Below, in pieces: positions 1-64,000 of a stretch of DNA of 64,000 nucleotides. Origin of the DNA: Gammaproteobacteria bacterium (GTDB taxonomy: Bacteria > Pseudomonadota > Gammaproteobacteria > HK1). The notes beneath the pieces were generated by a model, which saw only the letters and a program-made list of their open reading frames with translations, was not told the DNA's origin and made no database searches. The DNA lies in the NCBI GenBank assembly GCA_021773795.1, contig JAJFJT010000003.1:1-64000 (forward strand), read 5' to 3'. Position 1 is the stretch's first letter; each line of letters begins with the position of its first letter. Both the position numbers and the translations under genes were made by a program.

Positions 1-979
1 CGCTCGGCTTCTCGATCCCCTGCATGATCAGCCCCGCGATGCACTCCTCGGATTCGGAAGCTTCGATATCGGCAACGTCGAAGCGCTGGCTGGCATCGAA
101 CGCAACGAAGTTCTCGCGCAGGACGTAGCCGCTGTCGGGAATAACGCCGATGCCGCGCCACTCCCGATCGGCGACATCGAAGACCTCGGCCATGAGTTGT
201 TGTGCCGCCGTGTTGCCGTCGCGCGTCACCGAGCGTGAGTACTGATTTTCCACGCCGTGGCGACCCTCCTCCAGAGCGGCTACGGCCATGTAGGTTCCCT
301 GGATCAGGTCGAGCGGCTCGAAGCCCGTGACGATGATCGGGATGCGATGACGCTCCGCGAGCGGCTCGTATTCCCAGTAACCCATGACGGTGCATACATG
401 CCCGGCAGCGAGGAATCCCTGAACCCGATGGTCGGGGGCTCCGAGAATCGCCTCCATGGCCGGTGGCACCAGCACGTGGGAGACCAGCAATAGGAAATTA
501 TCGATTCCTTGTTGTTGGGCCTGATAGACCGCCATGGCGGTGGCTGGGGCCGTGGTTTCAAAACCGACGGCGAAGAACACCACCGTGCGCTTGGGATTAT
601 CGCGAGCGATTTGCAGGGCATCCAGGGGCGAATAGACGATGCGCACATCGCCGCCCTGGGCGCGGGCGTTCATCAGATTGGTGCTGGAGCCGGGTACGCG
701 CAGCATGTCGCCGAAAGAGGTGAAGATGACCTCGGGTCGGGCGGCGATCTCGATGGCCTTGTCGATGCTGCCCGATGGCGTGACGCAGACTGGGCAGCCG
801 GGACCGTGGAGCAGTTCCACTTCAGCCGGCAGCAACTGATCGATACCGTAGCGCACGATGGCGTGGGTCTGGCCGCCACAGATCTCCATGATGCGCCAGG
901 GTTGGGTGACCAACTGTCTGATGGCCTCGGCACAGTGCTGGCTGGCGTCACCGTCACGGTATTCGTCGACGTACCTCAA
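1..979 (-). CDS. hypD: Hydrogenase maturation protein HypD (C-terminus beyond window)
   Basis: HypD is the Fe-S scaffold that, with HypC, assembles the Fe(CN)2CO centre of [NiFe]-hydrogenases. Translating the minus strand gives about 326 residues, beginning [11 protein letters not shown] like other HypD proteins. The family motifs [21 protein letters not shown] and FFAVGFETT are all readable. The frame is still open at the window edge, so the cysteine-rich C-terminus is missing. The start is TTG at 979, overlapping the hypC stop as TTGA, which suggests translational coupling. It is the last visible gene of the hypA-F-C-D run. The function is secure; the start is inferred from family alignment. 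Confidence 0.93.
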
Positions 980-1227
980 GGTGTTTCCTCGCCAGGGGCT
1001 TCCTCGGTGAGACTTTCCAGGTCCGACAGGGAGCGCTGTGCCGCCTCCGGGTCGAGGACGGCAATGGCGATGCCCGCATGCACCAGCACGTAGTCGCCCA
1101 CCAGCGCCTGGGGTACGAAGGCGAGGTTTGCCTCCTTGATGATGCCGGCAAAGGCCACCTTGCCGCTGCGGGTCAGCGGCGCATCACCGTCAACGGCAAT
1201 CAGTTCTCCCGGTACAGCCAGACACAT
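976..1227 (-). CDS. hypC: Hydrogenase assembly chaperone HypC
   Basis: This 83-residue protein begins MCLAVPG, the invariant HypC/HupF N-terminus whose Cys2 binds the iron precursor and the hydrogenase large subunit. The small beta-barrel core follows ([16 protein letters not shown]), with an acidic tail. The ATG at 1227 overlaps the hypF stop as TAATG. The reading frame stays open well upstream, but the MCLAVPG motif fixes the start. It acts with HypD in building the Fe(CN)2CO group for the hydrogenase encoded upstream. Confidence 0.95.
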
Positions 1228-3578
1228 TAGCGGTGTTCCTCGGCGAGTAGTCGCGTGGCCCAAGCCGCTTGGCCCAGGGCAAGGCCACCGTCGTTGGGCG
1301 GGATCCGGCGCTGCCAGAAGGGAGTAAAACCCGCCTCCCGCAACTGCGCCACGCATTGGGTTGTGAGATAGGCATTCTGAAAGCAACCGCCACTCAATAC
1401 CACCCGGGGGACATTGGCGTGACGGGCGAGTGCAACGATGGCCGCCACCAGGCCATTGTGAAAGCGGGCCGCCAAAAGTGCCGTCGGGGTATCGTGGTCT
1501 ATGTCTTTGAGCAGGGCGCGCAGCATGGGGCGCCAATCCAGCACCAGGGGTTCACGGGTGGGGTTTTCAGGCTCTATCACGGGCAGTGCGTAGCCTGCCA
1601 CCGATGGCGCGTCGGAGCTCAGGGCAAACTCCAGAGCCATTGCCGCCTGCCCTTCGAAACTGGTGGTTTGTCCGAGGTCCAGGAGTGCGGCCACCCCGTC
1701 GAACAGGCGCCCGACGCTGGTAGTCTCGGGGCTGTTGATGTTCCGGGAGAGCATGGTGTGCATCAGGGCGCATTCACGGTCGCTGAAGTTCTTAAGGGGT
1801 GCCAAGTCCGACTGCGCAGGCCAAGCTTCGCCGTACAGTTCATACAGCAGGCCAAGGGCGCTGCGCCGGGGTTCACGGATGGCACGTTCTCCACCGGGCA
1901 GGCGGAAGGGATGGATATGGGCCAACCGCTGTATGGAGGTGCCATCTACGAGGATAAATTCACCCCCCCAAAGGCTGCCATCTTCGCCGTAGCCGCTGCC
2001 ATCCCAGGCGACTCCCAGCACCGGTTCGTCGAGCCCATGCTCGGCCATGCAGGAAAGGATGTGGGCGAGGTGATGCTGCACCGGGATGACCCGTGGGCCA
2101 TAGCGCTCCGCGAGTTGGGTGCTGTAGTAATCCGGATGTAAATCGCAGGCGACAGCGGCGGGGGGCTGGCCGTGGATCTGTAACAGATCCTCCGCGGCCC
2201 GGGTGAAAGCCTCACGTGCCGATGCACTGCCGAGATCACCGATATGCGATCCCACCACCACTTGGTCATCGTGGCTGAGTGCGACCGCGGCCTTGAGATG
2301 ACCGCCAAGGGCGAGCACCGGGGGCCGGGATACCGTCAGTTCCACACTGTCGGGCGCGTAGCCACGTGCACGCCGAAGCAGGGTGATTTCATCCGCCATA
2401 AATCGGGCGACGGAGTCGTCCACGGCACGGGCGATGGGACGGTCATGGATGAGAAATACATCGGCAATTCCGGCCAGCCGTTGCCGTGCTTCCTCCTCAT
2501 CGATCACCATGGGTTCTTCGGCCAGGTTGCCGCTGGTGGCCACTATGGCAAAGCCCAGTTCCCGCAGCAGCAGATGATGTAGCGGGGTATAGGGCAGCAT
2601 GGCGCCGAGCAGGGGATTGTCCGGCGCAAGTTCTATAGCAAGTGGTGTGCCTGGTGATGAGCGGGAATGGCGACGCAGCAGGACGATGGGTGCCTGTGGG
2701 GAGCAGAGCAAGGCCCGCTCTTTGTCTGAAAGCTCGCAATGCGTATGAAGCCGGGAGAGCGAGGGAAACATCACCGCGAAGGCTTTGTCCGGGCGGTTTT
2801 TCCGTTGCCGCAATCGGGTGACGGCCTTGGCATTGCGTGCATCCACCAGCAACTGGAAACCACCCAGGCCCTTGAGGGCGACGATTTTTCCGGCCCGGAT
2901 GGCTGCAACAGCGGCAAGCAGGGCCCGATCGCGCTTTGCCAGAATCTCACTGTTGGCATCGGTCAGTGCCAGTTGTGGACCACACTCGGGGCAGGCATTG
3001 GGCTGGGCGTGGAAGCGCCGATCATCAGGTGTTTCGTATTCCTTCTGACAGGCGGGGCACATGCGGAATTTGGCCATAGTGGTGTTATGGCGATCGTAGG
3101 GCAGGGCCTTGAGGATGCTGAAGCGGGGGCCGCAATGGGTGCAGTTGGTGAAGGGATAGCGATACCGTCGGTTGTCCGGGTCAAGGATCTCCGCGAGGCA
3201 TTCATCGCAGGTCGCGATGTCCGGCAGCATTCGTGCCGTCGCAGGACCGGAGGACTCGCTGTCATGGATCTCAAAGCTGGAGTACCCGTGGGGCTTGCCT
3301 GCTGCCGACTCATCCACCCGGCTCAGGTTGGCAAGGGGGGGCAGTTCATTTTCGAGGCGGTGGCGGAAGGTATTGATGGCTACCCGTGGCCCCTCCACCT
3401 CAATCTCCACACCCGCCGCTGAATTGCTTACCCAGCCTGTCAGGCCGCAGGCCCGGGCGAGGCGATAGACATGGGGGCGAAAACCGACACCCTGCACCAC
3501 GCCTTCCAGGCACAGATGCCATCGTTCGGGCGCATCGGCATCAGCCATGCAGCCGGGGAGTGACGGACGGGCGCTCAA
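1227..3578 (-). CDS. hypF: Carbamoyltransferase HypF
   Basis: HypF converts carbamoyl phosphate to the thiocarbamate that supplies cyanide ligands for the NiFe site. Domains in order: N-terminal acylphosphatase domain (VVQGVGFRPHVYRLA, about residue 27); two C4 zinc fingers (CDEC...CTHC and CPAC...CPEC, about 120-200); a YrdC-like domain (KGLGGFQLLVDA); and a Kae1-like C-terminal domain (HHLAHILSCMAEHG, GVAWDGSGYG, VLSGGCFQNAYL). Length is about 780 aa, as usual. The start is uncertain. TTG at 3578 overlaps the hypA stop and has an upstream GGAAGG. ATG at 3548 (MADADAPERW) gives a more typical N-terminus. Confidence 0.95.
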   Translation of the reverse strand: MSARPSLPGCMADADAPERWHLCLEGVVQGVGFRPHVYRLARACGLTGWVSNSAAGVEIEVEGPRVAINTFRHRLENELPPLANLSRVDESAAGKPHGYSSFEIHDSESSGPATARMLPDIATCDECLAEILDPDNRRYRYPFTNCTHCGPRFSILKALPYDRHNTTMAKFRMCPACQKEYETPDDRRFHAQPNACPECGPQLALTDANSEILAKRDRALLAAVAAIRAGKIVALKGLGGFQLLVDARNAKAVTRLRQRKNRPDKAFAVMFPSLSRLHTHCELSDKERALLCSPQAPIVLLRRHSRSSPGTPLAIELAPDNPLLGAMLPYTPLHHLLLRELGFAIVATSGNLAEEPMVIDEEEARQRLAGIADVFLIHDRPIARAVDDSVARFMADEITLLRRARGYAPDSVELTVSRPPVLALGGHLKAAVALSHDDQVVVGSHIGDLGSASAREAFTRAAEDLLQIHGQPPAAVACDLHPDYYSTQLAERYGPRVIPVQHHLAHILSCMAEHGLDEPVLGVAWDGSGYGEDGSLWGGEFILVDGTSIQRLAHIHPFRLPGGERAIREPRRSALGLLYELYGEAWPAQSDLAPLKNFSDRECALMHTMLSRNINSPETTSVGRLFDGVAALLDLGQTTSFEGQAAMALEFALSSDAPSVAGYALPVIEPENPTREPLVLDWRPMLRALLKDIDHDTPTALLAARFHNGLVAAIVALARHANVPRVVLSGGCFQNAYLTTQCVAQLREAGFTPFWQRRIPPNDGGLALGQAAWATRLLAEEHR

Positions 3579-3844
3579 TCGCTGCCTTCCACCTCAATAC
3601 TTTGCAGAATCAGGGCCTGGGCATTGGGGTCATTGATATCGCTGGATACCTCAAACTCCAGGGCTGCACCTTCCGCCCGGGTGCCTCGTGACGACTGCGC
3701 AAAATGTTCGCGAAAGTGCTCGGGGGACATATGGCTCATGGCTCCAAGCCACACCCGCACACCCACCACTCGCTCCGCTTTTTCGGCGGCCGCCAGGCTT
3801 TCAACTTTCGCCATCAAATCCCGCATTAATGAGGCTTCATGCAT
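3575..3844 (-). CDS. hypA: HypA-like nickel insertion protein lacking the zinc finger
   Basis: HypA delivers nickel to the hydrogenase large subunit. This 89-residue protein begins MHEASLMRDLM, keeping the nickel-ligand His2, and keeps the flanking family segments: GVRVWLGAMSHMSPEHFREHF, then AEGAALEFEV, then QSIEVE. HypA is normally about 113 aa with two CxxC pairs forming a zinc site. Here that stretch is replaced by a short SSDINDPNAQA linker, and the protein has no cysteine at all. It is first of the hypAFCD group and overlaps hypF by 4 nt. It is either a genuine zinc-free variant or a protein that has lost function. Confidence 0.85.
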   Translation of the reverse strand: MHEASLMRDLMAKVESLAAAEKAERVVGVRVWLGAMSHMSPEHFREHFAQSSRGTRAEGAALEFEVSSDINDPNAQALILQSIEVEGSD

Positions 3845-3886
3845 AGTGCCATTCTACACCGTGGGAATAGATTTCAGGACGACGGC

Positions 3887-4092
3887 TGTACGACTAACGA
3901 AACTCTGTCATTCCGGATGTAGCCCCGTATCAAGTACGGGGCAGGCTGTGCAAAAGTCCGGAATCCAGGGACCAACGGCCGTGTAAGCAGAGCTTCCAAA
4001 ATCCGTCGCTACATCGAGCGAGCCGAGGAGGCTCCTTGCTCAGCCTTCGTTCCCTGGATACCCGCGTCCGCGAGTATGAGGGGGAAGCTTAG
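3887..4092. repeat. Intergenic repeat-like sequence with distant inverted arms
   Basis: The gap between hypA and the protease gene shows no coding potential. It holds an imperfect stem (CCCCGTATCAAGTACGGGG near 3924) and a pair of inverted arms: ATCCAGGGA near 3963 and TCCCTGGAT near 4051. The sequence resembles the dispersed non-coding repeats common between genes in proteobacteria. I cannot count other copies from one window. Confidence 0.45.
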
Positions 4093-4096
4093 GTAA

Positions 4097-4582
4097 TCAG
4101 TTGGCTGATATCCGCGAATTAATCTGTGAAAGGATTTGCTGGGCTACGGCTTTGGCTGCCACCGCCACCTCCGCTGACAGGCCCGCTCCCGGTTCCAGAT
4201 TTCCGGCCTCCACCGCGTAAATGGAGAGGCTTCCGGGCGTATGTCCCAATGCCTTGGCAAGGGCCATGGCCTCGGCCAGGCCGAAGCCGTGACTCGAACA
4301 GCGGGCCAGATCCTTCGGTGTGGCTTGCTGGCCGTCTCCGAGGTGATGGATGGTGCCTGGCGGCGCGCCGGACACGGCGGCATCGAGCACGATGGTGAGC
4401 GCACTGTCTTGCCACAGGTCCAGCAGCCCCAGGGCATCGCCCGGGCTCTCGGTGAAGGTACATCCGGACGGTAGCGGCTCCAGATGTTTGGCAATTTCCA
4501 CACCTACGCCGTCATCACCGCGAAAACGGTTGCCGAGGGCAATAATGGCAATCCCTTTGGCTTCCAGCGAATCGGCCTTCAT
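4097..4582 (-). CDS. [NiFe]-hydrogenase maturation endopeptidase (HycI/HoxW type)
   Basis: This 161-aa protein is a nickel-dependent peptidase that removes the C-terminal tail of the hydrogenase large subunit after nickel insertion. The signature ALGNRFRGDDGVGVEIAKHL lies near residue 15, with the conserved nickel-ligand acidic residue in GDDGVG. The LDAA motif near residue 66 and SSHGFGLAEAMALAKALG near 95 follow the M52 fold. It lies just downstream of the large-subunit gene, separated by a repeat, and its likely substrate is that subunit. Confidence 0.9.
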   Translation of the reverse strand: MKADSLEAKGIAIIALGNRFRGDDGVGVEIAKHLEPLPSGCTFTESPGDALGLLDLWQDSALTIVLDAAVSGAPPGTIHHLGDGQQATPKDLARCSSHGFGLAEAMALAKALGHTPGSLSIYAVEAGNLEPGAGLSAEVAVAAKAVAQQILSQINSRISAN

Positions 4583-4748
4583 ATGTAGGATCTCTAAACC
4601 AATTGAAACACAGGGAATAATCTATAGTCGGGTTACGCTGCGCTAACCCGACCTACCAGCGACTAGCATCTCGTGGCTTTGGAACATAGGCTTTACAGTA
4701 GGTCGGGTTAGCGACAGCGTAACCCGACAACAACACTAACGTATGAAT
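4583..4748. repeat. Palindromic intergenic repeat, copy 1
   Basis: This spacer between the large-subunit gene and the protease gene carries two inverted units based on TCGGGTTACGCTGCGCTAAC and its complement (near 4627-4655 and 4698-4729). Its left part (TTGAAACACAGGGAATA...) and its right end (ACAACACTAACGTATGA) recur in the same order and orientation at 10129-10422. The middle part (GGAACATAGGCTTTACAGTA) recurs there in inverted orientation. It is probably a dispersed REP/MITE-like element. It lies inside the operon and may form RNA hairpins. Confidence 0.7.
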
Positions 4749-4753
4749 CGGCC

Positions 4754-6043
4754 TCAGCTGCGTTCGACATCGAGCTTGAGAAAGTGGGTGGCGCAGGAGA
4801 TGCAGGGGTCGTAATTGCGAATGGTTTGTTCGCATCTCCATTTCAATTCATCGTCCGGGAGGGCCATATTGCGTGCCACCAGATCGCGCAGATCGTCTTC
4901 GATCATGCCCTGGTTCTGTGAGGTGGGGGGGACAATGCGGGCTTCGACCACCAGGCCATTCTCATCCAGTTGGTAACGGTGATAGAGAATACCGCGCGGT
5001 GCCTCGGTGCAGCCGTGGCCGGTACCGGCACGGGCTTCGAGTTCTACTGCCGCTTGCTCCGGTGGCTCGTAGTGCTCAACGAGGCGCAGTGCCTCGTCGC
5101 AGGCGTGCAGGACTTCGATGGCGCGCACGATAATGCTTTTGAAAGGATTGTTACAGGGTGGTGCGAGCCCAACGCTCTCCGCCAGCTCGCGGGCAATGGG
5201 GGCCAGTTGCGGATAGTTGAGATTGAAACGCGCCAGGGGGCCTACCAGATAGCTGCCGCGCCCCTTGAGGGTGGAGTGGAGGGCGGTGGAATGCGGGACA
5301 TGACTTTCCTCGAAATAGTTTTCGTACTCCTCCACGGCGATATCGAGGCCGGCGCTGGAGACGATGCGTCCTTCATTCATTGGATACTCGTCCGGATGCC
5401 GCAGGGCCACGAATTCGTAATCGCGCTCGAAGTCCGGAAACTCCAGGCCGGCGGTCCAGCGCACCGTTTCTATGGCCGCGTCCCGTGCCCACTTCAGATC
5501 TTCTGTCAAGGCTTTTAGTTCAGCCTTGGTCGGTCGTCGGTAAAAGCCACCCGGGCGGATATTAATGGGATGAATCTCGCGCCCGCCCACGGTGCGAACG
5601 ATGGCGTTACCCGCCTTCTTGAGACGAAGGCCACGCTCGACGATTTCTGGATAATCCTTGGCTACCGCGATGGCGCTCTCGTAACCGAGAAAATCCGGCG
5701 CGTGCAGCATGTAGATGTGCAGCACGTGGCTTTCGATCCATTCGCCGCAATAGAGCAGTCGCCGTAGCGCACGTAAGGGGCCGCCAACCTGCACATCCAG
5801 AAGCCCCTCCAGTGCATGCACGGCGCTCATCTGGTAGGCCACCGGGCAGATGCCGCAGATGCGGGCGACGATGTCAGGCACCTCGATGAAATCCCGGCCG
5901 CGCAGAAAGGCCTCGAAAAAGCGCGGGGGCTCAAAGATTTCCAGTCGCACATCTTTGACCTGATCACCCTTGAAGTGCACGTGCAGGGCACCCTCACCCT
6001 CAACCCGGGCGAGGTAATCCACCTTGATGGTTTTACGGCTCAT
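4754..6043 (-). CDS. Group 3b [NiFe]-hydrogenase large (alpha) subunit
   Basis: This 429-aa catalytic subunit of a cytosolic NAD(P)-linked (sulf)hydrogenase has its active-site ligands in [11 protein letters not shown] (C63, C66) and DPCISCATH (C414, C417). It ends nine residues after H420, the expected cleavage point of the maturation protease. Overall sequence, size and partner genes fit group 3b rather than membrane uptake or group 3d enzymes. ATG at 6043 is chosen because AAGGAG lies just upstream and [18 protein letters not shown] matches the family N-terminus. The gene overlaps the small-subunit gene by 11 nt. Confidence 0.95.
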
Positions 6044-6821
6044 GCTTTTCGCTCTCCTTACGGAAGTCCTCTGCCCAGGCATTGAAGTTGCGGAAGGCGT
6101 GGCGGATGGTCATCTGTTTGGCACCGAGCCGCTGCCATTCGGCGGCCAGGGCCCGGGTGTTAGGGTTTTCCTTTGGGCCGTAGCAACCAAAGCAGCCACG
6201 GTTGTAGCGTGGGCATAAGGCCTCGCAGCCGGCGTGGGTGACCGGGCCCAGGCAGGGGGTGCCGTGGGCAACCATCACACAGACCGTGCCGGCCAGTTTG
6301 CATTCCATACACACGCTATGGGCCGGCGTGTTCGGTTTTCGGCCATGGAGCAATGCCTCGATGACCTCCAGTAACTGTGTCTTGTTGATCGGGCAACCAC
6401 GTAGCTCGAAATCCACTTTGACGTGATGGGAAATGGGGGTGGATGTCTTGAGGGTGTCGATGTATTCGGGGTGGGCGTAGACCACGCGGGTGAATTCTTT
6501 TACGTCCTTGAAGTTGCGCAGAGCCTGAATACCACCTGCGGTAGCGCAGGCGCCGATGGTGATCAGCACCCGTGAGCTGCGCCGAATTTGGTGGATGCGC
6601 TCGGCATCGTGTGGGGTGGTGATGGAGCCTTCCACCAGGGATAAATCGTAGGGCCCCTTCTGCATCGCCCTTGATGCCTCGGCGAAGTAGGCAATCTCCA
6701 CTGCTTCACTGACCGCCAGCAGTTCGTCCTCGCAGTCCAGCAGGCTCAGCTGGCAGCCGTCGCAGGAGGCAAACTTCCAGACCGCGAGTTTGGGTTTAAC
6801 AGGCTGTTGAAAAACCTTCAT
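6033..6821 (-). CDS. Group 3b [NiFe]-hydrogenase small (delta) subunit
   Basis: This roughly 262-aa protein carries the Fe-S relay to the NiFe site. The proximal-cluster motif [11 protein letters not shown] sits near residue 19, GACATAGG near 100, and a C-terminal cysteine-rich region reads [11 protein letters not shown]...[30 protein letters not shown]. There is no Tat signal, so it is cytosolic. Its first residues, MKVFQQPV, are encoded by the terminal inverted repeat of the 6799-7036 element, and the conserved protein begins at [12 protein letters not shown] lies 9 nt before the ATG. The frame is open to 6968, so longer starts are possible. Confidence 0.93.
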
Positions 6822-7036
6822 GCGGCACCATCCTGCGTTAAAAATCGTCTTAAAATGCTCATTTACGGCTTGTAGCGTCTCTCTCGCACATCCTTGACCG
6901 TTCCCGCACGTCCTGTGCTCCACGGCATAAAGCCTTCCATGGCTAAATGCTTCGCGACGTAAGTCCATCCATGGCCAAAGCTTTTTCGCCTAGTTTGCCT
7001 TGTCTTGCACTCGCCTGAACCTTTTTCAACAGCCTG
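6799..7036. mobile_element. MITE-like element with terminal inverted repeats
   Basis: This 238-bp non-coding element is bounded by inverted copies of CAGGCTGTTGAAAAA. TTTA abuts both ends (6795-6798 and 7037-7040), consistent with a target-site duplication. It encodes no transposase. It lies exactly between the gamma-subunit gene and the small-subunit gene, and its left end forms the first codons of the small subunit. Part of its interior (GCTTCGCGACGTAA, CATGGCCAAA) resembles 10489-10545 near hpnN. The transposase that would mobilise it is not in the window. Confidence 0.75.
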
Positions 7037-7051
7037 TTTATTATTGGTATC

Positions 7052-7888
7052 TCAGATCTCATCCCGCTTCAGCAGTGCTTCCACGCGGTCATAGCGGAAT
7101 ACCGGGCCGTCCTTGCAGATGAAATGCGGCCCGAACTGGCAGTGCCCACAGGAGCCAGTGGCGCACTGCATATTGCGTTCCATGGAGACATAAAGTTGTT
7201 GGGTATTCATACCCATATCCAGCAGTGCCTGGGTGCTGAAACGGATCATGATTTCCGGGCCACAGAGCATGACCACGGTGTCTGCCGGATCGAGATTGAT
7301 CTTGGGTAGCAGGCGGGTGACCACACCCACATCTCCGAGCCAGTCGCGGCCAGCATGATCCACCGTGACCCTCACCTGGAAATCCGGAACCCGTCGCCAG
7401 CGCTCCAGTTCCCGGTGATAGAGGAGGTCGGCGGGGCTGCGGGCACCATAAAGTAGCGCGATGCGACCATAGGAGTGCCGTTGTGCCAGCAGGTGATAGA
7501 TCACGGGTCGTAGTGGTGCGAGACCGATGCCGCCAGCAATCAGCAGGATATCGGCACCACGCGCCTGGTCCAGGGGCCATGGTTTGCCGAAGGGGCCGCG
7601 GATGCCCAGTGGCTCATTACGCTTTAGCTGGAGCAGGGCGTGGCTGACGGCACCGACATCACGGATGGTGTGGACAAGACGTCCGCGCTCTCCAGGATCA
7701 CCGCTGATACTGATGGGCACCTCGCCTACACCGAAGGCATAGAGCATGTTGAACTGGCCGGGTAGAAACACTGGAAGTTTTTCACCCTCCGGTGGTTCAG
7801 CTATCAGGCTCAGCACATCCGCGGTTTCACGTATGCGGCGCTGTACTGGCAGAAAGCGGGGCAGCATGGGATCAGGGCACTGGTTCAT
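7052..7888 (-). CDS. Group 3b hydrogenase gamma subunit (FAD/NAD(P) reductase)
   Basis: This 278-aa ferredoxin-reductase-like subunit passes electrons between NAD(P)H and the Fe-S chain. It has a flavin-binding barrel (FLPGQFNMLYAFGVGEVPISISG), a nucleotide-binding motif (IAGGIGLAPLRPVIYHLL), a VMLCGPEIMIRF loop, and a C-terminal 2Fe-2S site CATGSCGHCQFGPHFICKDG like that of dihydroorotate dehydrogenase PyrK. ATG at 7888 is chosen over longer in-frame starts because it lies 7 nt after the preceding stop. It is co-transcribed with the beta subunit and the cNMP-binding gene. Confidence 0.93.
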   Translation of the reverse strand: MNQCPDPMLPRFLPVQRRIRETADVLSLIAEPPEGEKLPVFLPGQFNMLYAFGVGEVPISISGDPGERGRLVHTIRDVGAVSHALLQLKRNEPLGIRGPFGKPWPLDQARGADILLIAGGIGLAPLRPVIYHLLAQRHSYGRIALLYGARSPADLLYHRELERWRRVPDFQVRVTVDHAGRDWLGDVGVVTRLLPKINLDPADTVVMLCGPEIMIRFSTQALLDMGMNTQQLYVSMERNMQCATGSCGHCQFGPHFICKDGPVFRYDRVEALLKRDEI

Positions 7889-7895
7889 TCCGGCG

Positions 7896-8351
7896 TTATG
7901 CACCGTAGATATCGGCAGCCTGGAAGCGGGCCATTTGCAGCCGCTCCAGCAATGGCGGGACAAAGCACTTCATCATTTCATAGCCGACGTGGTGATCCGC
8001 TTCGCATTTCGCACGCAGGCAGGTGGCCTCGAAGGCCACTGCCCGGGTCAGCTCCACTGCGCGGGCATCGAAGGACCACCGATAGGGGGGTAGTAACCAG
8101 TTACTGCCAAGCATGTCGCCATCCTTGATGGTGAGAAAACTGAGGGGGTCACGGCCGGGCCCCTTCATTTCCAGGGCCACGGTGCCATGACGAATAAGGT
8201 GAAAGTGGTCAGCGTCGCCGCCTTCGCGAAAAATATAGTCGTTCGCCTGAAATACGACATTGCTGGCGCAGCCGGCGATGAGTTCGATGATCTCGTTCTC
8301 CAGTTCCGTGGTGAAGGGATGCTGGCGCAGGAGTTCCGCGATGTCTTTCAT
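7896..8351 (-). CDS. Cyclic-nucleotide-binding domain protein in hydrogenase operon
   Basis: This 151-aa protein is essentially a single CRP-type cyclic-nucleotide-binding domain: [22 protein letters not shown] near residue 41, then [16 protein letters not shown] and [13 protein letters not shown]. No DNA-binding helix-turn-helix follows, so it is not a CRP/FNR transcription factor. It overlaps the beta-subunit gene by 4 nt and precedes gamma by 7 nt, so it is made with the enzyme. It may be an allosteric or accessory component. Whether it binds cAMP cannot be told by eye: the phosphate-cassette Arg is not obvious. Confidence 0.85.
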
Positions 8352-9490
8352 GATGTGTCCTCCGGAGGCGGAGCGGTGCTACCGATAGCCGCTGCTTCCT
8401 CGGTGATATCGATGCCGGTGGGGCACCAACTGATGCAGCGTCCGCAACCGACGCAACCACTGCTGCCGAATTGGTCGATCCAGTGGGCAAGCTTGTGGGT
8501 GAGCCACTGTCGGTAGCGGGATTTTACCGAGCTGCGGATGCTGCCCCCGTGGATATAGGAAAATTCGCTATTGAAGCAGGAATCCCAGCGTCGCCAGCGC
8601 TCTGCGGTCTCACCTGCAAGATCGGCCGTATCCTCGACGCTGGTGCAAAAACAGGTGGGGCAGACCATGGTGCAGTTGCTGCAGCCAAGGCAGCGGGCAG
8701 CCACTTCGTCCCAGCGTGGGTGCTCGGGATTATCCTGCAGGCGCTCCTTGAGGCCTTTAGTGTCGAGGTGGCGCCCCATATTTTCAGCGGTCCGCGCCAG
8801 TATGTTTGCGGCCGTCGCCAGATCTTCGGCGCTGGCTTCGCGGCTCGCTACATCGTGCATCAAGTTGGCCCCGATCTGACTGCTAATCTCCACCAGAAAC
8901 TCATGCCTATCTGCACTCAGCAGTTCGGTGAGGGCGAGGTCAAAGCCACTGGTGGCCTGTGGCCCGGTCTTCATGGAGGTACAGAAACAGGTGCCGCCGG
9001 CTTCGCCGCAATTGAGGGCGATAATAAAGCTGTCGTTGCGGCGCTGGTGATAGCCTGCATCCTCATGCCCTGCCTGCAGAAAGACCTTGTCCTGGATGGC
9101 CATGGCGTGGAGTTCGCAACTACGTACTCCCAGGAAAGCGTACTTCTGGATTGGTGTTTTGTCGTGGCTAAAGCGCACTTCATTGCCGCTGCGACTCACC
9201 GACCACAAACGCAGATGGGGCGGATGCAGGAACTTCTTCCAGGAATGGGGACCTACGGTGTAGCCAAACAGGGCCTGGTCCGTGCGTTTTTTCAGGCGAT
9301 AGCTGCCAGGCTGCTGTTCATCGGTCCACCCCTGCGGCAGATCGGCCACGGAGTCGAGCTCGTCGTAGACGATCGCCTGATCCCGCAGGATGGGTCCGAT
9401 GACCCTGTAGCCTGCCTTTTGCAGTGCGCAAACCAAGGTATGGAGCGCCTTTTCAGCGATAACGACGGGGAATGCCGATTCTGTTTCCAC
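8348..9490 (-). CDS. Group 3b hydrogenase beta subunit (4Fe-4S)
   Basis: This 380-aa iron-sulfur subunit of the sulfhydrogenase type has [17 protein letters not shown] near residue 123. Two 4Fe-4S ferredoxin motifs follow: [16 protein letters not shown] near 270 and [16 protein letters not shown] near 345. It links the flavin subunit to the small subunit. The start is GTG at 9490 with GGAGGG upstream. It is the first gene of the hydrogenase operon, and the 264 bp before it should hold the operon promoter. Confidence 0.93.
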
Positions 9491-9546
9491 TGCTTTAATC
9501 CCTCCTGGACACTCACAGTGTGGACTACAGCGGGGCTAAAGCAAGC

Positions 9547-9561
9547 GCATCTCAGTGGCCA
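9547..9561 (-). promoter_or_regulatory. Weak sigma-54-like -24/-12 candidate upstream of hydrogenase operon
   Basis: Read on the minus strand, TGGCCACTGAGATGC has GG and GC separated by 10 nt, as in sigma-54 promoters. It keeps TGGC and TGC but not the rest of the consensus. It lies about 57 nt before the GTG of the beta-subunit gene. Nothing else in 9491-9754 looks like a clear promoter. This is a by-eye candidate only. Confidence 0.2.
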
Positions 9562-9754
9562 ATGTATTGGGGGGCAGGGGAGATCGTCTGGCGCCCTTGC
9601 CGTATCATTTGTCACCTTGTTCCGGGCGACCAATTTATCTTTATGCTCCGACCTTTTACCTGGGAAAAAACGGATTAAGAGAGAAATGAAAGAACCCGGA
9701 ATGGCAGTGTTCTTGTGAGTCTGTCGCAGACCCGGGTAGCCAGTCTCCAGCACC

Positions 9755-10081
9755 ATGGATGAACTTTTGCTTTTTCTGCCTTTGCTGGCACTGGTCGCTT
9801 ACTGGTTTGACAGCATGTCAGTCAGGGAAAGGGCGATCACGAGGGTTCGTGCTGTCTGCCAGCGCGACGGCTTACTGCTATTAGACCAGACCGTAGCTCT
9901 GAGGCGGTTACGCCTGTGCCGGGACGGAGCCGGGCGAGTTCGTTTCCAGCGTAGTTATAAATTCGAGTTCCTGGCCGATGATGGCGATATCCGCCGCCGG
10001 GGCGACATCCAGCTTCTGGGGCGCAAGATCGAGAAGATTATCCTGGAATTACCTGGCCACACGCTACACGATTCGCCATGA
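9755..10081 (+). CDS. DUF3301 family protein
   Basis: This 108-aa protein has one N-terminal membrane segment (LLLFLPLLALVAYWF), then SMSVRERAITRV and the family signature CQRDGLLLLDQTVALRRL. The remainder (RFQRSYKFEFLADDGDIRRRGDIQLLGRKI) fits DUF3301, a small gammaproteobacterial family of unknown function. It is divergent from the hydrogenase operon, with 264 bp between them. No neighbour suggests a role. Confidence 0.85.
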   Translation: MDELLLFLPLLALVAYWFDSMSVRERAITRVRAVCQRDGLLLLDQTVALRRLRLCRDGAGRVRFQRSYKFEFLADDGDIRRRGDIQLLGRKIEKIILELPGHTLHDSP

Positions 10082-10128
10082 GCAGGCCTGACGCTTCCTG
10101 CATCATCCGGCGCCTAATTATCCCCATA

Positions 10129-10422
10129 CGTAGCATCTTTAAACTCATTGAAACACAGGAAATAGCCTATTGTCGGGTTACGCTGTCGCTAACCCGACCT
10201 ACTGTAAAACCTATGTTCCGAAGCCACGGGATCGCGCTGCGTAGGGCGGACCATGTCCGCCGCCATCGTTGCCCGGCGGACATGGTCCGCCCTACGAGCC
10301 TTGTTACCACACCAACCCCTCCGTGGATCGGATTAGCACAGCGTTTTGTGCAGGGATGCACTTAATCCGCAACGGCATGGATGCCGAAGAGCAGTAACCT
10401 GACAACAACGCTAACGTATGAG
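10129..10422. repeat. Palindromic intergenic repeat, copy 2, with long perfect hairpin
   Basis: This fills most of the 468 bp between the DUF3301 gene and hpnN. Its outer parts match copy 1 at 4583-4748 in the same orientation (TTGAAACACAGGAAATA at left, ACAACAACGCTAACGTATGA at right). Inside is an added inverted repeat with 22-bp perfect arms at 10241-10262 and 10274-10295 around an 11-nt loop, built on GTAGGGCGGACCATGTCCGC. A second, imperfect repeat unit lies at 10330-10390. No coding sequence is evident. Confidence 0.7.
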
Positions 10423-10488
10423 TTATAGCTGGTGTCTTGATGCCAAGAACGGATTGTAAAGACAGATGACCAAGGCCGAGCGTGGGAG

Positions 10489-10545
10489 GGTCACTCTCGC
10501 ACGTCCCTGTGCTTCGCGACATAAGGCCATTCATGGCCAAAATTT
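10489..10545 (+). repeat. Remnant resembling the interior of the 6.8-kb MITE-like element
   Basis: CTCTCGCACGTCC, GCTTCGCGACATAAG and CATGGCCAAA occur here in the same order as in the interior of the element at 6799-7036. No terminal repeats are seen. The segment covers the 5' end of the longest hpnN reading frame, so those predicted residues are probably not real protein. Confidence 0.5.
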
Positions 10546-10549
10546 TCTT

Positions 10550-13129
10550 GTGGGTTTGTTACACGCCTGGGTCGCCTGGATTCAGCGCCATGCGGTGGCC
10601 GTGCTGCTGCTTGCTCTGGTGGTTACCGGCACTATGCTGCCCTACATTGCGGCCAATCTGGGTATTGATACCAATACCGCGAACATGATGTCTGTGCGCC
10701 TCGATTGGCGGCAAGACTATGATCGCTACAAGGCCGCTTTCCCCCACTACACCGATGCCCTGATCATTGTTATCGATGGCGATACGCCGGAACTGGCGCG
10801 GCGTGCGGGGCGGCAGCTGGCGGCGGCCATGCGCCGTGAGATTGAGGATCTGGAATGGGTTTATGACCCTGCAGGGAGTGGTTTTTTTGAGCGCCACGGT
10901 TTGCTCTACCTGGACTACACAGAACTGGAAGAGCTGGGAGATCAGCTGGCCAGCTTCCAGCCATTTCTTGGGAATATATCGCAACATACTGGATTAAAAG
11001 GGTTTTTGTCTCTTCTTAATAAAGCACTTGAGGCAAAGATTCGCGGTGAGGATATTGCCATTGATACGGTATTGGCTGAGGTGGCGCGGGTGTTGGAGGT
11101 GCAGCTTGCCGGGCACCATGCATTGCTTTCCTGGCAGGGACTTATGGATGGCGGTGATGTGAAGCCTGCTGAACGGCGCCATATCCTGATCCTCAAGCCA
11201 CGTCTCGATTACTCAGAGCTGCTGCCCGCCGGGCCGGTGCTGGCGGAGATTCAGGCGCTGGCCGCAGATTTGGATTTGGACCCCGGGCACGGGCTGCGGG
11301 TGCGCATTACCGGGGATACTGCGCTGGCACACGAGGAGATGCTGAGCGTCAGTCGAGGGGCCAGCCTGGCGGGTCTGCTCGCCCTGGTGATGGTCAGTGC
11401 GGTGTTATTTATCGGTTTGCGTTCACCAAAATTGGTGATGGTTAGCCTGCTGACTCTGGTGATGGGGCTTATCTGGACGGCGGCTTTTGCCGCCTTTGCG
11501 GTGGGCAATCTCAACCTTATCTCTGTGGCCTTTGCGGTGCTCTATATCGGGCTCGGGATCGATTATGCGATTCATTTTTGCCTGCGTTACCGGGAATTGA
11601 TTCATGGCGGACGGGGGCATAGGGAGGCGCTGCAGGCCACCATTGGGGATGTGGGGGTGTCGCTGGTGGTGTGCGCGTTGACCACGGGCATCGGCTTCTA
11701 TGCCTTCGTCCCCACGGATTTTTCCGGCATCGCCGACCTGGGGCTGATTTCTGGTACTGGCATGTTTATCAGCCTGTTTGCTACGCTCAGCCTGCTGCCG
11801 GCGCTGCTCAGCCTGTCTCCACTGCGCGCGCCAGCGACGCTATCGGCATCGATCTCTGAGGATGCCGATGCTTATGCTACTAACCCCCATCGCAAACGAA
11901 TTATTTATGGCGCCGTGGTACTCGGGCTTATGGCTTTGGCTCTAATGCCGGCTATGGTCTTCGACCACAATCCCCTTAATCTGCGCGATCCGGCGGCGGA
12001 ATCGGTGCGTAGTTACCGTGATCTGCTGGCCGATAGCGGGCGCTCCCCCTGGTCCATGGTGGTGTTGGCCAAAGCGGAGGAGGTGGATGCCTTGCAGGGG
12101 CGCCTGCAAGCACTGCCGGAAGTGGAAAGCACCCACAGCCTGAGCGATTTTATTCCCACCGGGCAGGATGAAAAGCAGGAGTTGCTGGCCGAGCTGGAGT
12201 TGCTGTTGGGGGACACTGGCGGGGTTGGCGACGAGCAGGGTGCGGTGACCGATATTCCGGGTATCCGCATGGAAATCAGACGGCTGCTTGCTCAAACAAG
12301 CGAGCTGACCGGGAATGAACGCCTGCGTGAAGGATTGCACTCCTTGCTCGCCCGCCTGGACGGTGCTGACCATGAGATCTTGATAGCAAACCTGCAACGC
12401 GGTTTGTTGCTGGGCCTGGAAGAACAGCTGCGCAGCTTGCGTCTTGGGTTGGTAGCAGAGGTCGTAACGCGAGCCGATCTGCCGGCGGAACTGGTAGCAC
12501 GCTGGCAAAGTGCCGAGGGATGGCATCGCATCGAGGTATTTCCCACAAAGGATCTCGACGATAACGAAGCTCTGAAGGGCTTTGTGCAGGCGGTACGGCG
12601 AGTCGCCCCCCAGGCTACCGACCGCCCCGTGGTGTATCTGGAGTCATCAATGGTGGCGGTGGATGCCTTTCGGCAAGCGCTGCTGACCGCCGGGATACTC
12701 ATTGCAGTATTGCTCGCTTTATTGCTGCGCCACTGGGGCGATATTCTGCGGGTGCTGGGGCCGTTGGTGCTGGCCGGAGTGGTGACTGTTGCGCTGATGG
12801 TGTTGCTGGGAATTCCCTTTAATTTTGCCAATATCATCGCCTTGCCCCTGTTGCTGGGGGTTGGCGTGGACAATGGCATCCACATGGTGCATCGCGGCTA
12901 TAGCCGTCATTCGGGAGGTGGCAATCTGCTTCACACCAGCACCGCCCGAGCTGTCGTGGTCAGCACCCTGACCACCCTCTGCAGCTTTGGTAATCTGGCT
13001 TTTGCTACCCATCCGGGGATGGCCAGCATGGGACAGGTATTGACCATCGGCATGCTCACGGTGCTGGCCTGTACCTTGTTGCTGGTGCCGGCGCTGCTTA
13101 GTTCTAATCAATTGGGGGAGGCCGCGTGA
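10550..13129 (+). CDS. hpnN: Hopanoid transporter HpnN-type RND protein
   Basis: This protein of about 859 aa is an MMPL/RND permease with two repeats. Each repeat has one membrane helix, a large periplasmic loop and five further helices. Seen here are GLLALVMVSAVLFIGL and the RND motif LYIGLGIDYAIHFCLRYREL in the first half, and LLLGVGVDNGIHMVHRGYSR in the second. HpnN moves hopanoids to the outer membrane. It overlaps hpnA by 4 nt, supporting the hopanoid assignment. The frame opens at ATG 10466, but that part matches a repeat remnant. GTG at 10550 (MGLLHAWVAWIQRHA) gives a family-like N-terminus without a clear Shine-Dalgarno. Confidence 0.88.
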   Translation: MGLLHAWVAWIQRHAVAVLLLALVVTGTMLPYIAANLGIDTNTANMMSVRLDWRQDYDRYKAAFPHYTDALIIVIDGDTPELARRAGRQLAAAMRREIEDLEWVYDPAGSGFFERHGLLYLDYTELEELGDQLASFQPFLGNISQHTGLKGFLSLLNKALEAKIRGEDIAIDTVLAEVARVLEVQLAGHHALLSWQGLMDGGDVKPAERRHILILKPRLDYSELLPAGPVLAEIQALAADLDLDPGHGLRVRITGDTALAHEEMLSVSRGASLAGLLALVMVSAVLFIGLRSPKLVMVSLLTLVMGLIWTAAFAAFAVGNLNLISVAFAVLYIGLGIDYAIHFCLRYRELIHGGRGHREALQATIGDVGVSLVVCALTTGIGFYAFVPTDFSGIADLGLISGTGMFISLFATLSLLPALLSLSPLRAPATLSASISEDADAYATNPHRKRIIYGAVVLGLMALALMPAMVFDHNPLNLRDPAAESVRSYRDLLADSGRSPWSMVVLAKAEEVDALQGRLQALPEVESTHSLSDFIPTGQDEKQELLAELELLLGDTGGVGDEQGAVTDIPGIRMEIRRLLAQTSELTGNERLREGLHSLLARLDGADHEILIANLQRGLLLGLEEQLRSLRLGLVAEVVTRADLPAELVARWQSAEGWHRIEVFPTKDLDDNEALKGFVQAVRRVAPQATDRPVVYLESSMVAVDAFRQALLTAGILIAVLLALLLRHWGDILRVLGPLVLAGVVTVALMVLLGIPFNFANIIALPLLLGVGVDNGIHMVHRGYSRHSGGGNLLHTSTARAVVVSTLTTLCSFGNLAFATHPGMASMGQVLTIGMLTVLACTLLLVPALLSSNQLGEAA

Positions 13130-14121
13130 AGTTACTGGTAACCGGCGCGACCGGATTTTTGGGTTCTGCGGTGGCGCGGCAAGTGCTAGCTGCCGGTCAT
13201 TCCTTGCGACTGCTCATCCGCCACACCAGCGATCGCCGTAATCTGGCGGGCCTGGAGGCTGAACTGGTGGAGGGGGATTTGCGCGAGCCTTCATCGTTGG
13301 CCGCTGCGGTCAGGGGGTGCGACGGGCTGTTTCATGTGGCGGCGGATTATCGTCTGTGGGTGCGGCATCCCCGAACACTCTATGACACCAACGTCGATGG
13401 CACTCGTAACCTGATGCTGGCAGCGGCAGACGCGGGTATCGAGCGCATTGTCTACACCAGCAGTGTCGCCGCCCTGGGGCTGCATGCAGACGGCATCCCC
13501 GCCGACGAGGATACCGAGGTCTCCTTCGACAATATGATCGGCCACTACAAGTGCTCCAAATTCCTTGCCGAGGAGGCTGTACATCACTTGGTAGAGAAGC
13601 AGGGTTTGCCGATAACGATAGTCAACCCGGCAACCCCGGTAGGGCCGCGGGATATCAGGCCGACACCTACCGGGCGCCTGGTGCTGGATGCAGCCAATGG
13701 CAATATGCCGGCTTATGTGGACACCGGCTTGTGCATAGCCCATGTGGATGATGTGGCCCGCGGCCATCTGCTGGCCTTTGAGCGCGGTGAAGTGGGGCGG
13801 CGTTATATCCTCGGTGGTGAAAACCTGCTGTTGCGGGAGATCCTGGCTTGTATCGCAGAAATCACGGATACGCAGCCACCCCGTATCCGCTTGCCTCGTG
13901 CACCACTGTATCCGCTGGCGCTCCTTGCCCAGGTCTGGGCGAGGGTGAGTGGTGCCAGGGTAGAGCCTCGCCTCACCGTTGACGGCCTGCGGATGTCACG
14001 TAAACGGATGTATTTCTCTTCCCGGCGGGCCGAGCAGGAGTTGGGTTACAGCTTCCGGCCAGCAGAGGAGGCACTGCGAGATGCGGTGGAGTGGTTTCAG
14101 GAGAACGGCTACTGTTCGTAA
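13126..14121 (+). CDS. hpnA: Hopanoid-associated sugar epimerase HpnA
   Basis: This 331-aa extended short-chain dehydrogenase has an N-terminal NAD(P) motif TGATGFLGSAVARQ, DGLFHVAADYRLW near residue 65, and YTSSVAALG. The usual YxxxK catalytic pair appears as HYKCSKFLAEEAV. HpnA belongs to hopanoid operons and is thought to act on the sugar-derived side chain of hopanoids. The start is GTG at 13126 inside the hpnN stop (GTGA). It converges with the M48 peptidase gene 4 nt away. Confidence 0.93.
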   Translation: MKLLVTGATGFLGSAVARQVLAAGHSLRLLIRHTSDRRNLAGLEAELVEGDLREPSSLAAAVRGCDGLFHVAADYRLWVRHPRTLYDTNVDGTRNLMLAAADAGIERIVYTSSVAALGLHADGIPADEDTEVSFDNMIGHYKCSKFLAEEAVHHLVEKQGLPITIVNPATPVGPRDIRPTPTGRLVLDAANGNMPAYVDTGLCIAHVDDVARGHLLAFERGEVGRRYILGGENLLLREILACIAEITDTQPPRIRLPRAPLYPLALLAQVWARVSGARVEPRLTVDGLRMSRKRMYFSSRRAEQELGYSFRPAEEALRDAVEWFQENGYCS

Positions 14122-14125
14122 TGCC

Positions 14126-14980
14126 CTAATGTTCGGTCTTTTCAAGTAGCTGGCGTATGGCGCGAAAGCGCTCGCTGGCAAGAGGTTGATCTCGGAAGGC
14201 TTCAAAATTTCCTTCCATCAATTCATCGAGTCTTGCCAGGCGCTCGCTGACCGGCGGATGGGTATTGGACATGAGGGAGATGCTGTCGTCTTCGCTGTTG
14301 ACCTCGGCCAGTGCCAGTAAAGATACGGGCAATCCAAAGGGTTCATAACCCGCACGTGCGGCAATCACTACACCCATGCGGTCCGCCTCATATTCATCAT
14401 CACGATCAAGACCTTTCGAATAAAGGTCCATGCCCATGTCGATCATGGTATCCATCATCCCGCCATCATCGTCGTCCGATAGTGCCGACATGATGTTGAG
14501 GGTCAGTTCTCGCTGAGCCCGGGTTTTAATGGCCTCAAGGTGATGGCGCCGAAGTACATGGGTAATTTCATGGGCCAGCACGCCGGCCAGCTCCGCTTCG
14601 GAGTCCATGGTCAGCAGCAGTCCGCGGGTAATAAAAACATAGCCCCCGGGAGCGGCGAAGGCATTGATGCTGTCAACATCGAGCACGCCAAAATGCCATT
14701 CCAAATCCGCGCGTTCTGTTTGTGATGCGAGCCATCGACCCACCCGATTCACATACAGCTGAATCTTCCGATTCTCTACCAGAGCGGCGGCGCCCAGAAG
14801 TTTGGCGGATAGCCTTCCGCCTATTTTTAGCTCCTGTTCCTCATCCACTTCGCCTGTCGCGTCTTTAATATTACCCAGGGCGGCCCCGAGTTTATTCAGG
14901 TTTAGCTCGAAGGCCACGGACTGCCCGATTGGTAGTGTGGTGGCCAGCAGGAGGGCGGCTATGTGGAGGAGGCGTTTCAT
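14126..14980 (-). CDS. Periplasmic M48-family metallopeptidase
   Basis: This 284-aa zinc protease has a cleavable signal peptide (MKRLLHIAALLLATTLPIGQSVA). It carries the M48 active site HEITHVLRRHH near residue 139 and a downstream glutamate ligand in DDEYEADRMG. NTHPPVSERLARL near 240 is typical of periplasmic M48 quality-control proteases. It overlaps the SH3-domain gene upstream by 4 nt, so the two are co-expressed. The substrate is unknown. Confidence 0.9.
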   Translation of the reverse strand: MKRLLHIAALLLATTLPIGQSVAFELNLNKLGAALGNIKDATGEVDEEQELKIGGRLSAKLLGAAALVENRKIQLYVNRVGRWLASQTERADLEWHFGVLDVDSINAFAAPGGYVFITRGLLLTMDSEAELAGVLAHEITHVLRRHHLEAIKTRAQRELTLNIMSALSDDDDGGMMDTMIDMGMDLYSKGLDRDDEYEADRMGVVIAARAGYEPFGLPVSLLALAEVNSEDDSISLMSNTHPPVSERLARLDELMEGNFEAFRDQPLASERFRAIRQLLEKTEH

Positions 14981-15582
14981 TGGAACTCCTCCGTGTCTGA
15001 GTCGTCATTACTTTCGGATGCAGCCCCCTTCGATGGGAGAAGATAATCCATATCTGCGGCAGCCAGACTGGCTTCATCGGCAAAGTCAGCGGCCTCCTCT
15101 TCCTCTACGGTGAAGCGCATGAGGCGGCGTAATTCCGCCGGATTGGGGCCGGCAGTCTCCAGATCTTCTGCCCCGAGGCCGCGTATACCAATGGTACTGG
15201 TGCCATGGGAATCATTGGATGAGCGCGAGGAGCTGCCGAATAAGCTGGTGGCACCGCGCGCCAAATTGGCGAAAAATCCGCCGGAGGCAGGCGGCTTGGA
15301 ATCGGTGGTGGACACCGGGGCCGGGGTGGCTTCATAGCGCAGCTTGAATAGTTTGATCCAGCCGTCGGGTTGGTCGTCGCCTGCCAGTTTTATCTTGAGC
15401 CAGTAGCCTTGGCGGCGTACCACATCCACCTGCGTATCTTTTGCTATCTCGGTAATGACAGGGGCGCTACGGTAGGGTCGTTTACGCAGCTCAGTGTCAG
15501 CGCTAATAATGCCAGGACGGGCGAGGCACGGCGCCGCCAAGGTGGCAATAAGGATGAGACTGGCTAGCCTGATTGCGGCCAT
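14977..15582 (-). CDS. Exported SH3-domain protein
   Basis: This 201-aa protein has a signal peptide (MAAIRLASLILIATLAAPCLA), a bacterial SH3-like domain (TELRKRPYRSAPVITEIAKD, then VDVVRRQGYWLKIKL and DGWIKLFKL), a Ser/Gly-rich linker and an acidic C-terminus. ATG at 15582 is chosen over one at 15600 because GGAG lies just before it and the signal peptide starts there. It is coupled to the M48 protease gene by a 4-nt overlap and may target the protease to the cell wall (inference). Confidence 0.8.
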   Translation of the reverse strand: MAAIRLASLILIATLAAPCLARPGIISADTELRKRPYRSAPVITEIAKDTQVDVVRRQGYWLKIKLAGDDQPDGWIKLFKLRYEATPAPVSTTDSKPPASGGFFANLARGATSLFGSSSRSSNDSHGTSTIGIRGLGAEDLETAGPNPAELRRLMRFTVEEEEAADFADEASLAAADMDYLLPSKGAASESNDDSDTEEFQ

Positions 15583-15686
15583 GGGGGCTCCTGGATACAT
15601 GCTGCGGTAGAGAACTATAAGGCAAGATTATGCGCTTGCCACCTGCTCCGCAACGCCTGCTGAAACAGGGGTGCGGGCTGTGGGGC

Positions 15687-17576
15687 TCAGGAGGCAGTTT
15701 TGTCGAGCTTGTGGTGGCTTTGCCAGCGCTCTTCGATGGCTTGCAGGATGCCTGCACCGGTGAGTCCTGCCTCGGCCAATACCTGCTCCGCTGAGGCGTG
15801 TTCGATGTAGCGATCCGGCAGGCCCAGGTTTAGCAGCGGGACTGCAAGCCCATGGGCAGCAAGACATTCGTTGACGCCACTGCCGGCGCCCCCGGCTATG
15901 GCATTTTCCTCCACCGTCACCAGCAGTTCATGGCTACGCGCAGCCTCGAGGATGCAGGCCTCATCCAGCGGTTTGATAAAGCGCATATTGAGCACCGTCG
16001 CATTTAGTTTTTCGGCGGCTTCCAGGGCAGGGTAGAGCATGGAGCCAAAGGCCAGAATGGCAATTCTACTGCCTTCCTGGACCTGCTCGGCCTTGCCGAG
16101 GGGCAGGGCGGTCATCTCTTGCTCTGGCTCCTCCCCCGTGCCACGACCACGCGGGTAACGCACTGCGGCAGGTTGATCCAGACTGAATCCGGTATAGAGC
16201 ATCTGCCGGCACTCGTTTTCGTTGGCGGGTGCCATGATGACCATATTGGGCAGGCAGCGCATGAAACTCAGATCGAAGCTGCCGGCATGGGTTGGACCAT
16301 CTTCGCCAACTAGCCCTGCGCGATCGATGGCGAACAGTACCGGCAGATTCTGCAAGGCTACATCGTGGATGAGTTGGTCGTAGCCGCGCTGCAGAAAGCT
16401 TGAGTAAATGGCGACCACTGGTTTGACGCCCTCGCAGGCGAGCCCGGCGGCAAAGGTAATGGCGTGTTGCTCGGCGATGGCAACATCGTGGTAGCGCTCA
16501 GGAAATTCCTCCGAATAACGGACCAGTCCAGAGCCCTCCCGCATGGCCGGGGTAATCATCTCAAGGCGCGTATCTTGCTGTGCCATATCACAGGCCCAAT
16601 CACCGAAGATATCGGAATAGGTCGGCGTTTTTTTGGCGCCGGAAGGCTTGATGCCAATCTCCGGGTCAAAGGGGCTACCAATGCCGTGGTATTTGATTGG
16701 ATCCGCTTCGGCTGGCTCGTAGCCTTTGCCCTTGCGGGTGACCACATGTAGCAGGCGGGGTCCCTGCAATTCGTGCAGATTGTGCAAGGTGGTGACCAGG
16801 GTGGACATATCGTGACCATCGACGGGGCCCAGATAGTTGAAGCCAAATTCTTCGAACAGAGAGCCGGGAACGATCAGATGACGGGCCTCGGTTTCCACCC
16901 GCCGGGCCAGCTCCCATACGGGTGGTATCCGGGTCAATATCTTTTTGCTCTCCTCACGAATGGTGGAGTAGACCCTGCCGGAGAGCACCTTGGCGAGATA
17001 ATTGGAGACCGCGCCGACATTGGGCGAGATGGACATGTCGTTGTCGTTCAGGATTACCAGCAGGTCGGCCTTCAGATCGCCGGCGTGGTTCAAGGCCTCG
17101 AAGGCCATACCGGAGGTCAGTGCGCCATCACCAATGATCGCTACTACCTTGTTGGGGCTGCCCGCATGGGCAAGGCCAGCCGCCATTCCCAGGGCCGCGC
17201 TGATGGAGGTGCCGGAATGGCCAACACCGAATGGATCGTAGGGGCTTTCACTGCGTTTTGGAAAAGGAGCAAGGCCATCCTTGCGGCGGATGGTGGACAT
17301 CCGTTCACGCCGTCCGGTGAGGATTTTGTGGGGATAGCTCTGGTGGCCTACATCCCAGATTAGCCGATCATCCGGTGTATTAAATACATAGTGGAGGGCT
17401 ATCGTGAGTTCTACGGTACCCAGGCCCGCGGCAAAATGTCCCCCCGACCGGGATACCGACTGGATCAGAAAGTTACGTAGTTCTTCGGCTAACTGAGGCA
17501 GCTGATTTTTGGGGAGTTTACGCAGCTCCGTCGGCGTGGATATCCGATCGAGAAGTGGGTAGTGTTTTGCACTCAT
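15687..17576 (-). CDS. dxs: 1-deoxy-D-xylulose-5-phosphate synthase
   Basis: This 629-aa TPP enzyme condenses pyruvate and glyceraldehyde-3-phosphate in the first step of the MEP isoprenoid pathway. Visible motifs are [17 protein letters not shown], the TPP motif [18 protein letters not shown]...LNDND, the catalytic glutamate in [17 protein letters not shown], and [12 protein letters not shown]. Length and ends are standard. It lies among hopanoid genes and presumably feeds hopanoid precursors. It is divergent from hpnH. Confidence 0.98.
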
Positions 17577-17721
17577 GAGGTGGGCCGTTGGACAGTAAAA
17601 CAGAAGTCTAAGGACTTCCCAGCCGGGAAGCTAGCCCGGAACCATTTGTGCTCGAGTTGTATCAGAGAGAGGCAGTGACGGTGGCAATACTTTCCTGGTG
17701 GTTAAAAAAAGGACTGGGTGT

Positions 17722-18846
17722 GTGGGCGTACCCCTGAGGCAGCAACTGAAGATCGGCTCTTACCTGCTTGGTAACAAGTTGAAGGGGATAAAGCGCTATC
17801 CGCTGGTGCTCATGCTCGAGCCTCTGTTTCGCTGCAACCTCGCCTGTGCAGGATGCGGAAAAATAGATTATCCCGATGCAACGCTCGACCGGCGCATGTC
17901 GGTGGCCGAGGCGCTGGCGACGGTGGATGAGTGTGGTGCACCGGTGGTTTCTATCGCAGGTGGTGAACCGCTGATTCACAAGGAGCTGCCAGCCATGGTG
18001 GCTGGTTTTATCCAGCGTCGGAAGTACGTCTATTTATGTACCAACGCCCTGCTGCTAAAAAAGCGCATGGGCGATTACACGCCCTCCCATTACCTCACCT
18101 TTTCCGTGCATCTGGATGGTGACCGGAGCCATCACGATGCCTCGGTGTGCCAGGCAGGGGTATTCGATCGTGCCCTGGATGCCATTCGTGAAGCACGGCG
18201 GCGTGGTTTTCGGGTGACGGTCAATTGCACTCTGTTCCAGGGGGAAAAAGCCCCCGAGGTGGCGGCCTTCTTCGATGAGGTCACGGGACTGGGCATTGAG
18301 GGGATTACGGTGGCGCCAGGTTTCCAGTACGAACGCGCACCGGAGCAGGAGGCCTTCCTGAAGCGCACCACCAGCAAGCAGTTGTTTCGCGACATCTTTC
18401 GTTTGGGGAAAGGCCGCAAGTGGCAGTTCAACCATTCCAGCCTGTATCTGGATTTTCTCGCTGGCAACCAGGCTTATCAATGCACTCCCTGGGGTAATCC
18501 CACGCGCAATATCTTTGGCTGGCAGCGTCCTTGCTACCTGCTTTCAGAGGGCTATGCCAGCAGTTATAAGGAACTCATGGAGGAGACCGACTGGGATGCC
18601 TATGGGCTGGGTCGCAATGACAGATGTGCCGACTGCATGATGCACTGCGGTTTCGAGGCTAGCGCCGTCGATGACGCCCTGCGACACCCGCTGAAGGCCT
18701 TGGGCACAGCGTTGAGCGGGCCTGAAACCGAGGGTGCGATGTCTCCCGAGTTGCCGGGGCACTATGGCGGTGCCGTGGAGGAGATGCCATCAGCTTCCCT
18801 GAATAATCCGGGAAATAAAGGGGGCGTGGGCACTGCCAAGCCCTAA
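17722..18846 (+). CDS. hpnH: Hopanoid biosynthesis radical SAM protein HpnH
   Basis: HpnH adds adenosine to diploptene, the first step of extended hopanoid side-chain synthesis. The protein starts GVPLRQQLKIG and contains LVLMLEPLFRCNLACAGCGKIDYP, where the CNLACAGC cluster motif binds the radical SAM 4Fe-4S. SIAGGEPLIHKE and a C-terminal cysteine set (CADCMMHCGFEAS) follow. GTG at 17722 is chosen over GTG at 17698 because AGGA precedes it by 9 nt and it matches family N-termini. Length is 374 aa. Confidence 0.95.
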   Translation: MGVPLRQQLKIGSYLLGNKLKGIKRYPLVLMLEPLFRCNLACAGCGKIDYPDATLDRRMSVAEALATVDECGAPVVSIAGGEPLIHKELPAMVAGFIQRRKYVYLCTNALLLKKRMGDYTPSHYLTFSVHLDGDRSHHDASVCQAGVFDRALDAIREARRRGFRVTVNCTLFQGEKAPEVAAFFDEVTGLGIEGITVAPGFQYERAPEQEAFLKRTTSKQLFRDIFRLGKGRKWQFNHSSLYLDFLAGNQAYQCTPWGNPTRNIFGWQRPCYLLSEGYASSYKELMEETDWDAYGLGRNDRCADCMMHCGFEASAVDDALRHPLKALGTALSGPETEGAMSPELPGHYGGAVEEMPSASLNNPGNKGGVGTAKP

Positions 18847-19002
18847 AATGAGCGCTGGAGGGGTTCTGGCGGGGAACGACCGGGCACGTAAAAGGTCGGA
18901 GTCGTCAGGCAACCGGTTGTGATCACTGCGGCGACGAGGGCTTTGCCGTCGGATTGTGAGCTTATGTTATAGTCGCGCCCCATCGCTACGGGGCCGAATA
19001 CG

Positions 19003-19620
19003 ATGCTTTGGGGAAACCAGTTCGCAGCACGGATAACGGTTGTTCTGTTTGCGTTATTGTTACCCTTGCAGTGGGCTCAGGCCGGGTCGCCGGCACGAAG
19101 TGTCGTGGAGCGCCTCGACAGTCGTTTGCTGGAGGTTATGCGTGAGGGTGATGCCTTGGGATACCAGGGGCGTCATGCTCGTCTGGAGCCGGTTTTGCGC
19201 CAGAGCTTTGATCTGCCTTATATCACTCGTCTGGTTTCGGGTCGGCACTGGAAGGGTTGGAGTGAAAGCCAGCGCACGAAGATGGTCGAGGCTTTTAGCC
19301 GCCTGACTTTTGCCACCTACGCAGATCGCTTCGATACTTATGATGGCGAGCAGTTCAAGGTTGCCGCCGAGCGGCCGTTAAAAAGGCAGCGCGTGTTGGT
19401 CCGCTGCCAACTGGTCAAGCCCGACGGCGAGGCGATACAACTGGACTACGTATTGCATCGAGTGGCGGGTCAGTGGCGTATCGTGAACGTGGTGGCGGAC
19501 GGGGTGAGCGACCTGTCCATGCGGCGAGCCGAGTATACGGCAGTCATCAAGCGTGATGGATTTGATGCGCTTATCACTCAACTCAATAACAAGATTGTGG
19601 TCTATGCACGTGAAAAATAG
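19003..19620 (+). CDS. hpnM: HpnM/MlaC-type periplasmic phospholipid-binding protein
   Basis: This 205-aa protein has a signal peptide (ITVVLFALLLPLQWAQA). The MlaC/Ttg2 fold motifs are VLRQSFDLPYITRLVSGRHW, AFSRLTFATYADRFDTY, and DYVLHRVAGQWRIVNVVADGVSDLSMRRAEY. It probably shuttles lipids between membranes. Neighbouring hopanoid genes and an adjacent mlaA favour the HpnM name, although plain MlaC cannot be excluded. Confidence 0.87.
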   Translation: MLWGNQFAARITVVLFALLLPLQWAQAGSPARSVVERLDSRLLEVMREGDALGYQGRHARLEPVLRQSFDLPYITRLVSGRHWKGWSESQRTKMVEAFSRLTFATYADRFDTYDGEQFKVAAERPLKRQRVLVRCQLVKPDGEAIQLDYVLHRVAGQWRIVNVVADGVSDLSMRRAEYTAVIKRDGFDALITQLNNKIVVYAREK

Positions 19621-19692
19621 CGGGTTTTGGTTTAGCTTTCGAGCCTTGGAATTGACGCGCAGGGATGTCCCGATGTGGCAAAGGAGTACTAC

Positions 19693-20436
19693 ATGAAGAA
19701 GGGGAGCAGGACTAGTACTGGCCTGATGCTGCTCTTCTGCGCTTTGCTCACGGGCTGTGCGACGGTGGTTGAGAACGGTGAGGGCGATCCGCTGGAGTCT
19801 CCCAATCGCGCATTTCATAGTCTGAACAATACCCTGGACGAGCACATACTAGGGCCCGTGTCGGAGTTCTATGTGTGGGTAACACCCGAACTCCTGCGTA
19901 CCAGCGTTGGTAACTTCTTTAGTAATCTTGGCACCCTCAACGTCATCCTTAACGACTTGCTTCAGGGAAAATTCGAGCAGGGTGTAGAGGATGCCGGACG
20001 GTTTATCGTCAACAGTACCTTCGGTATTGCTGGTGCCTTTGATGTCGCTACCGGGCTTGGTCTGGAGCGCCACAATGAAGACCTTGGTCAGTCCTTTGGG
20101 GTTTGGGGTGCCGGCGAGGGCGCCTATCTGGAACTGCCTGTGCTGGGGCCCAATTCCGTGCGTGATGCCCCGGACCTGGTGTCCAGCGTCTATACCAATC
20201 CGCTCTACTACATCTTCGAATCTACCGTGAGTCTGCCGTTGACGGTGCTGAAACTCATTGATGATCGGGCGCGCCTGGCTAGTGCCATTCGACTGCGAGA
20301 CAAGTCTGCCCTGGATACTTACATCTTTACCCGTGAGGCCTATCGTCAGCGCCGGACTCACCTGATCTACGATGGTAATCCGCCGGATGATGCCTTTGAT
20401 GATCTCGCCCAGGCGTCTGCCAAGGGTATCGAGTAG
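19693..20436 (+). CDS. mlaA: MlaA/VacJ-family outer-membrane lipoprotein
   Basis: This 247-aa lipoprotein has the lipobox LLTGC at about residue 20. The conserved family core is DPLESPNRAFHSLNNTLD, then VGNFFSNLGTLNVILNDLLQGKF, then GRFIVNSTFGIAGAFDVAT, HNEDLGQSFGVWG and YLELPVLGPNSVRD. MlaA removes mislocalised lipids from the outer leaflet. ATG at 19693 is chosen because AAAGGAG lies upstream. It follows hpnM, its likely periplasmic partner. Confidence 0.95.
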   Translation: MKKGSRTSTGLMLLFCALLTGCATVVENGEGDPLESPNRAFHSLNNTLDEHILGPVSEFYVWVTPELLRTSVGNFFSNLGTLNVILNDLLQGKFEQGVEDAGRFIVNSTFGIAGAFDVATGLGLERHNEDLGQSFGVWGAGEGAYLELPVLGPNSVRDAPDLVSSVYTNPLYYIFESTVSLPLTVLKLIDDRARLASAIRLRDKSALDTYIFTREAYRQRRTHLIYDGNPPDDAFDDLAQASAKGIE

Positions 20437-20459
20437 GCGGAACCCACTTGGTGGGAGGG

Positions 20460-21887
20460 CTATTCCGAGGTTGGGATGCCGTAACCGTCAATGCGCGGGG
20501 AACAGCTGCCCGGTTTTCCAAGCCGGAATGTCCGTTGGCTGTCAGCAAGCCGTAGCTCCACCTCCAGACCTTCCTTTAGTCGTCTTCGAGTAACCAGCAG
20601 ATAAGCCTGTTTGCCTTCCTCTTGAACATAGAGGCAAGGAACGGACTCCGATGGTTGGCCTTTCAGTATGCAGGTGGCTGTTTGTACCTTTCCCACGAGT
20701 TTTTCCACGCCCAGGCTAATAGCGCCGTTCGGATTTCGTCGCTGCCAGCGAGTTAGCGCGAGCTGATAGCCTCGATTGCCACGGGTCTCTACCAAGGCAA
20801 TGAGTTCACCCACTGCCAAGGTACTTTCCGGCTTATCTTCGTGACTGAGGCGGTAGCCACAGTCGGACTCTTCTACGATGTTCCATAGTTTTCCCCTTGC
20901 GACCAGGTTTTTGGATTCCAGGCTGTTTCGCACCATCTCCAAGCCGATGACCAAGCCCGTTTGGCGCTTGCTATGGCGGCGATTTTCACGCTGGAAAGGC
21001 TGTGCCTTGAGATGAGGTTTGAACTGCTTTAACAGCCACCTTGCCTGTTCGGCTACGATGCGGTGTTTAAGGGATGCATCCTGATTGATGATATCCCGGG
21101 TTGCGGCACGCACCATGGGATTGATATCGAAGGCCCGTACCGTTGGCTCCTGGAACTGCATACGGCCGGCGGGCAGTGGTGGTGTATTACCGGCGAGATC
21201 GATGAAGAAAATACCACTTTGTGGTGCGGTGGAAAATTCTTGTTTCATGCGGCAAGCAGCCCCATAGCGATCGAGGAAGGTGAAGGCCTGCATGGCCTCG
21301 CCCTCTGGCAGATGGAAGGGGTCGGCGAGGGTGAGTAGCATGAGCTGTTTATACATGGCCGAGATGTTTTCGTGGCGCTCGGGCCTGGCGCCGATCTGCA
21401 CTGGCGTATAGAGCAACCCCTGATTCTCGGCTTTTAGGTAGTAGCCGTTGATGTGTTGGTGTATGCCCTCAGGAATGGGGCCATAAGTGCGAAAGGTATG
21501 GCGCAGGCTATGGGTGCTTTGCTCCAGGGCACAATACAGCGTGGCAAGCGTTTCCGACACTTCAAACCCCGGCGTGTCCAGGATGTTTGCGTAGGCTTGT
21601 TCCAGGATCACGCATAGTTCTCCCAGCTGTCGTCTGACTACTTCCCGCCCCCGAATGCCGTGCTGAAATGACGGGGTGTTATAGGCATAGAAGAGGCTGT
21701 TTATCCTACCTCGGTAGAGGTGTAGCAACGGCAGACGCTTTTTTCCTGGCAAGGCATATTGCTTAAAGCACGTTAGTGCCTCAAGCACGGCACCGACAGA
21801 CAGTTCCGAGTTTAGCAGTGGCAGATCTTCTAACCACTGGCGCAGTTTTGCCGGCTGTGTTTCCGGGGCTGGCGGTCTGGTGTTCAT
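20460..21887 (-). CDS. Conserved hypothetical protein, possible PilZ-like C-terminal domain
   Basis: This 475-aa protein is of unrecognised function. The N-terminal half is helical (ELCVILEQAYANILDTPG, RPERHENISAMYKQLMLLTL), with no signal peptide or membrane helix. The C-terminal part, with MVRNSLESKNLVARGKLWNIVEESDCGYRL then LVETRGNRGYQLALTRWQ, looks like a beta-barrel of PilZ type, where a cyclic di-GMP role would be possible. ATG at 21887 is used because the upstream frame overlaps the divergent ATPase gene. The PilZ reading is tentative. Confidence 0.7.
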   Translation of the reverse strand: MNTRPPAPETQPAKLRQWLEDLPLLNSELSVGAVLEALTCFKQYALPGKKRLPLLHLYRGRINSLFYAYNTPSFQHGIRGREVVRRQLGELCVILEQAYANILDTPGFEVSETLATLYCALEQSTHSLRHTFRTYGPIPEGIHQHINGYYLKAENQGLLYTPVQIGARPERHENISAMYKQLMLLTLADPFHLPEGEAMQAFTFLDRYGAACRMKQEFSTAPQSGIFFIDLAGNTPPLPAGRMQFQEPTVRAFDINPMVRAATRDIINQDASLKHRIVAEQARWLLKQFKPHLKAQPFQRENRRHSKRQTGLVIGLEMVRNSLESKNLVARGKLWNIVEESDCGYRLSHEDKPESTLAVGELIALVETRGNRGYQLALTRWQRRNPNGAISLGVEKLVGKVQTATCILKGQPSESVPCLYVQEEGKQAYLLVTRRRLKEGLEVELRLADSQRTFRLGKPGSCSPRIDGYGIPTSE

Positions 21888-21983
21888 GGCAATTTGAAAG
21901 GGATGGAGCTCCTGAAATCTTGCCGGCACGGTGTGCGTCAGCTGTGGAAGCAGATTAACAGGATATAGGCTTATAATTCGCCG

Positions 21984-22877
21984 ATGAGTCAGAGTGATGA
22001 TATGACGCGGCTGCTTGCCGGGCTCGAAGCCCTGGTAGAGCGGGTCGGGTCGCTTTACCCACCACAACCCGGTGTGCCTGATTGGGGCACCGTGCGTGCT
22101 TGCCGTTGGCGTCGGCAGCAGGGACGGGCTTATTTCCAGGAAGTGACTCGACCGCACGGTATTTCGCTGGCGGACCTCAAGGGGATCGAGAGACAAAAAC
22201 GCTTGCTGGTACAAAATACCTTGCAGTTTGTCCGTGGCCTGCCCGCCAATAATGCACTGCTATGGGGGCCGCGTGGTACCGGAAAGTCCTCGCTAATCAA
22301 AGCCTTGCTCAGTGAATATGGTGCTGAGGGCTTGCGGGTAATCGAGGTGGAGGGCCATGCCCTGATGGATCTTGGCGATATCGTCGAGAATTTATACGGC
22401 CAGCCGGAGCGTTTTGTATTGTTTAGTGATGATCTTTCCTTTGAGGCGGATGACCCAGGCTATAAAGCGTTGAAGGCGGTGCTGGATGGCGCGCTCACCG
22501 CGCAACCGGAAAATGTACTGGTCTACGCCACTTCCAATCGTCGCCATCTGCTGCCCGAATATATGGGCGAAAATAAGGGGGCACGTTTGCATGATGGCGA
22601 GATTCATCATGCGGAGGCGGTGGAGGAGAAGATTTCTTTATCCGAGCGCTTCGGCTTGTGGCTTGCCTTCCATCCTTTTTCTCAGGCGCAATATTTGGAT
22701 ATCGTTTCCCACTGGTTGGCAGTACTCCGCGCGGTGCCAGCAGACTCTGAGTCTATGCAGCGAGAGGCACTGCAATGGGCCCTGTTGCGTGGTTCGCGCA
22801 GTGGGCGCGCAGCCTGGCAGTTCGCCCGGGATTATGCCGGACGTATGGCCCTTGATGAGAGATTAGTACATGAGTGA
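21984..22877 (+). CDS. DUF815-family AAA ATPase
   Basis: This 297-aa P-loop ATPase has Walker A GPRGTGKSSLIKALL near residue 95 and a Walker B-like segment FVLFSDDLSFE. The family sequence VYATSNRRHLLPEYMGEN is followed by LSERFGLWLAFHPFSQAQYL. DUF815 proteins resemble DnaA/Orc-type AAA modules, and their role is not established. It overlaps hpt downstream by 8 nt. Confidence 0.92.
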   Translation: MSQSDDMTRLLAGLEALVERVGSLYPPQPGVPDWGTVRACRWRRQQGRAYFQEVTRPHGISLADLKGIERQKRLLVQNTLQFVRGLPANNALLWGPRGTGKSSLIKALLSEYGAEGLRVIEVEGHALMDLGDIVENLYGQPERFVLFSDDLSFEADDPGYKALKAVLDGALTAQPENVLVYATSNRRHLLPEYMGENKGARLHDGEIHHAEAVEEKISLSERFGLWLAFHPFSQAQYLDIVSHWLAVLRAVPADSESMQREALQWALLRGSRSGRAAWQFARDYAGRMALDERLVHE

Positions 22878-23427
22878 TGTGGCGACCCCGCCCGGGGGAA
22901 CGGAACAAATCCACACGGCGGCGGAAGTGGATGCTGCCTTTGACCGTATTGCCGCCGCTATTCATAGCCGCCTGCATGATCGTCAGCCACTGGTGTTGCC
23001 GGTGATGATGGGTGGGCTGATTCCTGCGGGGGAGCTGTTGCGGCGGATGGATTTTCCCCTGGACCTCGATTACATCCATGCCACTCGCTATCGCGGCGGT
23101 ACTGAGGGCAAGGAACTGAAGTGGCGGGCTTATCCGCAAGTTTCCCTTGCCGGCCGGGTAGTGCTGGTGATTGACGATATCCTTGACGAGGGCGCAACCT
23201 TGGCGGCCATCGTGGATTATTGCCACCGGGAAGGGGTCGAAGAGGTCTTGACCGCGGTGCTTGTGGACAAACAACATCCGCGTCAGCGCCATTTTGAGAG
23301 CGCAGATTTCAGTGGTCTTGAGGTGGATGATCGCTATGTTTTCGGATCCGGCATGGATTATCACGGCCGCTACCGTAATTTGCGCGGGATCTACGCGCTA
23401 CATGCAGAGAAGGATTTGAGTGAGTGA
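22870..23427 (+). CDS. hpt: Hypoxanthine-guanine phosphoribosyltransferase
   Basis: This 185-aa purine salvage enzyme makes IMP/GMP from hypoxanthine/guanine and PRPP. The PRPP loop VVLVIDDILDEGATLAAI lies near residue 95, and DDRYVFGSGMDYHGRYRNL near 155 forms the base pocket. LPVMMGGLIPAGELLRRM near 40 is typical of the family. It overlaps the following phosphorylase gene as GTGA. The pair would recycle methylthioadenosine or methylthioinosine to IMP. Confidence 0.94.
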   Translation: MSDVATPPGGTEQIHTAAEVDAAFDRIAAAIHSRLHDRQPLVLPVMMGGLIPAGELLRRMDFPLDLDYIHATRYRGGTEGKELKWRAYPQVSLAGRVVLVIDDILDEGATLAAIVDYCHREGVEEVLTAVLVDKQHPRQRHFESADFSGLEVDDRYVFGSGMDYHGRYRNLRGIYALHAEKDLSE

Positions 23428-24167
23428 AAACCACCCTGGCAATTATTGGCGGGACCGGATTAACCACCCTCAATGGGCTGGAAATCACCCGCCGTGAAGT
23501 CGTCAATACGCCCTATGGAGAGCCCTCGGGGCCCTTGATCTATGGCCAGTTGTGCGGGCGCGAGGTGGTGTTTCTCCCACGTCACGGTCACAGCCATACC
23601 ATTCCGCCGCATCGGGTCAACTATCGTGCAAATATCTGGGCATTGCACCACATCGGTGTGGAGAAGGTTATGGCGGTGGCGGCAGTGGGTGGGATTCATC
23701 CGGAACTGATATCTCTGAAAATTGCCATTCCCGACCAGATCATCGATTACACTGGTGCTCGTGCCAACACCTTTTTCGAAGATGATCTGAGCCGCGTGGT
23801 GCATGTGGATTTCACCACGCCCTACTGCGAGGAGTTGCGCACAATCTTGGTTGAGGCGGCGGAAAAAGCAGGAGTTTCGACCATGAGTTACGGGGTTTAT
23901 GGCGCAACCCAGGGGCCACGTCTGGAGACTGCGGCGGAGATTAATCGCCTGGCTCGCGATGGCTGCGATATGGTGGGAATGACTGGCATGCCGGAGGCTG
24001 TTCTGGCACGGGAGTTGGGGCTTTGCTACGCCGCCTGCGCGGTGGTAGCCAACGCCGCTGCAGGGCGCGGTGAGGGCCAGATCACCATGGCGCAGATCGA
24101 GGCTAACCTGGAGTCCGGCATGGTCGAAGTGCGTGCCTTGCTAGAGCAGGCCATTCGCCTGCTATGA
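23424..24167 (+). CDS. S-methyl-5'-thioadenosine/thioinosine phosphorylase
   Basis: This 247-aa member of the MTAP branch of the purine nucleoside phosphorylase family shows LAIIGGTGLTTLNGLE at the start. FLPRHGHSHTIPPHRVNYRANIWAL near residue 50 is the phosphate site, and MVGMTGMPEAVLARELGL is near 190. The adjacent hpt suggests the methylthioinosine phosphorylase route known from Pseudomonas (MTI to hypoxanthine), but the purine-specifying residues cannot be judged securely here. The start is GTG at 23424 in the hpt stop. Confidence 0.9.
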   Translation: MKTTLAIIGGTGLTTLNGLEITRREVVNTPYGEPSGPLIYGQLCGREVVFLPRHGHSHTIPPHRVNYRANIWALHHIGVEKVMAVAAVGGIHPELISLKIAIPDQIIDYTGARANTFFEDDLSRVVHVDFTTPYCEELRTILVEAAEKAGVSTMSYGVYGATQGPRLETAAEINRLARDGCDMVGMTGMPEAVLARELGLCYAACAVVANAAAGRGEGQITMAQIEANLESGMVEVRALLEQAIRLL

Positions 24168-24179
24168 GATCCTGAGCCG

Positions 24180-25295
24180 ATGAGTCCGGTGAAAAAACCT
24201 ATCCCCAGGCCGGCGCGCAGTTTGTGGGCGTCGCTGCGGCGCGTGCTACAGCGGATCCTCATCATACTGGTGATTTTTCTGCCCCCGGTCGCCTTCGGGT
24301 TGGGAGGTATTTACTACTATTTCATGTCGGCTCGCTATGTGAGCACTGAAAATGCTTACGTGAAATCGGAAAAGATTGCCGTGAGCGCAGACGTGTCCGG
24401 TCGTGTGGTGACGGTTGCGGTGGGGGAGAACCAGCGGGTTCAGATCGGGCAATTACTGTTTCAGCTTGACCCGGAGCCGTTCCGGATCACCCGCGAGCGT
24501 GCCCGGGCGCGACTCGCCAAGGTGCGCCAGGATGTCGATGAATTGCGGGCCTTGTATCGCCAGAAGCGCGCCGAACAGCGGCTCACGGGAAAAGATGCCG
24601 CCTATTATCAGCGCGAATTTGATCGTCAGCAGGGACTCAAGCGCAAAGGTCTTATTTCAGCCGCAAAATTTGATGAAACCCGCCGCAACCTGCAGGTAGC
24701 CCGGGAACGGAGCGTGGTGATCCAGCATGATCTTGCTGGCATCCTTGCCCGTATTGGGGGCTCCGATGAGGTCAATGTAGCCCTTCATCCACAGGTGCGT
24801 GAGGCCCAGGCAGCCCTTGAACAGTCGGCGCTGAATTTGCGCCATACCACTGTGCGCGCACCTACCGCCGGGGTGGTGACCAACTTTGATCTGCAGGTGG
24901 GGGAATATTTTGAGGCGGGCTCTCCCGCCTTTAGTCTGGTGGGAACCGAACAACGCTGGTTTCAGGCCAATTTCAAGGAAACTGAACTCACCCATCTGCG
25001 GGAAGGGCAGTTTGCCACCATCCGGGTGGATGCCTATCCGGACGCGGTTTTTGAGGCCCGGGTGGTGAGTATTAGCCCGGCTACCGGGGCCGAATTTGCC
25101 CTGTTGCCACCACAGAATGCCTCGGGGAACTGGGTCAAGGTGGTGCAGCGTTTGCCGGTTCGGCTAGAACTGGAAAAAGGGCAGCAAACACCACCGCTTC
25201 GAGCGGGTATGAGTGTACAGGTGCGGGTGGATACCGGTAACGAGGCGACTGCGCCCCACTGGTTACACCGGGTCTACGCCTGGATGGTGGGGTGA
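24180..25295 (+). CDS. EmrA-like membrane fusion protein
   Basis: This 371-aa HlyD-family adaptor has one N-terminal membrane helix (ILIILVIFLPPVAFGLGGIYYYF) and a biotinyl-lipoyl-like half motif (VSADVSGRVVTVAVGENQRVQIGQLLFQLD). A coiled-coil hairpin follows (about 95-195), then TVRAPTAGVVTNFDLQVGEYFEAG. It links an inner-membrane MFS pump to an outer-membrane channel. It overlaps the EmrB-like gene as GTGA, forming a two-gene exporter operon. The substrate is unknown. Confidence 0.92.
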   Translation: MSPVKKPIPRPARSLWASLRRVLQRILIILVIFLPPVAFGLGGIYYYFMSARYVSTENAYVKSEKIAVSADVSGRVVTVAVGENQRVQIGQLLFQLDPEPFRITRERARARLAKVRQDVDELRALYRQKRAEQRLTGKDAAYYQREFDRQQGLKRKGLISAAKFDETRRNLQVARERSVVIQHDLAGILARIGGSDEVNVALHPQVREAQAALEQSALNLRHTTVRAPTAGVVTNFDLQVGEYFEAGSPAFSLVGTEQRWFQANFKETELTHLREGQFATIRVDAYPDAVFEARVVSISPATGAEFALLPPQNASGNWVKVVQRLPVRLELEKGQQTPPLRAGMSVQVRVDTGNEATAPHWLHRVYAWMVG

Positions 25296-26809
25296 CGTCG
25301 GGGCGGGGAACCGTAGTTGCTCCGGGTGGCCGCCGGGCCATGATTACCATTGCCTGCATCCTCGGGCCATTGATGCAGGAGATCGACGCCTCGGTGGTGG
25401 GTATCGCTCTGCCGCATGTACAGGCGGCGCTTTCCGCGGGTCCGGACCAGGTGACTTGGGTGCTGACCTCCTTTCTCATTTCGGTGGCCGTGGCGATGCC
25501 AGCATCGGGCGTGCTCGCCACGGTGTTTGGGCGCAAACGCCTGCTGCTGCTCGCATACACCGGCTTTGCCTTGTTTTCCATCCTCTCCGGCCTTTCAAAC
25601 TCACTTACCGAAATGATTTCCCTGCGCTTCATTCAGGGCATTTTCGGAGCCGCGTTAACACCGCTTTCCCTGGCGGCCCTGCTGGATACTCACCCGCGAG
25701 AGGATCACGGTATGGCGCTGGGTCTTTGGGGGGTGGGTATTATGACGGCGCCTATCATTGGACCAACCCTGGGATCGTTCATCGCCGAGAGTTTTAGCTG
25801 GCGTGGCGTGTTCTTTTTTAATCTGCCGCTGGGTATGTTGGCCTTTACGGTAACGTGGCTGTTTGTGCCCGAGGCAAAAGGAGCGCGGAGCCGGCCCTTT
25901 GGTTTTGCCGGATTTTTGTCGATTGCCCTGTGCGCCGGTTCGCTCCAGTTTCTGCTCGACCGTGGCGAGTACCTCGACTGGTTTGATTCCAGCCAGATCG
26001 TGATTGCTGCCTGCCTTGCCGGGGCCGGCTTCTACGGCTTTGTGCTTAACTCCATACTCGCCCGTAATCCCTTCATTGACCGCCACGTGCTGGGAGACCG
26101 TAACTTCATGTTGGGAAGTTGCCTCAAAGCCCTGTTCAGCGTGGTGCTGATCAGCATCATTGCTTTATTGCCGCCTTTTCTACAAAGCATCTGGGGCTAT
26201 CCCATCGTCACGACCGGGCTGGTGATGGCCCCGAGGGGCGCTGCGATCATGTTGACCGTGGTGTTGGTGGGCTGGCTACACAAGCGAGTTGGGGCGCGGA
26301 GTCTCATGGCCTTTGGTCTGTTGGTGATGGCGCTCTCAACCTGGATGCTCTCGCGTCTGGCGGTGAATATCACCCCGACCCACGTGATTGCCGCTAACGT
26401 GGTGCAGGGTGTGGGGCTCGGTTTTTTCTTCGTGCCACTCACCGCAGCCGCCTTTTCCACTCTGGCGGTCCAGTATCGTGATGTGGGTACCGCCTTCTAC
26501 GGGCTCATCGGCAATCTTGGGAAGAGCGTGGGCGTGGCGGTATTGGTGGGTGTGCTCACCCACCAGACTCAGGCACAACATACCTATCTCGTGCCCCATG
26601 TCAGCCCTTTTAACGAGGGCCTTCGGCATTTTCAGCTGCCGGCACTATGGGATATCACAACGCCCCGGGGGCTGGCCTTTCTCGATGCGGAGGTGAATCG
26701 TCAGGCGGCGCTGCTCGCCTACAGCAATGATTTTCTGCTCCTCACTTTTATTATTCTGGCCTGTATACCACTGGTTTTCTTTATGCGCAGACTTGGCAAT
26801 ACGACTTGA
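25292..26809 (+). CDS. EmrB-like MFS drug exporter (DHA2, 14-helix)
   Basis: This 505-aa integral membrane protein has about 14 hydrophobic segments. The DHA2 family motif reads ILGPLMQEIDASVVGIALPHVQAALSAGPDQVTWVLTSF in substance, with its core near residue 25. The MFS motif A region is ASGVLATVFGRKRLLLL, with GVGIMTAPIIGPTLGSFI near 150. It pairs with the EmrA-like adaptor just upstream and probably exports toxic hydrophobic compounds. Confidence 0.93.
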   Translation: MTSGRGTVVAPGGRRAMITIACILGPLMQEIDASVVGIALPHVQAALSAGPDQVTWVLTSFLISVAVAMPASGVLATVFGRKRLLLLAYTGFALFSILSGLSNSLTEMISLRFIQGIFGAALTPLSLAALLDTHPREDHGMALGLWGVGIMTAPIIGPTLGSFIAESFSWRGVFFFNLPLGMLAFTVTWLFVPEAKGARSRPFGFAGFLSIALCAGSLQFLLDRGEYLDWFDSSQIVIAACLAGAGFYGFVLNSILARNPFIDRHVLGDRNFMLGSCLKALFSVVLISIIALLPPFLQSIWGYPIVTTGLVMAPRGAAIMLTVVLVGWLHKRVGARSLMAFGLLVMALSTWMLSRLAVNITPTHVIAANVVQGVGLGFFFVPLTAAAFSTLAVQYRDVGTAFYGLIGNLGKSVGVAVLVGVLTHQTQAQHTYLVPHVSPFNEGLRHFQLPALWDITTPRGLAFLDAEVNRQAALLAYSNDFLLLTFIILACIPLVFFMRRLGNTT

Positions 26810-27008
26810 ATAAAGGGATGGGATCGTGCTCTCCATAACTTGCCCGGAAGCCCGCCATGACACCCATATGACCTTGACTTCCAGACCCTTTTTTGGAAGA
26901 CTCCGCAACTTTTGGGAGCTAGCCGCTGGGCGCAAAAACTGCCCTATCCCAGGCTTGGATTCTGTCATCGTTCAGTAAAAAATCAGCGTTTTTAAAGAGG
27001 CATTAATC

Positions 27009-27479
27009 ATGAGCAAAGAAGAGCAAGGCGCATCCCCGGTACTAGTGGCAGTGGATTTTTCCGAGGATTCCCGGGCCGCATTTCTCTGGGCCTATAACTA
27101 TGCATTAGCCAGCCGTTTGCCGCTGTTGGTGCTGCATGTGGTGCACGATCCAGGCGAGGCGCCGGGCTATTACAAGCACGACACCAGTAGTGCAGTGCGC
27201 ACCTTGAAAGAACTTGCGAGTGTCATGCTGGACGAGTTTCTGGCGGAGATGGCCGATGTCGTTCCAAGCCGCAAGGGCCTGGAAAATATTAGCACCGTGC
27301 TGGAGACCGGCCTGCCGGTGGCGCAAGTGTTGAAGACCGCGAAGAAGAGCGGCGCCAGTTCCATTGTAACCGGCAGCCAGGGACGTACCGGACTCAAGCA
27401 TCTGCTCGTAGGCTCCAAGGCCGAACAGATCGTGCGTCTGGCCAAGATCCCGGTCACGGTGGTTAAGGTTAAAGGTTAA
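27009..27479 (+). CDS. Universal stress protein (UspA family)
   Basis: This 156-aa Usp-domain protein starts the fold with VLVAVDFSEDSRAAFLWAYNYA and carries LLVLHVVHDPGEAPGYY. It ends with the ATP-binding pattern TGSQGRTGLKHLLVGSKAEQIVRLAKIPVTVVK, so it is probably of the nucleotide-binding type. It is followed within about 70 bp by the Na/Pi cotransporter gene in the same direction, so co-expression is likely. Confidence 0.93.
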   Translation: MSKEEQGASPVLVAVDFSEDSRAAFLWAYNYALASRLPLLVLHVVHDPGEAPGYYKHDTSSAVRTLKELASVMLDEFLAEMADVVPSRKGLENISTVLETGLPVAQVLKTAKKSGASSIVTGSQGRTGLKHLLVGSKAEQIVRLAKIPVTVVKVKG

Positions 27480-27548
27480 GCAGGCGAAACAAAGGATTTC
27501 GGGATTTTCTACAAATAAAATACAGCTAATAACGGGGTGGGTGTTTCA

Positions 27549-29447
27549 ATGAATATGGATTATGGCAGGCTGAAACGCAGTGAGTGGGTGATGTTGTTCC
27601 TTATGTTTGGCGGGCTTTTCAGCCTGATCATCAGTCCGGTCTATGCCGCGGTACCCACCGCTGCCAGTAAGGAAATTGCCTGGGGCTTCATGATCATGAA
27701 GCTGCTGGGTGGCTTGTCACTATTTCTCTTCGGCATGGAGCAGATGTCCGAGGCGCTGAAGGCGGTGGCGGGTAACCGCATGAAAGATATCCTCGGTAAA
27801 TTGACTTCAAACCGGCTGGCAGGACTTGTTACGGGTGCTGGTGTGACTGCCGTGATTCAGTCTTCCTCGGTAACCACGGTGATGCTGGTGGGCTTCGTGA
27901 CCGCTGGCCTGATGTCCTTGTCTCAGGCCATTGGCGTCATCCTTGGTGCTGACATCGGCACCACCATTACCGCCCAGATCGTCGCCTTTCCGGTGAAGAA
28001 ATATGCCCTGCTGCTGATTACCGTTGGCTTTGGCATGTTGTTTATCGGTCGCAAGGAGCACATCAAGCAATATGGCATTCTGATCATGGGCCTTGGCATG
28101 ATCTTTTTCGGCATGGGCGTGATGAGCGATGCCATGAAGCCGATGCGCTCCTATCAGCCCTTCATCAACCTGATGCAGAGCGTCTCCAATCCCGTCATTG
28201 GTATTTTGCTTTCCACCGCCTTTACCGCCCTGGTTCAGTCCTCCTCGGCGACTATGGGTGTGGTTATCGTACTGGCCTCCCAGGGTATGATTAACCTGGA
28301 TGGCGGTATCGCCCTGGCGCTGGGCGCCAATATTGGTACCTGTGCCACCGCGGGTCTGGCCTCCATCGGCAAGCCGCGTGAGGCGGTGCGGGTGGCGGTG
28401 GCTCACGTTACCTTCAAGATCGTTGGCGTGGCCCTGATCTTTTTCTTTATCCCCTATCTGTCGGAGCTGGCGGTGTGGATGTCGCCGCAGTATCCCGAGC
28501 TAAGCGGGGTGGAAAGGCTGGCGAAGGAGACCCCTCGTCAGGTGGCCAATGCCCATACCATGTTCAATGTGGGTATCGCCTTTTTATTCCTGCCCTTTTC
28601 TACTGTATTTGCCCGCTTCTGCGAATGGATCGTGCCGGATAAGGCTGAGAGCGAGGCTGAAATACCCGATGAGTACAAGCCGCAGTTCCTCAATGATGTG
28701 CTAATCGATACGCCCGTATTGGCACTGGGCATGGCACGCCACGAAATTGGCCGTATCGGCATCCAGGTCGCGACCATGTTTGACCGTGTGGTGCCAGCAT
28801 TTATGGATGGCAATCAGCAGGATCTGGAAGAGATTGTCGGTATGGATGATGAGGTGGATGCGGTGCATGGGCAGGTGGTGGTCTACCTCGGCAAGCTCAG
28901 CATGACCAATATTCCCGAGGAGCAGGCCGCTGAGCTGGTCTATCTGCTGCAAACTGTGAATCGCTTCGAGAATATCGGTGACATTATCGGAGACAACATG
29001 GCCACCCTGGGCAGCAAGCGCATGGAGGAGGGTATCGTGGTCAGTGAGGCGACCCAGAAAGTCCTGGGTAATTATCACAGCCAGGTATCCGAGGCCTTAA
29101 AACGTACGGCCGGGTTGATTGTCAGCGGTGATATGGGAGCCAGTGCTGAAATCAACGCCATGCGTAAGGAAATGGTCGCGATCCGAATGGAGGCCGCCGA
29201 GCATGAAATCGAGCGTCTTACAGCGGATGCACCGAACCGGCTTCGGACTTATACGCTGGAACGTGAAATTATCGATCATATGAACGATATCTATCGCATC
29301 TGCCGACGTATTGCGCGTTCCATGCCGCGTACCCTGAGTGATTCTGCTGAGCCCGCCGAGCCCTCTGCTTCGGCACCGCAGCCGGGCTCCGAGTTTGATG
29401 TGAAGCACTCGGATGATGGGCGCATTTCGTCCCCCACCGATGGCTGA
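27549..29447 (+). CDS. Na/Pi cotransporter family protein with PhoU-like domain
   Basis: This protein of about 632 aa has two inverted Na/Pi-cotransporter repeats carrying the QSSS signature (GVTAVIQSSSVTTVML near residue 100, TALVQSSSATMGVVIV near 230). A cytoplasmic PhoU-like helical domain of about 200 residues follows. E. coli YjbB, of the same architecture, has been linked to phosphate export. ATG at 27549 is preferred to GTG at 27537. The direction of transport is not evident from sequence. Confidence 0.92.
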   Translation: MNMDYGRLKRSEWVMLFLMFGGLFSLIISPVYAAVPTAASKEIAWGFMIMKLLGGLSLFLFGMEQMSEALKAVAGNRMKDILGKLTSNRLAGLVTGAGVTAVIQSSSVTTVMLVGFVTAGLMSLSQAIGVILGADIGTTITAQIVAFPVKKYALLLITVGFGMLFIGRKEHIKQYGILIMGLGMIFFGMGVMSDAMKPMRSYQPFINLMQSVSNPVIGILLSTAFTALVQSSSATMGVVIVLASQGMINLDGGIALALGANIGTCATAGLASIGKPREAVRVAVAHVTFKIVGVALIFFFIPYLSELAVWMSPQYPELSGVERLAKETPRQVANAHTMFNVGIAFLFLPFSTVFARFCEWIVPDKAESEAEIPDEYKPQFLNDVLIDTPVLALGMARHEIGRIGIQVATMFDRVVPAFMDGNQQDLEEIVGMDDEVDAVHGQVVVYLGKLSMTNIPEEQAAELVYLLQTVNRFENIGDIIGDNMATLGSKRMEEGIVVSEATQKVLGNYHSQVSEALKRTAGLIVSGDMGASAEINAMRKEMVAIRMEAAEHEIERLTADAPNRLRTYTLEREIIDHMNDIYRICRRIARSMPRTLSDSAEPAEPSASAPQPGSEFDVKHSDDGRISSPTDG

Positions 29448-30132
29448 CGCCAACGCCCGACAGCTTCTCGATAGCCTGGAGGTCCGGGGTATCGAGGTAG
29501 TGGACGTGGGCTGCGGGGATGGTCAGCTGGTACGCACTCTGACCCATGCTGGAGCCCGTGTGACCGGGGTAGAGTGCGGTGCCCTGCCGTTGGCACGGGC
29601 ACGGGCATCGGCGGCTGTGGGTGAAGAAGTTTACGTGGAGGGCGTGGCAGAGAGTCTGCCCTTCGGCGACCATTCGCGGGATCTCATGGTTTTTTTTAAT
29701 TCCCTGCACCATGTCGCTGTTCCAAAGCAGGGCCAGGCGCTACGGGAGGCTGCCCGGGTTTTGCGTCCGGGTGGTTTCATCTATCTTGCCGAGCCATTGG
29801 CCGAAGGCCCTAACTTTGAGGTGGGCAAGGCGATTGATGATGAAACCGGGGTGCGGGCCAGCGCCCTGGCAGCTATCCAGGAGAGTTGCGGGGGCGGGGG
29901 ATTGTTGCAGCAGGTCCTCGAAATTTCCTATCAGCACACCATCATCTACCGGGATTTTGAAGACTTTTGCGATGCCAAGGTGCACGTGGACGCTCAACGT
30001 GCCCGCTACCTTGCGGAACATGAGGCCGAAATGCGCGCTACCTTTGCCTCCACCGGGCAGCAAGTTGCGGTTGGCTGGGCCTTTGAACAGCCCATGCGGG
30101 CCAATCTGCTGAAAAAAACCATGGCTGTCTAA
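29440..30132 (+). CDS. Class I SAM-dependent methyltransferase
   Basis: This protein of about 230 aa has methyltransferase motif I as VVDVGCGDGQLVRTL, an acidic motif II GVECGALPLARA, and FFNSLHHVAVPKQGQALREAARVLRPGGFIYLAEPL as in type-11 methyltransferases. The substrate is unknown. ATG at 29440 overlaps the previous stop by 8 nt; ATG at 29413 is also possible and neither has a clear ribosome-binding site. Confidence 0.85.
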   Translation: MADANARQLLDSLEVRGIEVVDVGCGDGQLVRTLTHAGARVTGVECGALPLARARASAAVGEEVYVEGVAESLPFGDHSRDLMVFFNSLHHVAVPKQGQALREAARVLRPGGFIYLAEPLAEGPNFEVGKAIDDETGVRASALAAIQESCGGGGLLQQVLEISYQHTIIYRDFEDFCDAKVHVDAQRARYLAEHEAEMRATFASTGQQVAVGWAFEQPMRANLLKKTMAV

Positions 30133-30169
30133 AGGCCTGTTTCATTCGGCCCATGCCACCAGGATATGC

Positions 30170-30769
30170 ATGACGAAGCCCTATGCGGAAGCCTGTGACC
30201 AGAATCGGGACCCTATACTGGCGGTTATAGAACCCCTGTTTCGGGATAGGCGGGGCGTGTTGGAAATCGGTAGTGGCACCGGCCAGCATGCGGTCTATTT
30301 CGCAAAAAAATTGTCCCATCTGCACTGGTACACCAGTGATCGGCGGGAGTATCACGCGGGTATCCAGGCATGGCTGGACGATGCCAGCCTTTCCAACCTT
30401 GAGCCGCCCCTGCTGCTGGATGTAACTCAGGCATCCTGGCCAGGTCTGAAAGTCGATACGGTATTCTCCGCAAACACCTGCCATATCATGCATTTAGCTG
30501 AGGTCGATGTGCTATTTTCCCGCGTCGGAGGCCTGCTGCCTGCTGCTGGCCTATTTGCCTTATATGGCCCCTTTAACTACGGCAGTCGCTATACCAGCGC
30601 CAGTAATGCACGCTTCGATGACTGGCTGAAGGAGCGCGACCCCGAGAGTGGCATACGGGACTTTGAATACCTGAATGAGCTGGCTGCCAAGGCGGGGCTG
30701 GAGTTGCTGGAGGATTACCCCATGCCGATGAATAATCGGCTGTTGTGCTGGCAGAAGCGCTCTATATAA
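30170..30769 (+). CDS. DUF938 family SAM-dependent methyltransferase-like protein
   Basis: This 199-aa protein opens MTKPYAEACDQNRDPIL, typical of DUF938. It shows motif I VLEIGSGTGQHAVYFAKKL, then VDTVFSANTCHIMHL and GLFALYGPFNYGSRYTSASNARFDDWLKERDP. The family has a SAM-binding fold but an uncertain substrate. It follows another methyltransferase gene by 37 nt. Confidence 0.9.
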   Translation: MTKPYAEACDQNRDPILAVIEPLFRDRRGVLEIGSGTGQHAVYFAKKLSHLHWYTSDRREYHAGIQAWLDDASLSNLEPPLLLDVTQASWPGLKVDTVFSANTCHIMHLAEVDVLFSRVGGLLPAAGLFALYGPFNYGSRYTSASNARFDDWLKERDPESGIRDFEYLNELAAKAGLELLEDYPMPMNNRLLCWQKRSI

Positions 30770-30861
30770 CCGGCGTCATTGGTCGTAGAAACGGATAATC
30801 CAGGGAATAAAGATGGGCAGTCAGCTCCCGTCAGGTAGTACAAATCGAGAGATGACCCTAA

Positions 30862-31803
30862 TCAGGGTTGTTTGGCTGGCGTCTCCAGCGCCGATGCAGG
30901 CAGGTTCAATGCAGGGGCAATGTTCAGCTCCTCTGGCACCCGCTCTGGTGGTAGTTCAAAAGGCATGACTTTGACGATAAGCCCGAACAGGGGATGGTCA
31001 AGGTAGTGGATCTCACCGCTGCGCAGACGTCGTTGCAACTTCAGGCGAAAGCGCGAAACGGGCAGCTGCTGCGCTGAAAAGGGCGTGGATTCGGGATTGT
31101 CGCCCGTAGAGAGCTCGATCCTGGCATGGGCTTGCAGCGCCTCGTTGTCATACAGCAGATCGACCTCCAGGTGCAGGTAGCGGCGCAGATAGAGGCGGAC
31201 GGTACCCTCAACACCAGGTTCCTGTGCGGCTTCTGGAACCGGCTCTGATGGTCGCAAAAAGGGCATGGCTGCGTATAGCGAGCGGGTCGGTTTTTGCGTC
31301 TCCACAACCGTTGTATCCACGGTGGAGAAAGGCTGGCTATTCAGGTGTACGGCCTGTGATTGTTCTCGTGGTACGCCCGGCTGGTGCCAGCCCAGATGAA
31401 GCAGCGTGTGATAGCCGGGATGGCGCTTTAATTTGGCGACCACCTTATCAAGATCCAGTTGATCGGCGGCCAGGCGCTGAAAGGGCGCAGGCGGCGCCTG
31501 TGGCGCAGGCATCATCAGCGGCTCTGCTAACGGGTCGGTCTGTAGGGCGGCCACTGGGTCGCTAATGTGGGTTGCCGTTTCAAAGAGCTCCACTGCACCG
31601 CTGGTGTTGGGTATACCCGGGTTATTGGGCCATTGCTCTGATTCCAGGGCCGTAGTACCACCCTGAGAGAAGATCACAACTTCAATGGTGTACCAGTCCG
31701 GGGTCTCTGTTTCGTCCGCGGCATGGCTTGCCAGCACAGGCAGCAACAGCAGCGCGCTGATTATCGGTATACGCAAGTCCATCCTGACACGCAGCAGTTC
31801 CAT
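30862..31803 (-). CDS. CsiV-like exported protein
   Basis: This 313-aa protein has a signal peptide (MDLRIPIISALLLLPVLASHA). The WYTIEVVIFSQGG motif near the mature start and the C-terminal EIHYLDHPLFGLIVKVMPFE match CsiV/YfiP-type periplasmic proteins of gammaproteobacteria, known to modulate peptidoglycan synthesis in Vibrio. ATG at 31803 overlaps the mfd stop (TGATG) and has AGGAGG upstream, so it is translated with mfd. Confidence 0.82.
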   Translation of the reverse strand: MELLRVRMDLRIPIISALLLLPVLASHAADETETPDWYTIEVVIFSQGGTTALESEQWPNNPGIPNTSGAVELFETATHISDPVAALQTDPLAEPLMMPAPQAPPAPFQRLAADQLDLDKVVAKLKRHPGYHTLLHLGWHQPGVPREQSQAVHLNSQPFSTVDTTVVETQKPTRSLYAAMPFLRPSEPVPEAAQEPGVEGTVRLYLRRYLHLEVDLLYDNEALQAHARIELSTGDNPESTPFSAQQLPVSRFRLKLQRRLRSGEIHYLDHPLFGLIVKVMPFELPPERVPEELNIAPALNLPASALETPAKQP

Positions 31804-34800
31804 CACGCTGCCTCCTGTAAGGCGAGGCCCGCCAAGAGTGATTCCAGGGCCTCGGCGCGAGCTTCCCATTCCGGGTGCTCGATTTCCAGGCGCAGGCGGT
31901 TGCTACCGGAAAAGCGATATTTCTCAGGCTCTCGACCGATGAGCTCGACAAGTTTTCCTGGATCCACCGCTGCGTTCTCCGTGAACTGGATATAGCCACC
32001 CTGATCGCCCAGCTCCATTTTACGGATTCCCAGCGACATGGACTGCAGTTTGAGCACGGTGACCCGGAATAATACACGTGCCGGGTTTGGCAGCAGGCCG
32101 AAGCGGTCGATCATCTCAATCTGCAGATCCCGCAAGGCATCACTACTGGCAGCACCCGCAATCCTTTTGTAGAGCACCAGGCGGGTGTGCACATCGGGCA
32201 GGTAATCATCGGGAATCAGTGCCGGTACGCCCAATTCCACCTCGGGACCGTGGTCCAGGGGTAGCGCCAGCTCGGGATGGCGTCCATCCTTAAGGGCCGC
32301 TACCGCACGTTCCAGCAGTTCAGTGTACAAGCTATAGCCGATCTCCTGAATCTGCCCGCTTTGTTCGCCACCTAACAACTCGCCGGCGCCGCGTATTTCG
32401 AGATCATGGCTTGCCAGGGTGAAGCCCATACCCAGATCCTCCATGGATTCGATGGCATCCAGGCGTTTCACCGCATCGGCTTTCAGGGCCCGCCGATCCG
32501 GTGCCAGCAGGAAGGCATAGGCGCGGTGATGAGAGCGTCCCACCCGGCCGCGTAATTGATGCAGCTGGGCAAGGCCAAAGCGATCCGCACGGTTAATGAT
32601 GATGGTATTGGCGGTGGGAATATCGATGCCGCTCTCGACGATGGTGGTGCACAGCAGCAGATTGAAGCGCTGATGGTAGAAATCCAGCATCACGCCTTCC
32701 AGCTCTTTTTCCCGCATCTGCCCATGACCAACGCGCAGGCTGGCCTCGGGTACGAGCTCTGTTAGCTGTTTGGCGATGCGCTTGATGTCTTCCACTCGAT
32801 TGTGGATAAAGTAGATCTGCCCGCCGCGATGGATCTCGCGCAGGCAGGCCTCCCGGATCAGGGCATCGTCCCAGGGTCGCACGAAGGTCTTGATGGAGAG
32901 TCGATGCTGCGGTGCGGTGGCAATGAGCGACAGATCCCGCAGACCCGATAGGGCCAGATTAAGGGTGCGTGGAATGGGTGTTGCGGTCAGCGTCAGTACA
33001 TCCACCTCCGTACGCAGTGCCTTCAGGCGCTCCTTCTGGCGCACTCCGAAGCGATGTTCTTCGTCGATAATTACTAGCCCCAAACGTTTGAATTCTATGC
33101 CCTTTTGAAGCAGTTTATGGGTGCCGATGACGATGTCCACGGTACCGACTGCCAGCCCTTCGAGGGCCACATCCTGCTGTTTTTTGGAACGGAAGCGGGA
33201 CAGCAGTTCCACCCGTACCGGCCAGTCGGCGAAGCGGTCACAAAAATTCTGGTAATGCTGCTGGGCGAGCAGGGTAGTGGGTACCAGAATGGCTACCTGA
33301 CGGCTGTCCTGAACGGCGATGAAGGTGGCGCGCAGGGCCACTTCGGTTTTGCCAAAACCCACATCACCACAGGCGACTCGATCCATGGGACGTTCCCCAG
33401 CCATATCCGCATAGACGGCATCGATGGCAGCTTGCTGATCCGGGGTCTCCTCGAAGGGAAATTCGTTGGCAAAGGTCTCGTAGAGCGGAACTTCTATACG
33501 GTATTGATGGCCCTTGCGGGCCTGGCGTTGAGCATAGATGTCCAGTAGCTCGGCGGCCACATCACAGACCCGCTCCGCGGCCTTCTTGCGCGCCCGTGCC
33601 CACTGCGGGCTACCGAGCTTGTGCAAAGGTGCATGTTCGGGGTCGCAGCCGGTATAGCGGCTGATCAGGTGTAGTGATTGCACCGGCACGTAGAGGCGGT
33701 CGCCACCAGCATATTCGAGACTGAGAAATTCCCCCTTGGAGCCACCCGCCTCCAGGGTGCAAAGCCCATGGTAGCGCCCGACACCGTGGCTCTCGTGAAC
33801 CACCGGATCATTGATATGCAGTTCACCGAGATTGCGAACCAGGGTTTCGGCATCACGCTCGCGGCGGCGCCGACGTCGGCGTTGTACGGCACGGTCTCCA
33901 AAGAGCTGGCTCTCGGTAACGATGGCCAGTGCCGGGTCTTCCAGTATCGTGCCGTCTTCCAATGGCGCAACGGTGATAGCGAGACGGCCGTCTCCGCCCT
34001 GGAATTGTTGCCAGTTATCCGTGGGCTGCACCGGCAGGCGGGCACGCAGGAAGCTCTCCAACAGCACTTCCCGGCGTCCCGCTGACTCGGCTACGAACAG
34101 GATGCGGCCAGGGAAATCGTCGATAAATTTGTGTACCAGTGCCAAGGGTTCCTCAGCGTGTCCGTCCACCGGCAGGCGCACCGGGGCACGGCTGGAGAAA
34201 TGCTGTACTGCGGTCTCCGTATTTATCTCAGCGGTGCGTATATCGAGCCGGCGAAATCTGTTGAGTACAGCCTCAAATTCATCCGCGCCAAGGGCTAACC
34301 CAGCCGGTGTTAACAGGGGCCGCTCATTATCGTGTCCGCGCTGCTCATAACGTTGCTCCAGCTCCTGCCAGCAGATGGCGGGGGCCTCTGCACTGTGCTC
34401 CAGGCCAACCACGATGCTGCTGGTCGGCAGGTAGTCTAAAAGGCTTTCACAATGTTCGAAAAATAGCGGCAGAAAATACTCGATTCCGGCGGCTGCCACC
34501 CCGGTGCTCACCTCCCGATAGACCGTGTGGCCCATGGGATCGCCGGAGAAAGTAGCGCGCCAGCGGCTGCGAAAACCGGCAATGCCGTCTTTGTTGAGTG
34601 GAAACTCGCGAGCGGGGAGTAATTGCAGGCCATCGAGCTTTTCACTGGAGCGCTGATTCTCCGGGTCGAAGCCACGAATACTGTCTATCTCGTCGTCAAA
34701 CAGATCGATGCGAAAGGGGAACTCGCTGCCCATGGGATAGAGGTCGATGAGTGAGCCACGTACTGCGAACTCGCCATGCTCCATCACCTGGCTGACACAG

Positions 34801-35282
34801 CGATAACCCACCGTCTCCAGGCGTTGGCGAAAGGCATCAAGGTCCAGACGTTCACCCACGCCGAGCAGAAAGGCGTTGGCGTCGAGGTAACTCTGCGGGC
34901 AGATTCGCAGCATCGCCGTAGCCACCGTGACCAGCAGGATGCCACGCTTTAGCTGTGGCAAACGGCAGAGGCTCGCGAGACGCTCGGAGATAATGTCCTG
35001 ATGGGGGGAAAATAAATCGTAGGGCAGGGTTTCCCAATCCGGAAAATGCAATATCGGCAGGCTATCCGAGCTCAGGAAAAAACGGATCTCATCTTCCAGC
35101 ACCGTGGCGCTGCGTGAATCGGGCAGCAGCAGTATCAGTGGTCCATCGGCCTGCTCCGCTGCGCGAGCCAATGCCAGGCCACGGCTGCTGCCACGCAGGC
35201 CAGTCCAGCATAGATGTCCCTTTGGAGGGTTTGGCAGGCTGGGTGCAAAAATGTTGTGTGTCACTGGAAGCTCAGTATTCAT
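31803..35282 (-). CDS. mfd: Transcription-repair coupling factor Mfd
   Basis: Mfd removes RNA polymerase stalled at DNA lesions and recruits UvrA. The protein of about 1159 aa has an N-terminal UvrB-like region (LILLLPDSRSATVLEDEIRFF), the RNA-polymerase-interaction domain (VHESHGVGRYHGLCTLEAGG), Walker A DVGFGKTEVALRATF, DEExH box IDEEHRFGVRQKERL, and helicase motifs LTATPIPRTLN and IESGIDIPTANTIIINRADRFG. ATG at 35282 lies inside the end of the deoR gene. Confidence 0.98.
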   Translation of the reverse strand: MNTELPVTHNIFAPSLPNPPKGHLCWTGLRGSSRGLALARAAEQADGPLILLLPDSRSATVLEDEIRFFLSSDSLPILHFPDWETLPYDLFSPHQDIISERLASLCRLPQLKRGILLVTVATAMLRICPQSYLDANAFLLGVGERLDLDAFRQRLETVGYRCVSQVMEHGEFAVRGSLIDLYPMGSEFPFRIDLFDDEIDSIRGFDPENQRSSEKLDGLQLLPAREFPLNKDGIAGFRSRWRATFSGDPMGHTVYREVSTGVAAAGIEYFLPLFFEHCESLLDYLPTSSIVVGLEHSAEAPAICWQELEQRYEQRGHDNERPLLTPAGLALGADEFEAVLNRFRRLDIRTAEINTETAVQHFSSRAPVRLPVDGHAEEPLALVHKFIDDFPGRILFVAESAGRREVLLESFLRARLPVQPTDNWQQFQGGDGRLAITVAPLEDGTILEDPALAIVTESQLFGDRAVQRRRRRRRERDAETLVRNLGELHINDPVVHESHGVGRYHGLCTLEAGGSKGEFLSLEYAGGDRLYVPVQSLHLISRYTGCDPEHAPLHKLGSPQWARARKKAAERVCDVAAELLDIYAQRQARKGHQYRIEVPLYETFANEFPFEETPDQQAAIDAVYADMAGERPMDRVACGDVGFGKTEVALRATFIAVQDSRQVAILVPTTLLAQQHYQNFCDRFADWPVRVELLSRFRSKKQQDVALEGLAVGTVDIVIGTHKLLQKGIEFKRLGLVIIDEEHRFGVRQKERLKALRTEVDVLTLTATPIPRTLNLALSGLRDLSLIATAPQHRLSIKTFVRPWDDALIREACLREIHRGGQIYFIHNRVEDIKRIAKQLTELVPEASLRVGHGQMREKELEGVMLDFYHQRFNLLLCTTIVESGIDIPTANTIIINRADRFGLAQLHQLRGRVGRSHHRAYAFLLAPDRRALKADAVKRLDAIESMEDLGMGFTLASHDLEIRGAGELLGGEQSGQIQEIGYSLYTELLERAVAALKDGRHPELALPLDHGPEVELGVPALIPDDYLPDVHTRLVLYKRIAGAASSDALRDLQIEMIDRFGLLPNPARVLFRVTVLKLQSMSLGIRKMELGDQGGYIQFTENAAVDPGKLVELIGREPEKYRFSGSNRLRLEIEHPEWEARAEALESLLAGLALQEAA

Positions 35283-36045
35283 CAGCAGCAATGACTACCT
35301 CGATATCGGCCTGCTCCAGGGTCCGCTGTAATTTCTGCGGCAGCCCGCTATCGCTGATGATCCTGTGTACCCGGTCGAGATTGGCAATGCGATAGAGCGA
35401 GTGGTTGTTGAACTTGCTGGCATCTACCAACACGGTGACTTCGCTGGCGCTAGCGAGAAAGGCAGCATTAATATCGGCCTCGGCCTGATTGTGCATGGCA
35501 ATGCCATCCTCCACGGAAATTCCACTGACCCCGAGAAAGGCGTGGCTGACGCGCAATTCCTTTACTGCAGCCTCGGCCACAGGGCCTACCGTACCCAGCT
35601 TTTTTGGGTCTACGGTGCCTCCGAGTAGCAGGACATCAATACCAGGATTGCGGCTTAACTCTGCCGCCACGGTGAGTCCGTTGGTGACCACCTGCAAATC
35701 CTGAAAACCCCGTAATTCCCGAGCCACGGCATACAGACTGGTGCCCGCATTCATGAGGATGCAATCACCCTCATGAATAAATTGCACGGCGCAGGTGGCA
35801 ATCACCGATTTTTCTCGTGGATGCTCCCGCTCTCTTACCTCGTAGGGGGAGAGTTCAAAGTCACGGCTGTCCACAGGCACGGCGCCGCCGTGGGTACGCC
35901 GCAGCAGGCCAAGTTTTTCCATGGCACTCAGGTCACGACGGATGGTAATCGGCGTTTTATTGAAGCGTGCAGCAAGCTCGCTAACCGTAACCCCTCGGGT
36001 TTGCTGGAGTAATTCAATTATTTCTTGTTGGCGCAGGTTCTGCAT
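35272..36045 (-). CDS. DeoR-family transcriptional repressor
   Basis: This 257-aa regulator has an N-terminal helix-turn-helix (VSELAARFNKTPITIRRDLSAMEKLGLLRRTHGGAV). Its DeoR C-terminal sensor domain has the sugar-phosphate isomerase-like motifs ILMNAGTSLYAVARE, VVTNGLTVAAELSR, LLLGGTVDPKKLGTVG and VLVDASKFNNHSLYRI. Such proteins usually respond to phosphorylated metabolites. It is divergent from block A with a 124-bp gap holding operator-like sequence, so it probably controls block A and itself. Confidence 0.92.
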   Translation of the reverse strand: MQNLRQQEIIELLQQTRGVTVSELAARFNKTPITIRRDLSAMEKLGLLRRTHGGAVPVDSRDFELSPYEVREREHPREKSVIATCAVQFIHEGDCILMNAGTSLYAVARELRGFQDLQVVTNGLTVAAELSRNPGIDVLLLGGTVDPKKLGTVGPVAEAAVKELRVSHAFLGVSGISVEDGIAMHNQAEADINAAFLASASEVTVLVDASKFNNHSLYRIANLDRVHRIISDSGLPQKLQRTLEQADIEVVIAADEY

Positions 36046-36068
36046 CAGCTCATCCGGAAGGCGTGGGC

Positions 36069-36104
36069 ATGTTCGATAATGTTCATTAATGATTGATAAT
36101 GTGT
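36069..36104. promoter_or_regulatory. Candidate DeoR/GlpR-type operator
   Basis: The deoR to block A spacer contains ATGTTCGATAATG at 36069-36081, close to the ATGTTCGATAA half of the E. coli GlpR operator. GATAATGT occurs twice, at 36075-36082 and 36095-36102, exactly 20 bp apart (two helical turns). ATTAATGATTGATAAT lies between and around them. A site on one face of the helix in front of both divergent genes fits autoregulation plus control of block A. Confidence 0.5.
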
Positions 36105-36169
36105 GGTTGCTTTGCTAGGGTGAACCACATAGAACGCATCAGTGTCGTCGAAGTCGAGGATCCTAAGCC

Positions 36170-37165
36170 ATGCCTGCCCGGAAAAGAACTTCTTTAGCGC
36201 TTTCCAATAAACAATTACTCCGTCTTTATGAAGATATGTCCATGTTGCGGGCCTTTGATGAAAAGGTCAGTGAACGCTGCATACGTGGGGAGATTCCAGG
36301 ACTCATCCATCTCGGTGTGGGTGAGGAGGCCGTGGCGGTGGGGGTGAATGCCGCTCTTCAGCCCCAGGACAAGATGGTGAGCACCCATCGGGCCCATAGC
36401 CATTTTCTCGCCCGCGGTGCCGATCCCAAGGCCTTCATGGCGGAACTCTACGGCAAGGCCACCGGTTGCTGTGGGGGCAAGGCGGGCTCCATGCATCTGG
36501 CCGACCCGGAGATTGGTTTTCTTGCGGCCAACGGCGTCGTGGGTGGCGGCTTGCCGCTGGCGGTGGGGGCGGCATTGGGCCAGCGGATATTAAAAGGTGA
36601 CTGGGTGACCCTGTGTTTCTTCGGTGATGGCGCCAATAACAACGGCGCCTTTCATGAATCCCTCAACTTGGCCGCGGTATGGGAACTGCCGGTGGTGTTC
36701 CTGTGCGAGAATAACGGCTACGGCATTTCCCAGAGCATCCACAAGCAGCAGCGGGTGGCGAATGTTGCTGACCGTGCGCCCGCTTATGGCATCCCGGCGG
36801 AGATCATCGACGGCAACGATGTGCTGGAAGTTTATGAAACGGTGCGGCGTGCAGTGGACAAGGCTCGTTCCGGTGGCGGCCCGATACTGATTGAGGCCAA
36901 GACCTACCGTACTACGGGCCACTATGTGGGTGATTCCGAGAGCTACCGTTCTAAAGGGGAGGTGGCCAAATGGCAGGCAAAGGATCCCATCGTTCGATTT
37001 GAAAAAGTTCTACGCCGCAAAAAGTTATTGAGCACGGCTCTGAAGGTCGAGATCGAGGCACGTATCACCGCTCTGGTGGAGGAGGCCACGGACTTTGCCA
37101 TGCAAAGCCCAGCCCCGGATCCCGCCGCCGCCCTTACCCATGTTTACTGTGAAGGAGGTGCGTGA
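36170..37165 (+). CDS. 2-oxoacid/acetoin dehydrogenase-type E1 alpha subunit (pair 1)
   Basis: This 331-aa TPP-binding alpha subunit has IHLGVGEEAVAVGVNAAL near residue 46 and STHRAHSHFLARG. The TPP motif is FFGDGANNNGAFHESLN...LCENNGYG (about 148-182), and TYRTTGHYVGDSESYR lies near 248 in the phosphorylation-loop region. It resembles AcoA of acetoin dehydrogenase and PdhA. It is the first gene of block A. The beta gene follows with a 1-nt overlap (TGATG), so the two form one E1. The substrate is not defined by sequence alone. Confidence 0.9.
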   Translation: MPARKRTSLALSNKQLLRLYEDMSMLRAFDEKVSERCIRGEIPGLIHLGVGEEAVAVGVNAALQPQDKMVSTHRAHSHFLARGADPKAFMAELYGKATGCCGGKAGSMHLADPEIGFLAANGVVGGGLPLAVGAALGQRILKGDWVTLCFFGDGANNNGAFHESLNLAAVWELPVVFLCENNGYGISQSIHKQQRVANVADRAPAYGIPAEIIDGNDVLEVYETVRRAVDKARSGGGPILIEAKTYRTTGHYVGDSESYRSKGEVAKWQAKDPIVRFEKVLRRKKLLSTALKVEIEARITALVEEATDFAMQSPAPDPAAALTHVYCEGGA

Positions 37166-38139
37166 TGGCCAGGATGAGCTACGCCGAGGCTTTGAATGAG
37201 GCGCATCGCATCGCCATGCGCGATGACCCACGGGTTTTCACCCTCGGTGAGGATATCGGCGAGTACGGTGGGATATACCGGGTGACCAAGGGTTTGCAGG
37301 CAGAATTCGGCGAGCAGCGGGTGCTGGATACGCCGATCTCCGAGATCGCCATTACCGGTGCTGCGGTGGGGGCGGCGCTGGTGGGCAGCCGTCCCATCCT
37401 CGAGATTGGCTTCGTGGATTTTGTCGGCACCTGCTGGGATCAGGTCTTCAATCAGGCGGCGAAGTTCCGCTATATGACCGATGGCCGTGCCTCGGTACCG
37501 CTGGTTATTCGCATGGCCTGTGGAGCCGGACTCGGTTACGGGGTCCACCATTCCCAGAGTCTGGAGGCGTGGTTCACCCATGTGCCGGGCTTGAAGGTAG
37601 TGATGCCGGCGACGCCGGCGGATGCCAAGGGGATGTTGCTGGCGGCCATCGACGATAAGGATCCAGTGGTCTTCCTGGAACACAAATTCCTATATGAAGT
37701 GAAGGATGAAGTACCGGACGGCCATTACACCGTCGCGCTTGGAAAGGCACGGGTGGCTCGGGAGGGTGCTGATGTCACCATCGTCAGCTGGTCCGGGGCG
37801 GTTCCCTGGGCGCTGAAGGCGGCAGAGCAGGCGGCCGCCGAAGGTATCGAATGCGAGGTGCTGGATCTGCGCAGCCTGGTGCCGCTGGATGAGGACGCCA
37901 TCGTGGCCTCGGTAGAAAAAACCGGTCGCCTTATCATCTGCCATGAGGCCTGTACTACCGGTGGCTTCGGCGCTGAGATTGTAGCCCGGGTGGTCGCCCG
38001 CGCCTTTGATTTCCTCGATGCCGAGCCGCGGCGCGTAGGCGCCCCGGATATTCCGGTGCCCAGCAGTCTGGCCCTGGAGGCGGTCTACCTCGGTACCCGG
38101 GAACGGCTACTGGAAGAGGTGCGCGCAATCGTTTCCTGA
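37165..38139 (+). CDS. 2-oxoacid/acetoin dehydrogenase-type E1 beta subunit (pair 1)
   Basis: This 324-aa E1 beta subunit shows MSYAEALNEAHRIAMRDDPRVF and LGEDIGEYGGIYRVTKGL near residue 28, with a catalytic glutamate in DTPISEIAITGAAVG. GVHHSQSLEAWFTHVPGLKVVMP has the conserved histidine, and VLDLRSLVPLDEDAI is near 232. ATG at 37165 has GGAGG 6 nt upstream and overlaps the alpha stop. It completes the first E1, whose catalytic residues look intact, unlike those of pair 2. Confidence 0.92.
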   Translation: MARMSYAEALNEAHRIAMRDDPRVFTLGEDIGEYGGIYRVTKGLQAEFGEQRVLDTPISEIAITGAAVGAALVGSRPILEIGFVDFVGTCWDQVFNQAAKFRYMTDGRASVPLVIRMACGAGLGYGVHHSQSLEAWFTHVPGLKVVMPATPADAKGMLLAAIDDKDPVVFLEHKFLYEVKDEVPDGHYTVALGKARVAREGADVTIVSWSGAVPWALKAAEQAAAEGIECEVLDLRSLVPLDEDAIVASVEKTGRLIICHEACTTGGFGAEIVARVVARAFDFLDAEPRRVGAPDIPVPSSLALEAVYLGTRERLLEEVRAIVS

Positions 38140-38205
38140 TGCGAGCGTCATGCTCGCCAACAACAAATTTCCAATCAATTTACGTACTAGCCAAGGGAAG
38201 CCAAT

Positions 38206-39165
38206 ATGAGCTTGAGCCCACAGGATTTAAAACAATTATTTCGTCGGCTGCTCCTCATCCGCCGTTTTGAGGAAGAGGCCTTTCGCTTGGCCGTGGCCGG
38301 GAAATTTGCCAATTACCACGGAGGCATGGGCCAGGAGGCGATACCGGTGGGGGCGTGTTATGGCCTGAAACCTACGGATAACACCATGATCACCCACCGT
38401 GGACTCGGGGTGCTGCTGACCCGTGGTGTTCCCGTGGGGGAAATCTTTGCCGGCCTTTATGCCAAGGAATCGTGCCCCACCCGGGGTCGTCATCCTATTT
38501 TCCACATGGCGGCACCGGAACTGGGCATTCTTGCCGGTACCACCATGGTGGGGTCGGTGATTCCGTTGGCAACCGGCGCCGCACTGGCCGCGCGCATCCA
38601 GGGTAAGTCCGACGTCACCATCTCCTTTTTTGGTGATGGCTCGGTGAACCGCGGGGATTTCCACGAAGGCATCAACCTGGGGGCAGTGCGCAAGCTCCCC
38701 ATCGTGTATTTCTGCGAGAACAATTTTTACGCCAAATCCATGCCGCTCGAGGCCTCCACGGCAGGTGGCAATATTGTCAGTCGTGCCCAGGGTTATGGTC
38801 TGCCCAGCGAGGTGGTAGACGGTAATGATGTGGTGGCGGTGTACGAGGCCACCCAACGCGCAGTAGCGCGTGCCCGCGCCGGCGATGGTCCGACCTTCAT
38901 CGAATGCCTGACCTATCGCTGGACCCCCCATTCCACCGCCGGTGATCGGGAATTTTCCCGCACCGATGAGGAGCTGGCGGGCTGGAAGGCGAAATGCCCG
39001 GTCATGCGCCTGCGCAAGCAGTTGATAGCAGCCGGCCATGCCAGTGCCCAAGAGCTGGATGCGGTGGATTTGGATATTCAGCGTGAGGTGGCCGAGGGAG
39101 TGGAATTTGCCGAGGCCGCTCCCTACGCGGCACCTGGAGTCGCCCTGGAAAACGTTTATCTATAG
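38206..39165 (+). CDS. 2-oxoacid dehydrogenase-type E1 alpha subunit (pair 2)
   Basis: This 319-aa second alpha subunit is clearly diverged from pair 1. Its TPP motif is FFGDGSVNRGDFHEGINLGA...FCENNFYA (about 143-180). YHGGMGQEAIPVGACYGL near 38 aligns with the E1 alpha active-site segment, and YRWTPHSTAGDREFS near 242 keeps the loop histidine as in branched-chain E1. The pair-1 HRAHSH segment is HRGLGV here. The beta partner follows 12 nt downstream. The substrate probably differs from that of pair 1 (inference). Confidence 0.88.
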   Translation: MSLSPQDLKQLFRRLLLIRRFEEEAFRLAVAGKFANYHGGMGQEAIPVGACYGLKPTDNTMITHRGLGVLLTRGVPVGEIFAGLYAKESCPTRGRHPIFHMAAPELGILAGTTMVGSVIPLATGAALAARIQGKSDVTISFFGDGSVNRGDFHEGINLGAVRKLPIVYFCENNFYAKSMPLEASTAGGNIVSRAQGYGLPSEVVDGNDVVAVYEATQRAVARARAGDGPTFIECLTYRWTPHSTAGDREFSRTDEELAGWKAKCPVMRLRKQLIAAGHASAQELDAVDLDIQREVAEGVEFAEAAPYAAPGVALENVYL

Positions 39166-39177
39166 AGGTTATTAACA

Positions 39178-40152
39178 ATGCATGAGATCAGCTATCAGCA
39201 GGCCATTATCGAGGCCATGGTGGAGGAGATGCGGCGCGACGAGGCGGTGGTGCTCATGGGTGAGGACGTGGGTACCTTTGGCGGCCTGACCGGTACCACG
39301 GTAGGGATCATCGAGGAATTTGGTGATACCCGTGTGCTGGAGATGCCTATCTCCGAGTGCGGTTTTGTCGGTGCCTCGGTAGGTGCGGCCCTGAAGGGTG
39401 TGCGACCCATCGTCGAACTGGGATTGGCGGATGTATCGCTGGTGGCCATGGACCAGTTGGTTAACAGCGCGGCGAAGATGAATTATTTCCACGATGGCGT
39501 GGCCTCTGCCTCTGCGGTGTACCGGCTTTGGTCAGGTTTTCGTCCCAGTGGCGGTGCACAGATGTCCCAGAGCAACGAGGCGATGTTTGCCCATGTGCCG
39601 GGCCTCAAGGTGGTGATGCCCAGCACACCCCGCGATGTGAAGGGGCTGTTGAAGGCCGCCATCCGCGACGATAACCCGGTAATCTTTTTTGAGCCCAAGG
39701 GCTGCTACGCGCTGCTTGGCGAGGTACCGGAAGATGACGAGGTGATTCCTCTGGGGCAGGCGCAGGTGAAGTGTAGCGGTGCCGACGTGAGCGTAATCGC
39801 CACTGGTGTCATGGTAGGCAAGGCGTTGACGGTAGCCAAAAAACTGGCTGCAGAAGGCATCGAGGTGGAGGTGGTGGACCCTCGTACCCTGCGTCCGCTC
39901 GATACCGAAACTTTGGTGGCTTCGGCATGTAAAACCGGACGGGTGGTGTTGGCACAGGAGGCGAGTCAGTTTTGTGGTTATTGCGCCGAAATAGCTGCAC
40001 TGCTGGCAGATCAGGCCTTCGATTCCCTCAAGGCACCAATCAAGCGGGTGGGTGGGGCCGAGACGCCAGTGCCTTTGAGCCCACGGATGGAGCCCTTGGT
40101 GGTGCCGGGCGAGGCGGCTATAGAAGCGGCCATCCATAGCGTTCTTGGCTAG
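39178..40152 (+). CDS. E1 beta subunit (pair 2) with altered active-site histidine
   Basis: This 324-aa protein has the E1 beta fold (LMGEDVGTFGGLTGTTVGI, MPISECGFVGASVGAAL, VVDPRTLRPLDTETLV). In the segment where other E1 beta proteins read QHSQ or HHSQ, this one reads GAQMSQSNEAMFAHVPGL, placing Met129 (codon 39562-39564) at the position of the catalytic histidine (His128 in human PDH E1 beta). Codon phase is unambiguous. The change suggests altered chemistry or acceptor for pair 2. Confidence 0.88.
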   Translation: MHEISYQQAIIEAMVEEMRRDEAVVLMGEDVGTFGGLTGTTVGIIEEFGDTRVLEMPISECGFVGASVGAALKGVRPIVELGLADVSLVAMDQLVNSAAKMNYFHDGVASASAVYRLWSGFRPSGGAQMSQSNEAMFAHVPGLKVVMPSTPRDVKGLLKAAIRDDNPVIFFEPKGCYALLGEVPEDDEVIPLGQAQVKCSGADVSVIATGVMVGKALTVAKKLAAEGIEVEVVDPRTLRPLDTETLVASACKTGRVVLAQEASQFCGYCAEIAALLADQAFDSLKAPIKRVGGAETPVPLSPRMEPLVVPGEAAIEAAIHSVLG

Positions 40153-40201
40153 CCCACCCTTAGTCAGGCCGTGTCGTTCCATTTAGTTAAGGAGTTTAAT
40201 C

Positions 40202-42172
40202 ATGTCGAAATCGCTACGTGAACTGGAACAAACCGTCCGGGAGTTCAAGGCGCTGACGCTGACTATGAGCGCCGCTGCCGGGGCGGGGCATGTGGGTGGG
40301 GCGCTCTCCGGGGCAGAGTCCCTGATCGCCGTCTGGTTCGATAAATTTAATATCGGTCTGGAGGATGGAAATCGGGACCGCTTTTTTCTTGGGCCCATGC
40401 ACTTTACCCCCGGTATCTACTCGCTACTGGTAAAAAAAGGTTTCCACCAATGGCGTGAGACCGTTGGCTATCGACGTTTTGGCAGCCCCTTCGAGGGTCA
40501 CCCTAACGCACTTGCAATCAAGGGTTGGGAGTTGACCGGCGGCTCTCTCGGACAGGCCCTCGGGGTTGCAGTGGGTTGCGCCATTGCGGCAAAAATCGAA
40601 GGAAAGAAGCACTGGGTAGTCACTCATAACAGTGATGGTGAACTGCAGGAAGGCAGTATGTGGGAGGCCATTTTGTACGCCGGCACCCACGGCCTGGATA
40701 ACCTCATCACCTACTTTGATGTTAACCGCATTCAAAGCTACAACCGTATTGAGGAGTGCAGTGAGATCGAACCCTTGGCGGACAAGCTGCGTGCCTTTGG
40801 CTGGAACGTTGTTGAGATCAATGGCAACGATCTGCAACAGGTGCTCGATGCCTACGACGAAGCGAAGGGGTACGGGAATAGCCAGCCCACTGCCATCATC
40901 GGTCATACGGTCATTGGCAAGGGGATTGGCTTTCTGGAAGATCGGGTGTCCTCACACAATAAGGCCCCGGCGCGGGAGACCTTGCCTGCGGCGCTGACGG
41001 AGCTTGGCACCGACTTTCCTCACGCGGAGTTCTTCAAGCTGGCCGACGAATATCAGGTGCGAATGACCAGGGAGCTGGATGCACGGATACCGATTTTTAG
41101 CCGGGATTACGGTTGGAATCAGGGCGAGCACATGCGTGTGGATGAGGAATGGAGCGGAATTGGAATTTCCGCTGCATTCCGTGCCTGCATGGATGCGAAC
41201 CCCAAGGTTATCGCGGTGACCCAGGACTCATACCAGCTCATCGGCCTGACCGGCGAGGATCGCGACAAGTATCGAAAGAGCCAGCAATTTCTCGATCTTG
41301 GTATCGCTGAACAGAATATGGCGGTGGTGGCCACAGGTCTCGCCAAGGAGGGTTTCATTCCGCTCACCAACGGTTATGCGGCCTTTGCCGTTGGACGCGC
41401 CTACGATCAGCTTCGCGTCAGCGTCGCCCATGCCCGCTACAACGTAAAGTATTTCCCCACTGAGGGGTTGCTCGGTGGCGATGGCCTGGTTCACGAGGCG
41501 CTGGAAAGCGTGGCGTTGGGCTATTACATGCCGCACATATCGGTGCAATGGCCCTGTGACAGCATTGAGGCTGGCAAGGCCACCCGGGTGGCCATTGAGG
41601 AGATCGAGGGCCCGATCATCACCCTGCAGGAACGTGCCCCAAAGCCGTTGATCACACGGGCGGACACTCCCTACCAATACGGCATTGCCAACATCATCCG
41701 TTATGTTGGAGAGGGCCCACGTTTTGAAGATGCCTTCGAAACCCGGCTCTCCACAGAGTGGGCGGGTGGCGATGCGGATATCGCCATCATTGCTATCGGC
41801 TCGGAGGTTGCTGAGGCGTTACGCGCCGCCTGGATTCTCAAGGCGGAGCGGAATGTGGATGCGGTGGTGGTCAATCTCCACACCCTGAAACCCCTGGACA
41901 GGGCGGGCATTCTCAAGGCCATCCAGGGCTGCAAAGGGGTGGTCACTGTGGCCCAGCAGCAAAAGGGCATTCTTGGCAATATTGTTTCCGGCGTCATTCT
42001 TGAAGCGGGGATGAACAATATGCACTCGCTGGGGCAGCTTAAAATGCTGGGTATTGATGATGCGTACGGGCGCACCGGGCGGCCGAACGAACTGGTCCAG
42101 CATTTTGGTCTCGGCGCTGAGCATATCGCTGTGGCGGCGATGGAAATACTGGAGTCCGGGAGCGTGAACTGA
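40202..42172 (+). CDS. Transketolase-like protein 1 (block A)
   Basis: This 656-aa full-length transketolase-fold TPP enzyme keeps the thiamine and ketol chemistry residues: GAGHVGGALSGAE near residue 25, GPMHFTPGIYSLL, GHPN, SDGELQEGS near 146, DLGIAEQNMAVVATGLAKEG (catalytic Glu) and GGDGLVHE (H431). F418-P-T-E421 replaces the THDS segment whose His binds the sugar phosphate in E. coli TktA. It is closely related to the 54.7-kb copy. AAGGAG lies before the ATG. It overlaps the next gene by 1 nt. The substrate is unknown. Confidence 0.88.
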   Translation: MSKSLRELEQTVREFKALTLTMSAAAGAGHVGGALSGAESLIAVWFDKFNIGLEDGNRDRFFLGPMHFTPGIYSLLVKKGFHQWRETVGYRRFGSPFEGHPNALAIKGWELTGGSLGQALGVAVGCAIAAKIEGKKHWVVTHNSDGELQEGSMWEAILYAGTHGLDNLITYFDVNRIQSYNRIEECSEIEPLADKLRAFGWNVVEINGNDLQQVLDAYDEAKGYGNSQPTAIIGHTVIGKGIGFLEDRVSSHNKAPARETLPAALTELGTDFPHAEFFKLADEYQVRMTRELDARIPIFSRDYGWNQGEHMRVDEEWSGIGISAAFRACMDANPKVIAVTQDSYQLIGLTGEDRDKYRKSQQFLDLGIAEQNMAVVATGLAKEGFIPLTNGYAAFAVGRAYDQLRVSVAHARYNVKYFPTEGLLGGDGLVHEALESVALGYYMPHISVQWPCDSIEAGKATRVAIEEIEGPIITLQERAPKPLITRADTPYQYGIANIIRYVGEGPRFEDAFETRLSTEWAGGDADIAIIAIGSEVAEALRAAWILKAERNVDAVVVNLHTLKPLDRAGILKAIQGCKGVVTVAQQQKGILGNIVSGVILEAGMNNMHSLGQLKMLGIDDAYGRTGRPNELVQHFGLGAEHIAVAAMEILESGSVN

Positions 42173-43155
42173 TGCTTGTCGGGGTTACCGACCACTATCG
42201 TCCCCCCTTTGATATAGAGGCGAAAGCCTTGGGCGATGAAGTTGAGTTTGTGGACTTCAATTCTCGCGATGAGAATGACTTTGACCCGGAGATCCTGCGT
42301 CGGCTGGATGCGCTGTTGGTCTTCCACGCCCGCATCACGGACCACACACTGGCCAGGCTGGAAAACTGCAAAATCATCGTCCGTTACGGCGTTGGCGTCG
42401 ACAATATGGACCTGGAGGCGCTGAAACAGGCGGGCATTCCACTCTGCAATACACCGGATTACGGAATCGAGGAAATCGCCGCCACTGCCGCTGCCCACTT
42501 GCTCAATCTATGGCGCCGTATCTCGGCCTATGATCGTGCCTGTCGCAACTACGAACAGGGCTGGGCGCAAAATATCCTGCGTCCCATCACGCGCATCTCC
42601 GAAAGCACCCTCGGTATTATCGGGGTGGGTCGCATGGGCGCCACCCTGGTCAAGTACATGAAGCCTTTCGGTTGCCGGATTATCGGCTATGACAAATACG
42701 CGCCGCCGGGACACGAGAAGGACGTGGGTTACGAGCGCGTTGATAGCCTTGAGGGACTCCTGAGCCAGGCAGATGCGGTTAGCCTGCATTGCGTGCTTAC
42801 CGACGAAACGCGGGGGCTGGTCGATGAGGAGTTTCTGGCCGCCATGAAGCCGGGAGCACTACTGGTGAATACTGCGCGCGGTGGTTTGTTCAAGGACCTG
42901 GATGTGCTTGAAACGGCGCTCAAAAGCGGCCAGCTAGGCGGGCTGGGCAGCGATGTTTTGCCTACGGAACCCCCGGTTGATCATGCGCTCATTCGTGCTT
43001 GGCGTGACTCTGAACCCTGGTTACGGGGGCGCATGGTGATTAGCCCCCATACCGCCTACTACTCGGAGTCGGCACTCTACGATATGCGTTTCAAGGCGGC
43101 GGAAAGTATTCGCCTTTATTTACAGCAGGGGATCCTGCGTAACCGGATTGTCTAG
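42172..43155 (+). CDS. D-2-hydroxyacid dehydrogenase 1 (block A)
   Basis: This 327-aa NAD(P)-dependent dehydrogenase of the phosphoglycerate/CtBP type has Rossmann motif IIGVGRMGATLVKYMKPFG near residue 143 and catalytic Arg in NTARGGLFKD. Glu lies in GSDVLPTEPPV and His in ISPHTAYYSES. The substrate loop VRYGVGVDNMDLEALKQAG is typical. ATG at 42172 overlaps the transketolase stop by 1 nt, so the two are tightly coupled. A TK/D-2-hydroxyacid dehydrogenase pair recurs in block B, which argues for a shared pathway. Confidence 0.88.
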   Translation: MLVGVTDHYRPPFDIEAKALGDEVEFVDFNSRDENDFDPEILRRLDALLVFHARITDHTLARLENCKIIVRYGVGVDNMDLEALKQAGIPLCNTPDYGIEEIAATAAAHLLNLWRRISAYDRACRNYEQGWAQNILRPITRISESTLGIIGVGRMGATLVKYMKPFGCRIIGYDKYAPPGHEKDVGYERVDSLEGLLSQADAVSLHCVLTDETRGLVDEEFLAAMKPGALLVNTARGGLFKDLDVLETALKSGQLGGLGSDVLPTEPPVDHALIRAWRDSEPWLRGRMVISPHTAYYSESALYDMRFKAAESIRLYLQQGILRNRIV

Positions 43156-43165
43156 GAGAATAAAC

Positions 43166-44116
43166 GTGGAAAAACTCGCCGTGGTTGGTGCCGGATTTAT
43201 TGGTCGCAGTTGGTCCATTCTGTTTGCTCGGGCAGGCTATACCGTGAGCCTCTATGACCGGGATACCGAGGTGCTGGGCTGCGCTCTGGCAATCATTGAT
43301 ACGAGTATTGCTGAATTGGTCTCACTGGGGCTGCTGGATGATGCCACGGCAGTGCGGAAGCGTATCTCCATTAGTGCTGATTTGGCCGAGGCTCTGACCG
43401 GGGCGGTACATATACAAGAGGCGGTCAGTGAGCGCCTGGAAATCAAGCAGGCGGTATTTGCCGAACTCGATCAACTCGCGGATGCGGATACGGTGATTGC
43501 CAGCTCTTCTTCTACCATTCCTACCTCGCAGTTGAGCGAGCCCCTGGCGGGGCGAGTACGTTGCCTGCTCGCCCATCCACTGAATCCACCGCACCTGGTG
43601 CCGGTAGTGGAGGTGGTGCCCACACCCTGGACTGCCCCGGAGATCGTGGAACGCACTCGTACACTCCTAAGCACTATCGGTCAGATGCCGGTGGTGATGA
43701 AAAAGGAGGTGCCGGGTTTTATCGTCAATCGGCTACAGATCGCGGTGTTGAACGAGGCCTTTCGTCTGATTGAAGATGATTGCATCGATGCGGTGGAACT
43801 GGACAAGGCCATGACCCATGGGCTGGGCCTGCGCTGGTCCGTGGTGGGGCCTTTCGACACCATTGACCTGAATGCTGCTCGTGGGGTCAGTCACTACGTG
43901 GATATCTTCGGCGAAATGTTTTATCAGGCCATGAAGGATCGGGGCGAACCCCGGCGCTGGAGCGAGTCGGCCATCAAGGCCGTGGAAGAGGCCATGCGTG
44001 CTCGCTTACCAGTGGCGGAGATTCCCCATCGACAGGCTTGGCGTGACCGCAAACTCGCAGAACTCGCTGTGCTACGTCTCCATAGTGAGGAAGCGGAGGG
44101 TGATGATGGTGAGTGA
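43166..44116 (+). CDS. 3-hydroxyacid dehydrogenase, lambda-crystallin type
   Basis: This 316-aa protein has an N-terminal NAD motif LAVVGAGFIGRSWSILFARAG. Its 3-hydroxyacyl-CoA dehydrogenase-like active site reads LLAHPLNPPHLVPVVEVVPT near residue 134, followed by PGFIVNRLQIAVLNEAFRLIEDD. The family includes L-gulonate 3-dehydrogenase and carnitine dehydrogenase, so free 3-hydroxy acids are likely substrates rather than acyl-CoA. GTG at 43166 has AGGAGA 6 nt upstream. It overlaps the E2 gene by 11 nt. Confidence 0.88.
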   Translation: MEKLAVVGAGFIGRSWSILFARAGYTVSLYDRDTEVLGCALAIIDTSIAELVSLGLLDDATAVRKRISISADLAEALTGAVHIQEAVSERLEIKQAVFAELDQLADADTVIASSSSTIPTSQLSEPLAGRVRCLLAHPLNPPHLVPVVEVVPTPWTAPEIVERTRTLLSTIGQMPVVMKKEVPGFIVNRLQIAVLNEAFRLIEDDCIDAVELDKAMTHGLGLRWSVVGPFDTIDLNAARGVSHYVDIFGEMFYQAMKDRGEPRRWSESAIKAVEEAMRARLPVAEIPHRQAWRDRKLAELAVLRLHSEEAEGDDGE

Positions 44117-45320
44117 GATCACCTTGCTCGCACTGTCGCCGTCCATGACCGATGGCACTGTGGCCCACTGGTACAAGCAGGCTGGCGATACCGTGTTGGC
44201 CGGGGAACCGCTGGTGGATATTGAAACCGCCAAGACGGTACTGGAGATGGAGTCCCCCGCCAGTGGCACCATTGAGGCCTTGCTGGTGGCCGTGGGGGAT
44301 GAGGTGGATGTTGGTGCCAGCATCGTGCGTCTGGTGGGCGAGGGCGATGATTCCAGGCCGGTAATCCATACGGAAAGTGTGGCCCCCGCACAATTGAAGG
44401 ATAAGGTAACGCCTGCTGCAAATCAGGAGATCTCTGCCGGGACCGAGCCCAGGGATGAACCACGGCGGCGTATCAGTCCGCGTGCACGCAAGCTGATGGA
44501 AGCTGAAGGCGTGGTGCTGGATGATGTAGTGGGCAGTGGTCCAGGCGGGCGGATTGTGGAGCGCGATGTGCAACAGCAACTTGCCGCAGCCGTTGAACTA
44601 ACAGTGAGCCCGGTCAAAGCCGAGTTACCAGACTCGACACTCGTGCCCCATAGTCGAACGCGTCGTTATATTGCCGATCGCTTGCAGGAAGCCAAACAGC
44701 ATATCCCCCATTTCTATCTGGATATCGACTGCGAGGTGGATGATCTGGTGGCCTTCCGTAGCCGCTGCAATGGTGAGCCTGGAAGGGCGCTAGAAGACCG
44801 TTTGTCACTCAACGATTTTGTTATCCGTGCCTTGGCTATGGCGCTGCGGGATGTACCGGAGCTCAATGGGCGTTGGGAGGAGGCGGGGGTGCGGCGTTTT
44901 GACACCGTGGATCTCGCAATTGCGGTGGCAACACCGGATGGCTTGCTGACGCCGGTACTGAAAGATGTCGCCCGGAAAGGTCTCTTGGCCATTAGCCGGG
45001 AGACGCGTGAGCTTGCCAGACGGGCGCGGGCGGGAGAGCTGAGACCGGAGGAATACAGCGGTGGCGGATTCACCCTGTCTAATCTGGGGATGTACGGCGT
45101 CCGCCATTTTTCTGCCATCGTCAATCCGCCCCAGATTGGCATCCTCGCGGTGGGCGCGGTAGAGCGCCGTGCGGTGGTGCGGGGAGATGCGTTGGAAATT
45201 GCCTCCGTCATGAGCGTTACGCTCTCCGTGGATCACCGGGCCGTGGATGGTGCGGAAGCGGCGCGCTTTCTCGCCGCCTTACGTCGCTATCTCGAAGAAT
45301 CCCGTGCGATGCTGCTGTAG
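44106..45320 (+). CDS. Dihydrolipoamide acyltransferase E2
   Basis: This 404-aa E2 of a 2-oxoacid or acetoin dehydrogenase complex has one lipoyl domain (VDIETAKTVLEME, lipoyl-Lys43) and a peripheral subunit-binding domain (RISPRARKLMEAEGVVLDDVVGSGPGGRI, about 120-150). The catalytic core ends with VDHRAVDGAEAARFL, where His377 is catalytic. ATG at 44106 follows GGAGGG; GTG at 44109 is also possible. It is the only E2 for two E1 pairs, and no E3 gene is in the window, so an E3 from elsewhere must serve. Confidence 0.93.
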   Translation: MVSEITLLALSPSMTDGTVAHWYKQAGDTVLAGEPLVDIETAKTVLEMESPASGTIEALLVAVGDEVDVGASIVRLVGEGDDSRPVIHTESVAPAQLKDKVTPAANQEISAGTEPRDEPRRRISPRARKLMEAEGVVLDDVVGSGPGGRIVERDVQQQLAAAVELTVSPVKAELPDSTLVPHSRTRRYIADRLQEAKQHIPHFYLDIDCEVDDLVAFRSRCNGEPGRALEDRLSLNDFVIRALAMALRDVPELNGRWEEAGVRRFDTVDLAIAVATPDGLLTPVLKDVARKGLLAISRETRELARRARAGELRPEEYSGGGFTLSNLGMYGVRHFSAIVNPPQIGILAVGAVERRAVVRGDALEIASVMSVTLSVDHRAVDGAEAARFLAALRRYLEESRAMLL

Positions 45321-45374
45321 CCTTTTGTTGAACTGTTCGCAATATGCCCGCCGGGGTGGGCCATAACCCTCCCT

Positions 45375-46136
45375 TTATAGCCGCCACTGTCTGAGTTGGT
45401 GCTGCGGTGTCGCTATGGCCAGAGCGGCTTGATAGCCCGCACCTGGAGCGAGGTCGCTAAGTGTCCAGTGGTTGAGTGTTGCTGATTCGAGCTGGCTTTC
45501 CAGCAGACGCGCTGGCCGATCCGTTTCCACCGATACCTGGAAGTTTCCAAGCCCCAGGGCAATGCCCCCGCCCAACGCCTTGAGATAAGCCTCTTTGCGA
45601 CACCAGCAGGCGTAGAAGGCGCGCTTTTGTACGCTGGAGGGCAAGGCCTGGATGGCGGCATATTCGGCGGGGTGAAAAAAGCGTCGGGCGATACGCTGCC
45701 AGGGGCGGTCCGGACGAATTTTTTCCACATCAATGCCCAACGGAGAATCAAGGGCCACGGCAATGAGCAGTAACCCGCACGCGTGGGACAGATTGAACTC
45801 GACTTGATGGCCTTGCCAGTGCTGAGCGAGAGAGGGTTTGCCTTTGCTGCCGCGCAATAGTTCGAGCGATTGGGGTGGCTGGTCCAGCAGGGCGCCCAGC
45901 AATCGACGTAGCATGCCCCGGCTATAGATGATTTCGCGCCGTCTGTGGATGGAGCTAACCCTGACCAGCCGCCGTTGTTCGTCCGTGGACAGAAGTGCAC
46001 CTAAGGCATTCAGTTGCGAGGGGTCTGTGGATAGTGTCGTACAGCAGATCTCTACGCAGCCGGATTGGAGGCGGAGCTGTCGCCATGGGAAGGCTGGCCA
46101 CGGTTTAGAGCTGGATGCTTGCTTGGACGATTCCAC
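45375..46136 (-). CDS. 4'-phosphopantetheinyl transferase (Sfp type)
   Basis: This 253-aa enzyme moves phosphopantetheine from CoA to carrier proteins. The motifs are GKPSLAQHWQGHQVEFNLSHACG near residue 99, GIDVEKIRPDRPWQRIARRFF near 133 (magnesium ligands), and WCRKEAYLKALGGG near 178. The apparent start is GTG at 46136 with no strong ribosome-binding site. It converges on the block A operon and is divergent from ggt with only 45 bp between. Its carrier-protein target is not in the window. Confidence 0.92.
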   Translation of the reverse strand: MESSKQASSSKPWPAFPWRQLRLQSGCVEICCTTLSTDPSQLNALGALLSTDEQRRLVRVSSIHRRREIIYSRGMLRRLLGALLDQPPQSLELLRGSKGKPSLAQHWQGHQVEFNLSHACGLLLIAVALDSPLGIDVEKIRPDRPWQRIARRFFHPAEYAAIQALPSSVQKRAFYACWCRKEAYLKALGGGIALGLGNFQVSVETDRPARLLESQLESATLNHWTLSDLAPGAGYQAALAIATPQHQLRQWRL

Positions 46137-46181
46137 GGGGATGCTAGTCTAGCGTTAGTTATTCATAAGGAAAGGGTTGCG

Positions 46182-47897
46182 GTGACAGCTAAAGATATTT
46201 TCGGGGGGCTGAAGCACCTCTTTGCCCCATTACTACTGGTTTCCAGCCTGGTGTCGGCGGAACCCGTGGGTAGGGATGAACCGCCGCTGGTTGTGGCGCC
46301 TCATGGCATGGTGGTCAGTGGAGAAGCTCTGGCTACCCGTGTAGGCGTGAACATACTCCGGCGCGGTGGCAATGCCATCGATGCGGCGGTAGCGGTGGGT
46401 TTTGCGCTGGCAGTGACGCTGCCGGATGCAGGTAATCTGGGAGGAGGGGGATTTATGCTGCTGCATCTTGCCGGCAATGGTGAGAGCATCGCCCTCGATT
46501 ATCGGGAAACGGCTCCGGCTGCGGCCAGTGAACATATGTTTGTTGATAACAGTGGTGCGGTGGATATTCAGCGGGCGCGTTTCAGTCATCTGTCTGCGGG
46601 GGTGCCGGGTACCGTGGCCGGACTTGCCTATGCTCTTGCGCACTATGGCAGCCTGTCGCTCAAAGATGTGATGGCCCCGGCCATTCGGTTGGCGGAGGAG
46701 GGCTATCCGGTCAGCGGCGCGCTGGCGGAACTGCTGCTCAAGGATGTTAGGCACCTCGGACGTTCAGCGGCAAGCCGCCATATCTTCTTGCATGAGGATG
46801 CCTCTCCTTATAAGGCCGGTGAACGTTTGCGGCAGCCGGATCTGGCCTGGTCACTGCGGCAAATTGCGGCACAGGGTCCGAAGGCTTTCTATGGTGGGGC
46901 GGTAGGGCAGCGTATCGTTGCGGACATGATGCGTCATGGCGGGCTGATTTCGCTGAATGATCTCAAGCAATATCGCCCGCTACTGCGCACCCCGGTGCGT
47001 GGGCATTATCGGGGCCACGAGATCATTGCTATGCCACCGCCGAGTTCAGGGGGGGTTCATCTGATTCAGATGTTGAATATGCTTGAGGGCTATCCTATTG
47101 CCCGTCTGGGGCACAACAACGGACCTACCCTGCACCTTATGACTGAGGTCATGAAACGCGCCTATGCCGATCGCAGTCGATATTTGGGTGACCCCGATTT
47201 TTCCCCCGTGCCAGTGCGTGGGCTGATATCCAGCGCCTATGCCGATGTTCTACGGCAAGCTATCGATCCGGAGCACGCTACCCCGGTCGATGGCCCGGGA
47301 AATCCCATTCCCTATGAAAGTGCCGAGACCACTCATTTCACCGTGGTGGATCGAGCGGGGAATATCGTGACCAATACCTATACCCTCAATTTTCGCTTCG
47401 GTAGTGGCATCGTGTCTGCGGGTACTGGGATCTTGCTTAATAATGAGATGGATGATTTTTCCGCCCGGGCAGGGGTACCCAATGCCTATGGATTAGTGGG
47501 TGGGCGGGCTAATGCTATTGCCCCGGGGAAGCGTCCCTTAAGCTCCATGACTCCGGTGATAGTGTTTCGAGATGGCAGGCCGGTACTCGCAACGGGTAGC
47601 CCTGGAGGTAGCCGTATTATTACTACGGTGCTGCAGATGCTGATGAATGTCATTGATCACGGGATGAATATTGCTGCCGCCACCGCTGCCTCCCGGATGC
47701 ACCATCAGTGGCGCCCCGATAAGTTATGGGTGGAAACGGGCTTAAGTAGCGCTGCGGCCAAATTTTTAAAAAAAAAGGGGCATCGGTTAATTAGTGCGGC
47801 ACCCATGGGGGTGGCCAACTCGGTGATGTGGACTGATGAAGGCTTGCAGGGGGTGGCAGACTTACGCCGTAGAGGTGGATTGGCCCAAGGCTATTAA
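46182..47897 (+). CDS. ggt: Gamma-glutamyltransferase/glutathione hydrolase
   Basis: This 571-aa periplasmic N-terminal nucleophile hydrolase cleaves glutathione. It has a signal peptide (LKHLFAPLLLVSSLVSA), then GGNAIDAAVAVGFALAVTLPDAGNLGGGGFML. The self-cleavage and catalytic threonine lies in ETTHFTVVDRAGN (Thr383), and RPLSSMTPVIVF plus GSPGGSRIITTVLQ complete the site. GTG at 46182 follows AAGGAAAGGG; longer frames would overlap the PPTase gene. No link to its neighbours is evident. Confidence 0.94.
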   Translation: MTAKDIFGGLKHLFAPLLLVSSLVSAEPVGRDEPPLVVAPHGMVVSGEALATRVGVNILRRGGNAIDAAVAVGFALAVTLPDAGNLGGGGFMLLHLAGNGESIALDYRETAPAAASEHMFVDNSGAVDIQRARFSHLSAGVPGTVAGLAYALAHYGSLSLKDVMAPAIRLAEEGYPVSGALAELLLKDVRHLGRSAASRHIFLHEDASPYKAGERLRQPDLAWSLRQIAAQGPKAFYGGAVGQRIVADMMRHGGLISLNDLKQYRPLLRTPVRGHYRGHEIIAMPPPSSGGVHLIQMLNMLEGYPIARLGHNNGPTLHLMTEVMKRAYADRSRYLGDPDFSPVPVRGLISSAYADVLRQAIDPEHATPVDGPGNPIPYESAETTHFTVVDRAGNIVTNTYTLNFRFGSGIVSAGTGILLNNEMDDFSARAGVPNAYGLVGGRANAIAPGKRPLSSMTPVIVFRDGRPVLATGSPGGSRIITTVLQMLMNVIDHGMNIAAATAASRMHHQWRPDKLWVETGLSSAAAKFLKKKGHRLISAAPMGVANSVMWTDEGLQGVADLRRRGGLAQGY

Positions 47898-48284
47898 GCA
47901 GCCTAAATGTGTGAACTATGTCTCATTATTCCGTAGCTTAGTTAAAAAAGTGAAGAATTGACAATAACTTAAATTCTGTGGGGTTTTTGCCGGAGTCGGT
48001 GTTCCCAACTGCCTTGTCTGGTAGAAAGTTATGGCCGGCGTCCGCCTGCCCACAGGCTATAGCCACATGCTTATTTCACTCCGGGAAGGCGGTTTTGCAA
48101 GCTGTCAAGTCTTGACAACCGCCACCCTGAAGGTAAGAATCCGGCCCGCTACACGTGCACAAATCGGGCTATGTAGACGATTTCGCGTATAGAAAAACGG
48201 AGGGTGTGGGGCTCCCTATACCCTTGGGGTTGGTGCTTAGCAGATGGTCCGCGGCACTAAAAAACAATTGAGGAGTTAGCTTGT
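47898..48284 (+). other. Long leader region before phnD-like gene
   Basis: This 387-bp gap between ggt and the binding-protein gene shows no convincing coding frame. It holds the nested inverted repeat and promoter candidate listed separately (48088-48140). A GC-rich stretch (48031-48060) and the leader to 48284 follow, ending with GAGGAG before ATG 48285. I did not recognise a known riboswitch. Confidence 0.6.
48088..48140 (+). promoter_or_regulatory. Candidate promoter with operator palindrome over the -35 box
   Basis: TGTCAAGTCTTGACA (48103-48117) is a perfect 7-1-7 palindrome, and its right end supplies TTGACA (48112-48117). AAGAAT follows after 17 bp (48135-48140) as a modest -10. Outer arms GGCGGTT (48088-48094) and AACCGCC (48117-48123) enclose the palindrome. 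A repressor bound here would block RNA polymerase. The site lies about 145 bp before the phnD-like start codon, leaving a long 5' leader. Confidence 0.45.
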
Positions 48285-49196
48285 ATGAAAACAGTAAAAG
48301 CGAAACTAATCCTCGCTCTGGCAGTGCCGATGCTGATGTTTGGCAGCATGGCAGCCAAAGCGGATAAGCTGGAAGTTCTGCGTATCGGTCTGCTTCCGAC
48401 CGAGCAGGGTCTGGAGATGGTTAAGCAGTTCGATGATATTGCAAAGCATCTCGCTAAGGCACTTGGTGTGCCTTACAAAATCCAGGTCACCCAGAGCTAC
48501 AACGCGCTGATCGAAGCCATGGACGCAGGTCGTATTGACCTCTCCTACACCGGTGGTGGTGCCTACGTGTCCGCACGTGCCAAGGGCCTCAAGATTGTCC
48601 CGCTGGTGACCGCAGTGTTGCAGGGCCGGACCTACTACAAGTCTTGCCTGATCACACAGCCGAACAGCCCCATCAAGACCATCCAGGACATGAAGGGCCA
48701 CACCTTTGCCTTCGTATCCACTCACTCCACCTCCGGTGGCGTGGGTCCGCGCTACTTCCTCGGCAAGAATGGCATCTCTCCTGAAAAGGATTTCAAGAAG
48801 TTCCTGTATGCAGGTACGCATGACGCCGTGATGCTGGCCGTTATCAACAACAAGGTTGAGTCTGGTGCCGTTGGTGACATCTTCTTCCAGCGTTGGAAGG
48901 ATCGTGGCATGGTGAAGTTCGACCGCTATGACGAGCCCAACAACACCCTGGTGAACGGTCAGTTCCGTATCATTGACTGCATCAAGGTGCCTGGCACCCC
49001 GATGATCGCCCGTGAGGCGCTGGGCAAAGACGTCCTGAAGAAGCTACAGGATGCCTTCGTCAACATGCCGAAGAGTGCGGTAGAGAAGCTGAAATATTAC
49101 GGTGCTACTCAGGGCTTTAACCGTGCTTCGCACGCGGACTATGTGGATCTGGCCGCGATGAAGAAGATGGCCAAAGCCATGAAGAAAAAGAAGTAA
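48285..49196 (+). CDS. phnD: PhnD-like ABC transporter substrate-binding protein
   Basis: This 303-aa periplasmic binding protein has a signal peptide (LILALAVPMLMFGSMAAKA). The phosphonate-binding family pattern is RIGLLPTEQGLEMVKQFDDIAKHLAKALG, then QSYNALIEAMDAGRIDLSYTGGGAYVSARAKG and VSTHSTSGGVGPRYFL. Members bind phosphonates, phosphite, hypophosphite or related anions, so the ligand is open. It has a strong GAGGAG ribosome-binding site and its own terminator, consistent with excess binding protein over permease. Confidence 0.9.
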   Translation: MKTVKAKLILALAVPMLMFGSMAAKADKLEVLRIGLLPTEQGLEMVKQFDDIAKHLAKALGVPYKIQVTQSYNALIEAMDAGRIDLSYTGGGAYVSARAKGLKIVPLVTAVLQGRTYYKSCLITQPNSPIKTIQDMKGHTFAFVSTHSTSGGVGPRYFLGKNGISPEKDFKKFLYAGTHDAVMLAVINNKVESGAVGDIFFQRWKDRGMVKFDRYDEPNNTLVNGQFRIIDCIKVPGTPMIAREALGKDVLKKLQDAFVNMPKSAVEKLKYYGATQGFNRASHADYVDLAAMKKMAKAMKKKK

Positions 49197-49245
49197 GTAA
49201 CATGTAAGATATCTATCACCTGCTAAGCAGAGATAGATATAGTTT

Positions 49246-49288
49246 GGTTACCGGCAGCCTGCCCAAAGTGGGCTGCCGGTAACTTTTT
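49246..49288 (+). terminator. Intrinsic terminator/attenuator after phnD-like gene
   Basis: GTTACCGGCAGCC (49247-49259) pairs with GGCTGCCGGTAAC (49271-49283), followed by TTTTT. It lies between the binding protein and the ATPase gene of the same transporter, so it probably sets their expression ratio. Confidence 0.85.
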
Positions 49289-49444
49289 AGCGGGTCTTGT
49301 TTGTCATCTGGCTGATCGTAGGGCCAGCCAACTATTTAGTCGGGTGTGGGATATTTGTGTCCGGCACCTTTTTCTGTCCGATGAGAGAGCTTCATGGCCC
49401 GCCGGGTCGGGAGTTCTACCTTTGAAGTAGCTGGGGGATGTGCA

Positions 49445-50245
49445 GTGTCCGAGCAAAACGCGGGTTCGCGTAAGCCTAAAATCATAGTCGACCACCTGAC
49501 CAAGTCTTATGACGGTCATATCATTGCTGTGGACGACATCAATTTGAGTATAGACAAGGGGGAATACTGCATTCTCTTTGGCCCCAGTGGTGTCGGTAAG
49601 TCGACCCTGATGCGCCATATCAATTACCTTATCAAGCCCACCAAGGGTGACATCGTCATCGATGGCAAGCGCCTCGGTGAGATGAAAACGAAGGAACTGC
49701 TGAAGCAGCGTTCCAGAATCGGCATGATTTTCCAGGAATTCAACCTGGTGAACCGCATGTCGGTGATCATGAATGTCATGTGCGGCCGCCTGCACTATCT
49801 CAATGCCTGGCGCTCCCTGACCTTCAGTTTTACCCGTGATGACCACGAACGCGCCATTGATTGTCTGCGGCGTGCCGGTCTGCATGAGGAAGAACTCTAC
49901 TTCCGTCGTGCCGATACTCTTTCTGGTGGTCAGAAACAGCGTGTGGCCATTGCCCGCATGCTGATTCAGGAGCCGGAAATCATTCTCGCCGATGAGCCCA
50001 TCGCGGCTTTGGACGTCAAGAATCAGCACATGATTCTCGAACTGATTGGTGATATTGCCCGCCGCGACAACATCACCATCGTCATGACCCTCCATCATCT
50101 GGAGCTCGCCAAGAAGTACGCCAGTCGCATCATCGGTCTGTCCGAGGGCAAGGTTGCCTTTGACGGCCCGGGAGAGAGCCTGGACGAAGCCGCCATCAAC
50201 CGTGTATTCAAAATGGAAGATGGCAAAGTCGTAGGTACGACCTAA
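49445..50245 (+). CDS. phnC: PhnC-like ABC transporter ATP-binding protein
   Basis: This 266-aa ATPase has Walker A GPSGVGKSTLMRHINYL, a Q-loop in IGMIFQEFNLVNRMSVIMNV, signature LSGGQKQRVAIARMLIQEP, Walker B IILADEPIAALD, and an H-loop in VMTLHHLELAKKYASR. IFQEFNLVNRMSV and the overall pattern are PhnC-like. GTG at 49445 follows GGGGGA; ATG at 49394 is an alternative. It overlaps the first permease gene by 1 nt. Confidence 0.92.
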   Translation: MSEQNAGSRKPKIIVDHLTKSYDGHIIAVDDINLSIDKGEYCILFGPSGVGKSTLMRHINYLIKPTKGDIVIDGKRLGEMKTKELLKQRSRIGMIFQEFNLVNRMSVIMNVMCGRLHYLNAWRSLTFSFTRDDHERAIDCLRRAGLHEEELYFRRADTLSGGQKQRVAIARMLIQEPEIILADEPIAALDVKNQHMILELIGDIARRDNITIVMTLHHLELAKKYASRIIGLSEGKVAFDGPGESLDEAAINRVFKMEDGKVVGTT

Positions 50246-51069
50246 TGGCTAAAATATTCGACATTAGCAAGATCGATCTTGAGGGTATAGAGCTCGCGAT
50301 CTATGTACGCCGTAGGGTACGTACGGGTTACGCTATTCTGGTTGCTATCGTCTTGGCGATCGTCTTCTACGCCGCCTATTACACCAACTTCAATCTGGCG
50401 GAACTGGAGCGTGGTTCTCCCCATATATGGAAGCTGCTTGGCCGCATGTTCCCGCCGGATCTTGAGCCTTTGAGTGAAATCTCCGGACCATTGGTTGAGA
50501 CCTTGCAGATGGCCTTGGTGGGAACCACCCTGCCAATTCCGATTGCGATGTTTCTGGCCTTCTATGCGGCCACCAGCACGCGCCGGATCCACTGGTTGGG
50601 TAACCTGGTTCGTGTCGCGTTGAATACCCTGCGTACGATTCCCGAACTGTTGTGGGCGATGATTCTGGTGTCTGCGGTGGGTTTGGGTACCTTTCCGGGT
50701 ACGCTGGCGCTGACCCTGCATAGTACGGGTAGCATGGGTAAGTTCTTCTACGAGACCATTGAGGCCGTGGATGAGGGAATTCTTGAGGCGATGAAGTCCA
50801 CCGGGGCCAATCGCTTGCAGATTTTCTTCTTTGGAATTCTTCCCACCATCTTGCCTAATATCATGTCTGTGGTGTTGTTGTATTGGGATTACAACAATCG
50901 CTCGGCAACGGTACTGGGGCTCGTGGGCGCCGGTGGTATCGGTTTTATCCTCACCTCCGCTATCGCCGAATTTGAATACCAGCAGGCTATTACTGTTCTG
51001 GGCGTGATTGTCATCATCCTGACCGTCATTGACCGGACCAGCGCGGCCGCTCGCAGCAGGATTATCTAG
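50245..51069 (+). CDS. phnE: PhnE-like permease 1
   Basis: This 274-aa inner-membrane permease has a first helix near residue 30 (GYAILVAIVLAIVFYAAYY) and several more after residue 80. The coupling-loop motif EAMKSTGANRLQIFFFGILPTILPNIMS sits near 184, and ATVLGLVGAGGIGFIL near 225 is a PhnE family hallmark. Its ATG overlaps the phnC stop. A second, similar permease follows immediately, so a heterodimeric channel is likely. Confidence 0.92.
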   Translation: MAKIFDISKIDLEGIELAIYVRRRVRTGYAILVAIVLAIVFYAAYYTNFNLAELERGSPHIWKLLGRMFPPDLEPLSEISGPLVETLQMALVGTTLPIPIAMFLAFYAATSTRRIHWLGNLVRVALNTLRTIPELLWAMILVSAVGLGTFPGTLALTLHSTGSMGKFFYETIEAVDEGILEAMKSTGANRLQIFFFGILPTILPNIMSVVLLYWDYNNRSATVLGLVGAGGIGFILTSAIAEFEYQQAITVLGVIVIILTVIDRTSAAARSRII

Positions 51070-51070
51070 C

Positions 51071-51874
51071 ATGGCAAATGAAACCACAGCGAATGCGGTG
51101 CCTATGCCGCACTTTCCCCCGCGCTACACGCCGTTCCGTCTGATTGTTGCGGCGGTTATAGCCGGGATCTACTGGTGGTCTGTTGTCGGGGCGGAATTCA
51201 GCCCCGTCGAGTTGGCCAAGGGGCTCCCGAAGGTATGGGAAACCCTGGTGCTGATGTTCCCACCGAGCCTGGAAGGCTATAAAAGTCTTTGGGTGCCTTT
51301 CTGGGAGACGCTTTACATCGGGATTCTAGCGACCTTCTTTGGTTCCATCATTTCGATACCGGTGGGCTTCCTGGCCTCTCAGAATATGGTGCCTTGGTGG
51401 ATCTATCACCCCGTTCGGATGGTGCTTAATATCTTCCGTGGTGTATCGGAGATTATCTGGGCACTATTCTTCGTAGTGGCGGTAGGTCTTGGTCCCATGC
51501 CTGGCGTGATTGCACTGACTATCTTCTCGGTGGGTATGCTTTCCAAGCTGCTATCCGAGGCGGTAGAGGCCTCTGATATTGGTATGCTTGAAGCGATGAC
51601 CGCTACTGGCGCCAGTCGCTGGAAAGTGTTCTTTTATGGTGCCATGCCGGAGGTGTTTCCCCTGTATATCAGTTACACCCTGTATTACTGGGATCACAAT
51701 ACGCGGCAGGCGACGGTGCTTGGGTTTGTGGGCGCCGGTGGTCTGGGTGTGACCTTGCTCTGGAACATGAGTATGTATGAGTTTGAGCAGGCAACCACCG
51801 TGGTGATTATCATCGTTTGCATGATCACCGTGATTGACCGCCTCTGTCTCAAGATGCGTGAGGCGATTCAGTAA
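51071..51874 (+). CDS. phnE: PhnE-like permease 2
   Basis: This 267-aa paralogue of the preceding permease has TLYIGILATFFGSIISIPVGFLAS, EAMTATGASRWKVFFYGAMPEVFPLYISYTLY and ATVLGFVGAGGLGVTLL. ATG at 51071 is 1 nt after the previous stop; longer frames would overlap it. With the ATPase and binding protein it completes an importer. Two-permease sets are known in phosphonate-type transporters. A strong terminator ends the unit. Confidence 0.92.
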   Translation: MANETTANAVPMPHFPPRYTPFRLIVAAVIAGIYWWSVVGAEFSPVELAKGLPKVWETLVLMFPPSLEGYKSLWVPFWETLYIGILATFFGSIISIPVGFLASQNMVPWWIYHPVRMVLNIFRGVSEIIWALFFVVAVGLGPMPGVIALTIFSVGMLSKLLSEAVEASDIGMLEAMTATGASRWKVFFYGAMPEVFPLYISYTLYYWDHNTRQATVLGFVGAGGLGVTLLWNMSMYEFEQATTVVIIIVCMITVIDRLCLKMREAIQ

Positions 51875-51914
51875 GCGTGACACGATTGTCGCGTTAGTCC
51901 CGCGACGTAGTGAT

Positions 51915-51947
51915 AAAACCGCCCTCCACTGGAGGGCGGTTTTTTTT
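51915..51947 (+). terminator. Intrinsic terminator after transporter operon
   Basis: AAAACCGCCCTCCA (51915-51928) pairs with TGGAGGGCGGTTTT (51930-51943), followed by a T run. It closes the phnC-E-E-like unit before the MFS gene. Confidence 0.93.
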
Positions 51948-52016
51948 GTACCGGGCGTATACTCGTACTCGCCTTATCCCCCTGATCACTCCTCCCTTTA
52001 GAGTATTGTTAAGCTA

Positions 52017-53210
52017 ATGTCCCAGGATACCTCTATTGCACGCTCGAACAGGGTGTTGTTCTCGGCCTCAAGTTGCCACATGGCGCATGACGGCTATAGC
52101 AACTTGTTGTATACGTTAGTGCCCCTCTGGGCCCTGGCCTATGGGTTTAGCGCTACCCAGGTTGGTATTCTGGTGGGGTGTTATGTCGGCGCCATGGCCC
52201 TGTTTCAAATTCCCGCAGGTTTTCTCTCGGAGCGCGTGGGGGAGCGGGTTCTACTGATCGCCGGCATTATGCTGGTGGCTATTGCCTTTACCGCTATTGG
52301 TTTGGTGGAGGCCTACGAAGGTTTTGTGGTGTTGCTGATACTTGCGGGTCTCGGTTCTGGCGTACAGCATCCGCTTTCCTCCAGTATCATCTCTTCGGCA
52401 TTTACCCCTGAGCGGCGGCGTGTGGCACTCGGTGTTTACAACTTTGCCGGCGACGTGGGCAAGGCCTCATACCCGGTATTGGCGGCGGGTTTGATGCTGG
52501 TACTGAGTTGGCGTAGCACCACTTTATTGTTTGGATGCGTCACGGTATTGCTGGGAATGGGGCTTTTCCTGATGCTCCGTCACCTTAAGGTGGGCGAGCA
52601 TCCCGCTCGCTTAAAGCGTCTGGATAGCTCGGAAAAAGCGACTGGTTGGGGGATTTTGCGCCCCCACTCTTTTACCTTGCTGAGCCTGATCGGAATGCTC
52701 GATTCTGCCGCACGCATGGGCTTTCTGACCTTTATCCCCTTTTTATTGGTGGCTAAGGGGATGGGCGTGGAGCAAACCGGTTTTGCCTTTGGCCTGGTGT
52801 TTGTGGGCGGTGCCTTTGGCAAATTCGTATGTGGGATATTGGCGGCTCGTTTGGGGACTATCCGCACCGTATTAATCACTGAGATAGCGACGGGGGCAGG
52901 GATATTACTGGCACTGGTATTACCACTGGAGCCGTTATTCTGGACTTTACCTATCATTGGCGTGGCCATGAATGGAACCTCAACAGTGCTCTATGGCAGC
53001 GTCGCAGATTTCGTTTCCGAGGAACGTCAGGCGCGAGGTTACGGGCTCTTTTACACTCTGCTTTTTGGCGCTTCGGCGCTGGCGCCGGTAACGTTAGGCT
53101 TGCTCAATGACGGCTTTGGTCTCGAATTTAGCATCGCTGCTATCGGGGTGCTGGCGCTATTAACGCTGCCATTGCTCATACCCATGGCGCGCGAGTTGAA
53201 AGCTCCGTAA
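52017..53210 (+). CDS. MFS transporter (fosmidomycin-resistance-like)
   Basis: This 397-aa major facilitator protein has about 12 membrane segments. HMAHDGYSNLLYTLVPLWAL near residue 23 and GFSATQVGILVGCYVGAMALFQIPAGFLSERVGERVLL resemble Fsr-type efflux proteins, whose known substrate is a phosphonate antibiotic. It sits between the phosphonate-type importer and the second dehydrogenase. It could export a product or toxic analogue (inference). Substrate cannot be read from sequence. Confidence 0.83.
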   Translation: MSQDTSIARSNRVLFSASSCHMAHDGYSNLLYTLVPLWALAYGFSATQVGILVGCYVGAMALFQIPAGFLSERVGERVLLIAGIMLVAIAFTAIGLVEAYEGFVVLLILAGLGSGVQHPLSSSIISSAFTPERRRVALGVYNFAGDVGKASYPVLAAGLMLVLSWRSTTLLFGCVTVLLGMGLFLMLRHLKVGEHPARLKRLDSSEKATGWGILRPHSFTLLSLIGMLDSAARMGFLTFIPFLLVAKGMGVEQTGFAFGLVFVGGAFGKFVCGILAARLGTIRTVLITEIATGAGILLALVLPLEPLFWTLPIIGVAMNGTSTVLYGSVADFVSEERQARGYGLFYTLLFGASALAPVTLGLLNDGFGLEFSIAAIGVLALLTLPLLIPMARELKAP

Positions 53211-53593
53211 ACGGGGAAGTGTGCCCTTGGATTTCCACATACTCTCGGCTTTGGCATGAGCAATTGCTCATGCATGGAATGAAAAGACTTCGTTTGAATT
53301 ATGCTGGAAATCGGCATAGGCTCGTCATTCTCTAAGGGGTTTCAGTTCAACCCCTTGATGCGTGTGGATTCCGCCCTGGCCTTCAGCCAGCTAAGAAACC
53401 AATAATACACATCGGATTCAAACGCTTACCGGCTTTCTGGGCGCCTTTTTTCAAGCCCCGCTCCCGGTCGGCTATGGCTGGCGTGTTGCCGGCATTTATG
53501 GAGGCAGCTCAGTTGCTTCCGCGATGCTCTAATATGGCGTGGCGATTAAGCCACGATATCAGTGATTTTTTGTAACCTCTGAGGATAGATGAA
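53211..53593 (+). other. Intergenic region before D-2-hydroxyacid dehydrogenase 2
   Basis: This 383-bp gap has no convincing coding frame. It contains the perfect 20-bp palindrome listed separately, at 53254-53273. The palindrome has no T run after it, so it looks more like a protein-binding site than a terminator. GAGGATAG just before ATG 53594 serves as the ribosome-binding site. Confidence 0.6.
53254..53273. promoter_or_regulatory. Perfect 20-bp palindrome, candidate operator
   Basis: GCATGAGCAATTGCTCATGC is fully self-complementary, lies 44 bp after the MFS stop and about 320 bp before the next gene. With no loop and no T run it fits a dimeric regulator site. No second copy was noticed in the window. 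Confidence 0.45.
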
Positions 53594-54541
53594 ATGACAA
53601 TGAAGGTATGCTTGGTCACCAATGCGAAGGAAGATACCGCTGCTTACACCGACGGGATTTTTCCGGCCGATTCGGAAGTGCTTTTGCTGACCGCTGAAGA
53701 AATGGAAGCGCGGATTGAAGAGATTAACTTCCTCGTCCCCGGTCATATTGATGTCAATGCTGAGTTTCTTAACCGCGCCAAAAACCTGCGTCTCGTGCAT
53801 TGTGGCACTGGCTACAACAACGTGGACCTGGAAGCCGCCAACAAGAACAACTGCTATGTTTGTGTGACCCCGAACGTGGCTGCTACTTCTGTTGCTGAGC
53901 TGGTCTGGAGCTCCTTGAGCTCTCTCAAAAACCACATCGCCGAATTCGACGCCATCCTTAAGGACGGCGGCTGGAAGTCGACCGATTTCATCGGTATTCC
54001 GGAATTCAAGGGCAAGACCTTTGGTGTCGTTGGTTACGGTAACATCGGTCGCGAAGCGGCTCGTATTGCCCGTGGCTATGGCATGACCGTTATCGCCCAC
54101 GATCCCTACTGCAAAGAGACCAATGACGGCACCGCGCTGGTGAGCTTGGATGAGCTGATCAAAAGAGCCGACTTCATCACCCTGCATGTGCTGTTGACTC
54201 CGGAGACCACCGGTCTCTTTGGCGCCGAGCAGTTTGAAGCCATGAAAGACACCGCCATGCTGGTTAATGCATGTCGCGGTCCGGTGGTTGATGAGGCCGC
54301 TCTGGTCGAGGCCCTCAAGGCCAAGAAGATTGCTGGTGCCTGCCTCGACGTGTTCGAGAAAGAGCCACTGGATCCGAAGAGCCCGCTGCGTGATCTGAAC
54401 AACATTGTTCTGACTCCGCACATCGCCTTCTGCTCCAACGAGGCCCTCAAGGGTCGTTACCAGTTCTTCGCCGATAACGCTGCCAAGCTGGTTGCCGGCG
54501 AAGTGCCTAACATGGCCGTGAATGCGGACCAGGTTAGCTAG
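53594..54541 (+). CDS. D-2-hydroxyacid dehydrogenase 2 (block B)
   Basis: This 315-aa NAD(P)-dependent dehydrogenase has VHCGTGYNNVDLEAANKNN near residue 75, Rossmann motif GVVGYGNIGREAARIARGYG near 143, and catalytic Arg in NACRGPVVDE. Glu lies in LDVFEKEPL and His in LTPHIAFCSNEA. It is of the phosphoglycerate/glycerate dehydrogenase type; PtxD, the phosphite dehydrogenase, is a more distant relative. Codons are rich in GGT, CGT and AAC as in highly expressed genes. It has its own terminator and precedes transketolase 2. Confidence 0.87.
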   Translation: MTMKVCLVTNAKEDTAAYTDGIFPADSEVLLLTAEEMEARIEEINFLVPGHIDVNAEFLNRAKNLRLVHCGTGYNNVDLEAANKNNCYVCVTPNVAATSVAELVWSSLSSLKNHIAEFDAILKDGGWKSTDFIGIPEFKGKTFGVVGYGNIGREAARIARGYGMTVIAHDPYCKETNDGTALVSLDELIKRADFITLHVLLTPETTGLFGAEQFEAMKDTAMLVNACRGPVVDEAALVEALKAKKIAGACLDVFEKEPLDPKSPLRDLNNIVLTPHIAFCSNEALKGRYQFFADNAAKLVAGEVPNMAVNADQVS

Positions 54542-54563
54542 TACCGGTTAACACCGTGCTATG

Positions 54564-54598
54564 ACTTGTCCCGGCCTCGTTGCCGGGGCAAGTTTTTT
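54564..54598 (+). terminator. Intrinsic terminator after D-2-hydroxyacid dehydrogenase 2
   Basis: ACTTGTCCCGGC (54564-54575) pairs with GCCGGGGCAAGT (54582-54593), with one T-G wobble, and ends in TTTTTT. Confidence 0.85.
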
Positions 54599-54741
54599 CG
54601 GCTTTTGAGCTGGATTTTTGGGAGGTCTTCCGTACTCCCTCTGTTTGACCCCTCTAAGTGTCGGCACCTTCTCTCTGGGTTGCTGCTCGTCATTTCGGGG
54701 CACACTTAAATACACAAGCTAACGTAATAGCAGGAGTTAAC

Positions 54742-56688
54742 ATGGGCAAATCTGTTGAAGAACTGCAAGAAATAGTCAAGAGCTTTAAAGCCCTTGGCAT
54801 GACCATGAGTTCCGCCGTGGGTGGTGGTCACGTGGGTGGTGCCATGTCTGGTGCCGAGTGGATGATTGCTGGCTGGTTTGACAAGCTGAATATCGACCCG
54901 GAGTCTGATGCGCGCGACCGCTATTTCGTCGGCCAGGGCCACATCACCCCCGGTATCTATTCACTGCTGGTCCATAAGGGCTACTACAAGTGGCAGGATA
55001 CCGTTGGCTACCGTCGTTATGGCAGCCCCTTCCAGGGTCACCCGGACCGCACCAAGCTCTATGGCTGGGAAATGTCCTCCGGTTCTCTGGGTCAAGCCCT
55101 TGGCGTTGCCGTTGGCTCCGCTTTGGCCGCCAAGCTGCAGGGCAAGGATCATTGGATCGTTACCCAGAACAGCGACGGTGAGCTGCAGGAAGGCAGCATG
55201 TGGGAAGCCATTATGTTTGCCGGCGCCCATGGTCTTGATAACCTGGTCACCTTCATTGATTTCAACCGCATCCAGAACTACAGCCGCATCGAAGACTGTA
55301 ATGAGTTGGAGCCCCTGGCTGATAAGTTCCGTGCCTTCAACTGGGAAGTTATTGAGCTTTCCGATGGCAATGACATGCAGGCAGTTTGCAATGCCTATGA
55401 CAAGGCTATGGTTCCGGGCAAGGGTAAGCCGACTGTAGTTATCGGCACGACCAAGATTGGCAAGGGCGTTTCCTTCATGCACGACGTGGTTGCCTATCAC
55501 TCCAAGGCTCCGGGTCGCGATCAGTTGGCTGGTGCCTTCGAAGAGCTTGGTGTTGAGTTCCCACACGAGGAGTTCTGCAAACTGGCCGACGAGTATCAGG
55601 AGAAGGTTACCGGCGAGCTCAACGATGCAGATCCGAAGTTCGGCAAGGCCTATGGCTGGAATGCCGGCGACGATATGAAGGTGGAGCAGGTGTGGACCGG
55701 TATCGGTATCACTGAGGGTTTCCGTGAATGTCTGGACGCTGACAAGAATGTCATCGTCTGTACCGATGACTCCCATAAGCTCATCGGCATGAATGATGAT
55801 GACAAAGCCAAGTACAAGGGCAGCAACCAGTTCGTAGACGTCGGTTGTGCCGAGCAGAATATGGCTATGATCTCCGCCGGTCTGGCGAAAGAGGGCTTCA
55901 TTCCTCTGTCCCAGGGCTACACCGGTTTCGCCGTGGGTCGTGGTTATGACCACATCCGCACCAGCATCGCCTTCTCTGACTTCAATGCGAAGTACTTTCC
56001 CACCGAGGCACTGCTAGGCGGCGACGGCGGCATGCACGAGTGCATGGAAGGCATCACCTTGGGCTACTACATGCCCAACATGCGGATCCAGTGGCCGTGT
56101 GACAACAACGAAGCCAAGCGTGCCACCAAGGCTGCTATCTCCGAGGTGAAGGGTCCGATCATCACCCTGCAGGAACGTGCTCCGAAGCCGGTAGTGACCA
56201 AGGCCGATACTCCCTATCAGTATGGAGTGGCTAACGTCATTAACTTCACCGGTCGCCAGGCTAACTTCGTAGATGCCTTCGATACCGCGCTGTCCACCGA
56301 CTGGGCTCCGCGCAGTGCCGATCTGGCCATTGTTGCCTGTGGTTCCATGGTGGCTGAAGCGATGCGTGCATCCGTTATCCTCAAGGAGGAAAAGGGACTG
56401 GACGTGACCGTGGTCAACATGCATACCGTCAAGCCGTTGGATAGCGCTGGTCTGGTTAAGGCCGTGGACGGCGTCAAGGGCGTGATCGCTATCTCTCAGG
56501 ATCACAATGAAGCCCTGGGTAATATCGTCGCAGGTGCCATCCTTGAGGCTGGTCCTGGTCCGAAAATGAAGCGCATGGGTGTGCGTGATCAGTTCGGCCA
56601 GACTGCCAAGCCTTATGAGCTGGTACAGCACTACGGCATTACCGCTGAGCACATTGCTGAAAGCGCCATCGAACTTCTCGGTGCCTAA
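54742..56688 (+). CDS. Transketolase-like protein 2 (block B)
   Basis: This 648-aa close paralogue of the 40.2-kb protein shows GGGHVGGAMSGAE, GQGHITPGIYSLL, SDGELQEGSMWEAIM, DVGCAEQNMAMISAGLAKEG, and F419-P-T-E422 then GGDGGMHE (H432). Thiamine-site residues are kept, while the His that grips the donor phosphate in TktA is not. ATG at 54742 follows AGGAG; a longer frame from 54658 lacks a site. Codon use suggests very high expression. It is flanked by terminators, so it forms its own unit. The substrate is unknown. Confidence 0.88.
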   Translation: MGKSVEELQEIVKSFKALGMTMSSAVGGGHVGGAMSGAEWMIAGWFDKLNIDPESDARDRYFVGQGHITPGIYSLLVHKGYYKWQDTVGYRRYGSPFQGHPDRTKLYGWEMSSGSLGQALGVAVGSALAAKLQGKDHWIVTQNSDGELQEGSMWEAIMFAGAHGLDNLVTFIDFNRIQNYSRIEDCNELEPLADKFRAFNWEVIELSDGNDMQAVCNAYDKAMVPGKGKPTVVIGTTKIGKGVSFMHDVVAYHSKAPGRDQLAGAFEELGVEFPHEEFCKLADEYQEKVTGELNDADPKFGKAYGWNAGDDMKVEQVWTGIGITEGFRECLDADKNVIVCTDDSHKLIGMNDDDKAKYKGSNQFVDVGCAEQNMAMISAGLAKEGFIPLSQGYTGFAVGRGYDHIRTSIAFSDFNAKYFPTEALLGGDGGMHECMEGITLGYYMPNMRIQWPCDNNEAKRATKAAISEVKGPIITLQERAPKPVVTKADTPYQYGVANVINFTGRQANFVDAFDTALSTDWAPRSADLAIVACGSMVAEAMRASVILKEEKGLDVTVVNMHTVKPLDSAGLVKAVDGVKGVIAISQDHNEALGNIVAGAILEAGPGPKMKRMGVRDQFGQTAKPYELVQHYGITAEHIAESAIELLGA

Positions 56689-56709
56689 GCAGTAGCCAAG
56701 TAGTAATCA

Positions 56710-56741
56710 AAGGAGGGTGGTTTGCCACCCTCCTTTTTTTT
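56710..56741 (+). terminator. Intrinsic terminator after transketolase 2
   Basis: AAGGAGGGTGG pairs with CCACCCTCCTT around a short loop, then a run of eight T. It lies 13 nt before the HAD hydrolase start, so only part of transcription would read through. Confidence 0.92.
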
Positions 56742-56753
56742 CAGGAGAAGATT

Positions 56754-57656
56754 ATGGCTAGCAAAAGCCTAGTAGATATGGTGGTCTTTGACCTCGGCGG
56801 TACCGTCTGTGACGGTATCGATGAGGAAACAGGTCTTGCCAACATTGGCCCGATCAACGCACTGCGCTTCAGCTTGAAGCGGGTGTGGGACATCGATCCT
56901 CCCTTCGACGTGATCTTGCCGCATATGGCAACGCGCAAGCTCGACCACTTGTTCAAGATCCTTACTACGCCTTCGATCGCGGCGGAGTTCAAGGAAAAGC
57001 ATGGCCGTGAGCCGGTCTTTGCCGATGCCGAGTTCTGCTTCAACAGTGCCTTCAAGGAGATCCTTGAGATCGACGAAATGCCGAAGCGCTCCGAGCCTTT
57101 CGAGGGTGTGATCGACATGTTCAAGGACCTTAAGTCCAAGGGCATCAAGATTGGTATCGACACCGGTTTCTATGCCAAGGCAGTGCGTATCATCCTTGGC
57201 AAGTTTGGCCACAACCACCTGATCGATGCCGACATCGGTGCCGATGAGGTTTCCCAGGCGCGTCCCTGGCCGTTCATGATGTTCAAGCTTATGGATGACC
57301 TGGAAATCATCGACGTACGCCGTACCATGAAGGTGGGTGATGTGTATCCCACTGACTTCCTGGAAGGTTATAACACCGGTGGCATTTCCGTGGGCCTGAC
57401 CGAGTGCGGTAACTCCCGTCCGGCGAGCACCTGGAAATCCTTCGAGACTTCCGATGGTCGTGAGGTTCGGGCAGTGGAGTGGTTTGCCACCAGCCTGGAA
57501 GAGAAGGATCAGATGTTCCGTGGTTGGTTGCGTGATGCCGCGGACAACGGTACCCGAGTGCCTTATCCCATGGTGCTCATCCCTCATTCTAACCAGCTGA
57601 CCCAGCTGATTAATGAGATGGAGCAGATCGCTCCGGTGTTCACCTCCTTGCTATAA
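56754..57656 (+). CDS. Phosphonatase-like HAD-superfamily hydrolase
   Basis: This 300-aa protein begins its HAD core with VVFDLGGTVCD. Asp13 would be the nucleophile, and the +2 Asp of ordinary HAD phosphatases is absent, as in phosphonoacetaldehyde hydrolase (DWAGT). Lys62 in TRKLDHLFKI aligns by eye with the Schiff-base lysine of PhnX (LLKIDH), then KIGIDTGFY, ARPWPFMMFKLM and MKVGDVYPTDFLEGYNTGG match PhnX order. It is longer than PhnX (about 265 aa). A role in releasing Pi from a phosphonate aldehyde is inference. Confidence 0.8.
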   Translation: MASKSLVDMVVFDLGGTVCDGIDEETGLANIGPINALRFSLKRVWDIDPPFDVILPHMATRKLDHLFKILTTPSIAAEFKEKHGREPVFADAEFCFNSAFKEILEIDEMPKRSEPFEGVIDMFKDLKSKGIKIGIDTGFYAKAVRIILGKFGHNHLIDADIGADEVSQARPWPFMMFKLMDDLEIIDVRRTMKVGDVYPTDFLEGYNTGGISVGLTECGNSRPASTWKSFETSDGREVRAVEWFATSLEEKDQMFRGWLRDAADNGTRVPYPMVLIPHSNQLTQLINEMEQIAPVFTSLL

Positions 57657-58024
57657 GCGAAGAGGCCGGGGGCCTGACGTCATAAACATGGGCTCCAAGC
57701 CCCGGTCGTGCAACCGCGACCGGGGCTTTTTTTGCCTGGGAATTGTTAAAATAAAGTGCCCGTTAGAGGCTTCTAAGCACCTGATGCCCTTGATAAAATC
57801 AGCAAGTTAGTTCATAATCCCCTGCTAACTAAAGACATCCCAATACCCAAAGCCTCTGATGCTTTGCGAGGGCGGTTTCACCCAATGCCCTCCGATCCCG
57901 CCGCGCGCCACCGGGCGCCGACAGCAGCAATAAACCTTTTATATTTTTTCTATTGCGCGCCTAGCGTGCCTGCCCGCAGCTTCAATGGTTGGCCCCGGCG
58001 TACAGATATACAGGAGTAGAATTC
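57657..58024 (+). other. Intergenic region between HAD hydrolase and DUF47 genes
   Basis: This 368-bp gap contains a strong terminator near its start (57697-57733) and no convincing coding frame. AT-rich sequence near 57935-57955 (TTTTATATTTTTTCTATTG) could hold a promoter for the phosphate-transport pair. ACAGGAG just before ATG 58025 is the ribosome-binding site. Confidence 0.6.
57697..57733 (+). terminator. Intrinsic terminator after HAD hydrolase
   Basis: AAGCCCCGGTCG (57697-57708) pairs with CGACCGGGGCTT (57717-57728), followed by a T run. Confidence 0.93.
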
Positions 58025-58687
58025 ATGGAACTTCCAAAGATGAAGGGCCTGTTTGGCCGTTCGCGGGCTCTGGAGGTGGAGATCGATCATTTCCACGACA
58101 AGCTTTCCCAATCCGCCGTTATTTTCAAAACTGCTTTGGCTGCCTATCTCAAGGCCGGTGCTACTGAGGGCTTCATTGAGAGGCAGCAGCATCTGAATGC
58201 CCTTGAGACTGAGGGCGATAAGTTGCGTCGCTCCATCGAGACCAAGCTGTATGCCGAGACCTTGATCCCCGAATCCCGTGGTGATGTGCTGGGTTTGCTG
58301 GAGGCTTCCGATGAGGTGCACGGCGCGTTGCAGGGTGCGTTGTGGGGGTTCGCCATTGAGTTGCCCGATATCCCCGAGGAATTTTGTGAGGAATTCATGG
58401 AGCTAGGTGATATGGCGGTGATGACCGTGGAATCTTTGGTGCTGGCATCACGCGCTTTCTTCCGCAACATCGAGGCGGTGCTAGACCATAATCACAAGGT
58501 GGAATTCTATGAAACCGAGGCGGATAAAATTAGCAGCAAGCTGAAGATGGCTATCTTTCGCTCTGATCTTGATTTGGCCCACAAGCTTCACCTGCGTACG
58601 TTTGTTGAACGTATCGATGAGATTGCGGACAAGGCCGAGGATGTTGCGGATCATCTGAATATTTACGCCATCAAGCGTTCTATCTAA
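58025..58687 (+). CDS. DUF47 (PhoU-like) phosphate transport accessory protein
   Basis: This 220-aa helical protein of the DUF47/PhoU-like family shows FFERL-type spacing in MELPKMKGLFGRSRALEVEIDHF, then ALETEGDKLRRSIETKLYAETLIP, EASDEVHGALQGALW and VERIDEIADKAEDVADHLNIYAIKR. Such proteins sit beside PiT transporters and modulate them. ATG at 58025 follows AGGAG. The PiT gene follows by 12 nt. Confidence 0.9.
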   Translation: MELPKMKGLFGRSRALEVEIDHFHDKLSQSAVIFKTALAAYLKAGATEGFIERQQHLNALETEGDKLRRSIETKLYAETLIPESRGDVLGLLEASDEVHGALQGALWGFAIELPDIPEEFCEEFMELGDMAVMTVESLVLASRAFFRNIEAVLDHNHKVEFYETEADKISSKLKMAIFRSDLDLAHKLHLRTFVERIDEIADKAEDVADHLNIYAIKRSI

Positions 58688-58699
58688 AGGGAGCGTCTG

Positions 58700-60178
58700 A
58701 TGGAAATCGCAGTTCTATTCTTTTTGTCCAGCGGACTATTTCTCGGCTGGGCACTGGGAGCGAACGATGCCGCCAACGTCTTTGGTACGGCGGTGGGTAC
58801 GCGGATGGTCAAATTTGGCACCGCGGCGCTCATCTGCAGCATCTTCGTCATCCTCGGGGCCACCATCAGTGGTGCGGGTGCTGCCCATACTCTGGGTAAA
58901 TTGGGTGCGGTTAATGCGCTTGGAGGCTCCTTTATGGCGGCCTTCTCGGCGGCGGCCGCGGTCTATGCCATGACCAAGGTGGGTATTCCCGTTTCTACCT
59001 CTCAGGCTATCGTCGGTTCGATTATTGGCTGGAACCTGTATAGCGAAAACGTAACCGATACCAACGCGCTGATAAAAATCGTGACCACCTGGTTTGTTTG
59101 CCCGGTGTTAGCAGCCGTACTTGGTGCATCGCTATATAAGTTGACTCACGTGGTGTTGGGATTTGCCAAACTGCATCTGCTGCGTCTTGACGCCTATACG
59201 CGTATTGGGCTGGTGCTGGCGGGTGCCTTTGGTTCCTATAGTCTGGGTGCCAATAACATCGCCAACGTCATGGGTGTATTTGTACCCTCTTCGCCGTTCA
59301 CCGAGTTTCGCTTTATGGATCTTGTGACCCTGAGCTCGGTGCAGCAGCTGTTTTTATTGGGAGCAATCGCTATCGCAGTGGGTGTATTTACCTATTCCAA
59401 ACGGGTGATGTTGACCGTTGGTGGTGGTTTGATGCCGCTCAGCGCCGTGGGTGCCTGGGTGGTGGTGGTTTCTCATTCCATCGTACTCTTTCTGTTTGCC
59501 TCGGTGGGGCTGGAGTCCATTCTTGCTTCCAACGGTCTGCCAACCATCCCACTGGTACCGGTGTCGAGTTCGCAGGCGGTTATCGGTGCTGTTATCGGCA
59601 TTGGTCTGCTTAAAGGTGGGCGCGGTATTCGCTGGAACGTGCTCGGAGGAATTTTTACCGGCTGGATGATCACCCCGATTATTTCGGCGTTGATTTGTTT
59701 TGTCGGCTTGTATTTCCTGCAAAACGTATTCGATCAGAAGGTCTACCAACCAGTCAGTTTTGAGATGAGCGAAATGGTGATTGAGCGCCTGGATCAGGAA
59801 AAGATTTCGCGTGCACATTTTGTAGACCTGACCGGTCAGCGGTACGACTCCGGCCGTGCCTTGATGCAGGCGGTTGGAAGGCAGACCTCGCTGAGCAGCA
59901 AGGAGGAGGGCAAAGTGCTCGACTTTGCTCGAATCTCACCGCTGACTATTTCCATCGACAAGATCGAACATCTGGATACGGAGTGGTTTAGTGGCCCACA
60001 GATTCAGGCGCTGAAGGAGCTGAGCGGGCGCTCTTATCGCTACAACTGGAGGCTGGCCGATGCACTTTCCAAACAGTCGGAGGCCTGGAAGCTCAAGCCG
60101 AAGATCACGGCTAATAAGCTGTATAACAAGGGTGTTAGCCAACGCCTGGAGGGGCTCTACCGGAAGTTTAAGGATTAG
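58700..60178 (+). CDS. PiT-family inorganic phosphate transporter
   Basis: This 492-aa carrier has the duplicated PiT signatures: GWALGANDAANVFGTAVGTRMV near residue 15 and GSYSLGANNIANVMGVFVP near 182. Both halves have VSTSQAIVGSIIGW or VSSSQAVIGAVIG segments. About ten membrane helices end near residue 345, and a soluble C-terminal extension of roughly 140 residues follows, unlike E. coli PitA. It is co-transcribed with DUF47. PiT proteins move metal-phosphate with protons and can work in either direction. Confidence 0.92.
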   Translation: MEIAVLFFLSSGLFLGWALGANDAANVFGTAVGTRMVKFGTAALICSIFVILGATISGAGAAHTLGKLGAVNALGGSFMAAFSAAAAVYAMTKVGIPVSTSQAIVGSIIGWNLYSENVTDTNALIKIVTTWFVCPVLAAVLGASLYKLTHVVLGFAKLHLLRLDAYTRIGLVLAGAFGSYSLGANNIANVMGVFVPSSPFTEFRFMDLVTLSSVQQLFLLGAIAIAVGVFTYSKRVMLTVGGGLMPLSAVGAWVVVVSHSIVLFLFASVGLESILASNGLPTIPLVPVSSSQAVIGAVIGIGLLKGGRGIRWNVLGGIFTGWMITPIISALICFVGLYFLQNVFDQKVYQPVSFEMSEMVIERLDQEKISRAHFVDLTGQRYDSGRALMQAVGRQTSLSSKEEGKVLDFARISPLTISIDKIEHLDTEWFSGPQIQALKELSGRSYRYNWRLADALSKQSEAWKLKPKITANKLYNKGVSQRLEGLYRKFKD

Positions 60179-60241
60179 ACTGAGGTAGCGTTTCTGTCAG
60201 CATGTGGATGCGAGTTTCGTGGCGATATGATGGCAATGGAG

Positions 60242-60278
60242 AAACCGGTTGGGAGTTAATCCCAACCGGTTTTTTTTC
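60242..60278 (+). terminator. Intrinsic terminator after PiT gene
   Basis: AAACCGGTTGGGA (60242-60254) pairs with TCCCAACCGGTTT (60260-60272), then a T run. Confidence 0.94.
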
Positions 60279-60365
60279 GCCTGCATATCTTTGCTATCCA
60301 ATGTTTGACTTCATCCGACGGCTTGAGAACAATGGCATGAGTTTTTATTCATGCGAGAGCCTTTA

Positions 60366-61304
60366 ATGTCGGAGCGTTTACCCCCTATTTCTGCACTACG
60401 GGCCCTCGAGGCCGCAGCGCGGCTGTTAAATTTCACCCAGGCCGCTCAAGAGCTGAACGTCACCCAGAGTGCCATCAGTCATCAGGTACGGCATCTTGAG
60501 GAAATCTGGGGGCTGAAGCTTTTCGACCGGCGCGCACGCCAACTGGCGCTTACCCGTAACGGCCAGGCCCTGGCGCCGTTGGTGGGTCGTTTTCTGGACC
60601 GTATGGCGGTTACTCTGGAGGCATTACGCAATGAATCCCAGCGTGAACCCTTGCGAGTGAACATGCTGCAGTCCTTTGCGGTCAAGTGGCTGACCCCCAG
60701 GCTAAATCGTTTTCACGAAGCCTATCCGGACCTGGATGTCTGGATCTCCACCAGCGAGGATTTTATGTCCTTTCGCAAGCAACAGGTGGATGTGGCGATA
60801 CGCCTTGGTGATGGTGATTATCCTGGGCTGCATACCAGCTTTTTGCTACGGGAATATGTATTTCCAGTTTGCACCCCGGAATTTGTCGAGCGTTATGGAA
60901 GGCCATCTACGCCTCAGGAGCTACTGAAATATCCGTTGTTATTACGCATGGGGGAGCCGGCACACCCGAACTGGGAGCACTGGTTTGCCAAGATAGGAAT
61001 GGCGGGTGTGGTGCTCACGGAGGGGCCCCGCTTCCCCGATACCAACATGGCGCTACAGGCGGCAATGGCCGGGCAGGGCGTTGCCCTTGCGCGCTCGGCT
61101 CATGTGGGAGATGATCTCGCTGCGGGACGTTTGATTAAGCTTTTCGATACTCACCTGCGTTCCAGTGTTTCCTATTATCTTGTCTGTCCCGAGGGGACCG
61201 AGGACTTTCCAAAGATTGCGGCCTTTCGGGAGTGGGTTCTGGCTGAGGCTGAGCGTGCCCAGTCACAATACGATCGATTAACCTCGGCCTCAGTAACGTC
61301 GTGA
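60366..61304 (+). CDS. LysR-family regulator (GcvA-like)
   Basis: This protein of about 312 aa has a helix-turn-helix (ALRALEAAARLLNFTQAAQELNVTQSAISHQVRHLEE) with the GcvA-type pattern, then a LysR effector domain (VDVAIRLGDGDYPGLHTSFLLREYVFPVCTPEF, PDTNMALQAAMAGQGVALARS). ATG at 60366 is used; ATG at 60351 is also open. The adjacent EamA permease gene may be a target, but no operator was identified. Confidence 0.92.
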   Translation: MSERLPPISALRALEAAARLLNFTQAAQELNVTQSAISHQVRHLEEIWGLKLFDRRARQLALTRNGQALAPLVGRFLDRMAVTLEALRNESQREPLRVNMLQSFAVKWLTPRLNRFHEAYPDLDVWISTSEDFMSFRKQQVDVAIRLGDGDYPGLHTSFLLREYVFPVCTPEFVERYGRPSTPQELLKYPLLLRMGEPAHPNWEHWFAKIGMAGVVLTEGPRFPDTNMALQAAMAGQGVALARSAHVGDDLAAGRLIKLFDTHLRSSVSYYLVCPEGTEDFPKIAAFREWVLAEAERAQSQYDRLTSASVTS

Positions 61305-61384
61305 AGTTTTACATCTCAAAGGGTTATGACAGCCAGTGTCTGGGCTGCTTTCCCCACCGTTCATCTCTTCGTTAGCCAGCTGAA

Positions 61385-62227
61385 GTGGAAGCCACGCTGA
61401 TATTGATGGTGTTGAGCGCTGCGGTTATGCACGCGTGCTGGAACACCCTGCTGAAATTAGGCGATGATCGTTTGTTGGTGATGGCGGTACTTACGGTTAT
61501 TAGCGGGATGATGGGGCTGATACTGCTTGCCTTTGGGGCCTGGCCCACCGCGTCTAGCTGGCCTTATATCATTGCCTCGGCACTGCTCAACAATGCCTAC
61601 TTCCTGTTCCTCATCAAGGCCTATGAGATAACCGATTTGTCGGTCGCCTATCCGCTTGCCCGTGGTTCCGCCCCCCTGCTGGTGGCTGCTGGAGCCGCGG
61701 TGTTTGCGGGAGAGGCACTCAATGCCGGTGAGTTTGCTGGGGTGGTGTTGGTCTCGATGGGCATTATCAGCCTTATGTGGGGGGCTTTTAGTCGTCTTCA
61801 GGATTGGAAAAACATCGCCTTTCCGTTGGCAACCGGTGCAATGATCGCCACCTATACCGTGGTTGACGGTATCGGCGTACGGCTTTCGGGCAGCCCGGCG
61901 GGTTTTATTGGCTGGCTACTGGTTTTTTCTGCCTTACCCATAGGCCTGCTTGCCTGGTGGCGTCGACAGGGTCGTATCGAAGCTTTTTTGCGCGCCCAGT
62001 GGCGTCAGGCACTGGTTGCTGGTGCGTTGGATTTTGGCGCCTATGGCTTGGCTATCTGGGCTCTGAGTCTGGGGGCGATGGTGCAGGTTTCGGCCTTGCG
62101 AGAGACCAGTGTGTTATTTGCCACCTACATCGGTACCCGCTTGTTGGGAGAACCGCTGGGTGCCCAGCGACTGTTTGCCGCCTCGCTGGTGGCTGCGGGC
62201 ATTGTGTTGCTCCATACCATGGCCTGA
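61385..62227 (+). CDS. EamA/DMT-family permease
   Basis: This 280-aa membrane protein has about ten short hydrophobic helices in two EamA repeats. HACWNTLLKLG opens the first, and AYEITDLSVAYPLARGSAPLLVAAGAAVFAGEAL and SALRETSVLFATYIGTRLLGE are typical. It is a metabolite exporter or importer with unknown substrate. The start is GTG at 61385. Confidence 0.9.
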   Translation: MEATLILMVLSAAVMHACWNTLLKLGDDRLLVMAVLTVISGMMGLILLAFGAWPTASSWPYIIASALLNNAYFLFLIKAYEITDLSVAYPLARGSAPLLVAAGAAVFAGEALNAGEFAGVVLVSMGIISLMWGAFSRLQDWKNIAFPLATGAMIATYTVVDGIGVRLSGSPAGFIGWLLVFSALPIGLLAWWRRQGRIEAFLRAQWRQALVAGALDFGAYGLAIWALSLGAMVQVSALRETSVLFATYIGTRLLGEPLGAQRLFAASLVAAGIVLLHTMA

Positions 62228-62237
62228 GGAATTCCTG

Positions 62238-62801
62238 ATGGCGTGTGAACAAATTATCTGTACCGAAACTCTGTTTGAGGGTGCCATTTTTCGGGTGCTT
62301 CGCCACCGGCTACAGCTGCCCTCGGGGAGGGTGGTTGAGCGTGAGGTGGTGGATAAGGGTGGAGACAGTGTTGCCATAGTGGCGGTGGACGAGAACGATA
62401 ATATCTATTTGCTTGATGAGTATTGCTGCGCTATCGATGCGCGCGTCCTGGGTTTGCCCAAGGGCATGATTGACGCGGATGAAAGTCCAGAGGGGGCGGC
62501 ACTCAGGGAGTTGCGGGAGGAAACCGGGTTTGCGGGTAACTTGCGTTTGTTGGCGCGCATGAGCCTGAGCCCTGGCTATCTCAATCAACACAGTTATGTA
62601 TTTCTCGCCACCGAACTGAAAGCAGCCCCGTTGGATGGTGACGAGGAGCATGCCCTGACGGTTGTGCCCGTGCCCTTCATGGATGCCTTCCGGATGGCGC
62701 GTGAAGGCAAGATTAGCGACGCTCGCACCATTGCTGGCATTGCTTTGGCCATGGATGTGCGAGAACGGCGCTTGGCTCAGGCGGCTCTCTCGGCGAGCTA
62801 G
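62238..62801 (+). CDS. Nudix hydrolase, ADP-sugar/NudE type
   Basis: This 187-aa protein has the Nudix box GMIDADESPEGAALRELREETGF near residue 76 with the REExxE metal ligands. SLSPGYLNQHSYVFLATEL downstream is seen in ADP compounds hydrolase NudE. It hydrolyses nucleoside diphosphate derivatives. It overlaps the convergent nadC by 4 nt at their 3' ends. Confidence 0.9.
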   Translation: MACEQIICTETLFEGAIFRVLRHRLQLPSGRVVEREVVDKGGDSVAIVAVDENDNIYLLDEYCCAIDARVLGLPKGMIDADESPEGAALRELREETGFAGNLRLLARMSLSPGYLNQHSYVFLATELKAAPLDGDEEHALTVVPVPFMDAFRMAREGKISDARTIAGIALAMDVRERRLAQAALSAS

Positions 62802-63640
62802 CTCTGATCGAAGCGCATGGAGAAGTCGATACTTTGCAGGTGTTTGGTTAAGGCGCCTACGGAGATATAGTCGATGCCGGTGTCGGCGAGTACCCGCAGT
62901 TCATCCAGATGGACGTTGCCGGAGACTTCGATCTTGAGCTGTCCACCATTGAGAGATACGGCTCTGTGCACGTCAGGCAGGCTGAAATTGTCGAGCATGA
63001 CGATGTCTGCGCCTGCCGCCAACGCTTCGCGAAATTCTTCCATATTTTCAACCTCCACCTCTAGGGGCAAATCTGCGTGCATACTCCGTGCCCGCTCCAC
63101 GGCCGTGGTGATGGATCCCGCCGCTTCAATGTGATTTTCCTTGATGAGGAAGGCATCAAACAGGCCAATGCGATGGTTGTGGGCACCGCCGCAGCGCACC
63201 GCATATTTTTGTGCCGTTCTGAGGCCCGGGATGGTCTTGCGCGTGTCGAGTATGCGGACGGGGGTATCAGCCACCGCCTGTGCATAACGGTGAGCCGTGG
63301 TGGCCGTTCCCGAGAGGGTTTGGAGAAAATTGAGTGCGGCACGTTCGCCACTGAGCAGCGCTCGGGCGCGACCGTGAAGCGAGAACACCGGTTCATCTGG
63401 AGATAGCTGTTCACCATCTTGCCGATGCCAGCGGATCTCGGTGCCGGGATCTATCTGCCGGAAGACTTCATCCACCCAGGCGCGACCACAGAGCACGGCC
63501 GACTCGCGACTGATGATGGTAGCCTCGGCGTTTTTTGCCGGTTCAATGAGGGCGGCGGTAACATCTCCATGGCCCAGATCCTCGGCGAGGGCCAGGCTCA
63601 CTACCTGGGCAATGTCATTGGGTAATAGGATTTTGCTCAT
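62798..63640 (-). CDS. nadC: Nicotinate-nucleotide pyrophosphorylase (carboxylating)
   Basis: This 280-aa quinolinate phosphoribosyltransferase makes nicotinate mononucleotide in NAD synthesis. AEDLGHGDVTAALI is near residue 19, then GERAALNFLQTLSGTATTAHRYAQAV, LDTRKTIPGLRTAQKYAVRCGGAHNHRIGLFDAFLIKENHI and VEVENMEEFREALAAGADIVMLDNF. Length and all motifs are standard. ATG at 63640. Confidence 0.98.
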   Translation of the reverse strand: MSKILLPNDIAQVVSLALAEDLGHGDVTAALIEPAKNAEATIISRESAVLCGRAWVDEVFRQIDPGTEIRWHRQDGEQLSPDEPVFSLHGRARALLSGERAALNFLQTLSGTATTAHRYAQAVADTPVRILDTRKTIPGLRTAQKYAVRCGGAHNHRIGLFDAFLIKENHIEAAGSITTAVERARSMHADLPLEVEVENMEEFREALAAGADIVMLDNFSLPDVHRAVSLNGGQLKIEVSGNVHLDELRVLADTGIDYISVGALTKHLQSIDFSMRFDQS

Positions 63641-63801
63641 ATTCTGCTGCCAGTAGGAATTTGATGAGGGATTGTAAGGCTTCCCGGCGGGCTAAAAAAG
63701 AAGCGGAGAGGGCTGCGGTTGAGGCTATCGGGCCTTTATAATGGGGCAAATTATCCGGTTCCATAAATTCCGGTCGGCGGCCTGCTTTCAAAAGGGCATC
63801 A

Positions 63802-64000
63802 ATGCGAATTTTTTTCTCCACCCTGGGTGGCAGTCTGCGGGACCTGGCGCCCATTTTCCTGACCATCGCGGTCTTCCAGCTACTCATATTGCGCCAGCCG
63901 ATTCCGGATCTGGGTGCCTTGTTGAGCGGGCTGGTGCTAGTGGTCCTTGGCCTTACCCTGTTTATCCAGGGGCTCGAACTCGGGCTCTTTCCCCTGGGTG
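63802..64000 (+). CDS. DUF1538 family membrane protein (truncated by window)
   Basis: The first 66 residues are visible. [35 protein letters not shown], then [27 protein letters not shown], matches the first repeat of DUF1538, a polytopic inner-membrane family of uncertain function. The frame is open to the window end. Confidence 0.82.

Follow-up and report, generated by a model that had tools for sequence, protein, structure and literature searches.

We analysed a 64,000-nucleotide stretch of a gammaproteobacterial genome (contig JAJFJT010000003.1, positions 1 to 64,000, forward strand; hereafter the window), which encodes two paralogous transketolase-like proteins, TK1 and TK2. TK1 lies between two E1-alpha/E1-beta pairs and a 2-hydroxyacid dehydrogenase gene, while TK2 is found in a gene run reading PhnD-PhnC-PhnE-PhnE, MFS, DH1, TK2, HAD, PhoU_div, Pit, LysR and EamA, which thus includes a transporter for phosphonates, in which carbon is bonded directly to phosphorus. 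The features are as follows.

36170..40152, + strand: two E1-alpha/E1-beta pairs next to TK1
40202..42172, + strand: TK1, paralogue of TK2 with the same site losses, in the E1/E2 cluster beside DH2
42172..43155, + strand: DH2, second 2-hydroxyacid dehydrogenase and partner of TK1; the pair also occurs in Rhodospirillaceae G1061
48285..49196, + strand: PhnD-like phosphonate/phosphite ABC substrate-binding protein
49394..50245, + strand: PhnC ATPase (TIGR02315 above cut-off)
50245..51069, + strand: PhnE permease (TIGR01097 above cut-off)
51029..51874, + strand: second PhnE-like permease, paralogue of the first PhnE (39%)
52017..53210, + strand: MFS transporter, weakly like organophosphate/organic-acid carriers
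53594..54541, + strand: DH1, 2-hydroxyacid dehydrogenase of the PGDH/glyoxylate-reductase type, conserved partner of TK2
54742..56688, + strand: TK2, transketolase-like ThDP enzyme, 648 aa, lacking the R358 and H461 of TktA and keeping R520
56754..57656, + strand: HAD hydrolase, divergent relative of phosphonatase (PhnX), with D13, M58, K62, H65 and D196 kept, a DxG motif and a C-terminal extension
57989..58687, + strand: PhoU_div protein, kept together with TK2 in Burkholderiales
58700..60178, + strand: PHO4 phosphate transporter of the Pit type, likewise kept with TK2 in Burkholderiales
60351..61304, + strand: LysR regulator, 60-62% identical to the LysR of the Burkholderiales and Rhodospirillaceae islands
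61385..62227, + strand: EamA transporter, 57% identical to the EamA of the Rhodospirillaceae island

Both transketolase-like open reading frames are real and full length. TK1 has 656 aa and is 59% identical to TK2, whose start was placed at the ATG at 54742 that is common to its relatives (the mechanical ORF start is a GTG at 54658). The Transketolase_N, _pyr and _C domains all scored above the Pfam gathering scores in the two proteins. However, TK1 and TK2 fell far below all the transketolase equivalog cut-offs (170-184 of 682 bits for TIGR00232, 363-366 of 488 for NF004559 and 261-287 of 575 for NF004556), missed that of the DXS equivalog TIGR00204 (103 of 466 bits), and in the profile search were not matched by a dedicated family model for SqwGH or dihydroxyacetone synthase. 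The host genome, of 2.56 Mb and 99% completeness, whose relatives in the same genus are Gammaproteobacteria MAGs, also encodes an ordinary transketolase on another contig (C25), with R358, S385 and H461 intact, and a DXS inside the window.

Arg357/358 and His461 are listed, on crystallographic grounds, as substrate-binding residues of transketolase (PMC4601599). An earlier note, made from the DNA letters, had reported that both paralogues carry the thiamine-site motifs SDGELQEG, AEQN and GGDG..H, read FPTE where TktA has THDS with His461, do not conserve the Arg358 region, and might match Arg520 by the Arg in LQERAPKP. We aligned 68 sequences, comprising TK1 and TK2, E. coli TktA (MG1655), the transketolase and DXS of the same genome, and relatives from genome contigs, and each of these observations held. 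The motifs are present in both proteins, which also retain the TktA residues H26, H66, H100, H261, E411, D469, H473 and R520, the last aligning to the Arg of LQERAPKP, whereas R358 is replaced by Gly. H461 is missing, and the FPTE loop is two residues shorter than that of TktA. The Ser385 column is also non-Ser in TK1 and TK2, in a part of the alignment that is uncertain.

The weight that the earlier note had placed on His461 as the key diagnostic did not survive the comparison. Among the 62 aligned sequences outside the clade, TktA and the ordinary transketolase of the same genome included, the H461 column holds Ser in 37 and His in only 20, so most of the other nearest relatives also lack this residue and its loss was rejected as the sole diagnostic. 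The R358 column, on the other hand, is Arg or Lys in all 61 scored sequences once DXS and the clade are set aside. Judged by the alignment, the marker of the clade is therefore the change of R358 to Gly together with the shortened loop, rather than the loss of H461 by itself. The changes are the same in all six clade members of the alignment, which represent two lineages, and recur in a partial Rhodospirillaceae copy, which argues that they are not due to chance. Ser in the H461 column comes mostly from split transketolase-like pairs of Sphingomonadales. These pairs (L031-L084; also from Caulobacteraceae and Chloroflexi) have Ser or Ala in this column, Leu in place of D469, and both R358 and R520, and constitute a separate unusual group.

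A Lys at position 482 is specific to the clade and lies three residues from the kept Arg equivalent to R520, where it could hold another anion. The earlier suggestion of a donor that lacks the usual sugar-phosphate tail or carries a different anionic group is thus borne out in part: Arg358 and His461 are gone, Lys482 has been gained as a clade-specific residue, and the operon points to phosphonates, while the substrate itself is a prediction.

In the phylogeny, which the earlier note had proposed as a check, TK1 and TK2 formed a separate clade on a long branch (support 100/100), together with one protein from a Burkholderiales MAG (67% to TK2) and one from a Rhodospirillaceae MAG (73% to TK1). 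The sister group (support 87/94) consists of single-chain homologues from Zixibacteria/FCB MAGs, and because these keep R358 and H461, the losses are most simply placed on the branch leading to the TK1/TK2 clade. The clade is rare, being found in its own genus, one Burkholderiales MAG and one Rhodospirillaceae MAG, with 1573 other genomes sampled and 84,980 scanned for two exact peptide patterns, a design by which rarer relatives may be missed. No close relatives of TK2, HAD or DH1 were found on plasmids, and a viral scan with HAD as the query gave no match. The proposed check by structural modelling was informative at the level of the fold only: the AlphaFold model of TK2 (pLDDT 73.7, pTM 0.71, active-site loops below 50) shows a DXS-like arrangement of domains within the chain, with a TM score of 0.71 to DXS 6ouv versus 0.44 to transketolase chains, and it was not relied on. 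The model of HAD, built from 3 sequences, reached a pLDDT of 54.7.

TK1 has the same site losses outside the phosphonate operon, so these losses cannot have been driven by phosphonates alone. Its surroundings (36170-45320) hold two tandem E1-alpha/E1-beta pairs, DH2, a 3-hydroxyacyl-CoA-dehydrogenase-like gene, a lipoyl E2 and a DeoR regulator. The order DeoR-E1-E1-dehydrogenases is kept in the Burkholderiales MAG (G094, L099), where TK1 is absent from the cluster and no E2 was found, and a same-genus genome (G001, L128) has the E1-E1-DH2-dehydrogenase cluster without TK1. The TK1-DH2 adjacency recurs in the Rhodospirillaceae MAG (G1061), in which the transketolase is apparently split across the ends of two contigs (L014 and L127). 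Transketolases of this clade repeatedly adjoin a 2-hydroxyacid dehydrogenase; for DH1, the co-occurrence is partly a search effect, as the islands come from very few genomes and most were found via TK2.

These features could be read to mean that TK1 and TK2 work as ordinary ketol transferases, with hydroxypyruvate or non-phosphorylated compounds as substrates, and that the phosphonate neighbours of TK2 are incidental. The ketol-donor residues H26, H66, H100, H261, D469 and H473 of TktA are all present, both proteins are paired with dehydrogenases of the hydroxypyruvate-reductase type, and TK1 lies away from phosphonate genes. We nevertheless regard this explanation as unlikely, given that the order DH1-TK2-HAD-PhoU-Pit is common to the gammaproteobacterial genus and the Burkholderiales MAG, at 50-67% identity (64, 67, 66, 50 and 57%, respectively).

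By gene content, the run around TK2 has the make-up of a phosphonate catabolic operon, i.e., a C-P hydrolase, a phosphonate transporter and a regulator. Substrate-induced C-P hydrolase clusters typically contain LysR genes (PMC10574752), and a LysR gene is present here; a Pho-box scan of the window gave 6 matches against 4.4 expected by chance, none of them meaningful. This context, along with the recurring dehydrogenase partner and the phosphonatase-like HAD, had not been part of the earlier note and is added here.

The HAD protein matches PhnX at the Asp nucleophile (D13), at Met49 (M58), at the Schiff-base Lys53 (K62) and at His56 (H65). It reads DxG in place of DxD, so that a Gly stands where phosphatases have their general-acid Asp; with the phosphonatase Lys also kept, an ordinary phosphatase is unlikely. 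The TIGR01422 score (116.5 of 220 bits) is below the PhnX equivalog cut-off, and the C-terminal extension is conserved in Burkholderiales (66% identity). Since a canonical PhnX is encoded elsewhere in the same genome (L109:7616-8461, contig C26; 311 bits for TIGR01422), next to an aldehyde dehydrogenase, the HAD of the operon probably has another substrate or role.

DH1 is closest to PGDH and also near glyoxylate reductases. Its identity as the phosphite dehydrogenase PtxD was considered less likely, as the match to PtxD (6ih2, E 7.8e-32) is weaker than that to PGDH (1wwk, E 1.5e-49) and the operon contains a C-P hydrolase.

The Burkholderiales MAG carries a second DH1 just downstream of its TK2 island, followed by a PhnY-like aldehyde dehydrogenase (ALDH), a PhnA-like hydrolase and a CobW GTPase, and thus has both modules in one MAG. 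Its two DH1 copies (L013:8941-9954, before TK2-HAD, and L013:15783-16795, before the PhnY/PhnA-like genes) are 99.4% identical over 1014 bases, which may stem from recent duplication or be an effect of the assembly. In the Rhodospirillaceae MAG, DH1, the PhnY-like and PhnA-like genes and CobW are followed by orthologues of the LysR (62%) and EamA (57%) of the window; this DH1-ALDH-PhnA operon is itself without a transketolase, and one sits on another contig. The best PDB match of the PhnY-like protein is 4i3t, deposited as an aldehyde dehydrogenase, which we take to be the PhnY structure, and its best NCBIfam is phosphonoacetaldehyde dehydrogenase (511 bits). The best solved relatives of the PhnA-like protein are phosphonoacetate hydrolases (PhnA 1ei6, E 7e-42). 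Like HAD, both proteins are below the equivalog cut-offs.

TK2 with HAD and the PhnY-like with the PhnA-like enzyme look like alternative ways to process the product of DH1, each ending in a C-P hydrolase, and this swapping of modules behind DH1 is the strongest evidence for a part of TK2 in phosphonate breakdown.

PhnA-like genes were also seen in other settings. An alphaproteobacterial genome (G1370) has one (72-73%) and no transketolase of this clade; there, the gene (L132, contig C64) neighbours genes for an ABC transporter that has an extracellular binding protein and for a LysR akin to that found upstream of the Burkholderiales DH1-TK2. In a haloarchaeon, a plasmid of Halomarina sp. BND7 (NZ_CP100455.1, 586854-587930; L133) has such a gene among MmgE/PrpD, MaoC, TcuA and PEP-mutase-family genes, in what looks like another island for degradation of a phosphonate or phosphono-tricarboxylate.

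We propose that TK2 probably performs a C-C step dependent on thiamine in a phosphonate-catabolic operon, between DH1 and HAD, because the phosphonate ABC transporter and Pit/PhoU are in the same gene run, because DH1-TK2-HAD-PhoU-Pit is conserved in the Burkholderiales MAG, and because R358 and H461 are lost from an otherwise intact ThDP and ketol site. The catabolic direction and the position of TK2 in the chain are read from the gene content. Weighing against the proposal are the shared site losses of TK1, the DH1-ALDH-PhnA operon of the Rhodospirillaceae MAG with no transketolase in it, the PhnA-like gene of G1370, and the scores below cut-off of the HAD, PhnY-like and PhnA-like proteins. 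In the scheme, PhnD-C-E-E would import the phosphonate, DH1 would oxidise an alpha-hydroxy acid, and TK2 would decarboxylate the resulting 2-oxo acid on ThDP. Transketolases decarboxylate 2-oxo acids, e.g., hydroxypyruvate. TK2 would then either release phosphonoacetaldehyde or hand the unit to a small aldehyde, giving a beta-keto phosphonate; as His100, which marks hydroxymethyl-ketone donors, is kept, glycolaldehyde is also a possible donor. Lys62 of HAD would form a Schiff base with the beta-carbonyl phosphonate, and hydrolysis of the C-P bond would yield Pi, to be handled by PhoU/Pit.

The identity of the substrate is more speculative. 3-Phosphonolactate is nearly isosteric with 3-phosphoglycerate, from which it differs in lacking the bridging oxygen, and because DH1 is nearest to PGDH, our best guess for its reaction, a tentative one that may well be wrong in its exact chemistry, is the oxidation of 3-phosphonolactate to phosphonopyruvate. 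This would be the reverse of a biosynthetic reaction, as 2-hydroxyacid dehydrogenases are known to convert phosphonopyruvate to phosphonolactate in biosynthesis (PMC12871164).

Two other routes would use the same genes differently. If the substrate were 2-hydroxyethylphosphonate, DH1 would form phosphonoacetaldehyde, its cleavage by HAD would give acetaldehyde and Pi, and TK2 would add a hydroxyacetyl unit to the acetaldehyde. Such a route would account for DH1 being followed by either a PhnX-like HAD or a PhnY-like ALDH with a PhnA-like hydrolase, since these match the two ways in which phosphonoacetaldehyde is classically consumed (PMC10574752), and for the loss of the phosphate site in TK2. 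However, 2-hydroxyacid dehydrogenases prefer alpha-hydroxy acids, and a canonical PhnX is already encoded elsewhere in the genome. PbfF, a pfam02826 protein of the DH1 family that works in phosphonate catabolism, did not oxidise 2-hydroxyethylphosphonate when assayed (PMC12366243), which weakens this route without removing it; overall, we find it quite improbable.

Hydroxymethylphosphonate, an alpha-hydroxy acid analogue of glycolate, would fit the proximity of DH1 to glyoxylate reductases and use the three genes in their order: DH1 would give formylphosphonate, TK2 would add C2 to form HOCH2-CO-CH(OH)-PO3, and HAD would release dihydroxyacetone and Pi, which would explain a C2 transfer before the Schiff-base hydrolase acts. 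Judged from mechanism, though, the hydrolysis step of the PhnY/PhnA-like module would on this route fall on phosphonoformate, a compound without the stabilised leaving group seen in the known PhnA reaction, and no Dak1-type dihydroxyacetone kinase was found in the five genomes searched, making this route very unlikely. Phosphonolactate is our leading candidate for the substrate.

To our knowledge, no transketolase-like enzyme is known in phosphonate degradation. We found no relevant paper pairing transketolase with phosphonate terms, and the words "thiamine" and "transketolase" are absent from a 2023 review of microbial phosphonate degradation (PMC10574752). We lean, by a little, towards the broader view that a transketolase-family ThDP enzyme performs a dedicated C-C step in phosphonate catabolism and feeds a new phosphonatase subfamily, in a type of pathway outside the described hydrolytic, oxidative and C-P-lyase routes. 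If so, this would be a new enzyme class in environmental phosphorus cycling, would imply a phosphonate with a breakdown not yet described, and would provide a naturally occurring transketolase released from sugar-phosphate dependence, something that biocatalysis seeks.

Compared with known enzymes, TK1 and TK2 share the three-domain architecture, the ThDP and ketol-donor residues and Arg520 with transketolase (E. coli TktA and human TKT, EC 2.2.1.1), but are only 25-28% identical to these proteins and differ by the change of R358 to Gly, the loss of H461 with a two-residue loop deletion, and Glu in place of Cys157. The Zixibacteria/FCB single-chain homologues, the nearest outgroup (37-39% identical), have R358 and H461 and are without phosphonate neighbours. 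DXS, of the same ThDP superfamily, resembles TK2 in lacking R358 and H461, but in DXS the H461 position is occupied by Arg and His100 is missing, whereas TK2 keeps His100 and scores far below the DXS cut-off. DH1 belongs to the protein family of the racemase PbfF (pfam02826), which is also found in phosphonate gene clusters, a likeness of family only; PbfF occurs with PbfA, which was not seen at the TK2 locus. Finally, the TK2 operon resembles the PhnWX, PhnWYA and PalBA systems in its phosphonate importer, its LysR and its C-P hydrolase of the PhnX fold, with PhnY- and PhnA-like enzymes in the related islands. Unlike them, rather than an aminotransferase it contains a 2-hydroxyacid dehydrogenase along with a transketolase-like enzyme, and all the hydrolytic enzymes are divergent.
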